DNA of 64,000 nucleotides, from the NCBI RefSeq assembly GCF_035917455.1, contig NZ_CP109078.1:1550001-1614000 (forward strand), read 5' to 3'. The notes under the pieces were generated by a model. It had not been told where the DNA came from. It ran no database searches and was given only the letters and a program-made list of their open reading frames with translations. This DNA comes from Micromonospora sp. NBC_01796 (GTDB taxonomy: Bacteria > Actinomycetota > Actinomycetes > Mycobacteriales > Micromonosporaceae). The translations under genes and the position numbers were made by a program. Each line of letters starts with the position of its first letter. Position 1 is the stretch's first letter. This document shows positions 1 through 64,000 of the stretch, piece by piece.

Positions 1-1183
1 GGCCGCCGGCCAGGCTGGTCCGCTCGGCGAGACCGACCAGGCCGGTCCCGGTGCCGGGGATCCGCTGCGCGGGCACCTGCCCGACCGGCCACCTGTTGCT
101 GACCTCGACGCTGAGCCCGGTGCCGGGACCGCCGACCACGGTGACCGTCACCGCCGACCCGAGCGCGTGCTTGCGGGCGTTGGTCAGCCCCTCCTGCACG
201 ATCCGGTACGCGTTGCGCCCGATCCCCGCCGGCACCGCCTCCGGCCGCTCGATCCGCTCCCGGACGCTCACCCGCATCCCCGCCCGCCTGGACTCCTCGG
301 CCAGGACGGCCAGGTCCGCCAGGGTCGGCTGGGGGCGCTCGGGCCCCTCACCGGTGCTCTCCTCGCGGAGCACCCCGATCACCTCACGCAGGTCCTGCAA
401 CGCCAGGTGGGCGTTGTCCCGGATCACCCCGGCGGCGCGGGCCACCTCGTCCGGTGCCGCGTCGGGGCGGAACTCCAACGCCCCGGCGTGCAGGCTGAGC
501 AGCGAGATCCGGTGCGCGAGTACGTCGTGCATCTCCCGGGCGATCCGGGTCCGTTCCAGGTGCCGGGCCTGGGCGACCCGCAACTGCTGTTCGGCCTCGG
601 CCCGGTGGGCCCGGTCCCGCAGCGAGACGACGAGCTGCCGGCGGGCCCGGACGACCATGGCCCAGAGCGTCACCGAGACCATGATCGCGAGCGTCAGGGC
701 GATCGCGAACCGCACGTCGACGGTGGGGTCTGGGCGCAGCCAGCAGAAGATGAGCGCGGCGAGCAGGTGCAGGCCGGTGACCGGTGCGGCGATCTTGAGC
801 GGCCGGTGCACCACCACCGTGAAGAGCACGATCAGGATGAGCATCCCGGACGGGGGCGAGATCAGGCTCAGCGGCAGGCCGGCCAGGGCCAGCTGGACCG
901 GCCAGCGGCGGCGTACCCAGAGCACGCCGCAGAGGGCGACGCTGAGCCAGCCGTCCAGGGTGAGCACCCACTCCGGGATGGTGCCGCCCAGCGGGCCGGG
1001 CTGGTCCCGTTGGTGCAGGTCCCAGGAGACCATGATCGCGAAACCGGCCGCGATCAGGAAACAGAGCGAGTCGACGATCCAGTCACGGGTGGTGCGCCTG
1101 GGCTGGCGCCCGGCCCGGTCCGGCGCCGCGGTCAGGGCGGACGGCAGCAGCCAGGCGTTCTCCGAAGCCGCGATACCGGTCAC
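1..1183 (-). CDS. NarL-type two-component sensor histidine kinase (3' end outside window)
   Basis: Membrane sensor kinase of the HisKA_3/HATPase_c class, expected to autophosphorylate and pass phosphate to a LuxR/NarL-type response regulator. Reading from a GTG at 1183, the first ~190 residues hold several hydrophobic segments. The dimerisation motif REMHDVLAHR follows, with the phospho-acceptor His at about residue 219, then an ATPase N-box (YRIVQEGLTNARKHA) and a G-box (GTGLVGLAER) close to the window edge. The last residues are missing, and the cognate regulator probably lies beyond base 1. It is divergent from an ABC exporter operon starting at 1313, so that operon is the likely target. 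Start choice is moderately sure; family assignment is sure. Confidence 0.88.
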   Translation of the reverse strand, partial: MTGIAASENAWLLPSALTAAPDRAGRQPRRTTRDWIVDSLCFLIAAGFAIMVSWDLHQRDQPGPLGGTIPEWVLTLDGWLSVALCGVLWVRRRWPVQLALAGLPLSLISPPSGMLILIVLFTVVVHRPLKIAAPVTGLHLLAALIFCWLRPDPTVDVRFAIALTLAIMVSVTLWAMVVRARRQLVVSLRDRAHRAEAEQQLRVAQARHLERTRIAREMHDVLAHRISLLSLHAGALEFRPDAAPDEVARAAGVIRDNAHLALQDLREVIGVLREESTGEGPERPQPTLADLAVLAEESRRAGMRVSVRERIERPEAVPAGIGRNAYRIVQEGLTNARKHALGSAVTVTVVGGPGTGLSVEVSNRWPVGQVPAQRIPGTGTGLVGLAERTSLAGG

Positions 1184-1220
1184 GCCCCTATGTTACGAAC
1201 TGTCACCGCCCACCGACAGC

Positions 1221-1254
1221 GACCAAAGTCGAGGCCGGACCGTAGACCAAGGTC
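1221..1254. promoter_or_regulatory. Paired GACCAA(A/G)GTC half-palindromes, candidate response-regulator site
   Basis: GACCAAAGTC at 1221-1230 and GACCAAGGTC at 1245-1254 lie 24 bp apart, about two helical turns, between the sensor kinase start (1183) and the ABC transporter start (1313). The second copy is a perfect GACC-AA-GGTC palindrome and the first has one mismatch. Same-face spacing in a kinase/exporter intergenic region suits a NarL-type regulator dimer. Function is inferred. Confidence 0.45.
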
Positions 1255-1312
1255 GCGGATGCGCGACCGACGGCCGCAGCGGCGGGAGGCCCCGCGCCGC
1301 CACGCTGGTCAC

Positions 1313-2212
1313 ATGATTGCGGTCAACCACCTGAGCAAACGGTACGGCGGGCACCCCGCCGTCAACGACGTGACGTTCCAGTGCGAACCGGGCACCATCA
1401 CCGGGTTCCTCGGCCCGAACGGTGCCGGCAAGTCCACCACCATGCGGATGATCTGTGGCCTGACCCCGCCCTCGGCCGGCACCGCGACCGTCAACGGGGT
1501 CCGCTACCAGGACCTGCCGAACCCGGGGCGGGAGATCGGCATCCTGCTGGACGCCTCCGCCCAGCACGCCGGGCGTACCGGCCGGGAGGCGCTGACCCTG
1601 GCCGCGATGACCATGGGCGTGGACCGTCGGCGGGTCGGCGAGACCCTGGAGCGGGTCGGGCTGAACGCGGTGGCGGCGAAACGACGGGTACGGGCGTACT
1701 CGCTCGGTATGCGGCAGCGGCTCGGCCTGGCGCAGGCGCTGCTGGGTGAGCCCCGGGTGCTGATCCTCGACGAGCCGGCGAACGGGCTGGACCCGGAGGG
1801 CATCTTCTGGATGCGCGGCCTGCTGCGTGACTTCGCCGACCGGGGCGGCACGGTGCTGCTCTCCTCGCACCTGCTGCGGGAGGTGGAGGCGGTGGCGGAC
1901 CGGCTGGTGGTGATCGGGGGTGGCCGGGTCGTCGCCGAGGGCAGCAAGGACGAACTGCTGGCCGGTACCGGGACCGTGGTCCGGGCGGTCGACCCGCAGA
2001 CCCTGCGTACGGCCCTGCAACGGGCCGGGTTGGCCGCCACCACGAGCACCGACGGTGGACTGCTGGTGCAGGCCGAGCCGGTGGCGGTGGGCCGGGTCGC
2101 GGCTGACGCCGGTGCGGTGCTGATCGAGCTGCGCTCCGCCGAGAGCAACGGCCTGGAACAGATCTTCCTCACCCTGACCGCGGGCGACTCCGTACGGGAG
2201 GCAGTCAAATGA
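1313..2212 (+). CDS. ABC transporter ATP-binding protein
   Basis: ATPase subunit of an ABC-2 type exporter, acting at the cytoplasmic face of the membrane. The 299-residue protein has Walker A GPNGAGKST (residues 34-42), ABC signature YSLGMRQRLG (129-138), Walker B VLILDEPANGLD (149-160) and an H-loop SSH shortly after. About 90 C-terminal residues follow the nucleotide-binding domain, as in DrrA-like drug exporters. The ATG at 1313 is chosen because family homology starts there; the upstream open frame covers the antisense of the kinase. Its stop overlaps the permease start (ATGA at 2209-2212), so the two are translationally coupled. Substrate unknown. Regulation by the divergent sensor kinase is likely. 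Confidence 0.93.
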   Translation: MIAVNHLSKRYGGHPAVNDVTFQCEPGTITGFLGPNGAGKSTTMRMICGLTPPSAGTATVNGVRYQDLPNPGREIGILLDASAQHAGRTGREALTLAAMTMGVDRRRVGETLERVGLNAVAAKRRVRAYSLGMRQRLGLAQALLGEPRVLILDEPANGLDPEGIFWMRGLLRDFADRGGTVLLSSHLLREVEAVADRLVVIGGGRVVAEGSKDELLAGTGTVVRAVDPQTLRTALQRAGLAATTSTDGGLLVQAEPVAVGRVAADAGAVLIELRSAESNGLEQIFLTLTAGDSVREAVK

Positions 2213-3009
2213 CCACCACGACCACCACCAGCCCGACCACCTCCCCGGCCGGACCGGCGTCCCATCCCGTCCTGCGCCGCCCCGGGCTGGCCCGGCTCAC
2301 CACGGTCGAGCTGCGGAAGCTGGCCGACACCCGGGCCGGCTACTGGTTGCTGATCGTGATCGCCCTGGCCGCGGCGGCGATCGTCACCGTCCAGCTCTTC
2401 GTCATGCCGGACGAGGACCAGACCTTCACCAACTTCTTCGTCCCGTCGCTGCTTCCGGTCGGCATCCTGCTGCCCGTGCTCGGCATCCTGCTGGTGACCG
2501 GCGAGTGGTCGCAGCGCACCGCGATGACCACGTTCGCCCTGGTGCCCCGGCGGCACCGGGTGCTGGCGGCGAAGCTGCTCGCGGCGAGCGTCGCCGCGCT
2601 CGCCTCGGTGCTGGCCAGCCTGGCGGTGGCGGCGATCGGCACCGCGCTGGCCGGGGCGCTCGGGGGGGCCGGCACCTGGTCGGTCGAACCGGTCATGATC
2701 GGCTACGCCGCCCTGTTCCAGATCATCAACGTGGGGATGGGCGTCGCGTTCGGCATGCTGTTCCTGAACACCCCGCTGGCGATCGTGCTCTACCTGCTGC
2801 TGCCGACCCTCTGGTCCATCCTGGGCGAGATGATCAGCGGGCTGCGCCGGTCGGCGGAGTGGCTCGACCTCAGCGTCACCTCCGTACCGTTGACAACGGC
2901 CGACGTCACCTCCGGGCAGTGGGGCCGGCTGGGCGTCTCGGTGGCGGTCTGGGTGCTGCTTCCACTGGTCGCCGGACTGATCCGGATCGTGCGCCGCGAG
3001 GTCTCGTAG
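2209..3009 (+). CDS. ABC-2 type transporter permease
   Basis: Integral membrane partner of the preceding ATPase. It has 266 residues: a Thr/Ser/Pro-rich N-terminal ~30 residues, then about six hydrophobic segments beginning near residue 45 (YWLLIVIALAAAAIVTVQLF) and ending in a segment before the basic C-terminus RIVRREVS. Start overlaps the ATPase stop by 4 bp. The next gene begins immediately after its TAG, so three genes form one transcription unit. No substrate motif is visible. Confidence 0.88.
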   Translation: MTTTTTTSPTTSPAGPASHPVLRRPGLARLTTVELRKLADTRAGYWLLIVIALAAAAIVTVQLFVMPDEDQTFTNFFVPSLLPVGILLPVLGILLVTGEWSQRTAMTTFALVPRRHRVLAAKLLAASVAALASVLASLAVAAIGTALAGALGGAGTWSVEPVMIGYAALFQIINVGMGVAFGMLFLNTPLAIVLYLLLPTLWSILGEMISGLRRSAEWLDLSVTSVPLTTADVTSGQWGRLGVSVAVWVLLPLVAGLIRIVRREVS

Positions 3010-3804
3010 ATGTCGCCGACCGAGTCCTCACCGGGGGCGCCGCCCGACCCTGCCCCGGCAGCACCGCCCGATCCCGCCCCGGCAGCGCCCCCCGCCGAGC
3101 GGCCGGCAGCCGGTGAGCGGGTGGTGGCCGGTGAGCGGGTGGTGGCCGAGCCGGGCTGGGAACGGCTCCTGATCTGGACCCTCTTCCCGCTGCTGGGCGC
3201 GGGTGCGATCGCCGGGCTGCACGCGCTCACCGACTGGCTCGTGAAGCTGCCGTGGGCACCAGTGAAGATCGCGGCCAAGTTCGTCAAGGATCTACCCGAC
3301 CCCGCGGCGACCCTCGGCGCCATCGGGATCGGCCTGGTGGCCGGGCTGATCGTCGCGGTGACGGCCGTGCACGAGCAGCTCGCGGTGACCGTCGCCGCCG
3401 ACCGGGTCACCCTGGCCCGGCGCGACGGGACCGTACGGGAGGTCGACGGGAAAGCGGTGGGTCTGGTCTTCCTCGACGGCAAGCACCTGGCGCTGCTCGA
3501 CGCGGCCGGCGCCGAGCTGGCCCGGGAGAAGTCCGACCTGAAGGGTGAGCTGCTGCGGGAGGCGTTCGAGGCACACGGCTACCGCTGGGTGGACGAGGAT
3601 CCGCACCTGGCCGAGTACCGGCTCTGGGTGGCACCGGTCGGCGACCTGCCCGAGTCCGTGAACGTCCTGCTCACCGCCAGGCAGAAGGCCCTAAAGGACG
3701 GCAAGACCGGCTACGCAGCCCGCATCCGCACCGAACTATCCCACCTCGGCTTCATCATCCGCGACGACAAAAAACACCAACACTGGCGCCACCCCACCCC
3801 CTAA
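3010..3804 (+). CDS. YqeB-like membrane protein of unknown function
   Basis: 264 residues. A Pro/Ala-rich disordered N-terminus (about residues 1-55) contains two perfect copies of GERVVA encoded by an 18-bp tandem duplication. Two hydrophobic segments follow (around LIWTLFPLLGAGAIAGLHAL and TLGAIGIGLVAGLIVAVTAV), then a soluble basic C-terminal half. The C-terminal part resembles proteins annotated YqeB family in actinobacteria; no activity is established for them as far as I know. It starts directly after the permease stop, so it is probably co-transcribed with the exporter, but a role in transport is inference. Confidence 0.7.
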   Translation: MSPTESSPGAPPDPAPAAPPDPAPAAPPAERPAAGERVVAGERVVAEPGWERLLIWTLFPLLGAGAIAGLHALTDWLVKLPWAPVKIAAKFVKDLPDPAATLGAIGIGLVAGLIVAVTAVHEQLAVTVAADRVTLARRDGTVREVDGKAVGLVFLDGKHLALLDAAGAELAREKSDLKGELLREAFEAHGYRWVDEDPHLAEYRLWVAPVGDLPESVNVLLTARQKALKDGKTGYAARIRTELSHLGFIIRDDKKHQHWRHPTP

Positions 3805-3867
3805 CTCCCCAGCCCGCCCGCCCCCGCCACGCGGAACCGCCCGGACCTCCCGAACCGCCCGGACCTC

Positions 3868-3934
3868 CCCGTTGATCATGAAGTTAGCAACGCGATCCGG
3901 GCAGATCGCCGTACCTAACTTCATGATCAACGGG
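3868..3934. repeat. Nested inverted repeat (20-bp perfect arms, inner hairpin)
   Basis: Arms 3868-3887 and 3915-3934 are perfect reverse complements (20 bp) around a 27-nt loop. The loop holds an inner stem, gcgatc at 3892-3897 against gatcgc at 3904-3909, and the 14-mer caacgcgatccggg (3888-3901). It sits between the convergent YqeB-like gene and alpha-xylosidase gene and could serve as a bidirectional terminator, although no T-run follows. The same loop 14-mer, with one change, occurs in the repeat at 55040-55117. The xylosidase stop codon lies inside the left arm. Confidence 0.85.
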
Positions 3935-6211
3935 TTGGTGGGGCGGGGGTGGACCAGGTGGAGTGGGTGGGGGGATGGGGGTGGGGGTGGAACCGGGGGT
4001 GGGTTGGAGTTGCCAGGGGAGGGCTGGGCCGGTTAGGCGGGTGGCGGTTAGGGCGGTGGCGGTGCGGGTTACGGAGAAGCGGGCGGCTTCGGTGCCGTTG
4101 GGGGCGGGGATGGAGACCGTGACGTCGGCGCCGGTGGGGAGCTGGTAGACGGCCAGGGTCACGCCGTCGGCGTACGGGTAGTCGGGGCGGTCCTCGACGG
4201 CGCCGAGCGGCAGCACCGTACCGGGGCGGACCAGGACCGGCACCCGGTCGAAGCCGACCGACTCCCGGACCCACCGCGGACCGGTGATCTCCGCCCCGGT
4301 CATCAGATCGGTCCAGGTGCCCGCCGGCACGTAGTAGTCGACCGTGCCGTCCACGTTGAACACCGGGGCGACCAGCAGGCTGTCGCCGAGCAGGTACTGC
4401 CGGTCCAGGTACGCCACCGCCGGGTCGTCCGGGAACTCGGCCACCAACGGCCGCAGGACCGGCATCCCCTCCCGGTGCGCGACCACCGCCTGCCCGAACA
4501 GGTACGGCATCAGCCGCGCCTTGAGCCGGGTGAAGATCCGCAGTACGTCGACCGCCTCCTCGTCGAAGTCCCACGGCACCCGGTAACTCTGACTGCCGTG
4601 CAACCGGCTGTGGGTGGAGAGCAGCCCGAACGGCACCCAGCGCTTGAACAGGGCCGGATCCGGCTTGCCCTCGAACCCGCCGATGTCGTGGCTCCAGTAA
4701 CCGAAGCCGGACATGGCCAGCGACAACCCGCCGCGCAGCGTCTCCGCCATCGACGCGGGAGTGGACTCGCTGTCCCCACCCCAGTGCACCGGGAACTGCT
4801 GCCCCCCGGCGGTCGCGGACCGGGCGAACAGCACCGCCTCACCCTCGCCCCGGTGCTCGCGCAGCAGGTCGAACACGACCTGGTTGTAGATCTGGGTGTA
4901 GTAGTTGTGCATCCGCTCCGGGTCGGAGCCGTCGTGCCAGACCACGTCCGTCGGGATCCGCTCGCCGAAGTCGGTCTTGAACGCGTCCACCCCCATGTCC
5001 AGAAGGCCCCGCAGCTTGTCGGCGTACCAGCGGCGGGCGTCGGGGTTGGTGAAGTCGACCAGGGCCATCCCGGCCTGCCACTGGTCCCACTGCCAGACGT
5101 CCCCGTCGGCCGTCTTCACCAGGTAGCCGTGCTCCACCCCCTCGGCGAACAGCGCCGAGCGCTGCGCGATGTACGGATTGAGCCAGACGCAGATCCTCAG
5201 GTTCCGTTCGTGCAGCCGCTTCAGCATGCCGACCGGGTCCGGGAAGACCTGCGGGTCCCACTCGAAGTCGGACCAGTGGAACTCGCGCATCCAGAAGCAG
5301 TCGAAGTGGAAGACCGACAGCGGCAGGTCCCGGTCGGCCATCCCGCTGACGAACTTGTTCACCGTCTCCTCGTCGTACGAGGTGGTGAAGGAGGTGCTCA
5401 GCCAGAGGCCGAACGACCAGGCCGGGGGCAGGGCCGGGCGGCCGGTGAGCGCGGTGTACCTGCGCAGGATCTCCCGTGGCGTGGGGCCGTAGATGACCAG
5501 GTATTCCATCGACTGTCCGGCGACGCTGAACGACACCTTCGACACCGCCTCGGCGGCCACCTCGAACGAGACCCGGCCGGGGTCGTTGACGAAGACGCCG
5601 TACCCGGCGGTGGTCAGGTAGAACGGCACGTTCTTGTACGCGTGCTCGCTGCTGGTCCCGCCGTCCTCCTGCCAGATGTCGACCGTCTGGCCGTTCTTCA
5701 CCAGCGGGCCGAACCGCTCACCGAGCCCGTACACGGTTTCGCCGACGCCGAGCAGGAGCTGCTCCCGGACGTACGAGCCGTCGTCGGTGTCGAGCGCGGC
5801 CATGCTCTTGTAGCCGCTGCTGGTCAGCACCCGGTCGTCGGCGACGAAGTCGAGGCGCCAGTCGTCGCCCCGGTGGAACCGGGCTGTCAGCGCACCGGAG
5901 GTGATGGTGGCGAAGTCGGTGCCGTCGCTGGTGTGGACCTCGGTGTCCGGGTCGGTGGTCAGGCTGAACTCCGGCCGCCGGGGCCGCTCCCCCAGCAGGT
6001 GCGCGACCTTGACCGCGATCACGTCCGGCGCGGGCGAGGTGCACCGTACGGTGATCAGCGGTTGGTTGAGGGTGTCGCCCCGGTTCAGGATCTTCTTCGT
6101 CGGGGCGTACACGGTGAGCGCGGCGGGCTCGACCGCGACGTCGCGTACCTGCATCGGGTAGAGCGGGTGTACGCCGTCGCGCATCCGCCAGTAACCGTTG
6201 CTGAACTTCAT
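3884..6211 (-). CDS. yicI: Alpha-xylosidase, glycoside hydrolase family 31 (YicI-like)
   Basis: Retaining glycosidase that releases alpha-linked xylose from isoprimeverose/xyloglucan-type oligosaccharides; no signal peptide, so cytoplasmic. The 775 residues match the usual ~770. The nucleophile is Asp414 in KTDFGE and the acid/base is Asp480 in HWGGDSES, equivalent to E. coli YicI Asp416/Asp482. The last ~45 residues are Pro-rich low complexity and then run into an inverted repeat: the final codons and TAA stop (3884-3886) come from the repeat, so the tail was probably extended when it inserted. Upstream lie a promoter-operator and a 36-residue remnant of a sugar ABC permease, so uptake genes appear lost. 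Close GH31 alternatives are less likely given the YicI-like N-terminus (MKFSNGYWRMRDGV). Confidence 0.93.
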   Translation of the reverse strand: MKFSNGYWRMRDGVHPLYPMQVRDVAVEPAALTVYAPTKKILNRGDTLNQPLITVRCTSPAPDVIAVKVAHLLGERPRRPEFSLTTDPDTEVHTSDGTDFATITSGALTARFHRGDDWRLDFVADDRVLTSSGYKSMAALDTDDGSYVREQLLLGVGETVYGLGERFGPLVKNGQTVDIWQEDGGTSSEHAYKNVPFYLTTAGYGVFVNDPGRVSFEVAAEAVSKVSFSVAGQSMEYLVIYGPTPREILRRYTALTGRPALPPAWSFGLWLSTSFTTSYDEETVNKFVSGMADRDLPLSVFHFDCFWMREFHWSDFEWDPQVFPDPVGMLKRLHERNLRICVWLNPYIAQRSALFAEGVEHGYLVKTADGDVWQWDQWQAGMALVDFTNPDARRWYADKLRGLLDMGVDAFKTDFGERIPTDVVWHDGSDPERMHNYYTQIYNQVVFDLLREHRGEGEAVLFARSATAGGQQFPVHWGGDSESTPASMAETLRGGLSLAMSGFGYWSHDIGGFEGKPDPALFKRWVPFGLLSTHSRLHGSQSYRVPWDFDEEAVDVLRIFTRLKARLMPYLFGQAVVAHREGMPVLRPLVAEFPDDPAVAYLDRQYLLGDSLLVAPVFNVDGTVDYYVPAGTWTDLMTGAEITGPRWVRESVGFDRVPVLVRPGTVLPLGAVEDRPDYPYADGVTLAVYQLPTGADVTVSIPAPNGTEAARFSVTRTATALTATRLTGPALPWQLQPTPGSTPTPIPPPTPPGPPPPHQPVDHEVRYGDLPGSRC

Positions 6212-6235
6212 CTCGGGTCCTATCCGGTTGATGCG

Positions 6236-6346
6236 TTACCTGACCGCGCCGGCCATCGCGCCGCGGGTCAGGGTGCGCTGGAAGATGAGGAAGAACAGCA
6301 CCGAGAGGGTGGGCCAGTTGGCCGGCACCGCGTCGAAGCGGTTCGA
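6236..6346 (-). pseudogene. C-terminal remnant of a carbohydrate ABC transporter permease
   Basis: After an in-frame TAG (6347-6349) the frame reads SNRFDAVPANWPTLSVLFFL and on through IFQRTLTRGAMAGAVR to TAA at 6236-6238. The ending FQR-x4-RG-x2-AGAV(K/R) is the signature C-terminus of MalG-type sugar permeases, which normally precede GH31 genes in ABC sugar operons. Only about 36 codons remain and no start codon fits. It ends 25 bp before the alpha-xylosidase ATG. Upstream it abuts the operator at 6332-6360, so the 5' region of the original operon now seems fused to the 3' end of its last transport gene. Not expected to make a functional protein. Confidence 0.68.
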
Positions 6347-6392
6347 CTATCCGCTTCGACAGGAAGCTACGAGCGTGTCCGAGCTGTGTCAA
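6332..6392 (-). promoter_or_regulatory. Promoter and LacI-type operator for the alpha-xylosidase gene
   Basis: On the minus strand, TTGACA (6387-6392) and TAGCTT (6364-6369) are separated by 17 bp, a near-consensus sigma-70-type promoter. Just downstream, gtcgaagcgg (6332-6341) and ccgcttcgac (6351-6360) form a 10-bp inverted repeat. The core gtcgaa-gcgg-ttcgac (6332-6347) has the central CG typical of LacI-family operators. Its position over the transcription start suggests repression. No LacI-type regulator gene is in the window. Confidence 0.6.
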
Positions 6393-6632
6393 TGGCACGA
6401 CCACGAATTTCCGCGACGTACCGACGAGCCGGTCATGCGGTCCACCGCGCCCGGCGTCGGAGGGAGCGCCGGGGTGAACCGACACGGCTACCCTGCGCGA
6501 ACGGAGGGCAACAGCCCGGTCGGGCCGTGTTGCCAGGCGGGCGACGGCGCAGGGGCGTTGCTACTGTCGGTCCAGATGATCAGGTCAGGGCCGCGGTGAC
6601 GTGGCCGCTTCGGACGCTGGAGGAGTCCAGGG

Positions 6633-7055
6633 GTGTTCACGCTCGTACCGGCCGCGGTGCTCGACGAATGGAAGCACCTCGCGGCACAGGTGCGCGGCGT
6701 GCTGTCCGAGGCGGGACTGCCGGTCGCCGCCGAGGGCGACGACGACTACTTCGCCGGGGTGACGGTGGACGTCGATCCGGGCGACGACGAGGCCGGCGGC
6801 GTCTTCGTACTCTGGCGACCGCACCGGCGCCTGGGCAACGCGGTGGTGGTGAGCGTGACCGAACAACGGATGGACGATCCCGTACTGCGCCACTTCGGTG
6901 CCATCGCCGAGGCCATGCGGCAGGCGATCTGGTCCATCCTCGACTCGGCCGGTTTCACCGTGACCGACCCGCAGACCGACTACCGGCCGCTGCAACTACA
7001 GGTCGTCGACGGTCCCGCCGACCCGACCCCCACCGCCGCCGACCCAACAGCGTGA
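6633..7055 (+). CDS. Hypothetical protein, acidic, 140 residues
   Basis: GTG start at 6633 preceded by GGAGGAG about 8 nt upstream. The protein is soluble and acidic (EGDDDYF, DVDPGDDEAGG), with no signal peptide or membrane segment and a low-complexity Pro/Thr/Ala tail after residue ~125. I do not recognise the family. It resembles small single-domain actinobacterial proteins with alternating strands and one long helix (HFGAIAEAMRQAIWSIL). It is convergent with the oxidoreductase at 7063, 7 bp away. Confidence 0.65.
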   Translation: MFTLVPAAVLDEWKHLAAQVRGVLSEAGLPVAAEGDDDYFAGVTVDVDPGDDEAGGVFVLWRPHRRLGNAVVVSVTEQRMDDPVLRHFGAIAEAMRQAIWSILDSAGFTVTDPQTDYRPLQLQVVDGPADPTPTAADPTA

Positions 7056-7062
7056 ATCGCGG

Positions 7063-7977
7063 TCAGGCGAGCAGGCGCAGGGACGTCTCCCAGAGCCGGT
7101 CGGCGTTGGCGCGGTCGAGCACGAACGGCGCCACCCCGGTCAGGTCCGGAGTCCGGCGGGCGACCAGGGACGCCTCGTTGCAGTTCTCGAAGTACCGACC
7201 GCCGATGCCGTCGAGCACCGGCGAGGTGGCCAGCAGCACCGAGGTCGCCGCGCCCTGCTCCGGCGAGTTGATCCGCTCGGCGGGGGTGCTCAGCCGGCCA
7301 CCGACGTGGCGCTGGAGATTGGTCGCGATCGCGCCGGGGTTCAGCGCGTTCGCGGTGATGCCGGCGTCACCCCAGCGCCCGGTGACACCGACCGCGAACA
7401 GGATGTTGGCCGACTTGGACTGCCCGTACGCCAACCAGGGGTCGTAGCTGCGGAAGGCGAACTGGAGATCGTCGAAGATCACCGGTGAGAGCATGTGCGC
7501 GCTGGAGCTGAGCGAGACGATCCTCGCGCCACCGGCCGAGGCCAGCGAGTCGTAGAGCCCCAGGGCGAGGGCGAAGTGCCCCAGGTGGTTGGTGGCGAAC
7601 TGGATCTCCCACCCGTCGGACGTGCGCTGCTCCGGGGAGGCCATGATGCCGGCGTTGTTGACCAGCACGTGCAGCGGGCCGTCCCAGGCGTGGACGAAGG
7701 CGGAGACCGAGGCGCGGTCGGCCAGGTCCAGGACGGCCACCCGTACGTTCTTGTTGCCGGTGGTGCCGGTGATGTCGGCGGCGGTCCGCGCCCCCGCGTC
7801 GGTGTTGCGTACGGCGAGCGTCACCTCGGCCCCGACGCCGGCCAGCGCCCGTGCGGTCTCCACCCCGATGCCGGACGCACCCCCGGTGACGATCACCCGC
7901 CGTCCGGACAGATCGATCCCCTCCGCCACCTCGGCGGCGGTCGAGGAGAAGCCGAAGGGCGTCTCGATACGGGTCAT
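7063..7977 (-). CDS. SDR family oxidoreductase
   Basis: Short-chain dehydrogenase/reductase of 304 residues, resembling the retinol-dehydrogenase/WW-domain-oxidoreductase-like subgroup often found in actinomycetes. Visible motifs: cofactor loop TGGASGIG (31-38), NNAG (107-110), a Ser near 157 (SLSSS) and YGQSK with Tyr184/Lys188 as catalytic pair. Arg-rich positions after the second beta strand favour NADP(H), by inference. It lies alone on the minus strand; substrate unknown. Confidence 0.88.
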   Translation of the reverse strand: MTRIETPFGFSSTAAEVAEGIDLSGRRVIVTGGASGIGVETARALAGVGAEVTLAVRNTDAGARTAADITGTTGNKNVRVAVLDLADRASVSAFVHAWDGPLHVLVNNAGIMASPEQRTSDGWEIQFATNHLGHFALALGLYDSLASAGGARIVSLSSSAHMLSPVIFDDLQFAFRSYDPWLAYGQSKSANILFAVGVTGRWGDAGITANALNPGAIATNLQRHVGGRLSTPAERINSPEQGAATSVLLATSPVLDGIGGRYFENCNEASLVARRTPDLTGVAPFVLDRANADRLWETSLRLLA

Positions 7978-8079
7978 TTCCGTATGCTGCCCCAGCCGAA
8001 CCGGGGGTGCGGCGGAACGGGCAAACCGCTACCGCCGGTTCCGCCGGCCGGGCTGTGGGTCGGCCGGCGACCCGACCCG

Positions 8080-8547
8080 TCAGGCGTCGCCGAGCCGGGC
8101 CGGGAAACCACCGGTGGCCAGCGGGCCCCAGCTCTCGATCGTCACCCGGATCAACGACTTGCCCTGCGTACGCATCGCCTGCCGGTACTCGTCCCAGTCC
8201 GGGTGCTCACCGGAGATGCAGCGGAAGTACTCGACCAACGGCTCCAGCGCCTCCGGCAGGTCGAGCACCTCGGCGGTGCCGTCGACCTGCACCCAGGGCC
8301 CGTTCCAGTCGTCGGACGGGACACAGACCGACACCCGTGGGTCGCGACGGATGTTGGCGGCCTTGGCCCGCTCCGGATAGGTCGAGACGACGATCCGGCC
8401 GGACGTGTCCACCCCGCAGGCCACCGGCGACGACTGCGGGCGGCCGTCGGCCCGCGTGGTGAGCAGGACGGCCCGGTGGCGCGGGGCGAGGAACTCGGTC
8501 AACTGTTCACGGTCGACCCGGGTGTTGGTCGCGATGGTACGGGGCAT
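8080..8547 (-). CDS. PPOX-class F420-dependent flavin/deazaflavin oxidoreductase
   Basis: Small split-beta-barrel protein (155 residues from ATG 8547) of the pyridoxamine-5'-phosphate-oxidase-like class that in actinobacteria often uses coenzyme F420. Typical features are an N-terminal helix, the strand pair RAVLLTTRADGRPQSSPVACGVD, and the mid-region RAKAANIRRDPRVSVCVPSDDW. The upstream extension to 8640 is rejected because it is Arg-rich, unlike the family, and covers the intergenic hairpin. Cofactor preference (FMN versus F420) cannot be decided here. Confidence 0.85.
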   Translation of the reverse strand: MPRTIATNTRVDREQLTEFLAPRHRAVLLTTRADGRPQSSPVACGVDTSGRIVVSTYPERAKAANIRRDPRVSVCVPSDDWNGPWVQVDGTAEVLDLPEALEPLVEYFRCISGEHPDWDEYRQAMRTQGKSLIRVTIESWGPLATGGFPARLGDA

Positions 8548-8626
8548 GCCACCCACCATAGGTCGCCACCGGCGGCGGTGCGCCGGGCGGTCCCCGTACC
8601 CGTCCGGTCGGTGCACGGCCCCCGAC

Positions 8627-8775
8627 CACCGTGGGGTCACCGGCCCGCGACGACCGCGTCGGTGACCCCACGGTGATTACGGCCAGGTACCCGGCACCGT
8701 CACGGCCCCCGAATCCGGGGTGCCGGGACCTGGATGCCGCCCGGGAGAGCTACCCCCCGTTGTGTAGCTCTCCCG
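8627..8775. repeat. Three successive stem-loops in an intergenic region
   Basis: Between the flavoprotein start (8547) and the LuxR gene (8950). (1) Arms 8627-8642 / 8660-8675, 16 bp perfect, with an inner cgcg/cgcg stem in the 17-nt loop. (2) 8683-8698 / 8719-8733, 15 paired bases with one bulged base. (3) 8742-8753 / 8764-8775, 12 bp perfect with a 10-nt loop. The three arm sequences are unrelated. They may act as operators, terminators or mobile repeat units; function unknown. The rest of 8548-8949 shows no supported gene. Confidence 0.75.
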
Positions 8776-8837
8776 TGGGCGACCCGTTGACAATGCGGCA
8801 GCCCGCGGCGGTCGAGCAAGGACACCCCGTTTTTCCG

Positions 8838-8853
8838 TTGCATGATCGTGCAA
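8838..8853. promoter_or_regulatory. Quasi-palindrome TTGCA-N6-TGCAA upstream of the LuxR gene
   Basis: ttgcatgatcgtgcaa, with TTGCA/TGCAA arms and a central GATC, lies about 97 bp upstream of the LuxR-type gene start. It is a plausible operator for that regulator or another; no direct evidence beyond symmetry and position. Confidence 0.35.
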
Positions 8854-8949
8854 TGCGGCCGACCGCTCTTCCCCCACGGTTGACGTGATGGTGTGCTGTG
8901 TACGGGGCGAGCGGGGGGTCCGCTCCGGAACGGTCAACGGGAGGATCGG

Positions 8950-10008
8950 GTGCCCGAATCCACCGACACGATTCCGCGTCTCACCCGGTGGGGAGTGTCA
9001 CCGGACGCGGATCTCATCTACCGCGCGCTGACCATGATGGGTGGTCGCAAGGACACCGAACTGAGCCGGGAACTCGGCCTGCCCCGGTCCCGCGTGGTCG
9101 CCGCCCTGGACGAGCTGGCGGCACTACGGGCGGCCCAACCGACCCGGTCGGCCACGATCCGGTCCGGTGTCGCCCGGCGCTGGGACCCGTGCCCGGTCCC
9201 GCAGGTGCTGCGGCACCTGCGCCGGCCGGCGGTGCCCGGCAGCCAGCGGGATCGCTGGCGGCAGCACTTCGGCACGCTCGACGGGCTCGACCTGCCGACG
9301 CCCGACGACTCCCGGATCCGGCGCTGGACCACCCGCTCTCTCGCCCGGCGTCGGATCGCCCACCTCGGCGCCGCCGAACGGCACGAGCACCTGGCCATCA
9401 ACACCGAGGAGGTGATCACCGCCGACGCGACCGCCGCGGCGCTTCCGGTCGACCGTGGCCTGGTCGAACGGGGTATCCAGATCCGCATCCTCGGCCGGCC
9501 CCCCGGTGACGGCGACCGCACCACCGCACACCTGGCCCAGGTGGGCGGGGGTCTGACCTACCGGGAACTGCCCGACCTGCCCATCAAACTGATCGTCTTC
9601 GACCGACGCGTCGCGCTCTTTCCGGCCGACCCGCTGAACTTCGAAGCCGGTGTCGTCGAGGTCGACGATGCACCGGTGGTACAGGCACTCTGCGGACTCT
9701 TCGACCGGTTGTGGACGCAGGGACGCGATCCGCACCGACAGGGGGTACCGCCCATCACACTCACGCCCCGGGAGCAGGCGCTCGTCGCGCTCCTGTCCGC
9801 CGGACACACCGACGTGTCCGCCGCCCACGAGCTGAAACTCAGCGTACGGACGGTGGCGTACACGATGCGGGAGCTGATGGACCGGCTCGGCGTGGAGAAC
9901 CGGTTCCAACTCGCGCTCCTGCTCGGTGCCGCCGGTGCCGCTCCCCTACCGATGTCCCGAACCGCCGTGCCCCAACCGACCGAACAACAAGACAAGGATG
10001 ACGGATGA
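8950..10008 (+). CDS. TrmB/LuxR-type transcriptional regulator
   Basis: 352 residues from GTG 8950 (GGGAGG 5-10 nt upstream). The N-terminus is a TrmB-like winged helix (DTELSRELGLPRSRVVAALDEL, broken by short loops). The middle ~170 residues have the strand/helix pattern of the PLD-like sensor region seen in such regulators, and the C-terminus is a LuxR/GerE helix-turn-helix (LTPREQALVALLSAGHTD then SVRTVAYTMRELMDRLGVE, about residues 270-330). No receiver domain, so not a classical response regulator. Its stop overlaps the start of a small secreted peptide gene (ATGA, 10005-10008), indicating translational coupling and a possible regulator-peptide pair. Autoregulation through the upstream palindrome is possible. 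Confidence 0.85.
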   Translation: MPESTDTIPRLTRWGVSPDADLIYRALTMMGGRKDTELSRELGLPRSRVVAALDELAALRAAQPTRSATIRSGVARRWDPCPVPQVLRHLRRPAVPGSQRDRWRQHFGTLDGLDLPTPDDSRIRRWTTRSLARRRIAHLGAAERHEHLAINTEEVITADATAAALPVDRGLVERGIQIRILGRPPGDGDRTTAHLAQVGGGLTYRELPDLPIKLIVFDRRVALFPADPLNFEAGVVEVDDAPVVQALCGLFDRLWTQGRDPHRQGVPPITLTPREQALVALLSAGHTDVSAAHELKLSVRTVAYTMRELMDRLGVENRFQLALLLGAAGAAPLPMSRTAVPQPTEQQDKDDG

Positions 10009-10205
10009 GACACCTCAGGGGTTCCGCCACGCGGATCGCCTTCGCCGCCGCGATGCTGGTCGGCATCGTGGCCGCCGGTGCGACCCCGGCCGCCGCCGCA
10101 CCGGACCCGCCCGGCGCGTGTGCCTCCTGTTTCACCGACCCGGACGAGCGCCCCGTGGTCATCCCGCCCCAGATGCCGCGACCGAACGCGACGAACCTGC
10201 CGTAG
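10005..10205 (+). CDS. Small secreted peptide coupled to LuxR-type regulator
   Basis: 66 residues. A Sec signal peptide with basic n-region (MRHLRGSATR), hydrophobic core (IAFAAAMLVGIVAAG) and likely cleavage after AAAA (about residue 32) leaves a ~34-residue Pro-rich mature peptide beginning APDPPG. It carries one CxxC (CASC) and ends in NATNLP. It overlaps the regulator stop by 4 bp. No enzyme domain is visible. It could be a secreted signal sensed directly or indirectly by the regulator, or simply a small exported protein. Family not recognised. Confidence 0.72.
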   Translation: MRHLRGSATRIAFAAAMLVGIVAAGATPAAAAPDPPGACASCFTDPDERPVVIPPQMPRPNATNLP

Positions 10206-10234
10206 CCCCCGCTCGGCCCGGTCCGTGGCGTGAC

Positions 10235-11053
10235 TCAGCCGGCGCTGGCCGTACGCCATCCGGTGGCGGGCCGGTGCTGGCGGGACGCGTCGCGGACCGG
10301 GGTGCTGGTGCCCGTACCGCCGCCGCCGGGCGGTAGCAGGTGGGACGCCTGGCGGGCCCGTTGCGCCGCCGCGAACGCCTCGTCGCGCAGACTCTGGGCG
10401 GCCACCGCCGCAGCCTCCGCCGTACGCCACGCGGCGTGCTCGCGTTCGGTCGCCGTCCGCTGGGCGGCGAGCCGGCTCTCGCGTACGGCGCGGCGCAGCA
10501 CGACCTCCTGCTCGACCGGGTGCCGTCGGGGGTCCCACCCGTTGCGGTGCGCCAGCGCGTTGCCCAACTCCAGCACGGACAGGTCCTGCCGGCCGCAGGC
10601 GCTCAACGCGGCCCGGTGCAGGTAACGCTCCCGGTCGGCGTACTCCGACGGGGTGCGCGGCGTACGCGGAACCGGCAGGTACGTCGTCGCGGCCACCCGC
10701 CGGGCGTCCGCGTCGGCGGACTCGTACGCCTGCCACGCCGTCTCGGCGTCCTCCTGCGCGGCCAGCCACTCCTCCCGGCGCCGGCGTGCCGTCTCGGCCG
10801 CCCGACCCGCCGCGACGGCCACCTCGTCGGCGTAACGGGCCAACTCCTCCGCCTCGGCGGTGAGCCTGGCCCGACCGGCGACCGCCGCCCGCATGGGTAC
10901 GACGCCGGTCGGGCCGCCACCGTCGGTGAACTCCGGGCTGGGCCGGCGGGCGATCAGGACCGCCATGGCGACGAGTGCCACCACGATCAGTCCGGACCAG
11001 ATCACCGCGGCCCGGGGAATGTCGAGCAGGAAGAAGTACATGAGATTGTCCAT
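10235..11053 (-). CDS. Membrane-anchored coiled-coil protein of unknown function
   Basis: 272 residues from ATG 11053. One N-terminal transmembrane segment (about residues 10-33, VIWSGLIVVALVAMAVLIA) is followed by a long Ala/Arg/Glu-rich helical region (ARYADEVAVAAGRAAETA, REEWLAAQEDAETAW and similar) likely to be coiled coil, with a Gly/Thr-rich tail. A further open stretch upstream of 11053 is Pro/Arg-rich and is not taken as coding. Family not recognised; a cell-envelope role is only inferred. Possibly in one unit with the secreted protein at 11211-11663. Confidence 0.7.
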   Translation of the reverse strand: MDNLMYFFLLDIPRAAVIWSGLIVVALVAMAVLIARRPSPEFTDGGGPTGVVPMRAAVAGRARLTAEAEELARYADEVAVAAGRAAETARRRREEWLAAQEDAETAWQAYESADADARRVAATTYLPVPRTPRTPSEYADRERYLHRAALSACGRQDLSVLELGNALAHRNGWDPRRHPVEQEVVLRRAVRESRLAAQRTATEREHAAWRTAEAAAVAAQSLRDEAFAAAQRARQASHLLPPGGGGTGTSTPVRDASRQHRPATGWRTASAG

Positions 11054-11210
11054 AACCAGCACACCTCGCCGATAAACGATCGCGTTCGGGGTTTCCGTCG
11101 GGGCCACGCGATCCTGCCCGGCGTCGTACCCGATCAGCCCGTGAAGGACCTGGGAATACGCGTCGTGGATCGCGGGAAGGGACTCGCCGGCCGGGACGGC
11201 CGGTCGGGTG

Positions 11211-11663
11211 TCACCCGAGGGGCGGAGCCCGCGGACCGGCGGGCAGGCCGTGACCGGAGCCGGCCGGGATGGTCGATCGTGTCGGGCGGTCCGGCGTCGT
11301 CCGCCGGTCCGGCTGGCCGGGTGCGACGGTGACCCGGTCGACGGCCGGGACGCGGTCGGTGGCGTCGTCGGAGTCGACCCGCTCGCCGGCCCGGACAGCA
11401 GCCGTGGCAGCGCCGGTGATCGGTGTCTCCGGCCGGGTGGCTGTCGGCGGGATGGCCGCAGGTGGGGTGTTGTTGTCCGGGGTTGCCGGCCCGGTGACGA
11501 CCGCGTGGACCGGGGCGGTTGCCCGGTGTGCGGAGGGCGGGGCGGCGTCGGCGGCACCGGCGCTCAGGCCGAGCACGAGCGCCATCAGGATCAGGCCGGT
11601 CAGCAGCCGCAGTGACCGGCGCGCCACCCACCACAAGGGGCGGGAAAGCGTCACGGCGGTCAC
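11211..11663 (-). CDS. Putative secreted Pro/Thr/Ala-rich protein
   Basis: 150 residues. Basic N-terminus, hydrophobic segment (LLTGLILMALVLGLSAG) and an ADA|AP-like cleavage site near residue 41, followed by ~110 residues of Pro/Thr/Ala/Arg-rich low-complexity sequence without a recognisable domain. A clear signal peptide supports coding, but low complexity in GC-rich DNA lowers certainty. Between its stop and the coiled-coil gene start (11054-11210) I see nothing. Confidence 0.5.
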   Translation of the reverse strand: MTAVTLSRPLWWVARRSLRLLTGLILMALVLGLSAGAADAAPPSAHRATAPVHAVVTGPATPDNNTPPAAIPPTATRPETPITGAATAAVRAGERVDSDDATDRVPAVDRVTVAPGQPDRRTTPDRPTRSTIPAGSGHGLPAGPRAPPLG

Positions 11664-11714
11664 GCCGGTGAGCTTACCGTCCCCACGTCCGGTTTGGGTC
11701 GATCATGAGCACGA

Positions 11715-12518
11715 TCACCCGCCGACCCCGCGACGCCGACCCGGCGGGTACCTCACGGCGGCCCATCCGAGCACGGCCGCGTACGCGACTCCGGCGACGA
11801 GCAGGGCCACGGTGACGGTCGGGGTGTTCGTGCCGGTGCCGATCGGGGACGCGACGCTGCCGAACGGAGGGCTCCACAGCACGACGAAGGCCGCAAACTC
11901 CTCGTCCCAGAGCACCAACAGCACCGCCATCACCCCGTGGGCCAGCACCCAGGCGAGCAGGGTCGGGACGACCCGGTCCGGATCGAGCAACAAACCCACG
12001 GCGGCACCGGCGACCGCCCAGAGCGGGAACGACAGCAGCCCGACCAGCACCACCTGCCAGAACCCCGAATCCCGGAGCAGGTCGGGGTCGAAGTCCAGCC
12101 CGGCCGCGCGTACGTCCACGATGGACATCGTCAGTTCGGTACGCAGTGTGGCGGCCGGTGCCACCACGGCCAGGTTCAGCAGTCCCAGCGCCGCACCCGC
12201 CAGGCCGGCGGCGGCCATGATGGACAGTGGCCGGGACGTTGTGCCGGCGCGTACCGCCTGGCGGCCCAGGGCGGCGCCCAGGGCGAGCGCGATGAGTTGG
12301 CCGCACAGGAAACCCGAGGTGTAGCGGAGCAGGGCGGTGGTGTAGAGCCGTTCGAACTGCTCGGCGTCGCCCTGTGGGTCGGGGTTGACAACGAACTCGT
12401 AGCCGCTCTCGTACACCGGCATCAGCAGGAGAGCCAGGACGGCGACCGCGCCCGGAGCCCAGAGCGCCGATCGCAGGCGCGTCAGCGTACGCAACTGGGC
12501 GTGGACCGTGGTCGTCAT
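11715..12518 (-). CDS. Polytopic membrane protein of unknown function
   Basis: 267 residues with about six transmembrane segments (e.g. ALWAPGAVAVLALLLMPVY, LCGQLIALALGAALG, PTVTVALLVAGVAYAAVLGWA) and an extracytoplasmic loop after the first (YEFVVNPDPQGDAEQFERLY). Layout resembles ABC-2 permease-like or DUF-type actinobacterial membrane proteins, but no ATPase gene is adjacent. Start ATG at 12518. Family not recognised. Confidence 0.75.
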   Translation of the reverse strand: MTTTVHAQLRTLTRLRSALWAPGAVAVLALLLMPVYESGYEFVVNPDPQGDAEQFERLYTTALLRYTSGFLCGQLIALALGAALGRQAVRAGTTSRPLSIMAAAGLAGAALGLLNLAVVAPAATLRTELTMSIVDVRAAGLDFDPDLLRDSGFWQVVLVGLLSFPLWAVAGAAVGLLLDPDRVVPTLLAWVLAHGVMAVLLVLWDEEFAAFVVLWSPPFGSVASPIGTGTNTPTVTVALLVAGVAYAAVLGWAAVRYPPGRRRGVGG

Positions 12519-12590
12519 GACCGTTCATCATCCCCGCGCCCCGCCCCGAGCGCTGTCAGCTACCCGCGAGGTACGGGTCAGCCGACGTAC

Positions 12591-12624
12591 GGGCGCCCGC
12601 CGCGAGGGGGTACGGCGGGCGCCC
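12591..12624 (-). terminator. 12-bp perfect GC stem-loop after the efflux gene
   Basis: gggcgcccgccg (12591-12602) pairs perfectly with cggcgggcgccc (12613-12624) across a 10-nt loop. It lies 30 bp past the stop codon of the minus-strand MFS gene (12654), so it is a likely intrinsic-type terminator, lacking a U-tract as is usual in actinomycetes. Confidence 0.6.
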
Positions 12625-12653
12625 TGCCCGGCACGGCCGGAGCGACCGTACGG

Positions 12654-14498
12654 TCAGCTCCGGTCGCGGTCGCGCACCAGCGGCTCGGCCGCTCGTGGGG
12701 TCGGGGTCAGCGGCTCGGCCCCGTACAGTTCGTCCACCAGCTCGGTCTCCCGGGTGACCAGGTCGTCGGCGGGTCCGGCGGCGGACGCCTTCGGGGCGAA
12801 CAGGGAGGCGGCGGCCCCGACCAGGGCCATCGCGATGGCGAGCCAGAACACGATCCCGAGCCCGTGGTGGAACGGCCCGGCGATCAGGTGCGGGAAGAAC
12901 TCCCGGCCGGTCAACGTGTCCGCGTTCGCGGTCGGCAGTGCGCCCAGCACGTCCGGGCCGAGCAGCTGCTCGATCGGGTTGTAACCGAGGAACGCGGCGA
13001 AGAGCGTACCGACCGGTGGGAGCTGGGCGACGGTGTGCGCGGCGGCGGCCGGTACGCCCTGCGCGGTCAGTCCGGAGTCGAGGGACTGCGGCAGCGAGCC
13101 GGCCAACCCGGCCACCATCAGCGAGAAGAAGACCCCGATGGAGAGCACCATGCCGGAGTTCTGGAAGGTCGCCCGCATGCCGGAGGCGGCACCACGCAGC
13201 CGGGCCGGCACGCTCGACATCACCAGGGCGGTGTTCGGGGCGGCGAACAGGCCACCGCCGAGCCCGTTGAGGAAGACCAGCATCGCGAAGACCCAGTAGT
13301 TGAAGTCGCTCGGGATGAGCAGCAGTCCGCCGAAGGACAGGGCCATCACGACCAGCCCACCGGCAGCGAAGAGACGGGCGCCGTACCGGTCGGAGAGGGC
13401 CCCGGCGAGCGGTCCGGCGGCGAGGAAGCCGATGGTGAGCGGGAGCAGGTAGATGCCGGCCCAGAGCGGGGTCTGTTCGTAGTTGTAGCCGTGCAGCGGC
13501 AGCCAGATGCCCTGCAACCAGATGATCAGCATGAACTGGAGACCGCCACGGGCGATCGAGCCGAGCAGGCTGGCGGCGTTGCCGCTGGCGAACGCGGCGA
13601 TCCGGAACAGTCCGAGCGGGAACATCGGCTCGGCCACCCGGGACTCGATCACGCAGAACAGCGCCAGGACGGCCACCCCGCCGATCAGCCCGGTCAGCAC
13701 CCACGGGTTGGTCCACCCCATGGTGTGCCCGCCGTAGGGTTGGATGCCGTACGTGATGCCGGCGAGCAGCGCGGTCAGCCCGACGGCGAAGGTCAGGTTG
13801 CCCCACCAGTCGAGCCGCGCCTTGACCCGTACGCCGGTGTCGTGCAGGGACCGGTAGGCCCAGATCGTGCCGAGCAGGCCGATCGGGACGTTGACCCAGA
13901 ACACCGACCGCCAGTTCCACTCGGCGAGTAGGCCACCGAGGACGAGTCCGATGAACGAGCCGGCGATCCCCGCGACGATGTTGATGCCCAGCGCGGTGCC
14001 GCGTTGCCGGGCCGGGAACACGTCGGTGACGATCGCCGCCGCGTTTGCCATCAGCATCGATCCGCCGACGGCCTGGAGCACCCGCCAGCCGATCAGCCAG
14101 AGTGCCCCTCCCCCACCGTCGAACGGGTCCAGGGAGAGGACGATCGAGGTGACGGTGAAGATGGCGAAGCCGGCGTTGTAGATGCGGACCCGACCGAACA
14201 TGTCGCCGAGGCGGCCGAGGGTCACCACCAGGACCGCGGTGACCAGCATGTACCCCATCAGCATCCAGAGCAGGTAGCTGACGTTGCCCGGCTCCAGCGG
14301 GTTGAGGTGGACCCCGTTGAAGATCGCCGGCAGCGAGATCAGCACGATCGAGGAGTTGATCGTGGCGAGCAGCATGCCCAGGGTGGTGTTGGACAGGGCG
14401 ATCCACTTGTAACGCGGGTTGTCGGCGCCGCCACCGGTGAGGCCGCGTACGCCGGTGCCCGTGCCGGTGCTGCCGGCCCGCCCGTTCGAATCCGTCAC
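12654..14498 (-). CDS. DHA2-type MFS drug efflux transporter
   Basis: 614 residues from GTG 14498, a 14-TM-size major facilitator of the H+ antiporter DHA2/EmrB group. Motif A-like [17 protein letters not shown] follows TM2, and motif C-like [13 protein letters not shown] lies in TM5. A long C-terminal extracytoplasmic loop (about residues 470-540) and a cytoplasmic tail complete it. The Gly/Thr-rich N-terminal ~35 residues are dispensable-looking. It lies 16 bp downstream of a MarR-family gene in the same direction, so the two form an operon repressed by MarR. Substrate unknown. Confidence 0.92.
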
Positions 14499-14514
14499 GT
14501 CAGTTGTTCCTTGC

Positions 14515-14961
14515 TCAGAGGGGTTCTGCCCGCCCGGCGAGCCGGTCGAGTACCTGTAGCGAGGTGACCACCGCCGCCCGTTCGTCGGCGGAGAGGTCGG
14601 CGAGGAGTTGGGCGAGCTTCTCCGCCCGGATCGCCCGGCGACGCCGTACCAGTTCCCGCCCGGCCTCGGTGATGTCGACGACCACCACCCGGCGGTCGGC
14701 CGGGTCACTCCCGCGTTCGGCCAGCCCGTCGCGTTGCAGCCGGGAGACGAGCTGGGTCATGCCGGGCTGGGTGACCCCCTCGGCGACGGCCAGGTCGGAG
14801 AGGCGGTGGGCGCCGAACTCGTCCAGCCGGTAGAGCGTCGAGGCCGCGGTCAGGCTGAGCCCGTCGGGTGTGGTGAGCCGCCGGAGCAGCCGGATCACCC
14901 GGTCGAAGCTGTTCACCGTACGGAGCAGGTCTGTTTCGCCGTCGGAGGTTCCGTTCACCAC
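14515..14961 (-). CDS. MarR family transcriptional regulator
   Basis: 148-residue winged-helix dimer protein. The recognition helix region [22 protein letters not shown] is followed by the wing [16 protein letters not shown], the canonical MarR DxRxxxxxxT motif. First gene of an efflux operon with the DHA2 transporter. The AT-rich promoter carries an imperfect palindrome at 14974-14988, the likely autoregulatory operator. Ligand unknown. Confidence 0.93.
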
Positions 14962-14973
14962 ACCCCAGTTATA

Positions 14974-14988
14974 TATCAGGTACTTATA
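14974..14988. promoter_or_regulatory. Candidate MarR operator TATnAGn3CTnATA
   Basis: tatcaggtacttata is an imperfect dyad (TAT/ATA and AG/CT arms) within an unusually AT-rich stretch, 13 bp upstream of the MarR start codon. Size and placement fit a MarR autoregulatory site. Confidence 0.45.
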
Positions 14989-15103
14989 GAAGCTGCTTAT
15001 GATTCAACCCACAGGGGCTGGGCTGTCCGGAGCGGGCAATCGACGGCGGTGCGCTGACCTGGGATTTTCCGGATACCCAGGGCATCGAAGAATCATGAGA
15101 AGC

Positions 15104-15118
15104 TATCGTATTAATACG
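15104..15118 (+). promoter_or_regulatory. Minus-10 element and perfect palindrome abutting the dehydrogenase start
   Basis: TATCGT at 15104-15109 is a fair -10 hexamer only 8 nt before the GTG at 15118, and no Shine-Dalgarno sequence is present, so the mRNA may be leaderless. cgtattaatacg (15107-15118) is a perfect 12-bp palindrome that overlaps the first base of the start codon and could be an operator. No clear -35 is seen. Confidence 0.4.
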
Positions 15119-16044
15119 TGAAGGCGTGGATTCCTCATAAGTCCGGCATATCCCTGCTGGGTGAGCTGCCGTCCGGCGTCACCGTCGAGGTCGCGGACGA
15201 CCCGCTCCGGCTCCCCTCGGAGCCGACCGGGGTCGAGTTCTGGGTGCCGACGTTCATCGGTCAGCCGTCCCTGGTCCGGCTCGCCCCGGACCTGCCCGAC
15301 CTGCGGGTGGTCCAGCTCCCGAGCGCCGGCGCGGACGCCTGGATCAGGGCCCTCCCGCCGAGCGTCACCCTCTGCGACGCGCGGAGTGTGCACGACTCGT
15401 CGACCGCCGAGTGGGTGGTCGGCGCGATCCTGGCCCAGTTGCGCCGGTTCCCGGAGTTCGTCCGGGCCCAGGAACGGCACCACTGGGCACACGAGCAGGT
15501 CGCACCCACCGACGAGCTGTACGGCAAACGCGTACTGATCATCGGGGCCGGTTCGATCGGCACGGCGGTCGCGGCCCGGCTCGCCCCGTTCGGGGTGACC
15601 CTGACCCTCGCCGCCCGCACCGCCCGCCCCGACGAAGGCGTGTACGGCGTCGCCGACCTGCCCGAACTGCTGCCCTCGGCCGACATCGTGGTCCTGCTGG
15701 TGCCGCTGACCGAGCACACCCGGGGACTGGTCGACGCCCGTTTCCTGGCCGCGCTGCCCGACGGGGCCCTGCTGGTCAACGCCTCCCGTGGCCAGGTCGC
15801 CGACCCGGTGGCCCTGTACGCCGAACTCTCCACCGGCCGGATCGGTGCGGCGCTGGACGTCACCGAACCGGAGCCGCTCCCGTCGGACGACCCGCTCTGG
15901 CAACTGCCGAACGTACTGATCACGCCGCACGTCGGGGCGATGGTGCACGGCCTGATGGCCCGCACGTACCGGTTGGCCGGGGCGCAGCTACGCCGGTACG
16001 TGGCCGGGGAGCCGCTGGTCAACGAGGTCGTGAACGGTTACTAG
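15118..16044 (+). CDS. D-isomer-specific 2-hydroxyacid dehydrogenase
   Basis: NAD(P)H-dependent 2-oxoacid/2-hydroxyacid oxidoreductase, 308 residues. Rossmann loop GAGSIG (143-148). The catalytic set is Arg224 in NASRG, Glu252 in DVTEPEP and His271 in ITPHVG. Substrate-binding domain is residues 1-100 plus the C-terminus. It is shorter than PGDH and resembles the glyoxylate/hydroxypyruvate reductase-like or phosphonate-type group; substrate not deducible. It converges on the ATPase gene at 16041, and the two genes share the tetranucleotide CTAG for both stop codons. Confidence 0.9.
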   Translation: MKAWIPHKSGISLLGELPSGVTVEVADDPLRLPSEPTGVEFWVPTFIGQPSLVRLAPDLPDLRVVQLPSAGADAWIRALPPSVTLCDARSVHDSSTAEWVVGAILAQLRRFPEFVRAQERHHWAHEQVAPTDELYGKRVLIIGAGSIGTAVAARLAPFGVTLTLAARTARPDEGVYGVADLPELLPSADIVVLLVPLTEHTRGLVDARFLAALPDGALLVNASRGQVADPVALYAELSTGRIGAALDVTEPEPLPSDDPLWQLPNVLITPHVGAMVHGLMARTYRLAGAQLRRYVAGEPLVNEVVNGY

Positions 16045-17387
16045 TAGCGCCGTGCCGGCTGACCGGCGAGTACGCGGGAGCCTTCCAGGACGGACATCAT
16101 CGACTGGTTGGCCTCCCAGCCGTCCGGGAACTTCACCGGGACGTTGAGGTGCACCGGTTCGGTGGACGGGTGCGCGTCGAGCAGGTCGGCGATGCCGGCA
16201 CGGGCCACCACCACACAGGCGTGCCGGTGCCGGGAGGTGAGTACGCAGAGCCGCCCCGACTCCAGGTGGAAGGCGGTCGCGTCACGCCGGCCGGAGAGCG
16301 GGTGCAGGACCACGGTCAGGTCGTACTCCCGCCCCTGGAGCCGGTTGGCGGTGTCGACGGTGATGTCCGCGCCGGCCGGGCCGAGCATCGACCGGATCAC
16401 CGCGACCTGGTCCCGGTGGGCGGCACCGATCGCGATCCGGGAGGCGTCGACGGGTGCACCCGATCCGGTCCGCTCGGAGATCGCCACCGCACCCCGTTCC
16501 AGCACCCGGCGGGCCAGCGCGGCACAGGCCGCCGCCGCCTCGGTGTCCGTACGCGGGGTGTGCCGGGCGGGTAGCTGGTAGAGCGCCCAGCCGGTGTTGG
16601 CGGCCTGTTCCACCGCCTCGTCCACCCGGTCACCGGGCCCCGGCCGGGTCAGCGACAGGGAGCGGTCCCGTGCCGACGTGCCGGCCCGGAAGCCGGTGAA
16701 CGGGTAGAAGGCGGCGGCCACCACCGGGGCGGCCGAGGCCGGGAGCCGCCAGGAGACCGGGAGCCGGTGCACCGGGAGGTCCGGGTTGTGGCGCAGCAGG
16801 ACCGCCACCGCGCTCTGCATCGGATCCCAGGTGAGGCCGGTCCACCGGACGGTGTCCACGGTGGAGAACGGGTCGAGCTGGCCGGGGTCGCCGACGAACA
16901 GGGCCCGTTCGAACCGGGCGGCGACGCGGAGCAGGGCGTCGGAGCGCATCTGGTACGCCTCGTCCACGATCGCCCATGGCCAGGAACCCTCGCTGATCAT
17001 GGCCCACTTGGCTGCCGTACCGATGATGACCGCCGGACCGCCGAGGTCGGCGACCTTGGCCGCGACCCGGACCAGGTCGTGCCGGGCGACCCGCTCGGAG
17101 GGTACGTAGTCGGTGGCGGAGAGCCGGCCGATCGGCAACTCGGGGGCGGCCACCGCCAGCCGGTCGACCAGGTCGTCCACCTGCTCGTTCGTCTGGGCGA
17201 TCACGATCAGCGGCTCACCGGCTGCGGCCAGTTCGACGGCGGCCCGGACCACCAGGGTCGACTTGCCGGCACCGGGGGGCGAGTCGACCACCACGCCCCG
17301 GTGCGCACCCTCGCGCAGGTCGGCCAGGACCGCGTCGACTACCCGTCCCGCCTCGACCGCCGGCGGCAACGCCAAACCCGTGACCAT
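16041..17387 (-). CDS. SF1-type AAA ATPase / putative DNA helicase
   Basis: 448 residues from ATG 17387; a GTG at 17441 would add 18 residues of Arg/Pro-rich sequence, which I consider less likely. Walker A SPPGAGKST (36-44), Walker B WAIVDEAYQ (138-146), motif III FVGDPGQLDPF (164-174), and C-terminal motifs DTANRLQGREYD and VLTSRHRHA resembling helicase motifs V/VI. It is compact compared with RecD2 or Upf1-like helicases, with no extra DNA-binding domain visible. Probably an actinobacterial AAA_19/AAA_30-type helicase acting on nucleic acid; biological role unknown. Confidence 0.82.
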   Translation of the reverse strand: MVTGLALPPAVEAGRVVDAVLADLREGAHRGVVVDSPPGAGKSTLVVRAAVELAAAGEPLIVIAQTNEQVDDLVDRLAVAAPELPIGRLSATDYVPSERVARHDLVRVAAKVADLGGPAVIIGTAAKWAMISEGSWPWAIVDEAYQMRSDALLRVAARFERALFVGDPGQLDPFSTVDTVRWTGLTWDPMQSAVAVLLRHNPDLPVHRLPVSWRLPASAAPVVAAAFYPFTGFRAGTSARDRSLSLTRPGPGDRVDEAVEQAANTGWALYQLPARHTPRTDTEAAAACAALARRVLERGAVAISERTGSGAPVDASRIAIGAAHRDQVAVIRSMLGPAGADITVDTANRLQGREYDLTVVLHPLSGRRDATAFHLESGRLCVLTSRHRHACVVVARAGIADLLDAHPSTEPVHLNVPVKFPDGWEANQSMMSVLEGSRVLAGQPARRY

Positions 17388-17593
17388 GCGCGGCTGCACC
17401 CCTCCCGGCCGACGACTTCCCGGCACACTATCGGCCCGCACCGAGCCCGCCGCAGTCGCCGGGCCGAGCCGATCTCATCTCACACAGAGTGTTTGTCGGA
17501 ACACCGTCAGACACGAGTTGTGTTGCCAGCCGACCACTACCGTCCGAGAAACCCGAGGTCAGGTGGGCTTTGTCGGATCTGAGGAGTGGACCC

Positions 17594-18697
17594 ATGTGGA
17601 CCGTACGCAATCGTGACCGGCGTCTGATCGTCACCGCCAGTGTCCTTGTTGCCAGTCTGGTGGCCGTCGTCGGCGCCCACCCGCTCGCCGCCTCGGCGGC
17701 CAGGACGAACCAGCCGTTCTACGGTGACCTCACCGGTGACGGCTACGTCGACATGATCACGCTGGGCTTCTCCGGGGGAAGCTGCGCGGCCAGCGTGTTC
17801 CCCGGTGACCGGGTGGGCCGGTTCGGCACCCCGACCGTGCATCCGTACCAGATCCTGGAGGACCCGCATGGGGCCTGCGCGGACGTCGGCACGGTGCTCG
17901 ACATCGGTGGGGACGGCACCCCCGAGGTGATCGTGGGCTGGTGCTGCGGTCCGACGGTCGACTACGGCCTGCTGATCCTGCGGAACTTCCAGCCGGTCGG
18001 GACCCTGCCCGGCCTCTGGGAGACCGACGAGCTCGGGGTTGCCCAGTTCGGCGGCGACAAGCTGCCCGACCTCTACCTGAGCACCTACTTCGGCGGCTTC
18101 ACCACCTATCTCAACACCACAGGCGGAACCCTGGTCGAAGGCCCGATCAACCACACCTGCGGCGACCCGCGCTACCTGCTCGCCGACTTCAACCGCAACG
18201 GGCGACAGGACGTGGTGATCAATTGCGTCGACGTCCCGAACGACGGCAACGTGGACGTGCTGCTCGACGACGGCCGGAAGGTGCCACTGCGCGCCGGGCA
18301 GGACCACGAGAGCTACCTCCTGAAGGTGCTCGACCTCAACGCCGACGGTCGCCCCGACGTACGGACCACCTCCGAGGTCAGCGGTACGACGATCGACTAC
18401 CTCGGTCGCGGTGACGGCACCTTCGCCACCACCCCGATCGCCAACGACGACCTGGCGTACGCGTACCGGGCCACCCCGAAGGTGATCAAGGTACGGGTCA
18501 ACGACCTGGCCAGCAGCACCGCCAAGCTCACCGTCACCCAGCAACCGAAGTACGGCTACCTGACCAACGTCGACTCCCGCTACGAAATCCAGTACGTCCG
18601 TACCGCCGCCCACAAGCTCACCGACACCTTCGTCTACCGGCTCACCGAGGGCGGGCTGAGCGACACCGCCACCGTCACCGTGAAGATGAAGGACTGA
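17594..18697 (+). CDS. Secreted VCBS/FG-GAP-type repeat protein
   Basis: 367 residues from ATG 17594 (GAGGAG 8 nt upstream). Signal peptide at residues 1-36 (LIVTASVLVASLVAVVGAHPLAAS core). Repeated DxNxDGxxD-like calcium-binding motifs follow (DLTGDGYVD, DFNRNGRQD, DLNADGRPD), typical of FG-GAP/VCBS beta-propellers. The C-terminal ~90 residues (ATPKVIKVRVNDLAS onward) look like a cadherin/Ig-type domain of VCBS proteins. Likely an extracellular, possibly adhesive, protein. No catalytic domain seen. Confidence 0.83.
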   Translation: MWTVRNRDRRLIVTASVLVASLVAVVGAHPLAASAARTNQPFYGDLTGDGYVDMITLGFSGGSCAASVFPGDRVGRFGTPTVHPYQILEDPHGACADVGTVLDIGGDGTPEVIVGWCCGPTVDYGLLILRNFQPVGTLPGLWETDELGVAQFGGDKLPDLYLSTYFGGFTTYLNTTGGTLVEGPINHTCGDPRYLLADFNRNGRQDVVINCVDVPNDGNVDVLLDDGRKVPLRAGQDHESYLLKVLDLNADGRPDVRTTSEVSGTTIDYLGRGDGTFATTPIANDDLAYAYRATPKVIKVRVNDLASSTAKLTVTQQPKYGYLTNVDSRYEIQYVRTAAHKLTDTFVYRLTEGGLSDTATVTVKMKD

Positions 18698-18727
18698 CGT
18701 CAGCCTGCTCGGTCCGTCGGCGGCCGG

Positions 18728-19537
18728 TCACGGCAGCGGGTGCCGGGTGAAGAACTCCCACATCAGCCTGCTCGCGTCGGCGGGCCAGGCGTGCCCCATC
18801 CGGGCCACCGAGTAGACGACGTGCTCGGTGCCGCCGGGGCAGGTGGTGGTGTAGACGTGGGTCGGCCCGCCCTCCATCGTGATGCTCCTGACCTGCTCGT
18901 TTCCGCATCCGAGGGCCTTGTCCCAGCCGGTGTTGGTCACCGGCCACGCCTGGCTGAGCCGGTCGTCGCCGCCCTGGAAGGTGATCAGCGACAACGGTCG
19001 CGACGGCACCGACGTGTCCGGGTTCGACCCGCTGACCGGGGCCACCGAGGCGAACCGGTCGGCCAGCCGCTCGGCCACGTCGTAGGCGAGGGTGGCACCA
19101 CGGGAGAAGCCGGTGGCGTGCACCCGCCTGGTGTCGACACCCCAGACCGGGACCAGGTGGTCGAGCAGCGCACCCACCGCCCGGGCGTCCGGGAACTCCT
19201 TCGGGTACGCGACCAGGAAGCCGTTCGCGTCCGCGACCTCGTTCAGCCCGGTCCGCACCGGCAGGGTCTCCGCCGCCTCGCTGCCGTGCAGGGCCACGAC
19301 CAGCGGGTACGCCTTCCCTGGTGCGTAGCCCGGCGGGGCGTGCAGGAGGAACTCCAGTTTCGCGCCCTCGGCCGACCGGAAGGCCAGGGTGTGGTCGCCG
19401 GGGGCGGGTGTCTCCGGCGGCAGGGTGGCCTCGGTGCCGGTTGGCGGCGTCGAGGTCTCCTCGGCTGCGGTCGAACACCCGGTCGCGGCACCGGTGACGG
19501 CGGCAAGGGTGAGCAGGATCATCCAGGCGCGCTTCAT
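18728..19537 (-). CDS. Lipoprotein esterase, LpqC/PHB-depolymerase-like alpha/beta hydrolase
   Basis: 269 residues. Lipoprotein signal with lipobox ending in Cys21 (AATGC), a Thr/Pro-rich linker, then an alpha/beta-hydrolase core. Nucleophile elbow GFSRG with Ser145, Asp191/192 in GGDD, His249 in MGHAWP and oxyanion region VVALHGS identify it as esterase_phb/LpqC-like. Acts at the outer face of the membrane on ester substrates (feruloyl/acetyl esters or PHB oligomers are family possibilities). Divergent from a PadR gene; the shared PadR operator overlaps its start codon, so it is likely repressed by PadR and translated from a leaderless mRNA. Confidence 0.87.
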   Translation of the reverse strand: MKRAWMILLTLAAVTGAATGCSTAAEETSTPPTGTEATLPPETPAPGDHTLAFRSAEGAKLEFLLHAPPGYAPGKAYPLVVALHGSEAAETLPVRTGLNEVADANGFLVAYPKEFPDARAVGALLDHLVPVWGVDTRRVHATGFSRGATLAYDVAERLADRFASVAPVSGSNPDTSVPSRPLSLITFQGGDDRLSQAWPVTNTGWDKALGCGNEQVRSITMEGGPTHVYTTTCPGGTEHVVYSVARMGHAWPADASRLMWEFFTRHPLP

Positions 19538-19573
19538 ATGTCAGAACTTACATAGACACGACCGGGACCACAA
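19537..19573. promoter_or_regulatory. PadR-type operator TATGT-N8-ACATA over the esterase promoter
   Basis: tatgtcagaacttacata (19537-19554) matches the ATGT-N8-ACAT dyad known for PadR-family sites. It lies between divergent PadR and esterase genes. On the minus strand a promoter TTGTGG (19568-19573) / 17 bp / TAAGTT (19545-19550) ends 7 nt before the esterase ATG, so the operator covers the -10 and start codon of a leaderless gene. Confidence 0.65.
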
Positions 19574-19580
19574 TGTACGC

Positions 19581-20111
19581 GTGTCCACTCTCGGCTTCGC
19601 CCTGCTCTCCCTGCTGACCCGTGGCCCCGCCACGGGGTACCAGCTCAGTCAGCGGATGAAGGTGCCGATCGGCCACTTCTGGGTGGCCAACCACAGCCAG
19701 ATCTATCCCGAACTCGCCCGACTGACCGAGGCCGGTCACGTCGAGGTACGCGAGGACGCCGGACCGGGCCCCCGGGCGAAGAAGACGTACACCCTCACCC
19801 CCGCCGGACGGGAGGCCCTCGCCGGCTGGCTGCCGCAGCCGCCGACCGTCGCCCCGCGCAGCGAGGTGGCCCTCAAGGCGTACGCGGTGAACAGTGCCGA
19901 TCCACAGCGGATGGCGGCGATGTACCGGGGACTGGCCGAACAGGCGGCGGCCACCCTGACCGCCTTCGAGCAGGAACTCGGCTGGATGCGCGACGAGGGC
20001 TACGACGACGTGTCCCACCCGAAGTTCGGCAACTACGCCGTCCTGCGCCTGGGCGTCGAGTCCCAGCGGGTCATGCACGAGTGGACCACCTGGCTGGCCG
20101 GTCGGCTGTAA
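19581..20111 (+). CDS. PadR family transcriptional regulator
   Basis: 176 residues from GTG 19581. N-terminal PadR winged helix (TLGFALLSLLTRGPATGYQL; QIYPELARLTEAGHVEVRED; KKTYTLTPAGREAL), then the C-terminal vir_C-like dimerisation helices (MAAMYRGLAEQAAATLTAFE). Alternative upstream starts lie inside the divergent esterase gene and are rejected. The operator at 19537-19554 indicates control of itself and the esterase. Confidence 0.92.
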   Translation: MSTLGFALLSLLTRGPATGYQLSQRMKVPIGHFWVANHSQIYPELARLTEAGHVEVREDAGPGPRAKKTYTLTPAGREALAGWLPQPPTVAPRSEVALKAYAVNSADPQRMAAMYRGLAEQAAATLTAFEQELGWMRDEGYDDVSHPKFGNYAVLRLGVESQRVMHEWTTWLAGRL

Positions 20112-20208
20112 CCGGAACGGTCACCCGGTCTTCCCGTCCCTTCGGCTGTTCCGGCACCGGGATCCTGATCAATAGGGTGGCGGTCCCCGTGCTTTCGACC
20201 AGAAGAAG

Positions 20209-21444
20209 GTGGCGCTGGTGTACGCCGTCATTGACGTGGAGACCACCGGATTCAACCCCGGCATGCACGACCGGGTCTGCGAGATCGCGGTGGTCCACGT
20301 GGACGGTCGGGGGCAGATCACCGATCAGTGGTCCAGTCTGGTCAACCCCGAACGCGACCTCGGCCCCCAGCACATCCACGGCATCCGGGCCGCCGACGCC
20401 CGCCGTGCCCCGAAGTTCCACCAGCTCGCCGGGGAGGTCGCCCGGCGGCTGCGCCACCGGCTGCCGGTGGCGCACAACCTGGCCTTCGACGCCCGGTTCG
20501 TGACCGCCGAGTACGGGCGGCTCGGTGCGACGGTCCCCCTCCACCACGCCGACGGGCTGTGCACGATGCGGCTGGCCGCGAACTTCCTGCCCCTCGCCGG
20601 CCGCAGTCTCGCCGACTGCTGCCTCGCCGCGGCGATCCCCCAGCGGCAGGCACACTCCGCACTGGACGACGCGCTGGCCGCCGCCCACCTGCTGGCCTAC
20701 TACCTCCGCGCGGTCGGGCAACCGCCGCCGTGGGAGGACTCGGTCCGGCTGGCCGGCAAGCAGGTCTGGCCCGAGTTGGCGCAGCCCGTCGGGGTGGCGG
20801 CGATGACCCGGAGCGCTACCGGCGGCAAGCAGGAACACTTCCTCGCCCGGCTGATCGACCGGCTGCCCCGCGTACCGGATCCGCCGCAGGCGGACGCGTA
20901 CCTGGCCCTGCTCGACCAGGCGCTGCTGGACCGGTACCTGTCGGCGACCGAGATGGACGCGCTGGTGGACACGGCGGGCGCCCTCAAGCTGACCCGGCGG
21001 GAGGTTGTCGTCCTGCACCGGCAGTACCTTCGCTCGCTGGCCGCCGAGGCGGCCGACGACGGTGTGGTCACCGCCGAGGAACTGCGGGACCTGCACGCCG
21101 TGGCGACCCTGCTGGACCTGCCCCCGAACGAGGTCGAGGGCGCGATCGGCGAGGCCCTCTCCGGCGGCAGCGGGATCCCGGCCGGGCCGGCGACCACCCA
21201 GCGGTTCTCCCTCACGGCCGGCGACATCGTGGTGTTCACCGGGCAGATGGACGAGCCCCGCGAGGTGTGGGAGGCGAGGGCGATCGGTGCCGGGTACGAC
21301 GTCGGCCGGTCGGTGACGAAGAAGACGACGCTGCTGGTCGCCGCCGACCCGGACAGCCTCTCCGGCAAGGCCCGGCTGGCCCACAAGTACGGCATCCCGG
21401 TGGTACGACCGGCGGCCTTCCTGACCATGCTGCACGGTCGCTGA
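20209..21444 (+). CDS. DnaQ-type 3'-5' exonuclease with TerB-like and BRCT domains
   Basis: 411 residues. N-terminal DEDDh exonuclease: Asp9/Glu11 in DVETTG, Asp94 in HNLAFD, His149 and Asp154 in HSALDD. The middle (about 235-315) is an all-helical TerB-like segment (LSATEMDALVDTAGALKLT). The C-terminal ~85 residues form a BRCT domain (DIVVFTGQMD ... VTKKTTLLVA). The fusion implies a DNA repair or processing nuclease recruited by BRCT. Start GTG 20209; GTG 20218 is equally possible. Downstream it is convergent with the kinase operon. Confidence 0.9.
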   Translation: MALVYAVIDVETTGFNPGMHDRVCEIAVVHVDGRGQITDQWSSLVNPERDLGPQHIHGIRAADARRAPKFHQLAGEVARRLRHRLPVAHNLAFDARFVTAEYGRLGATVPLHHADGLCTMRLAANFLPLAGRSLADCCLAAAIPQRQAHSALDDALAAAHLLAYYLRAVGQPPPWEDSVRLAGKQVWPELAQPVGVAAMTRSATGGKQEHFLARLIDRLPRVPDPPQADAYLALLDQALLDRYLSATEMDALVDTAGALKLTRREVVVLHRQYLRSLAAEAADDGVVTAEELRDLHAVATLLDLPPNEVEGAIGEALSGGSGIPAGPATTQRFSLTAGDIVVFTGQMDEPREVWEARAIGAGYDVGRSVTKKTTLLVAADPDSLSGKARLAHKYGIPVVRPAAFLTMLHGR

Positions 21445-21469
21445 CGCCGCCCGCTGACCCGACCGCCCC

Positions 21470-22429
21470 TCACCGGACCAGGGCGTCCACCTCGGCGGCG
21501 GTCGGGGCGGTGGCGGGACCACGGCGGGTCACCGCGAGCGCGGCGGCGGCGTTGGCCCGGCGTACGGCGTCGGCTGGGTCGAGTCCACCGGCCAGAGCCG
21601 CCGCGAAGGCGCCCACGTGCGCGTCGCCCGCGCCGTTGCTGTCCACCACCCGGACCGGGAACGCCGGTACGACAACCGGCTCCCCGCCCCGCACCACCAG
21701 TACGGCACCGCCCGGCCCGGTACGGACGAGCACACCGGCCCGTCCGGTACGGGCGGCCAGTGCCGACGCGGCGGCAACCGGGTCCTCGAGTCCGGTGAGC
21801 AGTCGCGCCTCCCGCTCGTTGCAGCTCCACCAGTCGGCACGGGCGAGTGCCGGGGCGAGCACCGGCGCCGGGATCTCGGCGACCAGTGGACCGGGGTCGA
21901 CGATCACGGTGACACCCGGATCGAGGGCCGGCAGCCACCCGGCCAGCGCCGGTCCGTTCGACGGGTAGGCCAGGCTGTAGCCGGAGACGTAGACGAGGTC
22001 GCCGGGGCGGGGCTCGATCCGGGCCAGGTCGGCCGGACCGAGTCGGGCCTCGGCACCGGGGCTGGTGGCGAAGGTCCGCTCCCCGGAGGGGTCGACCATC
22101 GCGACGCTGAACCCGGTGTCGAGATCGGGCAGCGGTGGCTGGAGCACCTCGATCCCGGCCTCGGTGAGCTGACCTCGGGCCAGGTCACCGAAGGGGCCGG
22201 TGCCGTGCATTCCGGCGTACGCGACCGGCAGTCCCTGGCGGGCGGCGCCGACCATCACGTTCAGCCCTCCCCCGGCGGTGATCCGGCTCTCCGAGGCGAG
22301 CACGTCACCGCCGGTCTCCGGCAGCCGGGGCAGGTACATCACCACGTCAACGACGACGTTTCCGGTGTGCACCAGCCGGGCCGGGCGGGCGCCGGCACCG
22401 CCCGCCGGACGGACGGGATCGGCGCTCAC
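21470..22429 (-). CDS. PfkB family carbohydrate/nucleoside kinase
   Basis: 319 residues, ribokinase fold. Gly-rich TAGGGLNVMVGAARQG near residue 51 and the C-terminal PfkB signature DSNGAGDAHVG with catalytic base Asp269. Start GTG 22429 overlaps the permease stop (GTGA). Last gene of a GntR / ADP-ribosylglycohydrolase / permease / kinase operon. By analogy with E. coli yegV it would phosphorylate a sugar or nucleoside released by the hydrolase; actual substrate unknown. Confidence 0.9.
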   Translation of the reverse strand: MSADPVRPAGGAGARPARLVHTGNVVVDVVMYLPRLPETGGDVLASESRITAGGGLNVMVGAARQGLPVAYAGMHGTGPFGDLARGQLTEAGIEVLQPPLPDLDTGFSVAMVDPSGERTFATSPGAEARLGPADLARIEPRPGDLVYVSGYSLAYPSNGPALAGWLPALDPGVTVIVDPGPLVAEIPAPVLAPALARADWWSCNEREARLLTGLEDPVAAASALAARTGRAGVLVRTGPGGAVLVVRGGEPVVVPAFPVRVVDSNGAGDAHVGAFAAALAGGLDPADAVRRANAAAALAVTRRGPATAPTAAEVDALVR

Positions 22430-23949
22430 GACCGTACCGCCAGGGTTTCGCCGTCGACCGGCGCTTCCGGACGGTCCCGGTCGGACCGTGCCGTCCCGCC
22501 GAGCCGGCGGGCACCGGTGGCGCCGAACAGCAGGTAGAGCCCGCCGGAGACGACAAACGCGGCGACCCACCCGAGCCCGTTGGTGCCCATCCACGAGTCG
22601 GCCAGCGGGCCGCTGAACCAGACGTCGGTGGCCGAGGTGGAGGCGGTGGTGAAGAGCAGGCCGACGACGATGCCGGCGAGCCACGGCAGGACCGCCGACC
22701 AGCGGAACCCGCCCCGGTACCAGTAGACGCCGGTCGCGGTGGTGTCCATCAGGCCGTCGGGCTGGTACTGCCGGCGGAAGAGCATGTCGGCGAGGAAGAC
22801 CGCGACCCAGGCGGTGATCGGTACGGCGAGCAGCGAGATGAAGGTGATGAACGGTCCGTAGAAGTCCCCGGCGATCAGCATGAAGTAGATGCCACCGGCG
22901 AGGGTGAGCACGATGTCCAGCCCGACGGCGACCACCCGGCGGGCCCGTACGCCGAGGGTGATCATGGTGAGGCCGGCGGAGTAGACCGAGAGGTTGTTGG
23001 AGAGCAGCAGCCCACCGAACGCGGCGAGCAGGTACGGGACCGCCATCCAGGACGGCAGCATCACCTGGATCGCCGAGACCGGGTCACTGGCCGACGCGAG
23101 GGTGCCGTCGCCGGCCGAGAGCAGCCCGCCGAGCCCGATGAGCAGGAACAGCGGCACACCGGCACCCACCGACGCCGCCACCACGATCCGCCGACCCGGT
23201 ACGTGCCGGTGCTGGTAGCGGGCCATGTCGGCACCCGCGTTCGCCCAGCCGATCCCGGTGCCGGCGGCGATCACGCCGATCCCGGCGATGACCACGCTGG
23301 CCGGGGCGGCCGGTGCGTGTGCCACCGCGTCCCAGTTCACCTTCGTGATCAGGAACGCGCCGACGAGGATGTTCAGCGCTCCGAAGACGTACGTGGCCCA
23401 CTGCTGGATCCAGACCAGGGTGGCGTGCCCGAGTCCGGAGACCACCAGGGTCAGCGCGACGAACACGAGCAGGCTGATCACGGTCAGTACGGAGTTCGAC
23501 CCGACCCCGAACACGATGCTGATCAGGGCCAGCAGCGCGTACGCGGCGGTGGTGGTGTTGACCGTCTCCCAGCCGACCCGGGACAGCCACGAGATCACGG
23601 TCGGCCCGTGGTTGCCGCGTGGGCCGAAGACCGCCCGGGACAGGGTCATGCTCGGCGCCCCACCCCACTTGCCGGCCACGCTGATCAGGCCGACCAGGGC
23701 GAACGACCCGAACGAGCCGAGGGCGGCGACGAGCAGCGCCTGCCAGATGTTCATGCCCCGCAGGGCGACCAGGGTGGCGCCGAGCGGGAGCCCCAGGATG
23801 GAGATGTTGGCCGCGAACCACACCCAGAACAGTTGGCGTGGTCCGCCCGTACGCTCGGCGGGTGGTACCGGCTCGATGCCTCGGGTTTCGATGGCACCGA
23901 TCCGGTTGGTGTCGGCCGGAGCGGTTCCGGCCAGTTCGGTCGCGGACAT
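22426..23949 (-). CDS. NCS1 family nucleobase/cytosine-type permease
   Basis: 507 residues with about 12 transmembrane helices; N-terminal RQLFWVWFAANISILGLPLG is the NCS1 entry motif (cytosine/purine/hydantoin permeases). It imports nucleobase- or nucleoside-like substrates with Na+ or H+. It lies 33 bp downstream of the ADP-ribosylglycohydrolase and overlaps the PfkB kinase by 4 bp. It occupies the place of the MFS transporter yegT in the comparable E. coli cluster. Confidence 0.9.
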   Translation of the reverse strand: MSATELAGTAPADTNRIGAIETRGIEPVPPAERTGGPRQLFWVWFAANISILGLPLGATLVALRGMNIWQALLVAALGSFGSFALVGLISVAGKWGGAPSMTLSRAVFGPRGNHGPTVISWLSRVGWETVNTTTAAYALLALISIVFGVGSNSVLTVISLLVFVALTLVVSGLGHATLVWIQQWATYVFGALNILVGAFLITKVNWDAVAHAPAAPASVVIAGIGVIAAGTGIGWANAGADMARYQHRHVPGRRIVVAASVGAGVPLFLLIGLGGLLSAGDGTLASASDPVSAIQVMLPSWMAVPYLLAAFGGLLLSNNLSVYSAGLTMITLGVRARRVVAVGLDIVLTLAGGIYFMLIAGDFYGPFITFISLLAVPITAWVAVFLADMLFRRQYQPDGLMDTTATGVYWYRGGFRWSAVLPWLAGIVVGLLFTTASTSATDVWFSGPLADSWMGTNGLGWVAAFVVSGGLYLLFGATGARRLGGTARSDRDRPEAPVDGETLAVRS

Positions 23950-23982
23950 CTTTGTCCTGCCTCTCCCCTGCGGGTTCCGGCG

Positions 23983-25011
23983 TCAGCGGGGCTGACGGAG
24001 GGCGAGCAGGTTGATCGCCATGTCGGTCAACGGAAGGTGGTTCACCGTCTCGATCGTCTCGATCGCGGCGGACGGGTAACTGTCGGCGCCGTGCAGGGCA
24101 CCGGCGACGGCTCCGACGATGGCGGCGATGGTGTCGCAGTCGCCGCCGAGGGACGCGGCGAGCAGGCACGCCTGCCACGGGTCGTCGGGGTGGACGGCGA
24201 GGACCGCGAAGGCGGCCGGCACCGACTCCTGGGTGGCCACGCTCGTCCCGACCAGGCGGTAGATCGTCTCGGCGGCCACCTCAGGCGGTTGCCCGGCGAC
24301 GAGGCGGGTGGCCCAGTCGATCCGGGCGCCGATGTCGGCGGCGGCGATCCAGTGCCCACGGGTGCCGGCGAGGCGCGCGGCGCGTACGGCGGTGGCGGTC
24401 ACCGTCGCCTGGTCGGCGCCGTCCAGGCCGGCGCTGACCGCGGCGGCGACGGCGGCGGCCCCGGCGAGGGCGACCCCGGTGTTGTGGGTGACCCAGCTCG
24501 CCTCGACCACCCGCTCCACGAGCAGGTCCAGGTCGTCCACTCCCACGGCGATCCCGACCGGGGTGATCCGCATGGCCGCGCCGTTGGTGGTGCCGTACCG
24601 GCCGGCTTCCTCGATCGGGCGCCCGGCGGCGACGGCGGCGACGGCGGACCGGGTGGACGGGCCGAGCAGGTCGAGGGACCCCCGGCGGCGCATGTCGTCC
24701 TCCCAGGCGAGCAGTTCGCGGGCGAGCCGGTGACCGTCGATCCGGCCGTCGCCGTCGAGCAGCAGCCGGCCGACCAGCATGGCCTGCTCGGTGTCGTCGG
24801 TGACCGACCCGGCCGGCATCCCCGGGGCGATCGGCTGGTCCGCCGGCCCCGGTTCGAAGCCGGTCAGCCGGCCGTACCGGTCCTTGATCCGCTCGCGGGG
24901 CAGGGACTGGGTCGGCATCCCGAGCGCGTCGCCGATGGCGAGTCCGGTGAGCGCGGCGACGGCCCGCGCCCGGATGGTCGAGGCGGTCGTGGTGTAGCCG
25001 GCGTCGGTCAT
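23983..25011 (-). CDS. ADP-ribosylglycohydrolase (DraG/YegU-like)
   Basis: 342 residues, all-helical metal-dependent hydrolase that cleaves N-glycosidic ADP-ribose-type bonds. Metal-site motifs are Thr71-Asp72-Asp73 in GSVTDDTEQA and the C-terminal GGDCDTIAAI; GLAIGDALGMPTQ is the usual N-terminal signature. Start overlaps the GntR stop (ATGA). In this context it probably hydrolyses an imported ribosylated compound rather than a protein, by analogy with yegU. Confidence 0.9.
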   Translation of the reverse strand: MTDAGYTTTASTIRARAVAALTGLAIGDALGMPTQSLPRERIKDRYGRLTGFEPGPADQPIAPGMPAGSVTDDTEQAMLVGRLLLDGDGRIDGHRLARELLAWEDDMRRRGSLDLLGPSTRSAVAAVAAGRPIEEAGRYGTTNGAAMRITPVGIAVGVDDLDLLVERVVEASWVTHNTGVALAGAAAVAAAVSAGLDGADQATVTATAVRAARLAGTRGHWIAAADIGARIDWATRLVAGQPPEVAAETIYRLVGTSVATQESVPAAFAVLAVHPDDPWQACLLAASLGGDCDTIAAIVGAVAGALHGADSYPSAAIETIETVNHLPLTDMAINLLALRQPR

Positions 25012-25727
25012 GACGACTCCCCGCCGAAGCGCAGGTGCAGCCGGAACCGGTCGGGGTCGAGCAGGCTCTCGACATGTTCGACCAGGTCACCGGCCCGGTC
25101 GCGGCTGAGCCGCCGGGTGTGCAGGTAGAGCTTGCCGGCGTCGCAGCCGAGCAGTTCCGCGTCGGCCGGGGTGGCCCGGGTCAGCTCGACCCATTCCTCG
25201 CCCCGGTCGGGCACCAGGCCGGCGTCGCGCAGGGCCGCGTAGAGGGACCCGGTGAGGCCCCGCTCGGGCAGGTCCCGCAGGGCCCCGACCGCCGGGATCC
25301 GGCTTCGTTCGATCGAGATCGCGGGCCCGTCGGCGAGGGAGCGGAGCCGGTCGACGGCGACGTACTCGGTGGTGGGCAGGTCGAACCGGGCCGCCAGCTC
25401 GGGTTCGTGGACCAGCGCCAAGCGGAGCACGCGTACGGTCGTCGGCACGCCCTGTTCGGCCAGGGCGCGGGCCCAGCCGAGCCGGTCGTCCAGCGCCCGC
25501 CCGTCGAAGGTGACGAACGATCCCTTACCGGAATGGGTGGAGATCAATCCCCGCCGGCCCAGTTCGGTGAGCGCCTGGCGGACCGTGTTGCGGCTCACGT
25601 CGAACCGTGACGCGAGGGCGTGCTCCCCCGGCAGTTGGGCGCCGTTGGCCAGCCGCCCGCCCCGGATGTCCCGGGCCAACTCGTCGGCGATCCGCTGGTG
25701 CTTGAGCCGGAAAACCTGTCCAGACAT
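25008..25727 (-). CDS. GntR/HutC family transcriptional regulator
   Basis: 239 residues from ATG 25727. N-terminal GntR winged helix (PGEHALASRFDVSRNTVRQAL; LISTHSGKGSFV) and C-terminal UTRA effector domain (from about residue 80, FDLPTTEYVAVDRLRSL). First gene of the catabolic operon, thus an autorepressor equivalent to yegW. Leaderless promoter with a direct-repeat operator over the start codon. Confidence 0.93.
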   Translation of the reverse strand: MSGQVFRLKHQRIADELARDIRGGRLANGAQLPGEHALASRFDVSRNTVRQALTELGRRGLISTHSGKGSFVTFDGRALDDRLGWARALAEQGVPTTVRVLRLALVHEPELAARFDLPTTEYVAVDRLRSLADGPAISIERSRIPAVGALRDLPERGLTGSLYAALRDAGLVPDRGEEWVELTRATPADAELLGCDAGKLYLHTRRLSRDRAGDLVEHVESLLDPDRFRLHLRFGGESS

Positions 25728-25763
25728 GTCCAGGACGATAGCTCTGAGCTGCGGCACCGACAA
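25714..25763 (-). promoter_or_regulatory. Leaderless promoter and direct-repeat operator of the GntR operon
   Basis: Minus strand: TTGTCG (25758-25763), 17-bp spacer, TATCGT (25735-25740), then 7 nt to the ATG at 25727 with no Shine-Dalgarno. Two adjacent 10-mers on the minus strand, CTGGACATGT (25724-25733) and CTGGACAGGT (25714-25723), differ at one base and straddle the start codon; gacatgtc (25724-25731, plus reading aca-tgt core) is also palindromic. Likely autoregulatory GntR site. Confidence 0.55.
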
Positions 25764-25774
25764 CCCGAGCATGA

Positions 25775-25957
25775 TCCGGCAGCGGCCAGCAGGGCAACTC
25801 CCACCTGCACTGGCACATCGCCCCGCTCCCCCCGGGCACCCCGTACGCCCGGCAGCAGTTCCAGGCCCTCCTGGCGGAGAACGGCGTCATCGAGTGGTCG
25901 GACGACCAGGCGGCGGAACTGGGCGACCTGCTCAGGACGGCCCTGTGTAACGGCTGA
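25775..25957 (+). pseudogene. C-terminal fragment of a HIT family protein
   Basis: An open frame after a TGA at 25772-25774, lacking any start codon, runs to TGA 25955-25957. It contains NSHLHWHIAPLPPG (the histidine-triad HxHxH motif of HIT nucleotide hydrolases/transferases) followed by the typical C-terminal helix (QQFQALLAENGV). Only 60 residues of a usual ~140-180 remain. The upstream part is replaced by the GntR promoter region. It overlaps the convergent SDR gene end by 26 bp. Best read as a decayed gene. Confidence 0.72.
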
Positions 25958-26909
25958 CGGCGTCGATGTCCGAGCTGACGGCGTCGACTCCGGTGAGCGT
26001 GGCCGACACCGCCCAGAGCCGCGCCGCCTCGCTCGGCGTCCCGTCACCGGCGACGGCACGCTCGGGAAGATCGGCGATGTCGCAGTCGACGCAGTAGACC
26101 CCGCCCAGACCCGCGAGCCGGGGCGAGGTGGCCGCCCACACCTGCGTCGCCGCCCCCTGTTCGGGGGTCTTGAAATCCGCCCCGATCTGGTTGCCGTCCT
26201 CGTCGACCCAACCGGCGGCGACCATCTCCGACCGGGAGAGGTGACGTTGCAGCGGGGTGAGGATGTAACCCGGATGTACGGAGAACGCCCACACCCCGTA
26301 CGCCCGGCCGATGGTGTCGAGGTGCTCGGCGAACCGTACGTTGGCCATCTTCGACTGCGCGTACGCCTGCCACTTGTCGTACCCCTGCTCGAACTGGAGG
26401 TCGTGCCACCGGATCGCCGAGTCCGCGTAACCGGAGGCGACGGCCACCACCCGGGCACCTCCGCCGCGTACGAGCGCCGGCCACAGGCGGTTGACCAGGG
26501 CGTAGTGCCCGAGGTGGTTGGTGGCGAACTGCGCCTCCCAGCCGGAACCCACCCGGGTCTCCGGGCAGGCCATCAGCCCGGCGTTGTTGACCAGGATGTC
26601 GATGTCCCGACCCGACGCCAGGAACCGGTCGGCGAAGCCACGGACGCTGTCCAGGTCGGTCAGGTCGACCTCGTCCACCTCGACGCCGTCGATCCCCTCG
26701 ACGGCCTCCCCGGCGGTCGCCGGGCGCCGGGCGGCGACGACAACCCGTGCACCGGCACGGATGAGTGCGCGGGTGGTCGCCAGGCCGAGACCCGAGTGGC
26801 CGCCGGTGACGATCGCGAGCCTCCCGGACAGGTCGATCCCCGACAACACGTCGTCCACGCTGGTCCGGGCGCCGAATCCCGATCCGATCGAACGCTGGGG
26901 TGTGTTCAT
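25932..26909 (-). CDS. SDR family oxidoreductase
   Basis: 325 residues, same subgroup as the protein at 7063-7977. TGGHSGLG (35-42), NNAG (108-111), Ser159 in AVASG and YAQSK with Tyr183/Lys187. The C-terminal ~35 residues extend beyond the domain. NADP(H) use is likely from RRP after strand 2. Substrate unknown. Confidence 0.88.
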   Translation of the reverse strand: MNTPQRSIGSGFGARTSVDDVLSGIDLSGRLAIVTGGHSGLGLATTRALIRAGARVVVAARRPATAGEAVEGIDGVEVDEVDLTDLDSVRGFADRFLASGRDIDILVNNAGLMACPETRVGSGWEAQFATNHLGHYALVNRLWPALVRGGGARVVAVASGYADSAIRWHDLQFEQGYDKWQAYAQSKMANVRFAEHLDTIGRAYGVWAFSVHPGYILTPLQRHLSRSEMVAAGWVDEDGNQIGADFKTPEQGAATQVWAATSPRLAGLGGVYCVDCDIADLPERAVAGDGTPSEAARLWAVSATLTGVDAVSSDIDAVSRYTGPS

Positions 26910-27001
26910 GAGCCGACGCTAGGACTTCGAGCGCGGTCGAAGTCAACAGCCGGGTTTTGTTGGATGGGTGACCGTGGACGGGGTGGTCCACACTGCACCG
27001 C

Positions 27002-27808
27002 ATGATGGCCACCACTTCCCCCGATCCTGGCAGCGCCCGTACGTGGATCCGGGGTCGGCCCGGTGCCGTCCTGCTCATGGTGGTGGCGGTCGGGCTGGCG
27101 GTGGCCGGGATCGTGGTGGCTGAGTTCATCGGCGCGACCACCCTGCCCGGCCTCGCCCTGAGCCTGCTCCTGCCAGGGCCGATCATCTTCGGCCTGATCG
27201 CGCTGGGCCCGTGGCTCGCGCGCAGGCCGAAGCCGACCGCCCTGCGGCTGGGGACCGGACCGGCCTTCGTGGCCCCGCCCGAGTATCCGCTGCTGGGAGC
27301 GATGGCGGCGCAACAGTTGACGTTCACGGTGTTCATGGCCAACCTGCAGCTACGGGTACTCGAACCGGACGAGGGCGCTCCGCCGCTCGCGCTCCTCATG
27401 GTGAGCCTGCTGCTGATGGTCAGCCTGTTCGGGCTGTCGCTGCTGTGGGTCGTGGCGGTCTTCCGTGACGGGATCCGGCTGGAGCTGCGCCCGGAGAGCC
27501 TGGTGGTGGTCACCCTCCTGGGTCGCCAGGAGGTGCCGTGGGAGGCGATAGCGGTTGGCCCGCCACCGCGACCGAGCACCTGGGACGCCAGCCCGGTCGG
27601 TATCGGCCGACAGGACCTGGTCCGTACCACCGGGTTGATCAAGGTCTTTCCGCAGGTGTTGCTGCCGCTGGACCAGCTCGGCGTACAGCCGGCCTTTCTC
27701 ACCAATGCGATCAACCACTACCTGCTGCATCCGGAGTACCGGGCCGGCATCGGCACCCCGGAAGAGCATGATCGACTCCAGCGGGCGATGGCGGTGTATG
27801 GCGGCTGA
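27002..27808 (+). CDS. Membrane protein of unknown function
   Basis: 268 residues with four predicted membrane segments (PGAVLLMVVAVGLAVAGIVV; LPGLALSLLLPGPIIFGLI; a weaker one near 100; LLMVSLLLMVSLFGLSLLWV) and a C-terminal soluble portion beginning IRLELRPESLVVVTLLGRQEVPWEAI, a strand pattern like PH-type domains of bacterial membrane proteins. Met at 27002 or 27005 may start. No neighbour gives functional context. Confidence 0.65.
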   Translation: MMATTSPDPGSARTWIRGRPGAVLLMVVAVGLAVAGIVVAEFIGATTLPGLALSLLLPGPIIFGLIALGPWLARRPKPTALRLGTGPAFVAPPEYPLLGAMAAQQLTFTVFMANLQLRVLEPDEGAPPLALLMVSLLLMVSLFGLSLLWVVAVFRDGIRLELRPESLVVVTLLGRQEVPWEAIAVGPPPRPSTWDASPVGIGRQDLVRTTGLIKVFPQVLLPLDQLGVQPAFLTNAINHYLLHPEYRAGIGTPEEHDRLQRAMAVYGG

Positions 27809-27851
27809 CCTGGGCGGTGTTCTACATCACCTCGTTGCGCACGATAAAAGT

Positions 27852-27881
27852 TTGCAGGACCTGCAAGTTTGTTCGTACGGT
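27852..27881 (+). promoter_or_regulatory. TetR operator and promoter (TTGCAGGaCCTGCAA)
   Basis: ttgcaggacctgcaa (27852-27866) is a perfect 7+1+7 palindrome. Its first six bases serve as a -35 (TTGCAG), followed 18 bp later by TACGGT (27876-27881), 6 nt before the TetR GTG. The operator overlaps the -35, so TetR should repress its own leaderless operon, including the downstream efflux gene. Confidence 0.65.
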
Positions 27882-27887
27882 AACCGG

Positions 27888-28508
27888 GTGACCATCGTCG
27901 AGGACGCCACCGCCGGGCGCCGGGACCGCAAGAAGCGGCAGACCCGCGACGCCCTGGTGTCCGCCGCGCTGCGCCTGGTGGCCGAGCGCGGGCTCGACCA
28001 GGTCACCGTCGAGGAGATCAGCGAGGCCGCGGACGTCTCCGCGCGTACGTTCTTCAACTACTTCTCGTCCAAGGACGAGGCCCTCGTCGGCGACCAGGCG
28101 GGCGACAGCGAACGGGTGCTGGCGGTGCTGGCGACCGTGCCGCCGGAGGTGCCCGCGCTGGAGGCCGTACGGCTGGCGCTGACCCCGATGCTGGAGGAGA
28201 TGCAGGCCGACTCGGCGCTCTGGCTGCTGCGACTGAAGGTCGTGGCGCAGAACCCGTCGCTGCTCCCCCGGCTGGTGGCGGGCAGTGTCGAAACCGAACG
28301 GTTGACCACCGAGGCGCTGGCCGCGCGTACCGGGGTGGGGCCGGACCACGTCTATCCGGCCCTGGTCACGGCCGTCACCGGGGCGGCCTTCCGGATCGCC
28401 ATCATCCGCTGGTCGGCCAGCGGCGGCAGCCTGCCGCTGACCGACCTGGTCGACGAGGCGTTCGCCGGGGTCGCCGCCGGCCTGCCAGATCCCCGATCCG
28501 CCGCCTGA
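27888..28508 (+). CDS. TetR family transcriptional regulator
   Basis: 206 residues from GTG 27888. HTH region TRDALVSAALRLVAERGLDQ then VEEISEAADVSARTFFNYF is a canonical TetR_N motif with the FNYFSSKDE signature; the C-terminal ligand domain ends LVDEAFAGVAAGL. It lies upstream of a DHA2 efflux pump (72-bp gap) that it probably represses. Confidence 0.94.
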   Translation: MTIVEDATAGRRDRKKRQTRDALVSAALRLVAERGLDQVTVEEISEAADVSARTFFNYFSSKDEALVGDQAGDSERVLAVLATVPPEVPALEAVRLALTPMLEEMQADSALWLLRLKVVAQNPSLLPRLVAGSVETERLTTEALAARTGVGPDHVYPALVTAVTGAAFRIAIIRWSASGGSLPLTDLVDEAFAGVAAGLPDPRSAA

Positions 28509-28580
28509 CCCGACGACTTTTCCGCCCCGGCCTTGTCAGTGCCGGGGCCACCACACCTGCTCGTGACGAAGGATGCGTTG

Positions 28581-30179
28581 ATGACCACAACCGCCGCGCC
28601 CGCCGAGACCGCGGATGCCGGCTCGGGGCGCATGTCCCGCCGGGAAGTCCTCCAGGCCCTCTCCGGCCTCATGGTCGGCATGTTCGTGTCGATCCTCGCC
28701 TCCACCGTGGTGGCGAACGCGCTACCGCGCATCATCGCCGACCTGCACGGCAGCCAGACCGTCTACACCTGGATCGTCACCAGCGAACTGCTGGCGATGA
28801 CCGCGACCGTCCCGCTCTGGGGCAAGATGGCCGACCTCTACAGCAAGAAGCTGCTGATCCAGCTCTCGCTCGGCCTGTTCGTGGTCGGTTCGCTGATCGC
28901 CGGCTTCACCCCGAACGTCGAGGTGCTGCTGATCAGCCGGATCGTGCAGGGCATCGGCGCGGGCGGCATGAGCGCGCTCGCCCTGATCGTCATGGCGGCG
29001 ATGATCCCGCCGCGTGAACTGGGCCGGTACGCCGGCATCTTCGGCGCGGTCTTCGGCGTCGGCACCATCGCCGGCCCGCTGATCGGCGGTGTCCTGGTCG
29101 ACACCTCGTGGCTGGGCTGGCGCTGGTGCTTCCTGATCGGGGTGCCGTTCACCCTCCTGTCGATCTTCCTGCTCCAGCGCACCCTGCACCTGCCGGTCGT
29201 ACGCCGGAAGGTGAACATCGACTGGGCCGGTGCCGCCCTCATCACCGCGGGCGTCTCCACCCTCCTGGTCTGGTCCTCCCTCGCCGGGCACAAGTTCGCC
29301 TGGGGTTCGGGGTGGACCGCGCTGATGGTCGGCGGCGGCCTGGTGCTGCTGGCACTGGCGATCTGGGTCGAGTCGCGGGTGGCGGAGCCGATCATCCCGC
29401 TGAGCATCTTCCGCAACCGGACCGTCTCCCTGGCCACCGTGGCGAGCGTCCTGGTCGGTGTGGCCATGTTCGGCGGCACCGTGTTCCTGTCCCAGTACTT
29501 CCAGATCTCGCTGGGCAAGTCGCCGACCGTCGCCGGACTGATGAGCCTGCCGATGATCTTCGGTCTCCTGGTGTCGTCCACCGTCGCCGGCCAACTCATC
29601 ACCAAGTACGGCCGGTGGAAGATCTACCTGGTCGCCGGTGGCGCGATCATGACCGCCGGCATGGTCCTGCTCGGCACCATCGACGCCGGGACCAGCGTCC
29701 TGATCCTGTCGATCTACATGGCGGTCCTCGGCATCGGCGTCGGCATGCTGATGCAGAACCTGGTGCTCGCCGCGCAGAACGACGTACCCGCGCACGAACT
29801 CGGCGCGACGACCTCGGTGCTGACCTTCTTCCGGAGCATGGGCGGCGCCATCGGGGTCAGCGCCCTCGGCGCGGTACTGGCCAACCGGGTCACCTCGCTG
29901 CTGAGCGAGAACCTGGGACCGGCGGCCGGTGGCGGCACCGGCACCGCGGCGGTCCCCGACCTCGCCACCCTGCCCGAACCGGTCCTGCGGATCGTGCAGG
30001 ACGCGTACGGCACCGCCACGGCCGACCTGTTCCTGATCGGTGCGCCGATCGCCCTGCTGGCGTTCGTCGCGGTCCTGTTCATCAAGGAGAAGCCGCTGAG
30101 CACCCTGAGCGGGACCGAACGACTCGAGCAGGAAGGGCAGGACGGGCAGGCAGCGGTACCGGTCACCCCGGTGCACTGA
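28581..30179 (+). CDS. DHA2-type MFS drug efflux transporter
   Basis: 532 residues from ATG 28581 (GAAGGA about 9 nt upstream), about 14 TM. Motif A-like WGKMADLYSKKLLIQL after TM2; motif C-like GVGTIAGPLIGGVLVD in TM5. EmrB/QacA group, proton-coupled multidrug export. Follows TetR in the same direction and ends in a hairpin terminator at 30199-30232. Confidence 0.94.
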   Translation: MTTTAAPAETADAGSGRMSRREVLQALSGLMVGMFVSILASTVVANALPRIIADLHGSQTVYTWIVTSELLAMTATVPLWGKMADLYSKKLLIQLSLGLFVVGSLIAGFTPNVEVLLISRIVQGIGAGGMSALALIVMAAMIPPRELGRYAGIFGAVFGVGTIAGPLIGGVLVDTSWLGWRWCFLIGVPFTLLSIFLLQRTLHLPVVRRKVNIDWAGAALITAGVSTLLVWSSLAGHKFAWGSGWTALMVGGGLVLLALAIWVESRVAEPIIPLSIFRNRTVSLATVASVLVGVAMFGGTVFLSQYFQISLGKSPTVAGLMSLPMIFGLLVSSTVAGQLITKYGRWKIYLVAGGAIMTAGMVLLGTIDAGTSVLILSIYMAVLGIGVGMLMQNLVLAAQNDVPAHELGATTSVLTFFRSMGGAIGVSALGAVLANRVTSLLSENLGPAAGGGTGTAAVPDLATLPEPVLRIVQDAYGTATADLFLIGAPIALLAFVAVLFIKEKPLSTLSGTERLEQEGQDGQAAVPVTPVH

Positions 30180-30198
30180 CACCCGTACGACGAGGCCA

Positions 30199-30232
30199 GG
30201 AGCCCGCACCCCGACAACGGGGTACGGGCTCC
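30199..30232 (+). terminator. Stem-loop terminator after the TetR/MFS operon
   Basis: Arms 30199-30213 and 30218-30232 pair at 14 of 15 positions with a 4-nt loop (acaa); a short ctttt-like run follows at 30238. Located 20 bp past the MFS stop. Confidence 0.65.
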
Positions 30233-30326
30233 GGTCGCTTTCCGGACCGGGTGACTGTGCCGATCGGGTCGGAGACACGCTGCTCAGGGCAGGTCACTTG
30301 TCGGACCCGGGCTCCACAATCGGCCA

Positions 30327-30956
30327 ATGGAGAAACCCAGCATCGTTGCGCCCGACCAGTGGCAGCAGGCCCGCGACGAACTGCTCAAGGCGGAGAAGGA
30401 AGCCACCCGCGCCCTGGACGCCCTCGCCGCCCGGCGCCGCCGACTGCCGATGGTCAAGTTCGACAACGGGTACGCCTTCGACACCCCGACCGGCACCAGG
30501 ACGCTGCTCGACCTGTTCGAGGACCGGGGACAGTTGATCGTCTACCAGTTCATGGACAACGGGCCGAAGCACTTCTGTCCTGGCTGCACCTGGTTCACCA
30601 ACAGCGTCCCGGTGACCGGGCTCGCCGGGCTGGCCGACCGGGGCGTCTCGTGGGTGACGGTGTCGAACATGCCGCTCGCCCAGATCGAGGCGTACAAGGC
30701 GAAGATGGGGTGGACGTTGCCGTTCGTGTCGTCGCGGGGCACGTCCTTCTCGGACGACTGTGGCGCCGGCCGCGGGTTCATGCTGAGTATGTTCCTCCGC
30801 GACGGCGAGGACGTCTACCGGACGTACAACACCACTTCGCGGGGCGTGGACCGGCTCGTTTTTGTCAACAGCATGCTCGACCTGACCCCGTACGGGCGGC
30901 AGGAGGACTGGGAGGACTCGCCGGCCGGCTGGCCGCAGCACCCCACGTACGGCTAG
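30327..30956 (+). CDS. DUF899 family thioredoxin-like protein
   Basis: 209 residues. The N-terminal segment (EATRALDALAARRRRLPMV) and domain with DLFEDRGQLIVYQFM, CPGCTWFTNSV (CxxC, thioredoxin-like position) and GTSFSDDCG are typical of DUF899, predicted dithiol-disulfide oxidoreductases. Convergent with the phosphatase gene; the two stops share CTAG (30953-30956). Confidence 0.88.
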   Translation: MEKPSIVAPDQWQQARDELLKAEKEATRALDALAARRRRLPMVKFDNGYAFDTPTGTRTLLDLFEDRGQLIVYQFMDNGPKHFCPGCTWFTNSVPVTGLAGLADRGVSWVTVSNMPLAQIEAYKAKMGWTLPFVSSRGTSFSDDCGAGRGFMLSMFLRDGEDVYRTYNTTSRGVDRLVFVNSMLDLTPYGRQEDWEDSPAGWPQHPTYG

Positions 30957-32176
30957 GCCGACCGGCGCTCGTCGGAGTACGGAAGGTGGGCGAGCGGGCT
31001 CCGGGGCGGTCGCCATTCGAGGAACACCGCGGTGGCGTCGTCCTGGAGTTCGTCCTTCTGGTGCGTGACAACCGCGCGTACGAGCCGACGCATCGTCTCC
31101 GGTGTCGGCAGCTCGTCGTTGAGCGCCCGGTTGACGAAGTCGACGAGCCGGTCCACCCCGAACCGTTCCCCCTCGGCGCTGACCGCATCGGTGACCCCGT
31201 CGGTGTACGCGAGCACCCGGTCACCGGGATGCAGGTCCTCCTCGTGCACCTCCGGCCGGCGGGGCGACATGTGGCCGAGGCCCAGCGGCAGCGCGGTCGG
31301 GCCGGGCAGTTCCCGGATCGCGTGACCGTCGCGCAGCAGCAGGGCACCCGGATGACCAGCATTGATCATCCGTAGCCGACCGGTGTCCCGGTCCAGCTCG
31401 GCGAGCAGTGCGGTGGAGAAGAGATTCGGGTGCTCGGAGCGGATCCACTTGTCGATGCTGAGCGCGGTGTCGACCAGGTCCAGGCCGCACCGGCGGGCGT
31501 TGCGGTAGACGTTGACCACGAGCGAGGCGAGGGTGCTCGCCTTGATGCCGTGCCCGCAGGTGTCGAAGAGTCCGACGCTGAGCACGTTGTCGTTGAGGGC
31601 ATAGTCGAAGACGTCCCCGCCGACGTCGTAACAGGGTTCGAGGATGGCGGTGACCATCATGTCGTCGGTCGCGAACGTCAGCGGTGGCAGCAGCCCCCAC
31701 ACGATCTCGGCGGCGACCTGCATCGGGAGGCGTCGGCGCATCCGTTCGACCACGTCGCCGTACGGGCGGCGGTTGACCAGGAGCTGGGCGACGCTGACGG
31801 AGAGTTCCCGGGCGGCGTCCTCCATGCCCGGGTCTTCGGTGGCCGGACAGACGATCTCGAGTACGCCCATCCGCTCGCAGCCGACCAGCAGCGGCACCCA
31901 CATCCGGTTGCCGCCGTCGACGGTCACCTGGACGTCGACGCCGCTGAACGCCCGGCCGGCGAGGGTCGCCTCGATCGACAGCACGTCCCGGTGCAGCCCG
32001 TTGCCGAGCATCGGTACGAGCTGGGTCTGCTGGTAGTCGGCGAGGTAGACGACGATCTCGGTGGCCCCGATCGCCGGGGCGGCCCGGCTGATCAGGTCGG
32101 ACAGGTCGTCCGGCCCGCCTCGCGGCGCGGTCAACTGGAGCCAGCGCACAGCATTGCCCGCGTCGACCACTACCAC
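30953..32176 (-). CDS. SpoIIE-type PP2C serine phosphatase with GAF-like sensor
   Basis: 407 residues. The N-terminal ~150 residues form a GAF-like domain (IGATEIVVYLADYQQTQLVP). The SpoIIE/PP2C domain follows: CYDVGGDVFDY, LFDTCGHGIKAST and YTDGVTDA carry metal-binding Asp residues, and DDATAVFLEWR ends it. Such RsbU-like enzymes dephosphorylate anti-anti-sigma factors. No STAS or anti-sigma gene is next to it, so its partner is elsewhere. Confidence 0.92.
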   Translation of the reverse strand: MVVVDAGNAVRWLQLTAPRGGPDDLSDLISRAAPAIGATEIVVYLADYQQTQLVPMLGNGLHRDVLSIEATLAGRAFSGVDVQVTVDGGNRMWVPLLVGCERMGVLEIVCPATEDPGMEDAARELSVSVAQLLVNRRPYGDVVERMRRRLPMQVAAEIVWGLLPPLTFATDDMMVTAILEPCYDVGGDVFDYALNDNVLSVGLFDTCGHGIKASTLASLVVNVYRNARRCGLDLVDTALSIDKWIRSEHPNLFSTALLAELDRDTGRLRMINAGHPGALLLRDGHAIRELPGPTALPLGLGHMSPRRPEVHEEDLHPGDRVLAYTDGVTDAVSAEGERFGVDRLVDFVNRALNDELPTPETMRRLVRAVVTHQKDELQDDATAVFLEWRPPRSPLAHLPYSDERRSA

Positions 32177-32322
32177 CCACCCTCCGTGTCTCCCCCACCG
32201 TAGGAGCCGGGTGGCAATCCCGCCAACCGGGCGACGGGGATGCGGTCGGTGTCACCCGAGGGCGGTGACCGGCGCAGTCCCCGTCGGCCCGGTGGCCGGC
32301 GTCATCGACCGGTTTCGGCCGC

Positions 32323-33186
32323 TCAGCCGAGCTGCTTCAGCCCGGCGGCAACGGCGTCGGCGAGCGACGTGGTGGGACGGCCGAGCAGGCGGGACAGGTC
32401 GCCGGTCTCGGTGTGGAGTTCACCCCGGAGCATGCCGACGCGGGAGTCCGCGTACACGTCGGCGGCGGGCTGGGGCAGGCCGACGCTGACCAGGAAGGCG
32501 GCGTACTCGGATGCGGTGATGTCGCGGTATTCGACCGTACGTCCGCTCTGGCGGCTGAGTTCGGCGGCCAGGTCGGTCATCGTGACGGCCGAGTCGCCGC
32601 CCAGCTCGTACGCCTTGTTCTCGTGTCCTTCGCCGGTGAGCACGGCGGCGGCGGCACCGGCGAAGTCGGCGCGGGTGGCGAGCGACAGGCGGGCGTCTCC
32701 GGAGGCGTCGACGATCGCGCCGTGTTCGAGGTTCTGGGCGAAGCTGCTGGTGTAGAGGTCGAGGTAGAAGCCGTTGCGCAGGAACACGAAGGGAACGCCC
32801 GACTCACGGATGAACGCCTCGGTGGCCTGGTGCTCGCCGGCGAGGACGAGCTTGGCGGTGTCGGCGTTCAAAATGCTGGTGTACGCGAGCAGCCCGACCC
32901 CGGCCGCGCGGGCGGCCTCGACCACGTTGCGGTGCTGCGGTTCGCGCTGCCCGACATCGGTCCCCGAGATGAAGAGGATCTTGTCGGCGCCCTCGAACGC
33001 GGTGGCCAGGCTCGCGGGGTCGTTGTAGTCGGCGTGCCGGACCTGCACCCCACGCTCGGCGAACCGGGCCGCCTTCTCCGGCGTCCGTACGGCGGCGACG
33101 ATCTCCCCGGCGGGCACACCGCGTGCGAGCAGGTCTTCGATGACGATGGAACCGAGCTGGCCGGTGGCCCCGGTGACGACGATCAT
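32323..33186 (-). CDS. NmrA/QorB-like NAD(P)H:quinone oxidoreductase
   Basis: 287 residues, atypical SDR. Rossmann motif TGATGQLG (residues 5-12), AAVRTPEKA after strand 2, and the family helix HRNVVEAARAAGVGLLAYTSI identify the QorB/YtfG-like group, NADPH-dependent quinone reductases or redox sensors. Divergent from an HxlR regulator; a QorR-type HxlR regulator controlling qorB is known in Corynebacterium, which supports the pairing. Confidence 0.88.
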   Translation of the reverse strand: MIVVTGATGQLGSIVIEDLLARGVPAGEIVAAVRTPEKAARFAERGVQVRHADYNDPASLATAFEGADKILFISGTDVGQREPQHRNVVEAARAAGVGLLAYTSILNADTAKLVLAGEHQATEAFIRESGVPFVFLRNGFYLDLYTSSFAQNLEHGAIVDASGDARLSLATRADFAGAAAAVLTGEGHENKAYELGGDSAVTMTDLAAELSRQSGRTVEYRDITASEYAAFLVSVGLPQPAADVYADSRVGMLRGELHTETGDLSRLLGRPTTSLADAVAAGLKQLG

Positions 33187-33240
33187 GCGTAGCTCCTTGG
33201 AAGGATCAACTGACGAGTAGCCTCCCTGAAGAATGTACTA

Positions 33241-33253
33241 ACTTTTCGAAAGT
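33241..33253. promoter_or_regulatory. HxlR-type operator ACTTT-N3-AAAGT
   Basis: acttttcgaaagt is a 5+3+5 dyad in the 78-bp AT-rich divergent promoter of the QorB-like and HxlR genes, 12 bp upstream of the HxlR start. Likely bound by HxlR to control both genes. Confidence 0.5.
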
Positions 33254-33264
33254 GCCGAGTAATA

Positions 33265-33696
33265 GTGAGCACCTTCACTAACGACAGCGCCCTGGTCACG
33301 GCTACCGTAGTCACCATGGTTGACTCCACCCCCGCCGAAGACGGGTACGACGGCGACGACGCGATGATCGCCGACGTCTTCGCCCGCGACTGCTCCTCCC
33401 GGCGCATCGTGGAGAACATGGCCGGCAAATGGGGCATGCTCGCCCTGGCCGCACTGCACGAGGGGTCGTACCGCTTCAACGCCCTGCGCCGCCGGGTCGA
33501 CGGGGTCAGCGAGAAGATGCTCTCCCAGACCCTCCAGGGGCTGGAACGCGACGGCCTGGTCCTGCGCGACGTGCAGGCCACCATCCCCCCGCACGTCGAA
33601 TACAGCCTGACCCCGTTCGGCGAACGCGTTGCCGCCAAGATCGTGGACCTGATCGAGCTGGTGCAGGACGAGGTCAACGCCACCAGCTCCCGCTAG
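33265..33696 (+). CDS. HxlR family transcriptional regulator (QorR-like)
   Basis: 143 residues from GTG 33265 (an internal ATG at 33316 would also preserve the domain). HxlR core: CSSRRIVENMAGKWGMLALA, RFNALRRRVDGVSEKMLSQTL recognition region and wing VEYSLTPFGE. A Cys precedes the winged helix, as in redox-sensing QorR/YodB proteins, so thiol-based sensing of quinones or oxidants is plausible. Confidence 0.9.
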   Translation: MSTFTNDSALVTATVVTMVDSTPAEDGYDGDDAMIADVFARDCSSRRIVENMAGKWGMLALAALHEGSYRFNALRRRVDGVSEKMLSQTLQGLERDGLVLRDVQATIPPHVEYSLTPFGERVAAKIVDLIELVQDEVNATSSR

Positions 33697-33725
33697 GTTT
33701 CCCGGAGGCATCGACCCCCGGCTCG

Positions 33726-34157
33726 TCAGTCGATCGACCCGGAGAGCTGTAGCTGTCCGGTGCCGTCACCGCCACCGGCGCCCTGGGTGAACAGCTTCCC
33801 GTCGACCGTGGCGACCGCCCTGACGTCTCCGGAGCCGTGCCTGACCACCAGCTTCCACGAGCCCGACTCGATCCGGAACGTCTTCTCCCACGGCAGCTTC
33901 GCCGCCTTCTCCTCCACGGCCTCGCCGTTGACCTCGTAGCTGACGTTCTCCAGTCTGGCCGTCCCGGTCATCGAAAGGACCAGGGTGTGCGCCTCTCTCG
34001 AGGGTGCCGACGTGGCCTGGATGGACGGTTCCAGCGGGGCGTCCGTCGCGGATGCCGGGGCGCCCGGGGCACGGGTTTCCGGAGAGGTGTCGGTACAGCC
34101 GGCGACGGCGGCGAGCAGCAGGATCGACACGGCGAGTCGGGCGGTGGCTGGCTTCAT
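33726..34157 (-). CDS. MmpS-like lipoprotein
   Basis: 143 residues from ATG 34157. Lipobox LAAVAGC (Cys21), Thr/Pro/Ala linker to about residue 55, then a beta-sandwich-like domain whose pattern (VSYEVNG, LPWEKTF, GSWKLVVRHGSGDV, ATVDGKLF) resembles MmpS-type transport accessory proteins. No MmpL transporter is adjacent. Anchored at the outer face of the membrane. Confidence 0.72.
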   Translation of the reverse strand: MKPATARLAVSILLLAAVAGCTDTSPETRAPGAPASATDAPLEPSIQATSAPSREAHTLVLSMTGTARLENVSYEVNGEAVEEKAAKLPWEKTFRIESGSWKLVVRHGSGDVRAVATVDGKLFTQGAGGGDGTGQLQLSGSID

Positions 34158-34228
34158 CGATTGCCTCACCAGTGTGGAGGGATGATCCGGAGTCGCCCGC
34201 CACGGTATCGGGGCTTGCTGAACAATTG

Positions 34229-34254
34229 CCCCTACCTGGCAGGTTCCGGACGCC
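34229..34254. repeat. 26-bp direct repeat, left copy
   Basis: This copy and 34685-34710 agree at 24 of 26 positions, starting cccctacc(t/c)ggcaggttc. It contains the dyad acctg-g-caggt. The pair flanks the small gene at 34330-34680, this copy lying in the divergent promoter region. Confidence 0.7.
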
Positions 34255-34329
34255 TCCGTGCAGGAACAGCGGCCAAGCACCAGACTGACAACGCCGTAGA
34301 ATGACGCCGCCTGGTATCGGAGGAACGCC

Positions 34330-34680
34330 GTGGGCTACAGGGAACGACGGGCCGAGATGCTCGCCACCAAGGCGGCACCGCATCTGGAGCCCGGCGAGCA
34401 GATCCAGACCGGATTCATGACGCTGACCGGTTGGAGCATCTTCACGGTGCCGGCGGAGACGTTCGTGGTCACCGACCGCGCCATCCTCGTCATGGGCCGC
34501 GCCGGGGTATACCGCCTCCCGCGCAACTCCTGGTTCGGCAAACCGACCGGGATCTACTACAGGTTCCAGCTCGACCGCTCGTACAGGGTGCACCGGCAGT
34601 GGTACCAGGAGGTCATCGCCGCCGACGAGGCGCTGCGCGAGATGCAGACCCGCGACGACCCGGCGGCCGGCGAGCACTGA
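34330..34680 (+). CDS. Small PH-like protein of unknown function
   Basis: 116 residues from GTG 34330 (GGAGGAAC about 6-13 nt upstream). Sequence pattern AAPHLEPGEQIQTGFMTLTG ... FVVTDRAILVM ... YRLPRNSWF resembles bacterial PH-domain (bPH) proteins that start with a helix-strand EQI element. No membrane segment of full length. Flanked by a 26-bp direct repeat. Confidence 0.65.
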   Translation: MGYRERRAEMLATKAAPHLEPGEQIQTGFMTLTGWSIFTVPAETFVVTDRAILVMGRAGVYRLPRNSWFGKPTGIYYRFQLDRSYRVHRQWYQEVIAADEALREMQTRDDPAAGEH

Positions 34681-34684
34681 ACCA

Positions 34685-34710
34685 CCCCTACCCGGCAGGT
34701 TCCCGACGCC
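34685..34710. repeat. 26-bp direct repeat, right copy
   Basis: Begins 4 bp after the stop codon of the PH-like gene; 24/26 identity with 34229-34254. In this copy the inner dyad is acccg-g-caggt, one base less symmetric. Confidence 0.7.
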
Positions 34711-34788
34711 CTGCCCCGACCGCGGTCACACGGCCTGCACGAGCACACCCGCGGCTCACCCACCACGATGCACCCCGCCCCAGGCCCC

Positions 34789-34797
34789 AAAAAAAAA
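34789..34797. other. A9 homopolymer tract upstream of an MDMPI-fold gene
   Basis: Nine consecutive A residues in DNA of roughly 70% GC, 41 bp before the GTG at 34838. It could be an UP-like promoter element or a slippage-prone site. No function shown. Confidence 0.4.
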
Positions 34798-34837
34798 TGG
34801 GTTCCGGTTGTCGGAGCGGAGGTGGTAGACAGCCGTC

Positions 34838-35617
34838 GTGGCAAAGACCCTGGAGTTCCCCGCGCTGCTGCGGCTGATCGACGAACGCGCGACCGCCTTC
34901 CGCGCGGCGGTTCTGTCCGCACCCAGCCTCGATCTACCGGTGCCGACCTGCCCCGGGTGGACGCTGCTGGACCTGGTGGAACACCTGGGCAAGGGCCAGC
35001 GCAAATGGGCCGCCGTCGTCAACGCCGGTCCGGCCGCCGCTCCCCCGGCGGAGTTCGCGCCGGACGGCCTCGCGCCCGCACCTCGGGAGCGCGAAGCCCT
35101 GCTGACCTGGTGGGACGACTCCACCGCGCGGCTACTGAACGCGCTGCGCGAGGCCGGCCCGGATCGCGGCTGCTGGACGTGGTGGGGTGTGTCGGAGTCG
35201 CCGCAGACCGCCGGTGCCGTCGCCCGGCACCGGGTCCAGGAGGTCGCGGTCCACACCTACGACGCCCAGATCACCCAGGGCGCCCCGCACCCGCTGCCGG
35301 AGGACGTGGCGCTCGACGGTGTGGACGAGTTCCTGACCACCTGCTGCGCGACCACGATCGCCTGGCCGCACAAGCCGGCCGACCTCGACTTCCACGCCAT
35401 CGAGGGCCGCTCCTGGCGCCTCTCGCTCGACGCCGAGGGTGCACGGCCAACCCGCCTCCCCACCAGCGAGGGCCTGGACGCGCCCGCCGCCTCCGCTCGG
35501 GCCACGGCCAGTGACGTGGTCCTCTGGCTCTACAACCGCATCCCGCTCGACTCCCTGGAGCTGCGCGGCGACGGACGCGTCTTCGAACTGCTCCGCGACT
35601 GGAACCCGGACGAGTAG
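34838..35617 (+). CDS. Maleylpyruvate isomerase family (MDMPI/DinB-fold) mycothiol-dependent protein
   Basis: 259 residues from GTG 34838. N-terminal four-helix domain with VPTCPGWTLLDLVEHLGKGQRKW (the MDMPI_N signature, His in LVEHLG) and VARHRVQEVAVHTYDAQ, providing the metal-binding histidines. C-terminal SCP2-like segment ends DVVLWLYNRIP ... LLRDW. Family members are mycothiol-dependent transferases or isomerases; substrate unknown. Confidence 0.87.
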   Translation: MAKTLEFPALLRLIDERATAFRAAVLSAPSLDLPVPTCPGWTLLDLVEHLGKGQRKWAAVVNAGPAAAPPAEFAPDGLAPAPREREALLTWWDDSTARLLNALREAGPDRGCWTWWGVSESPQTAGAVARHRVQEVAVHTYDAQITQGAPHPLPEDVALDGVDEFLTTCCATTIAWPHKPADLDFHAIEGRSWRLSLDAEGARPTRLPTSEGLDAPAASARATASDVVLWLYNRIPLDSLELRGDGRVFELLRDWNPDE

Positions 35618-35626
35618 GACAACAGC

Positions 35627-35884
35627 TCAGCGCGTCAGGCGGCGGGCGCAGGGGCCGTCGTGGTCGGCGCGGAGCAGGCAGCGCCGGCCCGCACCCAGCA
35701 GCCGGTCACAGAAAACCCGATGATGTACGCGCTGCTCGTCCTCGTACGACACGGTGATCTCACCGGGGTCCACCAGCGGCAGCAACCGCAGGGACCGACC
35801 CACCACCCGGGCCAGACGCTGGGCGCCGGCCAGGTCGCGGGCAAGGATCGGCAGGCGTACGACAAAACGCTCCCGGTCGGCCAT
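35627..35884 (-). CDS. Small hypothetical protein coupled to a DivIVA-like gene
   Basis: 85 residues. It starts at ATG 35884 inside the ATGA overlap with the preceding DivIVA-type gene. Basic, with the strand-like RFVVRLPILARDLAGAQRLARVVGR at its start and two Cys (FCDRLLG, CLLRAD) in the C-terminal part. Family not recognised; translational coupling supports it being real. Confidence 0.62.
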   Translation of the reverse strand: MADRERFVVRLPILARDLAGAQRLARVVGRSLRLLPLVDPGEITVSYEDEQRVHHRVFCDRLLGAGRRCLLRADHDGPCARRLTR

Positions 35885-36198
35885 CAGTAGCGCTCCGAGA
35901 CGTTCGCCGTACGAGATTGGCGCGACTGCCACTGACGCAGCGCCACCTTGACCCGGATCGTCTCGTCCCTGCTCTTGGCCAGCTCGTCGTAGAGGCCGGT
36001 CATGTCGGTGGCGACCCGATCCAGGAACTCCCGTACCTCGTCCGGGTCGAGCCCGCGCCGCCGCCCGAACCAACCGACCGTACGGAACCGCCGCCCGCGC
36101 ACCTGCCACGGCCGCAACGGCGCGTACGCCCTGGACCGGTAGTGGACGCCCCTGCTCTCCTGCTCGGTCCCACGAAACCGTGCCAAAAAGTTGCGCAT
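35884..36198 (-). CDS. DivIVA domain-containing protein
   Basis: 104 residues from ATG 36198. Basic N-terminus (MRNFLARFRG), then a short DivIVA-type coiled-coil motif with the GLDPDEVREFLDRVATDMTG signature (typically polar localisation or cytoskeletal scaffolding) and a short helical tail. Much shorter than Wag31/DivIVA, so an accessory DivIVA-like protein. Operon with the 85-residue gene downstream. Confidence 0.78.
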   Translation of the reverse strand: MRNFLARFRGTEQESRGVHYRSRAYAPLRPWQVRGRRFRTVGWFGRRRGLDPDEVREFLDRVATDMTGLYDELAKSRDETIRVKVALRQWQSRQSRTANVSERY

Positions 36199-36536
36199 TC
36201 CTGTGCCTGCCTTCCGGTTCGGATTGGGTCTGGAAGGGGCGGCCCGCCCGTCCGCCGCGAACGGGCGGACCACCCCGCCCCACCACCGCAGCCTCGATCG
36301 GCAGTACGACAGCAGGGCTGCTCATCGGTTGTGCGAGTTGAATTGATCTATGCCAAATGATGATCAGCTATCCACGGTGGTCATCGTCTTGGGAGCCATC
36401 CTGTGGCAGGATGATTCGAGAGCGCAACGTTTCAGCAAAAGAAACCGCGCCAGCACATTGACTTCTTTTACTGCAACCGATACGTGTTGCAGGAGCCACC
36501 CGACGAGTGTTCAGTTTGGAACTGGGGAGCGATCAA
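36199..36536. promoter_or_regulatory. Intergenic region with promoter and CTGCAA-N10-TTGCAG operator for the XRE gene
   Basis: 338-bp gap. A GC hairpin (ccgcccgt ... acgggcgg) sits near 36245-36271. TTGACT (36458-36463) and TACGTG (36481-36486) are 17 bp apart. ctgcaa (36471-36476) and ttgcag (36487-36492) form a perfect 6+10+6 dyad covering the -10, a likely XRE operator. No other gene is seen. Confidence 0.5.
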
Positions 36537-37421
36537 ATGCCCGAAGAGATCGGTTCGACCGTCCCGCGCCGCCAGCTCGGCCGGCTGCTGCGCCAGTACC
36601 GCACCGAGGCGCACGTGACGCTTGACGCGGCGGCCGAAGCGCTCGAATACAGCCGCCAGAAGATCTGGCGGATCGAGAGCGGCATGGGCGCCGTACGCGG
36701 CCTGGACGTCAAGGCGATGTGCGAGTTGTACAGCGTCTCCCCCGAGGTGACCGACGCCCTGCGCGGCCTCGCCTCCGAGACGAAGTCGAAGGGCTGGTGG
36801 CACGCGTACGGCGACGCCGTCCCGAGTTGGTTCGAGCTGTACGTCGGCCTGGAGTCGGCCGCCTCCCGCCTACGCGGCTACGACGAGTCCCTGATCACCG
36901 GCATCCTCCAAACCAAGGAGTACGCCCAAGCCCTCTTCCGGCTCGACCGGCCGACGATGAGCGACGAGGAGCAGGAGCGTCTGGCAGAGGTGCGGTTGCA
37001 GCGGCAGGCGCTGCTGACCCGGCGGTTGCCGAAGCCACCGCGCCTGGAGGTGGTGCTCTCGGAGGCGGTACTGCGGCGTGGCGTCGGAGGAACCGCAGTG
37101 ATGGCAGGTCAGCTCCGGCGGCTGCTGGAAATCGCTGACCTGCCCAACGTCTTGCTTCGGGTGCTGCCGTTCGCGGCCGGGGCACATGCCGGCGCGGTAG
37201 CCGGAACCTTTGTGATCCTGGACTTCCCGCCCGAGAAGGGGCGAGCGGTTCCCGAGCCATCCGTCGTCTACAGCGAGGCCCTGACCGGGTCTCTCTACCT
37301 GGACAAGCCCGACGAGCTGACGGCCTACCAGGACACCTGGAACGGCTTAGCCAGAAGGGCTCTGGATGAGGGACAATCGAAGCACATGATCAACCGGCTC
37401 GTTGGGGAGATGGAACGATGA
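36537..37421 (+). CDS. XRE family regulator with DUF5753-type sensor domain
   Basis: 294 residues from ATG 36537 (GGGGAG 8 nt upstream). N-terminal helix-turn-helix (RRQLGRLLRQYRTEAHVTLD; ALEYSRQKIWRIESG), then the ~180-residue DUF5753 domain (SWFELYVGLESAASRLRGYD; ITGILQTKEYAQALF; PEPSVVYSEALTG). Overlaps a DUF397 gene by 4 bp (ATGA). Such pairs are abundant in actinomycetes, related to WhiJ and developmental control, and act as regulator plus small antagonist. Confidence 0.93.
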   Translation: MPEEIGSTVPRRQLGRLLRQYRTEAHVTLDAAAEALEYSRQKIWRIESGMGAVRGLDVKAMCELYSVSPEVTDALRGLASETKSKGWWHAYGDAVPSWFELYVGLESAASRLRGYDESLITGILQTKEYAQALFRLDRPTMSDEEQERLAEVRLQRQALLTRRLPKPPRLEVVLSEAVLRRGVGGTAVMAGQLRRLLEIADLPNVLLRVLPFAAGAHAGAVAGTFVILDFPPEKGRAVPEPSVVYSEALTGSLYLDKPDELTAYQDTWNGLARRALDEGQSKHMINRLVGEMER

Positions 37422-37621
37422 CTGACCTGAGCGGTGCACGCTGGCGCAAGAGCACCCGCAGCGGCGGCAACGGCGGCGCCTGCGTAGAGGTCGCCACCAA
37501 CCTGCCCGACGTAGTGGCCGTACGCGACAGCAAGGACCCTTACGGCGTGGCCTTGACCTTCGCGCCGAACCAGTGGGTCGACTTCGTCGCAGCCATCAAG
37601 ATCGCCCATCTCGACCGCTAA
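37418..37621 (+). CDS. DUF397 small protein
   Basis: 67 residues. WRKSTRSGGNGGACVEVA, VAVRDSKDP and the closing W-x-FVAAI segment are the DUF397 hallmark. Translationally coupled to the XRE regulator and expected to modulate it. Confidence 0.94.
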   Translation: MTDLSGARWRKSTRSGGNGGACVEVATNLPDVVAVRDSKDPYGVALTFAPNQWVDFVAAIKIAHLDR

Positions 37622-37758
37622 CCAATCGGCACGTCGCACATACTGTGGGAGGCGTGGCGAGATGCTCATACGCTCGACGCTGCCGGCGGTGCCGGCGGTG
37701 CCGATTCGGAAGACGAAATACCCTGAGCATCATCTTGCGGTGAATGCACGAACAATAA

Positions 37759-38352
37759 AAGCTGCTTGGAGCTCGTATTTACACTGCACTGGCCCATAGA
37801 GCCGCAGAGGTTCCCAACCTCGCTGACTGGCTACAGGGATGGGGAACCGTCGCGAGTACCGGCGTATCCACGCTCGCCGCGATCGCCGCCTTAGGCCTAC
37901 TACGGCATGAAATTAAGGTCAGGCGAAGCGAGGGTCACGATCGCGACGCATCGCAAGCACGACTCGTCACCGTACGAGTCCAAAGCAAAAGGATCGTCAA
38001 CCACCAAATCCGAGATATCACTGTCACGTTGACCAATCACAGCGCTGGACCCATCTTCGAGATCGAGTTCGGAGCAGTCATCCCCGGCGACCATGACGCA
38101 TGCGGCGCGCTGCGAGACGAGGTAGGGCCAGGCGCTACAGCCATCATTGAGTGGAAATTGAAGCGATCCCTTCGATATGACGAAGAGGGTCACCTCGCCG
38201 CTAGTTTCGACACATATATAACCTTTACGGACACCCTTGGGCTTCGCTGGAATAGGCACGGGCGAGCACAACCAGAACGGCTTATAATTCTCGATTCTCC
38301 ACCACCCGGGTGGAAGCGAATCCGCCTACGCAGACGATCTTCCACCCAATAA
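37759..38352 (+). CDS. Hypothetical single-TM protein, start codon unclear
   Basis: The frame is open from 37759 to TAA at 38350-38352. It encodes an amphipathic segment (LADWLQGWGTVAS), a short membrane segment (TGVSTLAAIAALGLL), RHEIKVRRSEGHDRD, then ~130 residues of strand-rich soluble sequence. The N-terminal pattern is common in small actinobacterial membrane proteins with an outward or cytoplasmic Ig-like domain. There is no ATG or GTG in frame before a TTG at 38029; a CTG start or a 5' truncation is possible. It lies in the lower-GC island just before Gabija. A -10-like TACACT occurs at 37780-37785. Confidence 0.5.
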   Translation, partial: KLLGARIYTALAHRAAEVPNLADWLQGWGTVASTGVSTLAAIAALGLLRHEIKVRRSEGHDRDASQARLVTVRVQSKRIVNHQIRDITVTLTNHSAGPIFEIEFGAVIPGDHDACGALRDEVGPGATAIIEWKLKRSLRYDEEGHLAASFDTYITFTDTLGLRWNRHGRAQPERLIILDSPPPGWKRIRLRRRSSTQ

Positions 38353-38734
38353 CACCCACCAGACCTAGTTCCGGAATTCGCGTGCAACAACTCCCGAAGG
38401 CCGCCGGCACGCCACCGCGCAATCGCTGCCTTTCGTCAGACGAGGCGTGTCAAGGCCCAGGCCTGTGCGAGTCTTCGATGGACGCCAAGCGCCAGCGTCA
38501 GGGAGGACCTGACCCTTACCCGGCAGTCCGGCCGACGTCAGCCCCAGTCTCTGTCGGAAACCCGATATCCCGCCCGATGTACTTCCAAGGGCCGAGTCGT
38601 GGTGCGAACGGATGTACTAATCATTCAAGAGAATGATCTGACCTACACGACATCCGGCCAGAAATCAAACCACAAATCCTCTCGCGGGTCGTCTCCCGGT
38701 GGCGCTAGCGTAGCCACCTCGGAAGGAGGCCGGC
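38353..38734. other. Lower-GC intergenic region upstream of gajA
   Basis: 382 bp without a supported gene; short frames here lack homology-like patterns. The only clear signal is the strong ribosome-binding site ggaaggagg (38721-38729), 5 nt before the gajA ATG. No convincing -35/-10 pair. Confidence 0.5.
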
Positions 38735-40342
38735 ATGCGACTTTCTCGACTGACCGTTGTCAACTACGCACGCATACCCGACCTGGACCTATCAATGGGA
38801 CAGCATGTCGTGCTTGTGGGGCCCAACGACGTTGGCAAGACCTGCATCCTGAGATGCATTCATTTTGCGCTCGGCGCCACCATCGCCAGCCTTTACCAAT
38901 CGATCCTGCCTTCAGACATCGCCGATCCCGCCAAGGCCCTTCGAATCGCCGTCGATCTGGTAGATTTCAATCAGAACGAAAAGGCCCTCTTTCCCGACGA
39001 GATCACCGTGGACCCTGACGGATCACAAAGGTTACGGATTTGCGTCGAGGCGGAAGGGCTTCCTGGCGATGGAGCCGATCTTGCCATTCGGAGATACTTC
39101 CCTGAATCCGGCCACCTTCGGGCGCCAACAAGACAACAATTAGCGGGTGTCGGCTGGCACTATCTTCCGGCAGTGCGTTCAGGAGGCGCCGAGGGCGTCG
39201 AGGGTAGGGCGAGCGGATTGCGCAGCCTCCTTCAAACGGTCGACCTAGGCGATGAACGCAAAAAGCTCGGCGAGACACTAGAAGAACTCAACAGCGACCT
39301 CAACGAATCGAAGACGCTGATGGACCTACGTGTCAAAATGGCCGAGCACCTATCGTTAGCGACCGCTCGACAGGTAACCAAGGACGACCTAGTGTTCCGC
39401 TCGGCGGCGACCCCGGACGAGATGGTTCGAATCCTCAATCTACTTCTGAATAGGGCCGACGGTTTGCGGCCACTCAGCGAGCAGTCAGACGGCATGAATG
39501 CACTTGCCGCGATGGCATTTTATGACCTTTCGTCTACAGCCTCCAACATCGTCGCTATCGACGAACCTGAGACCCACCTCCATCCTGCCGCCCAAAGGGC
39601 GCTGGCGGACTTACTTGCATCAGGAAAAAACCAGAAGGTGATCTCGACACACTCGCCCTTTATTGTTCAGCGGTTCGATCCGGAGTGGATCGTGGCATTT
39701 ACCGCGAGTCGCGAGTGCAGACAGCTTCAACCAGGCCTGTTAAGCAAGACTGACAAGGTCATGGCGCAATGGTGGACGGGGTCGAAGCTGGAACCCCTTA
39801 CAGCTAGCCGTATAGTATTCGTGGAGGGCTTGGCTGACCGGATAATACTCGAAGCTTGCGCTCGAGCTGCGAATATCAGCCTTGATCGCCGGTCAATTTC
39901 GATCGTTGAACTTGGGGGAGCCACCGCCTTCGGTCAGGCGAATCGCTTTTTCGGACGTGGCGGTTTCGGCGCCGATGTTGCTGGTCTCGTGGACGCCGAC
40001 GCCGAACACATCTGGGCGAAGGACCTCTTAGTAGATATCGCCGATCTCTCGCAACACGCCATTTATGTCTCCCGGGACGATCTAGAAGCAGAGTACGTCA
40101 GGGCATTGGGCGCCCAGGATACCGTCGCAATACTGGTCTCATCCGGCGCCTTCACAAGGCAACAGATATTGAATTTCCGCTCCGTACCAGCGATGGCCGA
40201 CCTTAAAGATTTGGATGTAATCGACTTCTGCCGGAAGAACAAAGTACAAGCAGCACTAGCTGTGTCGACTTCGATTTCGGAGTCGCATGTCAAGCAGATG
40301 CAAGGGATGAACGACCTACTAGAAGACATTAAGGCATTCTGA
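38735..40342 (+). CDS. gajA: GajA: Gabija OLD-family ATPase/TOPRIM nuclease
   Basis: 535 residues. ABC-type ATPase half: Walker A GPNDVGKT (29-36), signature LSEQSDGMNA (247-256), Walker B NIVAIDEPETH (271-281), STHSPF switch (304-309). TOPRIM half: Glu364 in VFVEG, Asp420-x-Asp422 in LVDADAEH and DDLEAEY (448-454). In Gabija, GajA is a nucleotide-sensing DNA endonuclease that nicks phage DNA and assembles with GajB. Adjacent helicase with TGATG overlap supports the assignment over a stand-alone OLD protein. DNA here is visibly lower in GC than its surroundings, suggesting transfer. Confidence 0.9.
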   Translation: MRLSRLTVVNYARIPDLDLSMGQHVVLVGPNDVGKTCILRCIHFALGATIASLYQSILPSDIADPAKALRIAVDLVDFNQNEKALFPDEITVDPDGSQRLRICVEAEGLPGDGADLAIRRYFPESGHLRAPTRQQLAGVGWHYLPAVRSGGAEGVEGRASGLRSLLQTVDLGDERKKLGETLEELNSDLNESKTLMDLRVKMAEHLSLATARQVTKDDLVFRSAATPDEMVRILNLLLNRADGLRPLSEQSDGMNALAAMAFYDLSSTASNIVAIDEPETHLHPAAQRALADLLASGKNQKVISTHSPFIVQRFDPEWIVAFTASRECRQLQPGLLSKTDKVMAQWWTGSKLEPLTASRIVFVEGLADRIILEACARAANISLDRRSISIVELGGATAFGQANRFFGRGGFGADVAGLVDADAEHIWAKDLLVDIADLSQHAIYVSRDDLEAEYVRALGAQDTVAILVSSGAFTRQQILNFRSVPAMADLKDLDVIDFCRKNKVQAALAVSTSISESHVKQMQGMNDLLEDIKAF

Positions 40343-42036
40343 TGACGTTGACTGGCGAATACCCGGCCGAAAAAGCGAGCCTTTTGGATGAGCCGCATGG
40401 CAACCTTGTGCTATTGGCACCGCCGGGTTGCGGCAAGACTGAAGCGCTTGCCCTCCGCGCGATGGGACTGATCGAGAGCAAGCGAGTAACAGCACCCAAC
40501 AAGCTCCTCGCGCTAGCCTTCTCGAACAGGGCCCGAGACAATATTGGAGGTCGAATCCGGCAGCTAACTCAGCCCGCCATCTATAGGCAGTTAGTCGATT
40601 TGACCAACTTCCATGGATTAGCAGCTAGAATCTACCAGGCCCATGCCTCGACTATCGGTTTGGACCCAGAGGCGATCATGCCGGAACGCGGTTGGCTCCG
40701 CCAGGTTTTAACCACCCTGTCCGACCACCATCCTACCCGCCAAGCCGCGATGGACACACTGACGCGCGTGAAGTTACAGCCTCTTTCCGATGAGGAAATC
40801 GCGTCAGAGTTGGAGCGCTCAGGAAACGACCTGGCTATCACGGCCGAACGGATCAGGCACGACAGCCGCAGGCTAGACTATTCTGACCTCCTTAGACACG
40901 CCCAGCGCATACTGCTCAACGAAGGAGTTGCCGAATTGTACGCGCTGCACTACAGCGCGATCATAGTGGATGAATTTCAGGACTTATCCCCCCAACAACT
41001 TTCCATTGTCTCTTCGATCTCTCGCAACAACGTGACCTACGCAGGCGATTTGGGGCAAGCGATCTATTCGTTCACTGGAGCCGACCCAGAAGCTGTCCTT
41101 GCCACCCTTCGAAGGCTTCCGGACGTGCGGATCATTGAGTTCACCGAATCGTACCGGTCCTCACCTGCGGTCTTGGATGTCTTGAACGCAGTCGGAAAGC
41201 CGCTTGGTCTACTGGAGGTTCGGAGCGCGGAACCAGCGACATGGAAGCTCGGTGGCTTCTCCGGTGCGGCCGCTTATGTGACCCCAGAAGCCGAAGCTCA
41301 CTTCGTGATCAATTCTGCCAAACTCATTCTCGATCACAACCCTAACGCATCCGTGGGAGCGATCTCGCGCGCTGGCTACCGACGAAAAGCACTTGACCAA
41401 CTATTGAAGGAATTTTCGGCGACTCACCCCGTCTTCGTTTGGGATAGCCCAGTACACCGGCCAGATATTCTCCGAATACTTCGGAAGGAAATGGCGCGGA
41501 TCCGACCCTTCGGCGGAAGCCAGCAGGAGCAGCTTGAGCAGTTGAAACAAGCATCCATTGCCGCGTTTGAGCCATCTGACGTTGAGTCGATTGACGACGT
41601 TCAGGAGGCTTGCGCATTTCTGGCTGACCGCGTTCAAGAAGGATCTAGCGTTGTCACTGCCCTGGATGCAATAGGTGCGTCGGGGAATCCTGAGCGGACG
41701 GTCGGGCCAGGCCTCCACGTCCTGAACGCCCATATCGGCAAGGGTCAACAGTTCGACTGGGTGTTCGTCATCGGCTTGGAAGAGGGCCATGTGCCCATGT
41801 TCCTCGCGAAGACAGACGACGAAATCACAGAGGAACACAGGGCACTTGTAGTCATGGTCTCTCGCGCCAGACACGGAATTGTAGGGACCAGGGCGCTTGA
41901 GACGTCGACAAGATACGGTCCGCGTGCAAGTTCCGCCTCACGGTGGTGGGATGCCTTCGAAAACGCGTCCCGCAATCTGGGCCCAGCGCTTCACCTCAGC
42001 CTTGATGCGCATCTTAATTCCCAGATAAACGGCTGA
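40342..42036 (+). CDS. gajB: GajB: Gabija UvrD-like SF1 helicase
   Basis: 564 residues. Walker A APPGCGKT (26-33), motif Ia region LALAFSNRARDNI, Walker B IIVDEFQDLSPQQ (207-219), motif III YAGDLGQAIYSFTGA (233-247), and late motifs KGQQFDWVFVIGLEEGHVP and VVMVSRARHGI (motifs V/VI). GajB senses DNA ends produced by GajA and hydrolyses nucleotides in the Gabija complex. Start overlaps the GajA stop (TGATG). Slightly longer than the ~500-residue model protein. Confidence 0.9.
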   Translation: MTLTGEYPAEKASLLDEPHGNLVLLAPPGCGKTEALALRAMGLIESKRVTAPNKLLALAFSNRARDNIGGRIRQLTQPAIYRQLVDLTNFHGLAARIYQAHASTIGLDPEAIMPERGWLRQVLTTLSDHHPTRQAAMDTLTRVKLQPLSDEEIASELERSGNDLAITAERIRHDSRRLDYSDLLRHAQRILLNEGVAELYALHYSAIIVDEFQDLSPQQLSIVSSISRNNVTYAGDLGQAIYSFTGADPEAVLATLRRLPDVRIIEFTESYRSSPAVLDVLNAVGKPLGLLEVRSAEPATWKLGGFSGAAAYVTPEAEAHFVINSAKLILDHNPNASVGAISRAGYRRKALDQLLKEFSATHPVFVWDSPVHRPDILRILRKEMARIRPFGGSQQEQLEQLKQASIAAFEPSDVESIDDVQEACAFLADRVQEGSSVVTALDAIGASGNPERTVGPGLHVLNAHIGKGQQFDWVFVIGLEEGHVPMFLAKTDDEITEEHRALVVMVSRARHGIVGTRALETSTRYGPRASSASRWWDAFENASRNLGPALHLSLDAHLNSQING

Positions 42037-42134
42037 CGTCCGACTGCTAGGCAGCGATCTCAGTATCCAGTTTAGGAATACGTGGTCCAGAGAGCGGGAC
42101 AGCGGGTGGGCGTACGGGTGGTTAGGTTGCTGGG

Positions 42135-45100
42135 GTGACTGAGCTGGGGCGGGGGATCTACGAGCATCTGATCACGTACGGGCTGGCTGGTCAGCTCGAC
42201 GGGATCGGGTCTGAGCTGGTGGAACGTACGGACCTGGATCCGGCGGACGCGCACGAGGTGTTGGGGCGGCACATCGCTGCGCTGACCACTCGGGCGCTGC
42301 GTGCGGTCAGCGGCTCCGACCGGGAGAGTCTGGCCCGGCAGGTCGCGATCGCTAACCAGATCGCCGAGACGATCGCGTCGATCGAGCCGCGTGCCGTCGA
42401 CACCGCCGACCAGGTCACCGACGTCCACAAGCTCCTCACCGCCATCGCGGACCCGCCCACCCCACCAGCGAAGCCGACCTTCCCCGTACGTCCGCGCACT
42501 CCCCTGTCCACCGGGGCGCTGCTGGTCAACGGGCGGCACCAGCCGCGCATCGGGCACGAAGTCGCGACCGAGATGGCGTCGGCCGACGAGGTTGACCTGC
42601 TCTGCGCGTTCATCAAGTGGTACGGGCTGCGCCTGGTCGAACGCCCGATCCGGGAGCTGATCGAACGTGGTGGCCGGGTCAGGGTCATCACCACCACCTA
42701 CCTCGGTGCGACGGATCAACGGGCCCTGGACCGGCTGGTCGACTTGGGTGCCGAGGTCAAGGTCTCCTACGAGACCAGGACCACCCGCCTCCACGCCAAA
42801 GCGTGGCTGTTCCGCCGCAACAACGGGGCAAGCACCGCGTACGTCGGATCTTCGAATCTTTCGAAGGCGGCGCTGGTCGACGGCCTGGAGTGGAACATTC
42901 GGGTCTCCAACCTCGAACAGCCCTCGGTCATCAACACCTTCGAGGCGGCCTTCACCGATTACTGGAGCGACCCGGCGTTCGAGCCGTACGACCCGGCCGA
43001 GGACCGGGAGCGGCTGCGTCGGGCGTTGTCGCACGAGCACACCGGCAACGGCACGGTCAGCGAACCCGACGTCGAGATCACCAACATCGACGTCCGACCG
43101 TACGGGTACCAGCGGGAGATCCTGTCCGACCTGGCCGCCGAGCGGCTGGTCCACGGGCGGCACCGCAACCTGGTGGTGATGGCGACCGGCACCGGCAAGA
43201 CCATTGTCGCCGCCCTCGACTACCGGGAGCTGCGACAACGCGGGACCGTCGAGTCGCTGCTGTTCGTCGCCCACCAGGAGCAGATCCTGCGGCAGAGCCG
43301 ATCCGTCTTCCGGCACGTGCTCCGCGACGGAAGTTTCGGTGAGGTCCTGGTCGGGGGCGAGCAACCAACGCAGTGGCGGCACGTTTTCGCCTCGATCCAG
43401 TCGCTACAGAGGCGGGACATCGACCCGACCAGGTACGACATGGTGATCGTGGACGAGTTCCATCATGCCGAGGCGCCGACGTACGCCCGGCTGTTGGAGC
43501 GCGTGGCTCCTCGCGTACTCCTTGGATTGACGGCGACGCCCGACCGGGCTGACGGCGGCGACGTGCGGCGGTGGTTCGACGGACGCACGGCCGTTGAGCT
43601 GCACCTGTGGGAGGCGCTGGAGCGGCAACTGCTCGCGCCGTTCCAGTATTTCGGGCTGCACGACGAGGTTGACCTGTCGACGCTGACGTGGAAACGCGGG
43701 CAGGGTTACGAGACCGCCGACCTGGAGCGGGTCTACACCGGAAACGACGCCCGCGCCCGCTACATCCTGCAAGCCCTGGCCGACAAGGTCGACGTTGGCA
43801 GCATGCGGGCGCTCGGGTTCTGCGTCAGCATCGGGCACGCCGAGTTCATGGCCGAATGGTTCACCCGGGCCGGTGTGCCGGCACGGGCGGTGACGTCGCG
43901 GGTCGATGCCGCGGGCCGCCGCGCGCTGATCGACGCTTTCAAACGCCGAGAGGTACGGGTCCTCTTCACCGTCGACCTGTTCAACGAGGGCGTCGACCTG
44001 CCGATGGTCGACACGATCCTGATGCTCCGCCCGACCGAGAGCGCCACCATTTTCCTCCAGCAGCTCGGCCGTGGGCTGCGCCTGGACGACAACAAAGCGT
44101 GCCTGACCGTGCTCGACTTCATCGGCGGGCAGCACGCCAACTTCCGCTTCGACCTCCGCTGGCGGGCGTTGACCGGGGTCAGCCGGCGGGCGATCGAAGT
44201 CGCCGTACGCGAAGACTTCCCGACCCTGCCGAGCGGCTGTCACGTGGAGCTTGACCGGGTCGCCAAGGAGATCGTGCTGGCGAACCTGCGCAACGCCCTG
44301 CCCAGCTCGACCAAAAACCTGACCTCGGAGCTGCGGGCGCTCGGAGACGTCAGCCTGGCCGAATACCTGCACGAGACCGGGTTGGAGGTCGAAGACCTCT
44401 ACCGGCGTAAGAACATGGGTGGCTGGGTGGGGCTGCGTCGGCTCGCCGGGCTGGAGACTCGCCCGCCCGGCCCGGAGGACCGGGTCCTCGGGCCGGCGAT
44501 CGGCCGGATGCTCCACCTGGACGACCCGGACCGGCTCGGTCTGCTCCGGCAGCTCGCCTCCGGTGAATCACCGGCGCCGGGACGGCTGGCCGACCTGATG
44601 CACCTCAACCTCTGGGGGCCGAAAGTGCCGGCGAGCGAACGGGAGGAGCGGTTGGTCCGGCTCTGGTCGGAGCACCCGGACCGGCAGGCCGAGTTGGGGC
44701 AGCTCTACGGGGTGCTGCGGGAACGGATGCACCGGGTGGTGGGCCCTCCCGCTTCGGCGAGCGTGCCGTTGCGGGTGCACGCGCGGTACAGCCGCAACGA
44801 GGTGTTGGCGGCGTTCGGCGTACCGGATCCGGGGTCGATGCGGGAGGGGGTGAAGTGGGTCGAGGCCGAACAGGCCGACATCTTCTTCGTCACCCTGGTC
44901 AAGTCAGAACAGCACTACTCCCCCACCACCATGTACGCAGACAGGGCCATCACCCCGGACCTGTTCCAGTGGGAGTCGCAGAGCACCACCTCGTCGCTGT
45001 CACCGACCGGGCAGCGCTACGTCAACCACGCCAAGCGTGGATCGAGCGTGCACCTGTTCGTCCGCGAGACCAAGGACCGTGACGGCGACCTCGGGGTGCC

Positions 45101-45230
45101 CGCCTACCTGTACGCGGGAGCGATGGTCTACGAACGGCACACGGGTGATCGGCCGATGCGGATCTTCTGGCGGCTCGACCATGAGCTGCCGGCCGACGTG
45201 TTCCACGCCGCCCGGGTGATCGCCGCCTGA
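42135..45230 (+). CDS. PLD-nuclease / SF2 helicase / DUF3427 fusion protein
   Basis: 1031 residues from GTG 42135. N-terminal helical region (1-120). PLD-like domain with His220-x-Lys222 (RLHAKAWLF) and SSN at 239-241, one HKD half-site, implying dimerisation. SF2 DEAD/DEAH helicase follows: ATGTGKT 350-356, DEFHH 440-444, LTATPDR, then QQLGRGLR. A C-terminal DUF3427-type region ends in a beta-rich domain (LFVRETKDRDGDLGVPAYLYAGAM). Such fusions are frequent in defence islands. GC is normal, so it was not acquired together with the lower-GC Gabija pair, but its position 98 bp downstream suggests shared function or shared transcription. Confidence 0.88.
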   Translation: MTELGRGIYEHLITYGLAGQLDGIGSELVERTDLDPADAHEVLGRHIAALTTRALRAVSGSDRESLARQVAIANQIAETIASIEPRAVDTADQVTDVHKLLTAIADPPTPPAKPTFPVRPRTPLSTGALLVNGRHQPRIGHEVATEMASADEVDLLCAFIKWYGLRLVERPIRELIERGGRVRVITTTYLGATDQRALDRLVDLGAEVKVSYETRTTRLHAKAWLFRRNNGASTAYVGSSNLSKAALVDGLEWNIRVSNLEQPSVINTFEAAFTDYWSDPAFEPYDPAEDRERLRRALSHEHTGNGTVSEPDVEITNIDVRPYGYQREILSDLAAERLVHGRHRNLVVMATGTGKTIVAALDYRELRQRGTVESLLFVAHQEQILRQSRSVFRHVLRDGSFGEVLVGGEQPTQWRHVFASIQSLQRRDIDPTRYDMVIVDEFHHAEAPTYARLLERVAPRVLLGLTATPDRADGGDVRRWFDGRTAVELHLWEALERQLLAPFQYFGLHDEVDLSTLTWKRGQGYETADLERVYTGNDARARYILQALADKVDVGSMRALGFCVSIGHAEFMAEWFTRAGVPARAVTSRVDAAGRRALIDAFKRREVRVLFTVDLFNEGVDLPMVDTILMLRPTESATIFLQQLGRGLRLDDNKACLTVLDFIGGQHANFRFDLRWRALTGVSRRAIEVAVREDFPTLPSGCHVELDRVAKEIVLANLRNALPSSTKNLTSELRALGDVSLAEYLHETGLEVEDLYRRKNMGGWVGLRRLAGLETRPPGPEDRVLGPAIGRMLHLDDPDRLGLLRQLASGESPAPGRLADLMHLNLWGPKVPASEREERLVRLWSEHPDRQAELGQLYGVLRERMHRVVGPPASASVPLRVHARYSRNEVLAAFGVPDPGSMREGVKWVEAEQADIFFVTLVKSEQHYSPTTMYADRAITPDLFQWESQSTTSSLSPTGQRYVNHAKRGSSVHLFVRETKDRDGDLGVPAYLYAGAMVYERHTGDRPMRIFWRLDHELPADVFHAARVIAA

Positions 45231-45246
45231 CCGGCTTCCGGGTCGG

Positions 45247-46092
45247 TTACGACCAGGCGCCGGCCGCAGCGGCCCGAGCGGCGTACGTGTCGAAGTCGAT
45301 CGGGTCCCGGCCGAGGAGTCGCCGTACGGTGTCGGTCGGTTCGGCGAGGTGTCCGGCGCGCATTCCGGCGAACAGGACGTTGAGGGCGGCGGCGGTCTCC
45401 TCCGAATGGCCTTCGGCGAGGAGTTCGGCCCGGTACTCCTCCGGTGTCAGCTCGTCGTACCGAATGGGCCGCCCGGCCGCCTCGGCGATCGTCGCCACGG
45501 CCGCGCCGAAGGTGAGTGCGCGGGGGCCGGAGAGGTCGTACACCTGCCCCTGATATTCGTCCGAGGTCGTGGTCAGGAGCAGGGCGGCGACGTCGGCGAC
45601 GTCCTGGGCGTCGACGAACGGTTCCGGGGTGGCACCGATCGGCAGGGCCAACCGGCCGTCGCGCAGGGGTTGGTGGAACAGGTCCTCGTCGAAGTTCTGG
45701 TTGAAGTTGTTCGGCCGGATGATTGTCCACTCGGCTCCGGAGTCGCGTACGGCCTGCTCCCCGGCGACCATGCCCGGGGAGAAGTCGCCCTCGATCCGGT
45801 CGATTCCGCGCCCGGACAGTGCCAGGAAACGGGTGACGCCGAGTTTTGCCGCCAGGGTGACGAAGTTGTCGGCGGCGGCGGGTTCCTCCGGGGCCATGAG
45901 GTAGACCGCCGAGGCGCCCTCCACGGCCGGTTGCCAGGTGCGCGGATCCGACCAGTCGAACGGGACCTCACCGGAACGGGAGGCAGCCCGGACCCGCGTG
46001 TTGGCGTCCCGGAGCGTACGGACCAGCCGGCGTCCGATCTTGCCGGTGCCGCCGATGACGAGGATGTCGTTCGCGCCTGTTGTCATGTTCAC
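45247..46092 (-). CDS. NmrA-like NAD(P)-binding protein
   Basis: 281 residues; Rossmann motif GGTGKIGRR near residue 14, SRSG after strand 2, and the family region SGRGIDRI ... GEQAVRDSGAEWTIIRPNNF. Similar to actinobacterial NAD(P)H azoreductase / ergot-alkaloid-like reductases. Met at 46092 or 46086 may start. Divergent from an AraC regulator that probably controls it. Confidence 0.87.
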   Translation of the reverse strand: MNMTTGANDILVIGGTGKIGRRLVRTLRDANTRVRAASRSGEVPFDWSDPRTWQPAVEGASAVYLMAPEEPAAADNFVTLAAKLGVTRFLALSGRGIDRIEGDFSPGMVAGEQAVRDSGAEWTIIRPNNFNQNFDEDLFHQPLRDGRLALPIGATPEPFVDAQDVADVAALLLTTTSDEYQGQVYDLSGPRALTFGAAVATIAEAAGRPIRYDELTPEEYRAELLAEGHSEETAAALNVLFAGMRAGHLAEPTDTVRRLLGRDPIDFDTYAARAAAAGAWS

Positions 46093-46174
46093 CAGTCAAC
46101 CGGCGTGACCACCAATCGGACATGGCCAGCCGTACGCCGGGCATGTTCGATCGTCCGCGACCTATGGTGAAGTC

Positions 46175-47131
46175 ATGGACCCGTTCGACGATCTGCTGCG
46201 TGGCGTACGCGCGGACGGCGCCGCGTTCGGCCGGTCGGTGCTGTCGCCGCCGGGGGCCCTGCGGTTCGTCGGCGGCGCGCCCCTGACCCTGTGCGTGCCG
46301 CTGCGCGGCGAGGGTTGGATCAGCCACCCGACCGGCGAGAAGCCACGTCAGGTACGGCTCGGTGAGGCGGTTGTCGTACGTGGACCGGAGCCGTTCGTGT
46401 TCTCCACCGAACCCCTGTCCGAGTTTGGGCCGGGACAGGTCCGGGACGTGCACTGCGGGCAGTCGCGGACGGCCGGGGCACCGGACGGGGATCCGGCCGA
46501 GCGGTCGGTCCTGCTGGCCGGGGCGTACCACGTCCAGGGTCGGGCGCCGCACCGGCTGTTGGGGGTGCTTCCGCCCGTACTGGTGGTGGCGGACGACCAC
46601 GACTGCGCGTCGCTTCGGGACTACCTCGACTCACAGCTCGGTGCGTGTCGGCCGGGTCGGCAGATCGTCCTGGACCGGATGCTGGACTGGCTGCTGGTCT
46701 GCACCCTGCGCGACTGGTTCGACCAGCCGGGTGCCGAGCCGCCCGACTGGTACCGGGCACTGGGTGACGACACGGTGGGGCTCGTGTTGCGGGCCATGCA
46801 CGAGGCACCGGACCGGCCGTGGACCCTCGCGTCGCTGGCCGCCCGAGCCGGGGTGTCCCGTACGACGTTGGCGAAACGGTTCACGGAGCTGGTGGGTGAG
46901 CCTCCGCTGACGTACCTGACGGACTGGCGGATGACGCTCGCCGCGGACCTGCTGACCGGGTCGACCGCGACGGTTTCCGCCGTGGCGCACCAGGTCGGGT
47001 ACGCGGACGCGTTCGGTTTCAGCGCTGCCTTCAAGCGGATCCACGGGGTGAGTCCGACCGAGCACCGCCGGCTCGCACCTTCCGTGCCCGCCGCACACCG
47101 AACCGCCACCCCCGCCACGTCTGGTACGTGA
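46175..47131 (+). CDS. AraC family transcriptional regulator (cupin-type)
   Basis: 318 residues. N-terminal cupin_6-like domain (RSVLSPPGALRFVGGAPLTL; GEAVVVRGPEPF) and C-terminal AraC double HTH (TLASLAARAGVSRTTLAKRF; VSAVAHQVGYADAFGFSAAFK; GVSPTEHR). Divergent from the NmrA-like reductase, its likely target. Its 3' end forms part of the terminator hairpin. Confidence 0.93.
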   Translation: MDPFDDLLRGVRADGAAFGRSVLSPPGALRFVGGAPLTLCVPLRGEGWISHPTGEKPRQVRLGEAVVVRGPEPFVFSTEPLSEFGPGQVRDVHCGQSRTAGAPDGDPAERSVLLAGAYHVQGRAPHRLLGVLPPVLVVADDHDCASLRDYLDSQLGACRPGRQIVLDRMLDWLLVCTLRDWFDQPGAEPPDWYRALGDDTVGLVLRAMHEAPDRPWTLASLAARAGVSRTTLAKRFTELVGEPPLTYLTDWRMTLAADLLTGSTATVSAVAHQVGYADAFGFSAAFKRIHGVSPTEHRRLAPSVPAAHRTATPATSGT

Positions 47132-47143
47132 CGGGGGTGGCGG
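47103..47143. terminator. Bidirectional stem-loop between convergent genes
   Basis: ccgccacccccg (47103-47114) pairs with cgggggtggcgg (47132-47143), then after one mismatch cacgt (47116-47120) pairs with acgtg (47126-47130) over a ctggt loop. It overlaps the AraC stop codon (47129-47131) and lies 19 bp past the end of the minus-strand HAAS gene. Confidence 0.65.
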
Positions 47144-47161
47144 CCGGTCGGGCCGGGTGGG

Positions 47162-48112
47162 TCAGGCGGTGCGGCGCCGGGTCTTGATGATGCTGTCGAT
47201 GATGTCCCAGACGGTGATGACGGCGATCCCGACGGTGCTGAAGGTGGCGAGGGTGCTGAGGTTGTCGCCCTCGCCGAGCCAGTCGAGGTGTCCGACGAAG
47301 GCCGGGCTGAGCAGTCGGTCGTTGAGCAGGAGCCACGCCACCGGGACCGCGAAGGCCAGGTCGAGCAGGACGTTGATACCGACCAGGGGCCAGGTCCAGT
47401 GCCCGACGCGGTATTTCACGATCTCGAAGCCGGCGCTGATCACCAGCAGACCGATCAGGACCGGAAGCCACGAGTTCCACAACGCCGGGTCGATGATCGG
47501 GATGTTGGTCCCGTTGTCGGTTTGCAGCCACGAGTGGAAGTGCTGCAGGACCAGGTAGGCGATGGTCAGCCCGATCGTGAAGACTGCGGCGATGGCGTCG
47601 GTGAGGCCGATCTCCCGCTTCACCGGTACGGCGGGAAGCTGGTCGACGTTCCACTCGGGCAGACCGAGGGGGGTGTTGGTGCGTTCGGCGATGGCGAATC
47701 CGAGGGTCACCCAGAAGGCGATCTGGACCGCGACCTCGATCGCGACGCCGATCCCGGTGCCGATCGCCCCACCGACAGTTCCGTCGTCGGCGGCGTCGAC
47801 GATCGCGACCACGGTCCCGACAATCGCCGGTACGAAGCTGAGCAGCGTCTTCAGCAGCTTGGCCCAGTGCAGGTAGTACTTCGGGCCGATGAGCTGGAGC
47901 CTGCGGTCGGCGTACCGGGCGGCGAGGCGGTCAGGGTTGCCGAGTTCGGTGAGGACCTCCCGTTCGGCGGCGACGGGGTCCTGCCCGTTGCCGGCCCGGT
48001 CCTCGATCATGTCTTCGATCGACCCGCGCAGCTCGGCGGCGATCTCGTCGCGGCGCTGGGCCGGCACCGATTGCAGGGTCGCGGCGAGGTAGCGGTCGGT
48101 CAGGGTGTTCAT
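47162..48112 (-). CDS. HAAS/permease-prefix-domain membrane protein
   Basis: 316 residues from ATG 48112. The N-terminal ~90-residue HAAS-type domain (DRYLAATLQSVPAQRRDEIAA; LTELGNPDRLAARYADR) is normally found in genes paired with PadR regulators. It is followed by about seven transmembrane segments. Start overlaps the PadR stop (ATGA). Envelope-stress or regulatory role is typical of such pairs but not shown here. Confidence 0.85.
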   Translation of the reverse strand: MNTLTDRYLAATLQSVPAQRRDEIAAELRGSIEDMIEDRAGNGQDPVAAEREVLTELGNPDRLAARYADRRLQLIGPKYYLHWAKLLKTLLSFVPAIVGTVVAIVDAADDGTVGGAIGTGIGVAIEVAVQIAFWVTLGFAIAERTNTPLGLPEWNVDQLPAVPVKREIGLTDAIAAVFTIGLTIAYLVLQHFHSWLQTDNGTNIPIIDPALWNSWLPVLIGLLVISAGFEIVKYRVGHWTWPLVGINVLLDLAFAVPVAWLLLNDRLLSPAFVGHLDWLGEGDNLSTLATFSTVGIAVITVWDIIDSIIKTRRRTA

Positions 48113-48450
48113 CGGTCCACTCCTTCGATCAGGCCGGTCATGGAGGTCTGGATGGCCGAGAGGTCGTCGAGGAGTCGTCCCAGGATCTCTTCGCCCTCGT
48201 CGCTGGTGCGGTAGAACTTGCGCGGTCGGCTCTCGTCGGTGTTCCACTCGCTGGTCAGCAGGCCCTGGTCTTCGAGCCGGCGCAGGAGCGGATAGAGGGT
48301 GTTCGCGTCCACCGGGAAGCCGTGCTCGGTGAGGCGCTGGAGCAGTGCGTAGCCGTAGCCGGGTTGGCGCAGCGCGACGAGGCTCGCCGCTACCACCGTG
48401 CCCCGCCGCAGCTCCTGTAGGTGCGTCCGCAGGAGTTCTTCGTTCGCCAT
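48109..48450 (-). CDS. PadR family transcriptional regulator
   Basis: 113 residues, short PadR subgroup. LRRGTVVAASLVALRQPGYG, then YALLQRLTEHGFPVDANTLYPLLRRLEDQGLL and wing RKFYRTSDEG. First gene of a two-gene operon with the HAAS membrane protein; leaderless promoter immediately upstream. Confidence 0.93.
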   Translation of the reverse strand: MANEELLRTHLQELRRGTVVAASLVALRQPGYGYALLQRLTEHGFPVDANTLYPLLRRLEDQGLLTSEWNTDESRPRKFYRTSDEGEEILGRLLDDLSAIQTSMTGLIEGVDR

Positions 48451-48493
48451 GCATCACACTGTACTGTGCGGCACACACCATTGTCTAGCGCTA
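48451..48493 (-). promoter_or_regulatory. Leaderless promoter of the PadR/HAAS operon
   Basis: Minus strand: TAGACA (48482-48487), 18-bp spacer, TACAGT (48458-48463), then 7 nt to the ATG at 48450. A PadR-like dyad TTGT-N8-ACAT, one base off ATGT-N8-ACAT, overlaps the -35 on the plus strand near 48481-48496. No Shine-Dalgarno sequence precedes the ATG. Confidence 0.55.
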
Positions 48494-48521
48494 CATCATT
48501 GGAACTGACCGGAACAACGTG

Positions 48522-49766
48522 TCAGCCACGTACGAGGGCGGCGGCCGGCAGCTCGCGGCGGGTACGGACCGGGGAGCAGAAGACGGGGAGGAAGGCGGTC
48601 GCCATGAAGGCGGCACCGACCCAGAGCGTGGTGTTGACGGTGGTCAGCTCGCCGATCAGGCCCGCCACGGCGGCGCCGAGCGCGAGCGCCCCGGTGAGCA
48701 GGAAACGGAAGGTGGCGTTCATCCGGCCGAGCAGCACGTCGGGGGTCATCCGCTGACGCAGGCTCACCCCGAGGACGTTGTCCAGACCCGTCTTGAACAG
48801 CGCCAACACCCAACCCGCCCCGGCCACGTACAGCCACGGCCCCCGGTCGAGCAGGGGTACGAGCAGTGCGGCGGGGGCCAGGCAGAGACCGGCCAGGCCC
48901 AGGGTGCGGCCGTACCCGAGGCGGGCGGCGATCGGGCGGGCGCACCGGGCACCGAGCAGGAGTCCGGCTCCACCGGCCGCCCAGAACAGCCCGAGCAGCC
49001 CCGCCGGCAGGCCGAGCTGCCGGACGAACAGGACCGGGAGCATGGTGTTGACGATCTGGGAGCCGAGGTTGCCCAGGGCGGCGGTGAGCGCGAGGGCGCG
49101 CAGTTCCGGGTTGCCGAACACGTGCCGGAGTCCGGCCCCGATCTGCGCCCCGAGCCGGACGCGCCGCTGCGGGGGCGGCGGTGCCGGCGTACGGCGGATG
49201 GCGGTGAGACGCAGCGCCGAGGCCAGGTACGCGATGGCCGTACCGGCGATGGCGACGGGGGCGGTGAGCAACTGGACGAGGAAACCGCCCGCACCCCGCC
49301 CGGCGACGTTGCCGGCGGCGATCAGGCTCACCACGGCCGCGTTCGCCTGGACCAGGCCGTCGCGGCCGACGAGCTGCGGGAGGACGCTCTGCGAACCGAT
49401 GTCGAAGAAGACGGTTGCGGCGCCGGTGAGCAGGACCACCAGGTAGAGGTGCCCGAGGGTGAGGGCGTCCAGCGCCCAGGCGACCGGGATCGAGGCGTAC
49501 AGGGCGGCTCGGGTCAGGTCGGCGGTGATCAGCACCCGGCGGTGGCGCATCCGGTCCACCCACGCCCCGGCGGGCAGCCCGATCAGGAGGAAGGCGACGG
49601 TGCTCAGGGCGGCGAGTGCTCCGACCTGGCCGGGGCTGGCGTCGAGCGCGGTGACCGCGATCAGCGGTACGGCGACGTATCCGATGCTGGTGCCGAACTG
49701 GCTGAGGGTGGTGGCGGTGAAGAGGACCCGGAAGTCGGTGACCCGCCAGGGTGAGTGGGGCTGCAC
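48522..49766 (-). CDS. MFS transporter (MFS_3/enterobactin-exporter-like)
   Basis: 414 residues from GTG 49766 (CGGAG 6 nt upstream), about 12 TM. First segment VTDFRVLFTATTLSQFGTSIGYVAV and motif A-like GLPAGAWVDRMRHRRVLI define the MFS_3 group of exporters. It begins 106 bp inside the end of the upstream EamA gene, in another frame, so the two must be co-transcribed. Substrate unknown. Confidence 0.88.
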   Translation of the reverse strand: MQPHSPWRVTDFRVLFTATTLSQFGTSIGYVAVPLIAVTALDASPGQVGALAALSTVAFLLIGLPAGAWVDRMRHRRVLITADLTRAALYASIPVAWALDALTLGHLYLVVLLTGAATVFFDIGSQSVLPQLVGRDGLVQANAAVVSLIAAGNVAGRGAGGFLVQLLTAPVAIAGTAIAYLASALRLTAIRRTPAPPPPQRRVRLGAQIGAGLRHVFGNPELRALALTAALGNLGSQIVNTMLPVLFVRQLGLPAGLLGLFWAAGGAGLLLGARCARPIAARLGYGRTLGLAGLCLAPAALLVPLLDRGPWLYVAGAGWVLALFKTGLDNVLGVSLRQRMTPDVLLGRMNATFRFLLTGALALGAAVAGLIGELTTVNTTLWVGAAFMATAFLPVFCSPVRTRRELPAAALVRG

Positions 49767-50710
49767 GGTGTCTCCGATTGGTCGTCGGGGCGGGCGGCTT
49801 GGTCGTCGGGAGGAGCGGCGGACACGGCGCCGGAGGGGCGGGTGCGGGTCAGGCCGACGCCGACGAGCACCACCGCCATCCCGGCGATGATCCGGAGGCT
49901 GAGCCGTTCGTCGAGGACAACCGCGCCCAGGGCCACCGAGACGACCGGGAGCAGGTAGCCGACTGTGGCGGCGGTGACCGGGCCCTCGGTGGCGATGAGC
50001 CGGGCGTTGAGGTGGAACGTGACACCCGTACCGAGGGTGCCGAGCACCACGACCGCGACGATCGCGGTGATGGTGGGTGTCGACGGGGCGGCGGTCCCGG
50101 CGGGCAGGGCGAGGGTGGTCAGGCCGGTCGCGGTGAGGAGTTGGGCGGCGGAGAGGGCGAGCGGCCCGGTCTGCCGGCCGGTCAGGTGCCGGGCCATGTA
50201 GGCGAACGCGACCGCGTAGCTGGCCGCCGCGGCGAGCAGGAGCAGGGCGCCCCAGCTCGTCAGGCCGGTCCGGTGCCAGGGCGCGAAGATGAGCAGGGTG
50301 CCGGCGAAGCCGAGCCCGAGGCCGGTCAGCCGGAGCGGATGCGGGTGCCGTTCCGCGCCGAGGGCCAGGCCGATCAGCAGTGACCACAGTGGAGTGGTGG
50401 CGTTGAGGACCCCGGCCACCCCGGAGTCGACGGTCTGCTCACCGACACTGAACAGGAAGAACGGCAGGGCGTTGCAGAAGAAGGCGGCCACGACGAGATG
50501 CAGCCAGGTCCGCCGGTCGCGCGGGAGGCGCTGGCGCGCGGCGTACGCGAGCGCGAGCAGGACGGCCGCACCGAGGGCGCACCGGATCACGGTGATCTGG
50601 AGCGGGGTCAGGCCACCCCCGAGGGCGACCTTGATCCAGAGGAAGCCCGATCCCCAGAGCAGGGCGAGGACCCCCATGCGTACGAGGGTTGCGTGCTGGC
50701 CACCGAACAC
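49661..50710 (-). CDS. EamA/DMT family transporter
   Basis: 349 residues from GTG 50710 (AGGAGG 5 nt upstream). Ten transmembrane helices in two EamA repeats (GVLALLWGSGFLWIKVALGG; LLLLAAAASYAVAFAYMARH). After the last helix a hydrophilic tail of about 55 residues, Ser/Pro-rich at its end, is encoded in the zone overlapping the next gene, so the natural end may once have been earlier. Divergent from a LysR regulator that likely controls it. Confidence 0.87.
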   Translation of the reverse strand: MFGGQHATLVRMGVLALLWGSGFLWIKVALGGGLTPLQITVIRCALGAAVLLALAYAARQRLPRDRRTWLHLVVAAFFCNALPFFLFSVGEQTVDSGVAGVLNATTPLWSLLIGLALGAERHPHPLRLTGLGLGFAGTLLIFAPWHRTGLTSWGALLLLAAAASYAVAFAYMARHLTGRQTGPLALSAAQLLTATGLTTLALPAGTAAPSTPTITAIVAVVVLGTLGTGVTFHLNARLIATEGPVTAATVGYLLPVVSVALGAVVLDERLSLRIIAGMAVVLVGVGLTRTRPSGAVSAAPPDDQAARPDDQSETPCSPTHPGGSPTSGSSSPPPPSASSAPASDTSPYR

Positions 50711-50758
50711 GTTCGCCTCCTGACGGGTGGACCGACGTTCACCGTGTCCCGGAAGCAG

Positions 50759-50769
50759 TTGTAAGACAA
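50759..50769. promoter_or_regulatory. Dyad TTGT-AAG-ACAA in the LysR/EamA divergent promoter
   Basis: Short interrupted palindrome between the EamA start (50710) and LysR start (50806), the expected location of a LysR-type regulator site. Only symmetry supports it. Confidence 0.35.
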
Positions 50770-50805
50770 GCGAAAAGATCTGCACACGGCGTTAAGCTGA
50801 GCTAC

Positions 50806-51717
50806 ATGCTTGACGTACGGCGAATGCAGTTGCTCCGCGCGGTCGTGACCAGCGGTTCGGTCAGCGCGGCAGCCCGCGACCTCGGCTACACCCCCTCGGC
50901 GGTCAGCCAGCAACTGACGGTTCTGGAGAAGGAGGCCGGGATCGCGCTCCTGGAGCGGACCGGGCGCGGCGTACGCCCCACCGACGCCGGCCGACTCCTC
51001 AACGAGTACGCCGCCACCATCGGTGAGCAGGTCGCCGAGGCGGAAACCGCGCTCGCCGACCTGCGGGCCGGGCGTACCGGTCGGTTGGCCGTCCGCTACT
51101 TCGCCACCGCCGGGGCGAGCCTGGTCGCACCCGCGGTCGCCCTGTTCCGCCGCGCGTTCCCCGGCGTACGCGTCGACCTGCGACTCGGTGAACCCGAGGA
51201 CTCGCTGCCGGAGCTGAAGCAGGGCGGTGCGGACCTGGCGATCGTGGTCCGGGACCCGGACCGGTTGGCCGACGACGGCATCCGGTTCACCCACCTGCTC
51301 GACGACCGGTACGTCGCCGTCCTGCCCCGGGGGCACCGGCTCGCCGCGAAACGGGTCCTCGACCTGACCGACCTCGCCGACGAGCCGTGGGTCGGCAGCG
51401 AATGGCCCGGCCCCTGCCTCGACGCCGTGATCGGCGCCTGCGACTCGGCCGGCTTCCGCCCCGATTTCGTGGTGCAGAGCGAGGACTACGCCACCGCACA
51501 GGGTTTTGTCGCCGCCGGGCTCGGCATCGGGCTGGTGCCGGAGATGGGGCTCGGCAGCCGCCATCCGGCCGTTGTCGTACGCCGGGTCCGCAACCCGGTC
51601 CCGGTACGGGTCATCTACGCGGCCGTACGGGAGTCGTCCCCCGCCCGACCGGCCCTGCGCGGCCTGCTCGACGCCCTCCGGGAGGCGGCGGCCACCGTCC
51701 GGCCGGCCGGGCGCTGA
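50806..51717 (+). CDS. LysR family transcriptional regulator
   Basis: 303 residues from ATG 50806. N-terminal HTH (MQLLRAVVTSGSVSAAARDL; YTPSAVSQQLTVLEKEAG) and type-2 periplasmic-binding-like effector domain from about residue 92 (RLAVRYFATAGASLVAPAV). Divergent from the EamA/MFS pair. Confidence 0.94.
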   Translation: MLDVRRMQLLRAVVTSGSVSAAARDLGYTPSAVSQQLTVLEKEAGIALLERTGRGVRPTDAGRLLNEYAATIGEQVAEAETALADLRAGRTGRLAVRYFATAGASLVAPAVALFRRAFPGVRVDLRLGEPEDSLPELKQGGADLAIVVRDPDRLADDGIRFTHLLDDRYVAVLPRGHRLAAKRVLDLTDLADEPWVGSEWPGPCLDAVIGACDSAGFRPDFVVQSEDYATAQGFVAAGLGIGLVPEMGLGSRHPAVVVRRVRNPVPVRVIYAAVRESSPARPALRGLLDALREAAATVRPAGR

Positions 51718-51882
51718 CGGCTCCCCGAATACTGGCGACCGGAGCAGGGAACCAGGTACGCCCGCCCGGCGTGACCCTTGCGTACAGGACAGCAGGGTGC
51801 ACGGCGGAGGAGTGCGGGGATGGTCGGTAGGCAGGCACAGTGGGCGCGTTCTGTCCGGCCCCGAAGGGCATGTTGACTGACG

Positions 51883-52404
51883 GTGCCCGGTTACATCGAG
51901 TTCGACGACTTCTACGCGACGACGTACCGACGGGTGGTCGGCTACGTGTACGCGATGATCGGCAACCTGGCCGAGGCCGAGGACGCCGTGCAGGAGGCGT
52001 ACTCCCGGGCCTGGCCCCGGTGGTCGAAGCTGCACGACTACGCCGACCCCGAGGCGTGGGTCCGTACGGTGGCGTACCGGGCGGCGGTCAGTAGCTGGCG
52101 CAAGGCCACCAACCGGCTGCGGGCGCACCGCCTCCACGGTGCCCCCGCCGACGTGCCGGAACTCGGGCCGGAGCACATCACGCTGGTCGAGGGCCTGCGG
52201 AAGCTGAACGCCGACCAGCGCTACGTCCTCGTCCTGCACCACCTGGTGGGGCTCAGCGTCGAGGACATCGCCCACGAGACCGGCGTCGCCGTCGGCACGG
52301 TGAAGTCCCGGCTGTCCCGTGGCCGGCGTGCCCTCGCCGTCGAACTGGGTGAGTTGACCGGCGACGGGGACTCCGGGACGCGGAAGATGGTGAGCGATGT
52401 CTGA
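51883..52404 (+). CDS. ECF sigma factor (SigE-like group)
   Basis: 173 residues from GTG 51883. Region 2 (FDDFYATTYRRVVGYVYAMI; AEDAVQEAYSRAW) and region 4 (LNADQRYVLVLHHLVGLSVE; ETGVAVGTVKSRLSRGRRAL). No N-terminal region 1 or 3. Overlaps the downstream membrane gene by 8 bp, the usual sigma/anti-sigma arrangement. Confidence 0.93.
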   Translation: MPGYIEFDDFYATTYRRVVGYVYAMIGNLAEAEDAVQEAYSRAWPRWSKLHDYADPEAWVRTVAYRAAVSSWRKATNRLRAHRLHGAPADVPELGPEHITLVEGLRKLNADQRYVLVLHHLVGLSVEDIAHETGVAVGTVKSRLSRGRRALAVELGELTGDGDSGTRKMVSDV

Positions 52405-53167
52405 GCCGGACCGTCAACCCCCCGGAATCGACTCCCGGTTGGCCGAGTTGGCCGAGGTCGCCGGTCGGGCCGTCGTCCGACCACCGGTCGGTGCGATCCG
52501 GCGGCGCGCACACCGCCGCACCCTGCGCCGAGCGGCGACAGCGGGCGGGCTCGCCGCGCTGCTCCTGGTGGTGGGCGGCGTGGGCACGGGGTTCCTGCTG
52601 CCCTCGCGTCCGCCCGCACCGCCGTCGACCACGACCCAACCCACCACCACCCCACCGTCGCCGGCTCCGTCCTCGGTCGCCCCCACCCCCACCGCGCCCG
52701 TGACACCATCGACGCAAACGCAGTCGACACCGTTCTGCCGCAAGGCCGATTTGAAGGTGTCCAGGCGCGCAACGGAAGCCGGATCCGGTCACCGGGCGGT
52801 GATCCTGGTCTTCACCAACACCGGGGCCGGGCCGTGCCGGACCAGGGGATACCCCGGTGTCGCCGGGCTCGACCGCGACGGGAACCAGGTCGCACAGGCC
52901 GAACGGACCCGCAGCGGCTACCTCGGTGGGCTCGGCGCCGACACGAAGGCCCCGACGGTGACACTCTCCCCCGGTCAGTCCGCCTCGGCCACCGTCGAGG
53001 CCACGGCGTTCGACCCCGCGACCGGCAACGGGTGTACGCCGTACGCCGGGCTCCTGGTCACCGTCCCCGACGACACCGCCTCGACCCAGGTCCCCTGGAC
53101 CAACGACGGCTGCACCGGGTTGGAGGTACATCCGGTGGTGCCCGGCACCAGCGGGAGCGCCCGTTGA
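52397..53167 (+). CDS. Membrane protein with DUF4232 domain, possible anti-sigma partner
   Basis: 256 residues. Short cytoplasmic N-terminus (about 1-45, rich in Arg, lacking the HxxxCxxC zinc anti-sigma motif), one TM segment (GGLAALLLVVGGVGTGFLL), a ~45-residue Pro/Thr/Ser linker, then an extracellular DUF4232 domain with conserved Cys pairs (FCRKADL, GPCRTRGYPGVAGLD, GCTPYAG, DGCTGLEV). Overlap with the sigma gene suggests it controls that sigma factor, but the N-terminal domain is not a recognised type. Confidence 0.82.
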   Translation: MSEPDRQPPGIDSRLAELAEVAGRAVVRPPVGAIRRRAHRRTLRRAATAGGLAALLLVVGGVGTGFLLPSRPPAPPSTTTQPTTTPPSPAPSSVAPTPTAPVTPSTQTQSTPFCRKADLKVSRRATEAGSGHRAVILVFTNTGAGPCRTRGYPGVAGLDRDGNQVAQAERTRSGYLGGLGADTKAPTVTLSPGQSASATVEATAFDPATGNGCTPYAGLLVTVPDDTASTQVPWTNDGCTGLEVHPVVPGTSGSAR

Positions 53168-53176
53168 GTGTGCTGC

Positions 53177-53908
53177 TCAGCCGTGCCCGACCGCCCGACG
53201 TGACCGGCGGTCGGGCGGTGGTGGGCTGACCAGCACCCCCAGCACCTTGCCGAGCCGCTGCGCGGGGCGCATCTTCGTCGCCGACTCCAGCCGCTCCCGC
53301 AGTACGGGCACACCGTCGCCGGTCAGCTCGTCCAGGGCGGAGCTCCTGCCGCCCATGGCCAGCACCAGCGGCTCGGCGTCGCCGCGTACGACCGCGCCGG
53401 TGCCGTGGTCCCAGCCGGCGTCGTCGGCCACCAACCGCAGCCCGCGCAGCCGCCCGCCCAGCGCGAATCCGGGCGACGGCTTCGCCGCGAGATGCTGGTA
53501 CGCCACCCACAACCGTTCCTCGGAAAGGATTCGTGGAATACCGAGCGGGCGCCGGATGTCAAGATCGTGCAGGACGATGTCGGCGAGCACCGGATCGTAT
53601 CCGGATCGGGGAATCGTCGTACGCGACGACGCGTTCCGGCGCAGTTGTCCGATCAGCGTGTCGGAGCCGCGTTTCGCGTACCAGCGGGTGAGGGTGACGT
53701 TGACCCGGTCGAGGTCCGCCCCGGTGGCCGCGATGCCCAGGTAGAGCTTCACCTGACCGAACCGCAGGAAGCTGACCAGGTGCGCGGCGAGGTCGTGCAT
53801 CGTCCAACCCGTACACAGGCTCGGGGTGCGCAACTGGTCGACGGTCAGGCCGGCGAGCAGGTCCGCAGCCCGTCGACGCTCGTCGACAATCATGTCGTAG
53901 ACCCGCAT
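53177..53908 (-). CDS. MDMPI/DinB-fold maleylpyruvate isomerase family protein
   Basis: 243 residues from ATG 53908. N-terminal helical domain with VDQLRTPSLCTGWTMHDLAAH and a second motif YDPVLADIVLHDLDIRRPLG supplying His/Asp metal ligands, then a C-terminal SCP2-like part. The upstream open frame is not coding-like. Mycothiol-dependent activity is inferred from the family. Confidence 0.82.
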   Translation of the reverse strand: MRVYDMIVDERRRAADLLAGLTVDQLRTPSLCTGWTMHDLAAHLVSFLRFGQVKLYLGIAATGADLDRVNVTLTRWYAKRGSDTLIGQLRRNASSRTTIPRSGYDPVLADIVLHDLDIRRPLGIPRILSEERLWVAYQHLAAKPSPGFALGGRLRGLRLVADDAGWDHGTGAVVRGDAEPLVLAMGGRSSALDELTGDGVPVLRERLESATKMRPAQRLGKVLGVLVSPPPPDRRSRRAVGHG

Positions 53909-54202
53909 TTCCCGACCGTAGGACAGATTGCCGGGCCGGCCTTCTTCCATCGTGCCGAATCCGCGATCGCCGGCCGGGCCCATTCGGATCGGGGGCCGAA
54001 TCGTGCGGAAAGGCGACTCCGCATGCACAGAGAAGACAGCGCAGGTCGGCCGAGGCGAAGCTTGATCGGACTGCATCAATGGAGCGGTCGGCGTGCTCAG
54101 CGCCTCGCCGTGTCGCGAGGGTGACCGGGCGGGCCGGTGCCTCGGCGGGCCCGGTCCGTCCCCTTCGGACCGGAAGCCGGCCGACAGTGAGAGGAGACAC
54201 GC

Positions 54203-55009
54203 GTGACAACACCGGAGAACGTGATCCCCGCCTTGATAGCCGACGGAAACGACGTCGACGGTCTGCTGGCGGACCTCGACGACGCCCAGTGGGGACTGCC
54301 CACCCCGTCGGAGGGCTGGACGATCGCCCACCAGGTCGCCCACCTGGCCGCGACCTTCCACCTGGCCGCGATGGCCGCGTCGCAGCCCGAAGGGTTCGTG
54401 GCCATGACAAAGCAGTTGAGCCCCGACTTCGGGGCCAACGTCGACGCGGCGATGGCACCGTTCCTCGCCGCGCCGCCGCAGGTCCTGCTCGGGCACTGGC
54501 GGTCCGAACGGGCGAACGCGGAACAGGCGTTGGCGTCGGTGCCGGCCGGCAAGGTCGTACCGTGGCTGGTCCGGCCGCTGCCCGCGACGGTTCTCGCCGC
54601 CGCCGGAATGATGGAGTTGTTCGGGCACGGTCAGGACATCGCCGACGCGCTCGGCGTACGGCGGGAATTCACCGACCGGATCGCCCACCTGGTCGGGTTC
54701 GCGGTCCGGACCTGGGACTTCGGCTACCTGTCCCGGAACCTGACCCCGCCGGAGGTGGAGTTCCGGTTCGAGCTCACCCTGCCGTCGGGGGCGCCGTTCG
54801 TCAGCGGCCCGGAGAACGCCGAGCAGCGGATCACCGGCCCGTCCGTCGACTTCTGCCTCCTGGTCACCCGGCGCCGCCACCGCGACGACCTGGACCTGGT
54901 CGCCACCGGCCCCGACGCCGAACAGTGGCTGAACATCGCCCAGGCCTACCGAGGCCCCGCCGGCCCCGGCCGCCGCCCCGGCCAATTCGCCACCGCCCAC
55001 CGCCCCTAA
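54203..55009 (+). CDS. TIGR03084-type metal-binding MDMPI-fold protein
   Basis: 268 residues. N-terminal MDMPI-like domain: LPTPSEGWTIAHQVAHLAATF (His ligands) and MMELFGHGQDIADALGV, matching the actinobacterial TIGR03084 family. Preceded by GAGAGGAG about 8 nt before the GTG. Divergent from the other MDMPI-fold gene at 53177-53908, separated by 294 bp with no gene. Ends just before a nested inverted repeat. Confidence 0.83.
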   Translation: MTTPENVIPALIADGNDVDGLLADLDDAQWGLPTPSEGWTIAHQVAHLAATFHLAAMAASQPEGFVAMTKQLSPDFGANVDAAMAPFLAAPPQVLLGHWRSERANAEQALASVPAGKVVPWLVRPLPATVLAAAGMMELFGHGQDIADALGVRREFTDRIAHLVGFAVRTWDFGYLSRNLTPPEVEFRFELTLPSGAPFVSGPENAEQRITGPSVDFCLLVTRRRHRDDLDLVATGPDAEQWLNIAQAYRGPAGPGRRPGQFATAHRP

Positions 55010-55039
55010 CCGACCGCCGCCCTCACCGAGGGTCCACCG

Positions 55040-55117
55040 CGACGATCTTGCACTTGTGGTGGTACACATTCCCGAACAATCAACGCGATTCGGGGCACCA
55101 CAAGTGCAAGATCGTCG
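55040..55117. repeat. Nested inverted repeat (22-bp perfect arms, inner hairpin)
   Basis: Arms 55040-55061 and 55096-55117 are perfect reverse complements around a 34-nt loop. Inside, cccgaa (55071-55076) pairs with ttcggg (55089-55094). The loop includes caacgcgattcggg (55081-55094), one base different from the loop 14-mer in the repeat at 3868-3934, although the outer arms are unrelated. It lies between convergent genes. Confidence 0.85.
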
Positions 55118-55129
55118 GCAGGGACGGGG

Positions 55130-56737
55130 CTAGGGGCGGCGGCGGGGAATGAACGTGGCGAGCAGGGCGCCGAGGAGTAGGACGGCGGCTACCACGGTCA
55201 GGGTGGGGCGGGCTGCGGCTAGTAGGGCGTCGCCGAAGGCGTTGGCCGCTGAGCGTTCGACCTGTTCGGTCAGGGACTGGGGGAGGTGGTCGGGGGCGGT
55301 GAAGCCGCCCTGTTGGCCGCTGCCGAGGCGCAGGCCGTGCTCGGTCGCGTCGGCGAAACCGGCCACGAACCCCGGCCGCGCCTCCGGGGGCAGCAGACCC
55401 GCCTGGTGCTGCGCGGAGTCGTGCAACGAGGCAACGAGCCGGTTCTGGAGCACCGCGCCGATCACGGCGGCACCGAGCGCCGCGCCGACCTGGCGGGCCG
55501 TGTTGAGCACCCCGGAGGCGGCACCGGCCCGGGCGGGGACGATGCCGCGCATCGCCTCGGTGGTGGTCGGTGCGATCGCCGCGCCCATCCCGATGCCGAT
55601 CAGGACCAGGGGCGCGAAGAACACCCACACCCCCGAGTCCCGCGCCGGCAGGTACGCCATGCCCAGCACCCCGAGCGCGAACGCGGCCAGCCCGAACACC
55701 AGCAGGATCCGGCCGCCGAGCCGGTCGGCGAGCCGTCCCGCCACCGGGGCCACCGCGCTGAGCGTGATCGTCCACGGCAGCGCGGCGAGGCCGGACATCA
55801 GCGGGGTCATGCCGTACAGGGTCTGGGTTTCGATGACGAAGACGAGTAGGAACCCGTAGAGGGCGAACGAGGTGATCAGGGTGATCACGGTGGGGATCGC
55901 GTACCCGCGATCGCGCAGCAGCCCGAGCGGTACGAGCGGTTCGGGCTGGCGCCGTTCCCAGAGCACGAAGAGCCCGAGGAGCAGACCGGCGGCGAGCAGG
56001 ACCAGCGGGATCGTCACCGGGCCGACGATCGTGCCCCAGTGGTGCCCCTCCCCCTCGACCAGCGCGTACACCAGGCCGCTGAGGCCGAGGGTGGCCAGGA
56101 CCAGCCCGACCGGGTCGAAACTCTTCGGGCGCGGCTGGCGCAGGTCCGGTACGAACCGCAGGGCCAGCGCGATTCCGGCCAGGCTGAGCGGCACGTTGAC
56201 GTAGAAGATCCACTGCCACCCGAGGTGGGTGACGATCAGTCCACCGGCCGTCGGTCCGCTGACCGCGGCGATGCCGGCGACGGCGGTGAAGATCCCGAAC
56301 GCCGCACCCCGACGGGCCGGCGGGAAGATCGCGGAGAGCAGCACCAGCGCCTGCGGCAGCAACGCCGCCGCACCGATGCCCTGGAGCACCCGCGCGGCGA
56401 TGAGCTGCCCCGGGCTCTGCGCCGCGCCGCAGAGCAGTGAGGCGAGCGCGAAGACACCGAGCCCGGCGACGAACACCGTACGCGGGCCGACCAGGTCACC
56501 GAGCCGGCCGAAGACGATGAGCAGGGTGGACAGTGCCAGCAGGTAGCCGTTGAGGACCCACAGCACCGTGCCGATCCCGGTGTCGAGCGAGCTCATCATG
56601 ACCGGCGCGGCGGTGTTGACGATGCTCGTGTCGAGCAGGATCAGGAAGTTGCCCAGGCAGAGCACGGCGAGCGCGGCCCACGGGTTGACCGGCCGGGGTG
56701 TGGTCGTGCTCCGGGGTGCCGGTCGGGTGGTGGTCAT
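55130..56737 (-). CDS. DHA2-type MFS drug efflux transporter
   Basis: 535 residues from ATG 56737. EmrB/QacA-type: WAALAVLCLGNFLILLDTSI (TM1, motif D1), GRLGDLVGPRTVFVAG (motif A), GIAAVSGPTAGGLI (motif C). Fourteen TM expected. Start overlaps the CMD protein stop (ATGA), so it is the last gene of the DUF5987/GMC/CMD unit, the likely exporter of the pathway product. Confidence 0.93.
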   Translation of the reverse strand: MTTTRPAPRSTTTPRPVNPWAALAVLCLGNFLILLDTSIVNTAAPVMMSSLDTGIGTVLWVLNGYLLALSTLLIVFGRLGDLVGPRTVFVAGLGVFALASLLCGAAQSPGQLIAARVLQGIGAAALLPQALVLLSAIFPPARRGAAFGIFTAVAGIAAVSGPTAGGLIVTHLGWQWIFYVNVPLSLAGIALALRFVPDLRQPRPKSFDPVGLVLATLGLSGLVYALVEGEGHHWGTIVGPVTIPLVLLAAGLLLGLFVLWERRQPEPLVPLGLLRDRGYAIPTVITLITSFALYGFLLVFVIETQTLYGMTPLMSGLAALPWTITLSAVAPVAGRLADRLGGRILLVFGLAAFALGVLGMAYLPARDSGVWVFFAPLVLIGIGMGAAIAPTTTEAMRGIVPARAGAASGVLNTARQVGAALGAAVIGAVLQNRLVASLHDSAQHQAGLLPPEARPGFVAGFADATEHGLRLGSGQQGGFTAPDHLPQSLTEQVERSAANAFGDALLAAARPTLTVVAAVLLLGALLATFIPRRRP

Positions 56738-57840
56738 GCTTCGAGGTGCCGCGCGGCCGGGGGCGGGGTCGTGCCGGCGGGGGTCAGCTTCGTACTGACC
56801 TGCCGGGCCGCGGCCAGGCTCGCCCACGAGGTGAACTCGATCAGCGTGTCCTCGCCGGGGTGGGCCCGCCGGAACGTCTCGACCAGTTCCGGGCTGACCT
56901 GCGCGGACGCGAAGGCGGTCACCAGCCCCAGCCGGGCCGCCGGGCGTTCCGCCTCCGGCAGGCCCGCCACGGCGGCGTCGGCCCAGACCCGGGCGCTGAG
57001 CCCCGGCGGTTCGGCGGCCGGGTCGGCGAGGCGTTCCAGGATCAGCGCCCGGGCGCCGGCCGGCACCGTCGGGGCACCGGCGTCGATCGCGGCGTACGCG
57101 CGGGCGAAGGCGTCGGAGACGGTCGCGTCACCGGCGGCCCAGTGCAGGTCCGCCGGTGGCGGGGCCGCCGGCAGCAACCGGAGCGAGTCGCCCGGTTCGA
57201 CCGTACGGCGGGCCAGCGCACCCATCAGCCAGGCGGCGACCCGGCGTACGCCCGGCAGGGCGGGACCGGGAATGCCGGCCGGGAGCAACGAGTCGACGAG
57301 GAAGAGGTTCACCATCCGGTTGATGTAGTGGAACGTCACCGCGACCCCGATCAGCTCGGGGGCCTCCTCCGGGGTGAACGGCACCGGCCCGGCGTCGGGG
57401 GCGGACGCGCCCAGGCCGGAGGCGCCGGCCCAGAGGGCGATCGCGCGCAGCCGGGAATCGGTCACGTCGTCCCACCGCTGCTCGGCCACGGCCGCCGCCG
57501 ACTCGCCCCGGAGCAGTCCGCGCAGCGTGGCCCCGTGCACCTCCACGCAGTACGGGCACCGGTTCGCCACCGACACCGCGGCGGCGACCGCCTCCTTCGC
57601 CTCCCTGGTCGCCCTCCCCTGGGCGAGCAGCGCCTCGCGCAGCATCAGCCAGCACGCGGCGAGTGCGTCGGGCGCCGGTGAGTGCAGGCTGATCGGGGGT
57701 GCGAGCATGCCGAAGTCCCGCTCGACCTGCCGGTACACCTGGGCGACCAACCCGGTCGCGGCCAGTGGCGGGACCGCCTGGACGTGCCGTACGTGTGCGG
57801 TGGCCGGGCGGCGCGTCGCCCGTTCGATCAACCCACTCAT
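56734..57840 (-). CDS. Carboxymuconolactone decarboxylase-like (AhpD-fold) protein
   Basis: 368 residues, longer than typical CMD proteins. The AhpD-like N-terminal half carries REAKEAVAAAVSVANRCPYC with the redox/catalytic CPYC and His in EVHG. The C-terminal half (from ~220) is a second helical region ending WASLAAARQV. Clearly paralogous to the protein at 60559-61656 over its length. Family members act as peroxidases or decarboxylases; activity here unknown. Separated from the GMC gene by a strong hairpin. Confidence 0.85.
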   Translation of the reverse strand: MSGLIERATRRPATAHVRHVQAVPPLAATGLVAQVYRQVERDFGMLAPPISLHSPAPDALAACWLMLREALLAQGRATREAKEAVAAAVSVANRCPYCVEVHGATLRGLLRGESAAAVAEQRWDDVTDSRLRAIALWAGASGLGASAPDAGPVPFTPEEAPELIGVAVTFHYINRMVNLFLVDSLLPAGIPGPALPGVRRVAAWLMGALARRTVEPGDSLRLLPAAPPPADLHWAAGDATVSDAFARAYAAIDAGAPTVPAGARALILERLADPAAEPPGLSARVWADAAVAGLPEAERPAARLGLVTAFASAQVSPELVETFRRAHPGEDTLIEFTSWASLAAARQVSTKLTPAGTTPPPAARHLEA

Positions 57841-57878
57841 GCGGGTTCCCTTCCGATCAGGAGCGGGTAGAGGAGGGT

Positions 57879-57908
57879 GGCACCGGCCCCTGGATCGGGG
57901 CCGGTGCC
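57879..57908 (-). terminator. 12-bp perfect stem-loop between GMC and CMD genes
   Basis: ggcaccggcccc (57879-57890) pairs perfectly with ggggccggtgcc (57897-57908) over a 6-nt loop, directly after the GMC stop (57916). No U-tract. It may terminate or attenuate transcription between two genes of the same direction. Confidence 0.6.
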
Positions 57909-57915
57909 GACGGGA

Positions 57916-59556
57916 TCAGACGAGATCCAGGCTCGGGGCACGGACGGAGGCGCTGCTCGACTCGGGCAGCGCGCCGACGTACGTGACCTGCACCCCGCGT
58001 TCCCGGGCGGCCCGGACGATGCCGGGCATGGCCCGCTCGGCCAGGGCGGCGATGGTCAGCGCCGGGTTCACGGTCAGGGCACCGGGCACCGCCGAGCCGT
58101 CGGTGACGAAGATGCCGGGGTGGTTGCGCAGTTCGTGCCGGTCGTCGAGCGCCGAGGTCTCCGGGTCGTCACCGATCCGGCAGGACGCCAACGGATGCAC
58201 CGTGTACGCCCCGACCACCTCGTTCGTCCACGGCATCACCCGCGACAGGCCGTCCTTCTCCAGGATCGCCTTGACCTCCGCGTCGGAGAGGTCCCACCCG
58301 CGCCGGGTGTTCACCGTCGGCCGGTACTGCAACGCGCCCTGGCCGAGCATCTGCTGGGAGATCCGGTTCGCGTTGCCGGTCGGCGGCGGTGGGCCGAACA
58401 CGCCCTCGTTGTCGTCCTCGGACATGGTGAAGATGGTCAGCCAGGACGGCCACTGCCGCATCAGTTCCTTCTTCTCCACCCCGAACCAGCTCGGACCCTC
58501 GGCGTCGGGGACCTGGGCGAGGATGGTCCCGAGACCCGGCGGGAAGTAGAGCTGCTCCAGGGAGAACCGGTCGAACTCGGGCAGGTTCCCGTCCAGGTGG
58601 TCCCAGGTCGCCACGACCGGCCCACGGCCGATCTGGTTCGCCGCGTACGCGAGCCCGTTCTCCCGGCTGAGGCCGAGCACGTCGCGTACCTTGTCCTCGT
58701 CGATGATGGCGGTGTTGAGGCGTTCGCCGTTGCCGGAGAAGTAGCGGCCGACGGCGTGCGGCATGGTGCCGAGGGTCTCCTCGGAGCGTTGCAGGATCAC
58801 CGGGGTGGCGCCCGCGCCGGCCGCCAGGATGACGATCTTCGCGTCGATGGTGCCGTGCTCGTGGTGCACCCGGTAGTCGAGTTCGTCCACGGTCGAGTAG
58901 TGCACCCGGTAGCCGCCGTCGTCGTTGCGCGACAGGTACTGCACCTCGTGCAGCGGGCGGATCTCCGCCCCGTGCGAGATCGCCGCCGGGAGGTAGTTGA
59001 GCAGCAGGGACCGCTTCGCGTCGAACTTGCAGCCGGCCATCATCCAGTTGCAGTTGGTGCACATGGAGACGTCGACCGCGGACGGGACCGGGTTCGCCGT
59101 ACGGCCGGCGTGGTCGCAGGCGGCGGCAAAGAGCCCACCGGCGTACGGCACCTGGTCCCAGCTCGTCTTCGTCACCGGAAGTGCCTCGCTGACCCGGTCG
59201 TACCAGGGGTCGAGGGTCTCCCGGTTGATCGCGGCCGGCCACATCCGGCGGCCGATGCTGCCGTGGCGTTCGAAGACGAACCGGGGCGCCCTCGGCATCG
59301 TCGCGAAGTAGACCACGCTGCCGCCGCCGACACAGTTGCCGCCGAGCAGGCTCATCCCGTCGCCGAGGGTGAAGTCGAAGATCCGGGTGAACGACTTGCC
59401 GAGTTCGAAGTCCTGGTCGAACTCGTCGGCCGACAACCACGGTCCACGTTCGAGGACAACCACCTTCGCGCCGCCCGCGGCCAGGTGGTACGCGGCGATC
59501 GCGCCGCCGAACCCGCTCCCGATCACCAGGACGTCGGTCTGTTCCGTGCTGCTCAT
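57916..59556 (-). CDS. GMC family FAD-dependent oxidoreductase
   Basis: 546 residues. N-terminal FAD motif IGSGFGGAIAAYHLAAGG (about 12-29), GGNCVGGGSVVYF, a Cys-rich stretch CTNCNWMMAGC as in cholesterol-oxidase-like GMC members, catalytic-His region YTVHPLASCRIG and C-terminal TDGSAVPGALTVNPALTIAALAERA. Probable alcohol dehydrogenase/oxidase. Start overlaps the DUF5987 gene stop (ATGA), resembling GMC enzymes with a small accessory subunit. Confidence 0.92.
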   Translation of the reverse strand: MSSTEQTDVLVIGSGFGGAIAAYHLAAGGAKVVVLERGPWLSADEFDQDFELGKSFTRIFDFTLGDGMSLLGGNCVGGGSVVYFATMPRAPRFVFERHGSIGRRMWPAAINRETLDPWYDRVSEALPVTKTSWDQVPYAGGLFAAACDHAGRTANPVPSAVDVSMCTNCNWMMAGCKFDAKRSLLLNYLPAAISHGAEIRPLHEVQYLSRNDDGGYRVHYSTVDELDYRVHHEHGTIDAKIVILAAGAGATPVILQRSEETLGTMPHAVGRYFSGNGERLNTAIIDEDKVRDVLGLSRENGLAYAANQIGRGPVVATWDHLDGNLPEFDRFSLEQLYFPPGLGTILAQVPDAEGPSWFGVEKKELMRQWPSWLTIFTMSEDDNEGVFGPPPPTGNANRISQQMLGQGALQYRPTVNTRRGWDLSDAEVKAILEKDGLSRVMPWTNEVVGAYTVHPLASCRIGDDPETSALDDRHELRNHPGIFVTDGSAVPGALTVNPALTIAALAERAMPGIVRAARERGVQVTYVGALPESSSASVRAPSLDLV

Positions 59557-60122
59557 GCGGGGCTCCCGGTGGCGGTGGTGTGTGGGTGGAGCTGGGACAG
59601 GGCACGGCCGTACGAGAAACGCGGGAACCGCCAGACCCCGTCCGGCTCCGGCTTGGCGTAGCCGATGGCCAGCAGACCGGGGTGACCCGCGGCGAGGGCG
59701 TCGGCGGTGCTCATGTGCGCCGCGCTGTCGAAGGCCATGTTGCTGAACATGGCCAGGCCGACCCAGACGCCCCGCTCCTCATGGCCGGGCGCGGTCAGTC
59801 GCAGCACCAGGGCGGTACGGTCGGCGAACGGCAGCGCGACGAACGCCGGTACGGACTCGTCGAGGGTGAGGTCGTGCTCGGCGGCGTACTCCTGGGCGTG
59901 GCCGTTGAGCATCGCCATGAAGCCTTCGAGCATGTCACCCAGTCCGCTGCCGGGCAGTTCGAGCAGTTCCACCGCTCCGGAGGCGACCGCGCCGCCACCC
60001 TCGGCCATCCCGGCGACGGCCCGGTCGTCCGGCGTACGCCGCTCGCCCGGGACGATCGTGTCGGCGTACGCCTCCAACGTCATCGTCTTCCATTGGTCCG
60101 TGTCTGCGGTACCGGTTTGCAC
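59553..60122 (-). CDS. DUF5987 family protein, putative GMC accessory subunit
   Basis: 189 residues from GTG 60122 (AGGAGG 7-8 nt upstream). MTLEAYADTIVPGERRTPDD is reminiscent of gluconate-2-dehydrogenase subunit 3 proteins that begin with a TLxAxxDTIVPG element and partner GMC subunits; the ending DGVWRFPRFSYGRAL also fits DUF5987. No TAT-type twin-Arg signal is evident. First gene of the minus-strand unit. Confidence 0.82.
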   Translation of the reverse strand: MQTGTADTDQWKTMTLEAYADTIVPGERRTPDDRAVAGMAEGGGAVASGAVELLELPGSGLGDMLEGFMAMLNGHAQEYAAEHDLTLDESVPAFVALPFADRTALVLRLTAPGHEERGVWVGLAMFSNMAFDSAAHMSTADALAAGHPGLLAIGYAKPEPDGVWRFPRFSYGRALSQLHPHTTATGSPA

Positions 60123-60558
60123 GGTCTCGCCTCCTGCACTGAATGGTCAGCACACACCGAAACCGGATCGGTTGGATAATTGCTACCGGACCGGCGGGTG
60201 AATGCGGAAGGATAGGCGTAATGGTGGCCCGGGTATCGCACGGTTAATCGATATCGGCCCGCCACATCTCATGGTCCGATTGGCACCGATGCGGCGCATC
60301 TCCTGACGTGCTGGAGGTGCTCGAACGTGGACATTCGCCGGCTGGCGCCCCTATCCGGCGGAGCCGATTTCTTCCAACGTGCGCAGAACGTACGGCTGGT
60401 TGTCCGTCGCCGGGTGTCGCGGCGCCTTCTCGAAACGTGCGCAGTGTGGTCGCAGCCAGGTGCCGGGCCTGTCGGTGTGCCAATACTGGCATCGATGAGC
60501 GCGACCGTGTCCCGGTCTCCCGGCGGCCTCGTCGCGCATCGCGGCAGGGGAGGCCGAC
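60123..60558. promoter_or_regulatory. Divergent intergenic region with spaced direct repeats
   Basis: 436 bp between divergent DUF5987 and CMD genes. aacgtgcgcag occurs at 60376-60386 and 60433-60443, 57 bp apart, with a partial copy tcgaacgtg near 60321. These may be regulator sites. Open frames here are not coding-like. The plus-strand gene would have a long leader if transcribed from the middle of the region. Confidence 0.4.
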
Positions 60559-61656
60559 ATGGTCGTCAAGCGGATAGCGGCATCAGTGATCCAGCGTCAG
60601 GTCAAGTACGTCACACCGGTACCGGTGGCCGCCGCCGACGGGCACCTCGCCGAGGTGTACCGCCAGGTTGCCGAGGAGATGGGGCTGGTCGTGCCCCCGG
60701 TTCAACTGCACTCGCCGGTGCCCGACCTCGCCTCGGCGTACTGGATGATCATGCGCGAGACGCTGCTCCCGGTCGACATGGTGGACCGGGAGACCAAGGA
60801 GGCGGTGGCGACCGCGGTCGCGGTGGCCAACATCTGCCCCTACTGCGTCGACATGCACAGCCTCGGCATGTACGAGCTGGGCACCGAGCACGACGCGGAG
60901 GCCCTGGTCGCCGACAAGGTCGAGGACGTCGCCGACGCGCGTACCCGTGCCATGGCGACCTGGGCCCGGATCGCGCACCAGCCCGAGGCCGCGTTCGCCG
61001 TCGCGCTGCCGTTCGGACCGGTGGAACGGGCCGAGCTGGTCGGTGTGGTGGTGGCGATGCACTACCTCTCCCGGATGGTGAACGTCTTCCTGTCCAGCTT
61101 CCTCATCCCGCCGAGGCTCAACGCCGCCGGCCGGCGGCGGTTCAAGCGCGGGGCGAGCGTCATGTTGCGCTCCACGTTGCGGGCCGACCGCCCGGCCGGA
61201 CGATCGGTGGACCTGCTCCCGCCGGCCCCGCTGCCCGCCGGAGCGGAGTGGGCGGCCGGGAGCCGGGCCATCGCGGCGGCGGTGGGACGTGCCGACGCCG
61301 CGTTCGAGGCGGCCGGGACCCGGGCACTGACCCCGGCCGTACGCGACCTGGTCCGGCGCCGGCTCGGCCGGTGGAACGGCGAGGAGACCGGACTGAGCCG
61401 GCGGTGGTGCGAGCGGCTGATCGAGGACCTACCCGAGGCGGAACAGGCGTCGGGGCGGCTGGCCCTGCTGACCGCGTTCGCGTCGTACCAGGTCGACGAG
61501 CACGTGATCCGGGAGTTCCGGGCCACGGCACCCGAGGACACCGCGCTGCTCGACGTCACCGCGTGGGCGAGTTGGATCACCGCCCGCCACGTCGGCGCCT
61601 GGTACGCCCCGGCGGCCCTGGCGGCCGGGCCCGCGAAGCCGGTGCCCGGTCGATAG
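60559..61656 (+). CDS. Carboxymuconolactone decarboxylase-like (AhpD-fold) protein, paralogue
   Basis: 365 residues from ATG 60559 (GGGGAGG 5-8 nt upstream). Shares with the 56734-57840 protein PVAAADGHLAEVYRQVAEEM, VQLHSPVPD, ETKEAVATAVAVANICPYC and the C-terminal LLTAFASYQVDEHVI. The CPYC and nearby His (DMHS) are kept. Opens the plus-strand set leading to DUF1702. Confidence 0.86.
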   Translation: MVVKRIAASVIQRQVKYVTPVPVAAADGHLAEVYRQVAEEMGLVVPPVQLHSPVPDLASAYWMIMRETLLPVDMVDRETKEAVATAVAVANICPYCVDMHSLGMYELGTEHDAEALVADKVEDVADARTRAMATWARIAHQPEAAFAVALPFGPVERAELVGVVVAMHYLSRMVNVFLSSFLIPPRLNAAGRRRFKRGASVMLRSTLRADRPAGRSVDLLPPAPLPAGAEWAAGSRAIAAAVGRADAAFEAAGTRALTPAVRDLVRRRLGRWNGEETGLSRRWCERLIEDLPEAEQASGRLALLTAFASYQVDEHVIREFRATAPEDTALLDVTAWASWITARHVGAWYAPAALAAGPAKPVPGR

Positions 61657-61789
61657 AAGAGGCCGTACGGGTCATCGAAAAAGAGCAATCCTGAACAACT
61701 CACGGTCCTGACTGCCTGACAACCTGTAACGGTGGCGATCCCTGTCGCCTCGTGCACAGCGACCAACGCCATCCCCCGCTGGAGGAGAA

Positions 61790-62371
61790 ATGACCGCCTA
61801 CACCGCCCCGGCCGGCGGTTCCGCAACCGGCCTGCTCGACCGGTTGAACGGCGCCCGGCACCGGGCCGCCCTCAACGTGTTCATGCTCATCGTGCTCGCC
61901 CACTGGGCCGAGCACCTCACCCAGGCGTTCCAGATCTGGGTCCTCGACCGGCCGGTGAAGCAGTCCCGTGGCGTACTCGGCCAGTGGTTCCCGTGGCTGG
62001 TCAGCTCCGAGTGGCTGCACTACGGGTACGCCCTGGTGATGCTCGCCGGACTGTGGTTCCTGCGCAAGGGCTTCGTCGGACGCGCCCGTACCTGGTGGAT
62101 GGTGGCGTTCGCCATCCAGTTCTGGCACCACATCGAACACCTGCTGCTGTTCGTCCAGGCCCAGGCCGGCGTGGTCTTCTTCGGCCAGGCGGTGCCGACC
62201 AGCGTCGCCCAACTGGTCTTCCCCCGGGTCGAGCTGCACCTGTTCTACAACACCGTGGTCTTCCTGCCCATGGTCGTCGCGATGTACTACCACCTGCGGC
62301 CGAGCCCGACCGAGCGGGCCGAGGCGGACTGCAACTGCGCCCCGGAACTCGTCTCCTCGGGCCACCGGTAG
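61790..62371 (+). CDS. Four-TM membrane protein with two HxxEH motifs
   Basis: 193 residues from ATG 61790 (GGAGGAG 6 nt upstream). Four hydrophobic segments: NVFMLIVLAHWAEHLTQ, HYGYALVMLAGLWFL, VAFAIQFWHHIEHLLLF, ELHLFYNTVVFLPMVVAMYYH. Histidines occur in or at every helix, twice as H-x-x-E-H (HWAEH, HHIEH), a pattern suited to binding metal or haem in the membrane. Family not recognised. Two bases separate it from the CopC-like gene. Confidence 0.72.
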   Translation: MTAYTAPAGGSATGLLDRLNGARHRAALNVFMLIVLAHWAEHLTQAFQIWVLDRPVKQSRGVLGQWFPWLVSSEWLHYGYALVMLAGLWFLRKGFVGRARTWWMVAFAIQFWHHIEHLLLFVQAQAGVVFFGQAVPTSVAQLVFPRVELHLFYNTVVFLPMVVAMYYHLRPSPTERAEADCNCAPELVSSGHR

Positions 62372-62373
62372 TC

Positions 62374-62958
62374 GTGCTCGACGTGTCGGCGGCCGGCGGG
62401 GCGCAACCAGCCTCGCCGGCCCGGCCACGCCGCTGGCGGAGCCGGCTGGGCGCGGCCCTGGCGGTCTTCGCGGCACTGGCGATCGGCGTACCGGCGGTGG
62501 TGGGTGGACCGGAGACCGAGCTGACCGGGGTCAGCCCCGCCGACGGGACGACCGTACCCGGACCACCGGCGGAGGTGGCCCTGGTCTTCACCGGGCCGGT
62601 CGACCCGAGGGAGTTCCACCTCACCGTCGCCGACCGCAACGGCCGCGTGGTGAGCAACGGTGCCGCACGGCTGGACGGTCAGCGGATAGTGGTGCCGCTC
62701 GCCCTGGTGCCGGCCGGTGCGTACCGGGTGGCGTACCACGTGGCGCTCCCCGACGGGCAGGAGTTGGACGGGATAACCGACTTCTCCGTCGCCGCCGGTT
62801 CGGCGGAACGCTGGACCGCGCCACCGCCCGACCCGGCGCTCGCCGGCGCCCACGCCCACGGTGGCGCCGACCCGCTCAGCGTCGTGCTGACCTGCGTCGC
62901 CCTCCTGCTCATCGGCGCCCTGCTCTACCTCCTCCTGAGCCGCCCCCGCCCGAACTGA
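62374..62958 (+). CDS. CopC-like domain membrane protein lacking copper ligands
   Basis: 194 residues from GTG 62374. N-terminal membrane/signal segment (LGAALAVFAALAIGVPAVVGG), CopC-type domain starting VSPADGTTVPGPPAEVALVF and ending LPDGQELDGITDFSV, then an Ala/His linker and a C-terminal TM (LTCVALLLIGALLYLLL). The His before SPADG and the His in the DGH motif that bind Cu(II) in CopC are absent (DGQ here), so it probably keeps only the fold. Confidence 0.8.
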   Translation: MLDVSAAGGAQPASPARPRRWRSRLGAALAVFAALAIGVPAVVGGPETELTGVSPADGTTVPGPPAEVALVFTGPVDPREFHLTVADRNGRVVSNGAARLDGQRIVVPLALVPAGAYRVAYHVALPDGQELDGITDFSVAAGSAERWTAPPPDPALAGAHAHGGADPLSVVLTCVALLLIGALLYLLLSRPRPN

Positions 62959-62966
62959 TCCCCACC

Positions 62967-63013
62967 GGAAGGGCTCCTTCCCGCCGCATCCCGGCGACCG
63001 AAGGGGCCCTTCC
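62967..63013. repeat. Tandem pair of ggaaggg-type hairpin repeats
   Basis: ggaagg-gct-ccttcc (62967-62981) and gaaggg-g-cccttc (63000-63012) are two short interrupted palindromes of the same theme, 33 bp apart. The left arm of the first (ggaaggg) can also pair with the right arm of the second (cccttcc, 63007-63013). Intergenic, between the CopC-like gene and DUF1702. Confidence 0.65.
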
Positions 63014-63145
63014 CGACGCGTGGACGGGGGGCGCCGGGTGACGGTCGGTGAACAGGGCACTGGAGGAGACGTGGGGGGCGGGTCGGCCGGTTCACGATGG
63101 AACCGCCGCCGCCGGTGGCCCCGCCACTTCAGCGAGGGGGAGATC

Positions 63146-64000
63146 ATGGCTACCGCCCTTGGTTCGCTGCGCAACCTGCTCATGACGCCATCGCTGGCCC
63201 AGGTGAGCTTCGAGGGGCGGGGCTTCCCGATCACCCCCACCGACGCCACCCGCCGGCTCGAAGCAATCCCACAGTCGGTGATCTGCGGTTTCGAATGGGG
63301 CATCGACGCCCGGAGCCTGTGGGAGGTGCAGAGCCGGGTCGAGTTGGTCGAGCCGGAGCTGCGCGGATTCGCGTACGAGGGCGTGACCATGGCCTTCACC
63401 ATCCGCGACTCGATGGCCGGTGGACGCGGCCGGCTCGCCGGGGACCTGCTGCGGGGCCCCGGACGCCCGCACATCTTCCTCACCTACATCGGGATCGGAT
63501 TCGCCATGGCCCGGCTGCCGCGACCGCTGTGGAAACGGGTGGTGCCGGACCTGACCGGGGTGCCGTACCACCCGACGATGAGTTGGCTCGCGGTCGACGG
63601 ATTCGGGTTCGACCGGGCCTACTTCGACACGCAGAAATGGGTGCAGGAGCAGAAGCGGCCGACGCCGTATCCGTGGGACGGGTGGCCCGACTACTTCCCC
63701 CGCGCCTTCGATCAGGGCGTCGGGCGGGCCCTCTGGTTCATCCATGGTGGACAGGTGGCCGACGTCGCCGCGGCGGTGGAACGGTTCGCCGTGGACCGGC
63801 GGGCGGACCTGTGGAGCGGAGTGGGACTCGCGGCCACCTTCGCCGGTGGGTGCGGACCGGCCGACCTGGCCGTCCTGCGCCGGGACGCGGGCGCGTACGC
63901 ACCCGACCTGGCCCAGGGAGCCGTGTTCGCCGCCAAGGCGCGGGCGTTCTCCGGACACGTGCCGGAGCGGACCGAGGGGGCGATGGGCGCACTGGCGGAC
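63146..64000 (+). CDS. DUF1702 family protein (3' end outside window)
   Basis: 285 codons from ATG 63146 (GAGGGGGAG 3-6 nt upstream) run to the window edge; the family is about 310-330 residues, so only the C-terminus is missing. Recognised by LRNLLMTPSLAQVSFEGRGF at the start, VDGFGFDRAYFD, the core RAFDQGVGRALWFIHGG and RRADLWSGVGLAATFAGGC. DUF1702 proteins are best known to me from enediyne-type polyketide clusters (UnbL-like), but also occur elsewhere in actinomycetes. Biochemical role unknown. Confidence 0.85.
   Translation, partial: MATALGSLRNLLMTPSLAQVSFEGRGFPITPTDATRRLEAIPQSVICGFEWGIDARSLWEVQSRVELVEPELRGFAYEGVTMAFTIRDSMAGGRGRLAGDLLRGPGRPHIFLTYIGIGFAMARLPRPLWKRVVPDLTGVPYHPTMSWLAVDGFGFDRAYFDTQKWVQEQKRPTPYPWDGWPDYFPRAFDQGVGRALWFIHGGQVADVAAAVERFAVDRRADLWSGVGLAATFAGGCGPADLAVLRRDAGAYAPDLAQGAVFAAKARAFSGHVPERTEGAMGALAD

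Follow-up and report, generated by a model that had tools for sequence, protein, structure and literature searches.

A probable Gabija anti-phage system with a compact GajA nuclease domain in a variable slot of Micromonospora sp. NBC_01796

We suggest, with a probability of roughly 90%, that a pair of overlapping genes in Micromonospora sp. NBC_01796 belongs to an actinobacterial subfamily of Gabija and forms an intact anti-phage system that was horizontally acquired into a defence slot. The pair, gajAB, lies within a stretch of 64 kb that was analysed as a whole and is referred to here as the window (Table 1). PADLOC already has a model for the subfamily of the window GajA, and the find of a Gabija system is genuine but ordinary.

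Results

The preliminary description of this DNA had proposed two genes overlapping in TGATG, and both open reading frames and the overlap (...TTCTGATGACG...) are read directly from the sequence. It had also claimed the exact gajA-gajB architecture, which is borne out by the order of an OLD/TOPRIM gene followed by a UvrD-like gene and by the Gabija profiles. GajA, with the Pfam domains AAA_21, AAA_15 and OLD-like_TOPRIM, scores 560 bits on the PADLOC model PDLC00075 (E 1.1e-168, residues 1-533 of the 536-position model), the runner-up scores being 127 bits on the next GajA model and 71.7 bits on Old. GajB scores 544 bits on PDLC00121 (E 9e-164), 157 bits on the next GajB model and 123 bits on PcrA, the best chromosomal-helicase model, which has a cut-off of its own of 911 bits. 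Two controls were scored: a helicase within a few kb of the PLD-helicase gene of relative G023, which we take to be AdnB-type, reaches 52 bits on PDLC00121 and at most 123 bits on any GajB model, and the best other site in the window's own genome reaches 147 bits on PDLC00121. In the profile comparison that the preliminary description had proposed, the GajA and GajB models thus exceed stand-alone OLD (72 bits) and PcrA (123 bits) by hundreds of bits and, because of these scores and those of the two controls, a reading as stand-alone OLD and UvrD proteins is not upheld. The AlphaFold2 model of GajA (pLDDT 81.6) matches OLD and GajA structures and that of GajB (pLDDT 88.8) matches UvrD/Rep folds; in the fold search with the GajB model, GajB chains did not stand out among the matches.

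Table 1. Features of gajAB and its surroundings, in window positions
Feature	Position	Strand	Remarks
Variable slot between blocks common to congener G001	36325..42134		Common blocks up to 36324 and from 42135
XRE-DUF5753 regulator and DUF397 protein	36507..37621	+	Host-like GC; in slot
Low-GC (58.8%) leader 5' of gajA, no recognised gene	37622..38734		Probably part of acquired stretch
gajA	38735..40342	+	OLD-family ABC ATPase and TOPRIM nuclease, 535 aa, ATG start
GajA Walker A GPNDVGKT, residues 29-36	38819..38842	+	K35 in 8/8 and 18/18
GajA Walker B region DEPETH, residues 276-281	39560..39577	+	D276, E277, E279, H281 in 18/18
GajA TOPRIM metal ligands E364 and D368	39824..39838	+	Each in 18/18
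GajA TOPRIM DxD, D420 and D422	39992..40000	+	D420 in 18/18; D422 Asp in 9/18
GajA DLE motif, residues 449-451	40079..40087	+	18/18; aligned to BcGajA D511-L512-E513
GajA K503, candidate equivalent of BpOLD K562 and GajA K541	40241..40243	+	18/18; presumed equivalence
TGATG stop/start overlap of gajA and gajB	40340..40344	+	One base in common; read from sequence
gajB	40342..42036	+	UvrD/PcrA/Rep-like SF1 helicase, 564 aa, ATG start
GajB Walker A APPGCGKTE, residues 26-34	40417..40443	+	A26, P27, G29-K32 invariant in 8/8 and 15/15
GajB motif II DEFQD, residues 210-214	40969..40983	+	D210, E211, Q213, D214 invariant in 8/8 and 15/15
PLD nuclease-DEAD helicase-DUF3427 gene, likely type IV restriction enzyme, not Gabija	42135..45230	+	PADLOC mREase_IV PDLC03659, 907 bits

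Relatives of the window GajA are sparsely distributed. At 1e-40, PDLC00075 matches the window's genome only among 61 genomes (its own and 60 relatives) and, at 1e-50, 4 of 397 genomes of the order, the window's own counted. Four plasmids, of Rhodococcus (two), Corynebacterium callunae and Mycolicibacterium chubuense, carry relatives at 39-42% identity, each adjoined by an ATP-dependent helicase gene; the other 37 matching plasmid records cover less than 80% of the query. A scan of genome contigs with the single protein found no relative. An alignment-based profile scan did find relatives, and the best 80 of its at least 297 confirmed loci were used. The first 20 of these 80 loci fall in the subfamily of the window GajA by the tree described below, and GajB lies directly downstream in 17 of the 20; it was not found in the three from Bifidobacteriaceae (L060, L062, L063). 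The subfamily loci from plasmids and whole genomes have GajB downstream in 7 of 7 cases. The window GajA is 33-42% identical to its relatives, the highest identity within the tree set being 43%, and there is no close relative among the matches listed. In the phage collection, five records gave just distant, partial OLD matches at 23-25% identity.

Conservation was assessed in an 18-row GajA alignment (the window and 17 of the 20 contig loci, without the three from Bifidobacteriaceae), in an 8-row alignment that holds the seven plasmid and whole-genome copies excluded from the former, and in a 15-row GajB alignment (the window copy with those from 14 of the 17 loci that have GajB, L047, L052 and L057 being excluded because the start was uncertain or the locus ended there). 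In GajA, K35, D276, E277, E279, H281, H306, E364, D368, D420, D449-L450-E451 and K503 are invariant in all 18 rows and, with the window counted, E364, D368, D420, D449-E451 and K503 in 8 of 8. Every member of the predicted TOPRIM set (E364, D420, D422, D368, D449, E451, K503) is found in the window GajA. Thus, where the preliminary description saw all key residues, GPNDVGKT, DEPETH, E364, D420 and D422 are indeed present, but D422 is not a fixed feature, as just 9 of 18 subfamily members have Asp at this position. In GajB, the DEXQD box reads DEFQD and, besides this box and Walker A, the later helicase motifs are also kept in the alignments.

The TOPRIM domain of this subfamily is compact, a feature that had not been noticed in the preliminary description. 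DxD and DLE are 29 residues apart in 17 of the 18 members and 31 apart in the remaining one. By published residue numbers, the distance from the first Asp of DxD to the next metal ligand is 79 residues in BcGajA of Bacillus cereus, 51 in BpOLD and 47 in TsOLD, and among 12 helicase-paired OLD proteins of the outgroup, the script's rule picks out a DLE candidate in seven, at 66-88 residues, and none in the other five. In one of the seven, a TLE candidate lies closer, at 57. The metal and catalytic residues reported for BcGajA are E379, E383, D432, D434, D511, position 513 and K541; a lysine-rich loop (436-442) is described as required for sequence-specific digestion, its mutation leading to non-specific cutting, and this loop and a basic helix (474-493) both lie between DxD and DLE (PMC10822852). 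A spacing of 29 instead of 79 residues therefore leaves no room for this loop and helix. Profile alignment places D449-E451 on D511-E513 of BcGajA; because this segment scores 1.4 bits by itself, the correspondence rests on motif and fold.

The compact domain raises the question of descent. A class 1-type OLD nuclease could have recruited a UvrD-type helicase independently, in which case the pair would be Gabija-like in function and not in ancestry. We consider this unlikely, even if it accounts for several properties of GajA: the class 1 protein TsOLD is its best phmmer match in the PDB and has the highest structural Z, the subfamily length of 531-549 aa is near that of class 1, and all 18 members have Asp as the metal residue at +4 (D368), which they share with 23 of 27 unpaired outgroup loci with the motif, whereas 11 of 12 helicase-paired ones have Glu (unpaired status following the script's rule, and 21 of the 60 outgroup loci being uncounted as they lack the motif by the pattern used). 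In the tree, by contrast, the subfamily clusters with further helicase-paired OLD proteins (SH-aLRT 87, midpoint root), with the window GajA in an unresolved position at the subfamily base. Its outgroup comprises 38 of the 60 loci, 12 with and 26 without a helicase; the 22 left out are the 21 without the TOPRIM motif by the same pattern and the truncated L074. Helicase labels of subfamily rows were taken from inspection for a downstream GajB, which found the gene in all four loci (L046, L051, L052, L058) that the automatic rule had marked as unpaired because of an ORF start or locus end. Moreover, the predicted GajA structure has the helical domain after TOPRIM that is a feature of class 2 and is described as missing in TsOLD; the C-terminal part resembles class 2 OLD nucleases in fold, with 168 residues aligned to the C-terminal region of BpOLD. 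The alignment of DLE to BcGajA, weak by itself, points in the same direction.

The base composition of gajAB sets it apart from its surroundings. The earlier counts of 53% GC at 39241-39300 and 70% at 42541-42600 are exact (53.3% and 70.0%), and the sliding-window comparison suggested at the time finds GC far from uniform across the region. The pair has 56.3% GC, and 16 non-overlapping tiles of the same length elsewhere have 69.1-73.8% (mean 71.2, SD 1.5); the lowest-GC window of this length in the whole 64 kb begins at 38551, over gajAB, and GC3 is 0.61-0.62 in gajA and gajB versus 0.85-0.90 in six neighbouring genes. The lower-GC island described previously therefore stands as to the drop over gajAB but not as to its onset, as the low-GC stretch spans from ~37.6 to 42.1 kb and ~1.1 kb 5' of gajA belongs to it. 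Between the DUF397 gene and gajA, the ORFs 37900-38271(-) and 38029-38352(+) have zero Pfam matches, the former also zero NCBIfam matches and the latter zero matches in the 60 relatives at E 0.001. This gene-poor leader is what could suggest that gajAB is a recently acquired copy that no longer works, a possibility that we regard as very unlikely, since both frames are full length with zero internal stops, none of the invariant residues is lost and gajA is preceded by a GGAGG ribosome site.

Comparison with congeners places gajAB in a variable slot. In G001, flanking blocks with 93 and 88% identity to the window enclose a different 5471 bp without gajAB, which encode a tetratricopeptide protein of 1202 aa without a convincing PADLOC match, a GntR regulator and a 156-aa protein with neither Pfam nor PADLOC match. 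G002 shares DNA with the window up to 34252 and again from 47152, and the ~270 bases between include 103 bp that correspond to the last codons of the PLD-helicase gene (83%, E 7e-27) and another 32 bp that align to 35626-35657 (91%, E 2e-07). Because of these remnants, deletion of a once longer island fits G002 better than an empty ancestral site. The congener with the same flanks and other cargo, the deletion scars, the sparse distribution and the plasmid-borne relatives back the earlier proposal that gajAB was horizontally acquired, and we consider this acquisition supported. The XRE-DUF5753 and DUF397 genes in the slot are probably unrelated to Gabija; a regulatory link was rejected in view of their host-like GC and many paralogous matches in both congeners. 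The tRNA search of the 64-kb window found none, and 35800-42600 has no direct repeats of at least 16 nt and four imperfect inverted pairs. One inverted pair of 19 nt and 84% identity, with arms at 35802-35820 and 42325-42343, has one arm in each of the common flanks, on either side of the slot, and was taken as chance. Seven two-copy direct families (70-89% identity) occur in 33000-48000, none at the slot ends.

The gene downstream of gajAB encodes ResIII, Helicase_C, DUF3427 and PLDc_2 domains in one chain. Its likely role in defence had not been noticed in the preliminary description. The gene occurs at a strength of at least 1e-100 in 10 of the 61 genomes, the window's own counted, and is 88% identical at the DNA level in G001, from which we infer that it is a resident of the slot and gajAB the newcomer. 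Together, gajAB and this likely restriction gene form a small defence island.

This setting also bears on the idea that the pair serves DNA repair and has no role in defence. Schiltz 2019 speculated on such a role for class 2 OLD proteins (PMC6755086) and the partner helicase is UvrD-type; nonetheless, a pair that is sparse, foreign, slot-swapped, plasmid-borne and beside a restriction-type gene would show the usual pattern of a defence system, which core repair genes do not, and, as Gabija of the same architecture has reported anti-phage activity (PMC10568477, PMC10781630), we regard a repair role as highly improbable. Least probable of all is that gajAB and the adjacent gene, which lie on the same strand with 98 nt between them, are one composite system, a view largely refuted by their separate occurrence: a PLD-helicase match (E 1e-8) is in the available flanks of 0 of the 38 loci examined, G001 has the helicase gene in the presence of a slot without gajAB, and nine other genomes with the helicase at 1e-100 have no PDLC00075 match at 1e-40.

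Discussion

For gajAB itself, the analysis establishes the order and overlap of the genes, their identity by profile, intact catalytic and helicase motifs, the predicted fold, the position of GajA in the tree and a foreign signature. Complex formation, nucleotide control, target and protective effect are carried over from the family. By analogy with the B. cereus system, in which a GajA tetramer has GajB on either side (PMC10781630), a tetramer of the window GajA would bind GajB. The TOPRIM nuclease would be kept inactive as long as nucleotide levels are normal, as it is described as inhibited by nucleotides and released on their fall (PMC8136825, PMC10822852). When a phage infects, a fall in nucleotides and/or the presence of unshielded ends of phage DNA, which the GajB ATPase would help to sense, would release GajA to cut phage DNA. 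Alternatively, Gabija has been proposed to act on linear DNA that is unprotected by a host end-processing complex (PMC12407980).

In this scheme, sequence-specific nicking is the least safe element to carry over, because the specificity segment is missing. The shortened nuclease domain may alter the choice of DNA target. More specifically, we tentatively propose, at somewhat less than even odds, that the compact subfamily has no 15-bp sequence preference and that GajB, DNA ends or nucleotide state alone tell phage from self; this proposal follows from the absence of the loop and helix segment and from Asp as the metal-B ligand. The subfamily is, therefore, a natural test of how Gabija distinguishes phage from self: if compact Gabija still protects, sequence recognition is dispensable for Gabija. 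A literature search found no description of compact GajA, which does not prove that none exists; the main text of PMC10482375 makes no mention of Gabija. In this strain, gajAB and its restriction-type neighbour are candidate factors in resisting phages and in limiting the uptake of DNA.

Among known systems, SauUSI has the same order of PLD nuclease, helicase and DUF3427 as the downstream gene (PMC3874153), the product of which is a 1031-aa actinobacterial homologue and a putative type IV enzyme. Like the class 1 OLD of Thermus scotoductus (6P74), the window GajA has Asp at the +4 metal position (D381 in TsOLD) and a compact length; unlike class 1 proteins, which are encoded by stand-alone genes without a helicase, its gene is overlapped by gajB. 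Class 2 OLD proteins have a tandem UvrD/PcrA/Rep helicase, as does the window pair, but are on average ~50 aa longer than class 1, with an extra TOPRIM helix, an average that the subfamily does not match. E404 and T506 of the class 2 proteins BpOLD and XccOLD (C-terminal regions 6NK8 and 6NJV) correspond to Asp here. The set E404/T506/E508 was termed absolutely conserved in class 2 in 2019 (PMC6755086), and the window GajA, with D368/D449/E451 at these sites, does not match it as printed; because BcGajA itself has D511 for T506, this set does not define every helicase-paired member. Gabija of B. cereus VD045 (PDB 8SM3, 8JQB, 8X5I) has the same two-gene order, with an OLD ABC-ATPase and TOPRIM protein and a UvrD-like partner. 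E379, D432, D511 and E513 of BcGajA correspond to E364, D420, D449 and E451 in the window GajA, and E383, in the EGPSE motif of BcGajA, is replaced by D368; the predicted fold is alike over the full length, at 12-20% identity in structure alignments. Finally, the match to the PADLOC family of PDLC00075 and PDLC00121, which is mostly actinobacterial Gabija, is full length, and the pairing of the two genes is the same in most relatives.

Probable and candidate defence genes around gajAB

The gene immediately downstream of gajB encodes a protein that scores 907 bits against PADLOC mREase_IV, and this protein is likely a type IV restriction enzyme. In the congener G001, the slot that holds the Gabija pair in the window is occupied by two proteins that replace Gabija: a 1202-aa tetratricopeptide-repeat protein, and a 156-aa protein for which searches of Pfam and PADLOC returned no matches. 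We consider these two proteins candidates for unrecognised defence cargo. In a second congener, G002, two deletion scars are left: the last codons of the PLD-helicase gene, and 32 bp from the gene at 35627-36325. Neither ORF in the stretch upstream of gajA matched Pfam, and the plus-strand ORF had no matches across 60 relatives.

Features in the window and in related loci
Feature	Location	Strand	Remark
Low-GC stretch, 1.1 kb	37622-38734		5' of gajA
ORF	38029-38352	+	within low-GC stretch
ORF	37900-38271	-	within low-GC stretch
PLD nuclease-DEAD helicase-DUF3427 protein	42135-45230		domains in SauUSI order
Slot equivalent to window 36325-42134 in G001	L013 9839-13933		two proteins where window has Gabija
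Deletion scars in G002	L030 18400-18850		island remnants flanked by island's outer flanks
Type I restriction set	L035 1-5905 (Rhodococcus plasmid pGA1)		annotated methyltransferase, S subunit, DEAD helicase

GajA relatives and gajAB elsewhere

Elsewhere in the window's own genome (G000:C1:5548052-5548549), the GajA model matched over the TOPRIM part only, with 62 bits, in an open frame of 218 aa. At three Bifidobacteriaceae loci (L060, L062 and L063), GajB is absent next to the GajA relative. In L060 and L062 the protein has at its C-terminus a long tail with many Lys, Pro and Ala residues, and it is missing the QSDG stretch N-terminal to the Walker B motif. On pGA1, gajAB lies immediately downstream of the annotated type I restriction set, and together these genes are a further defence cluster around a gajAB pair.
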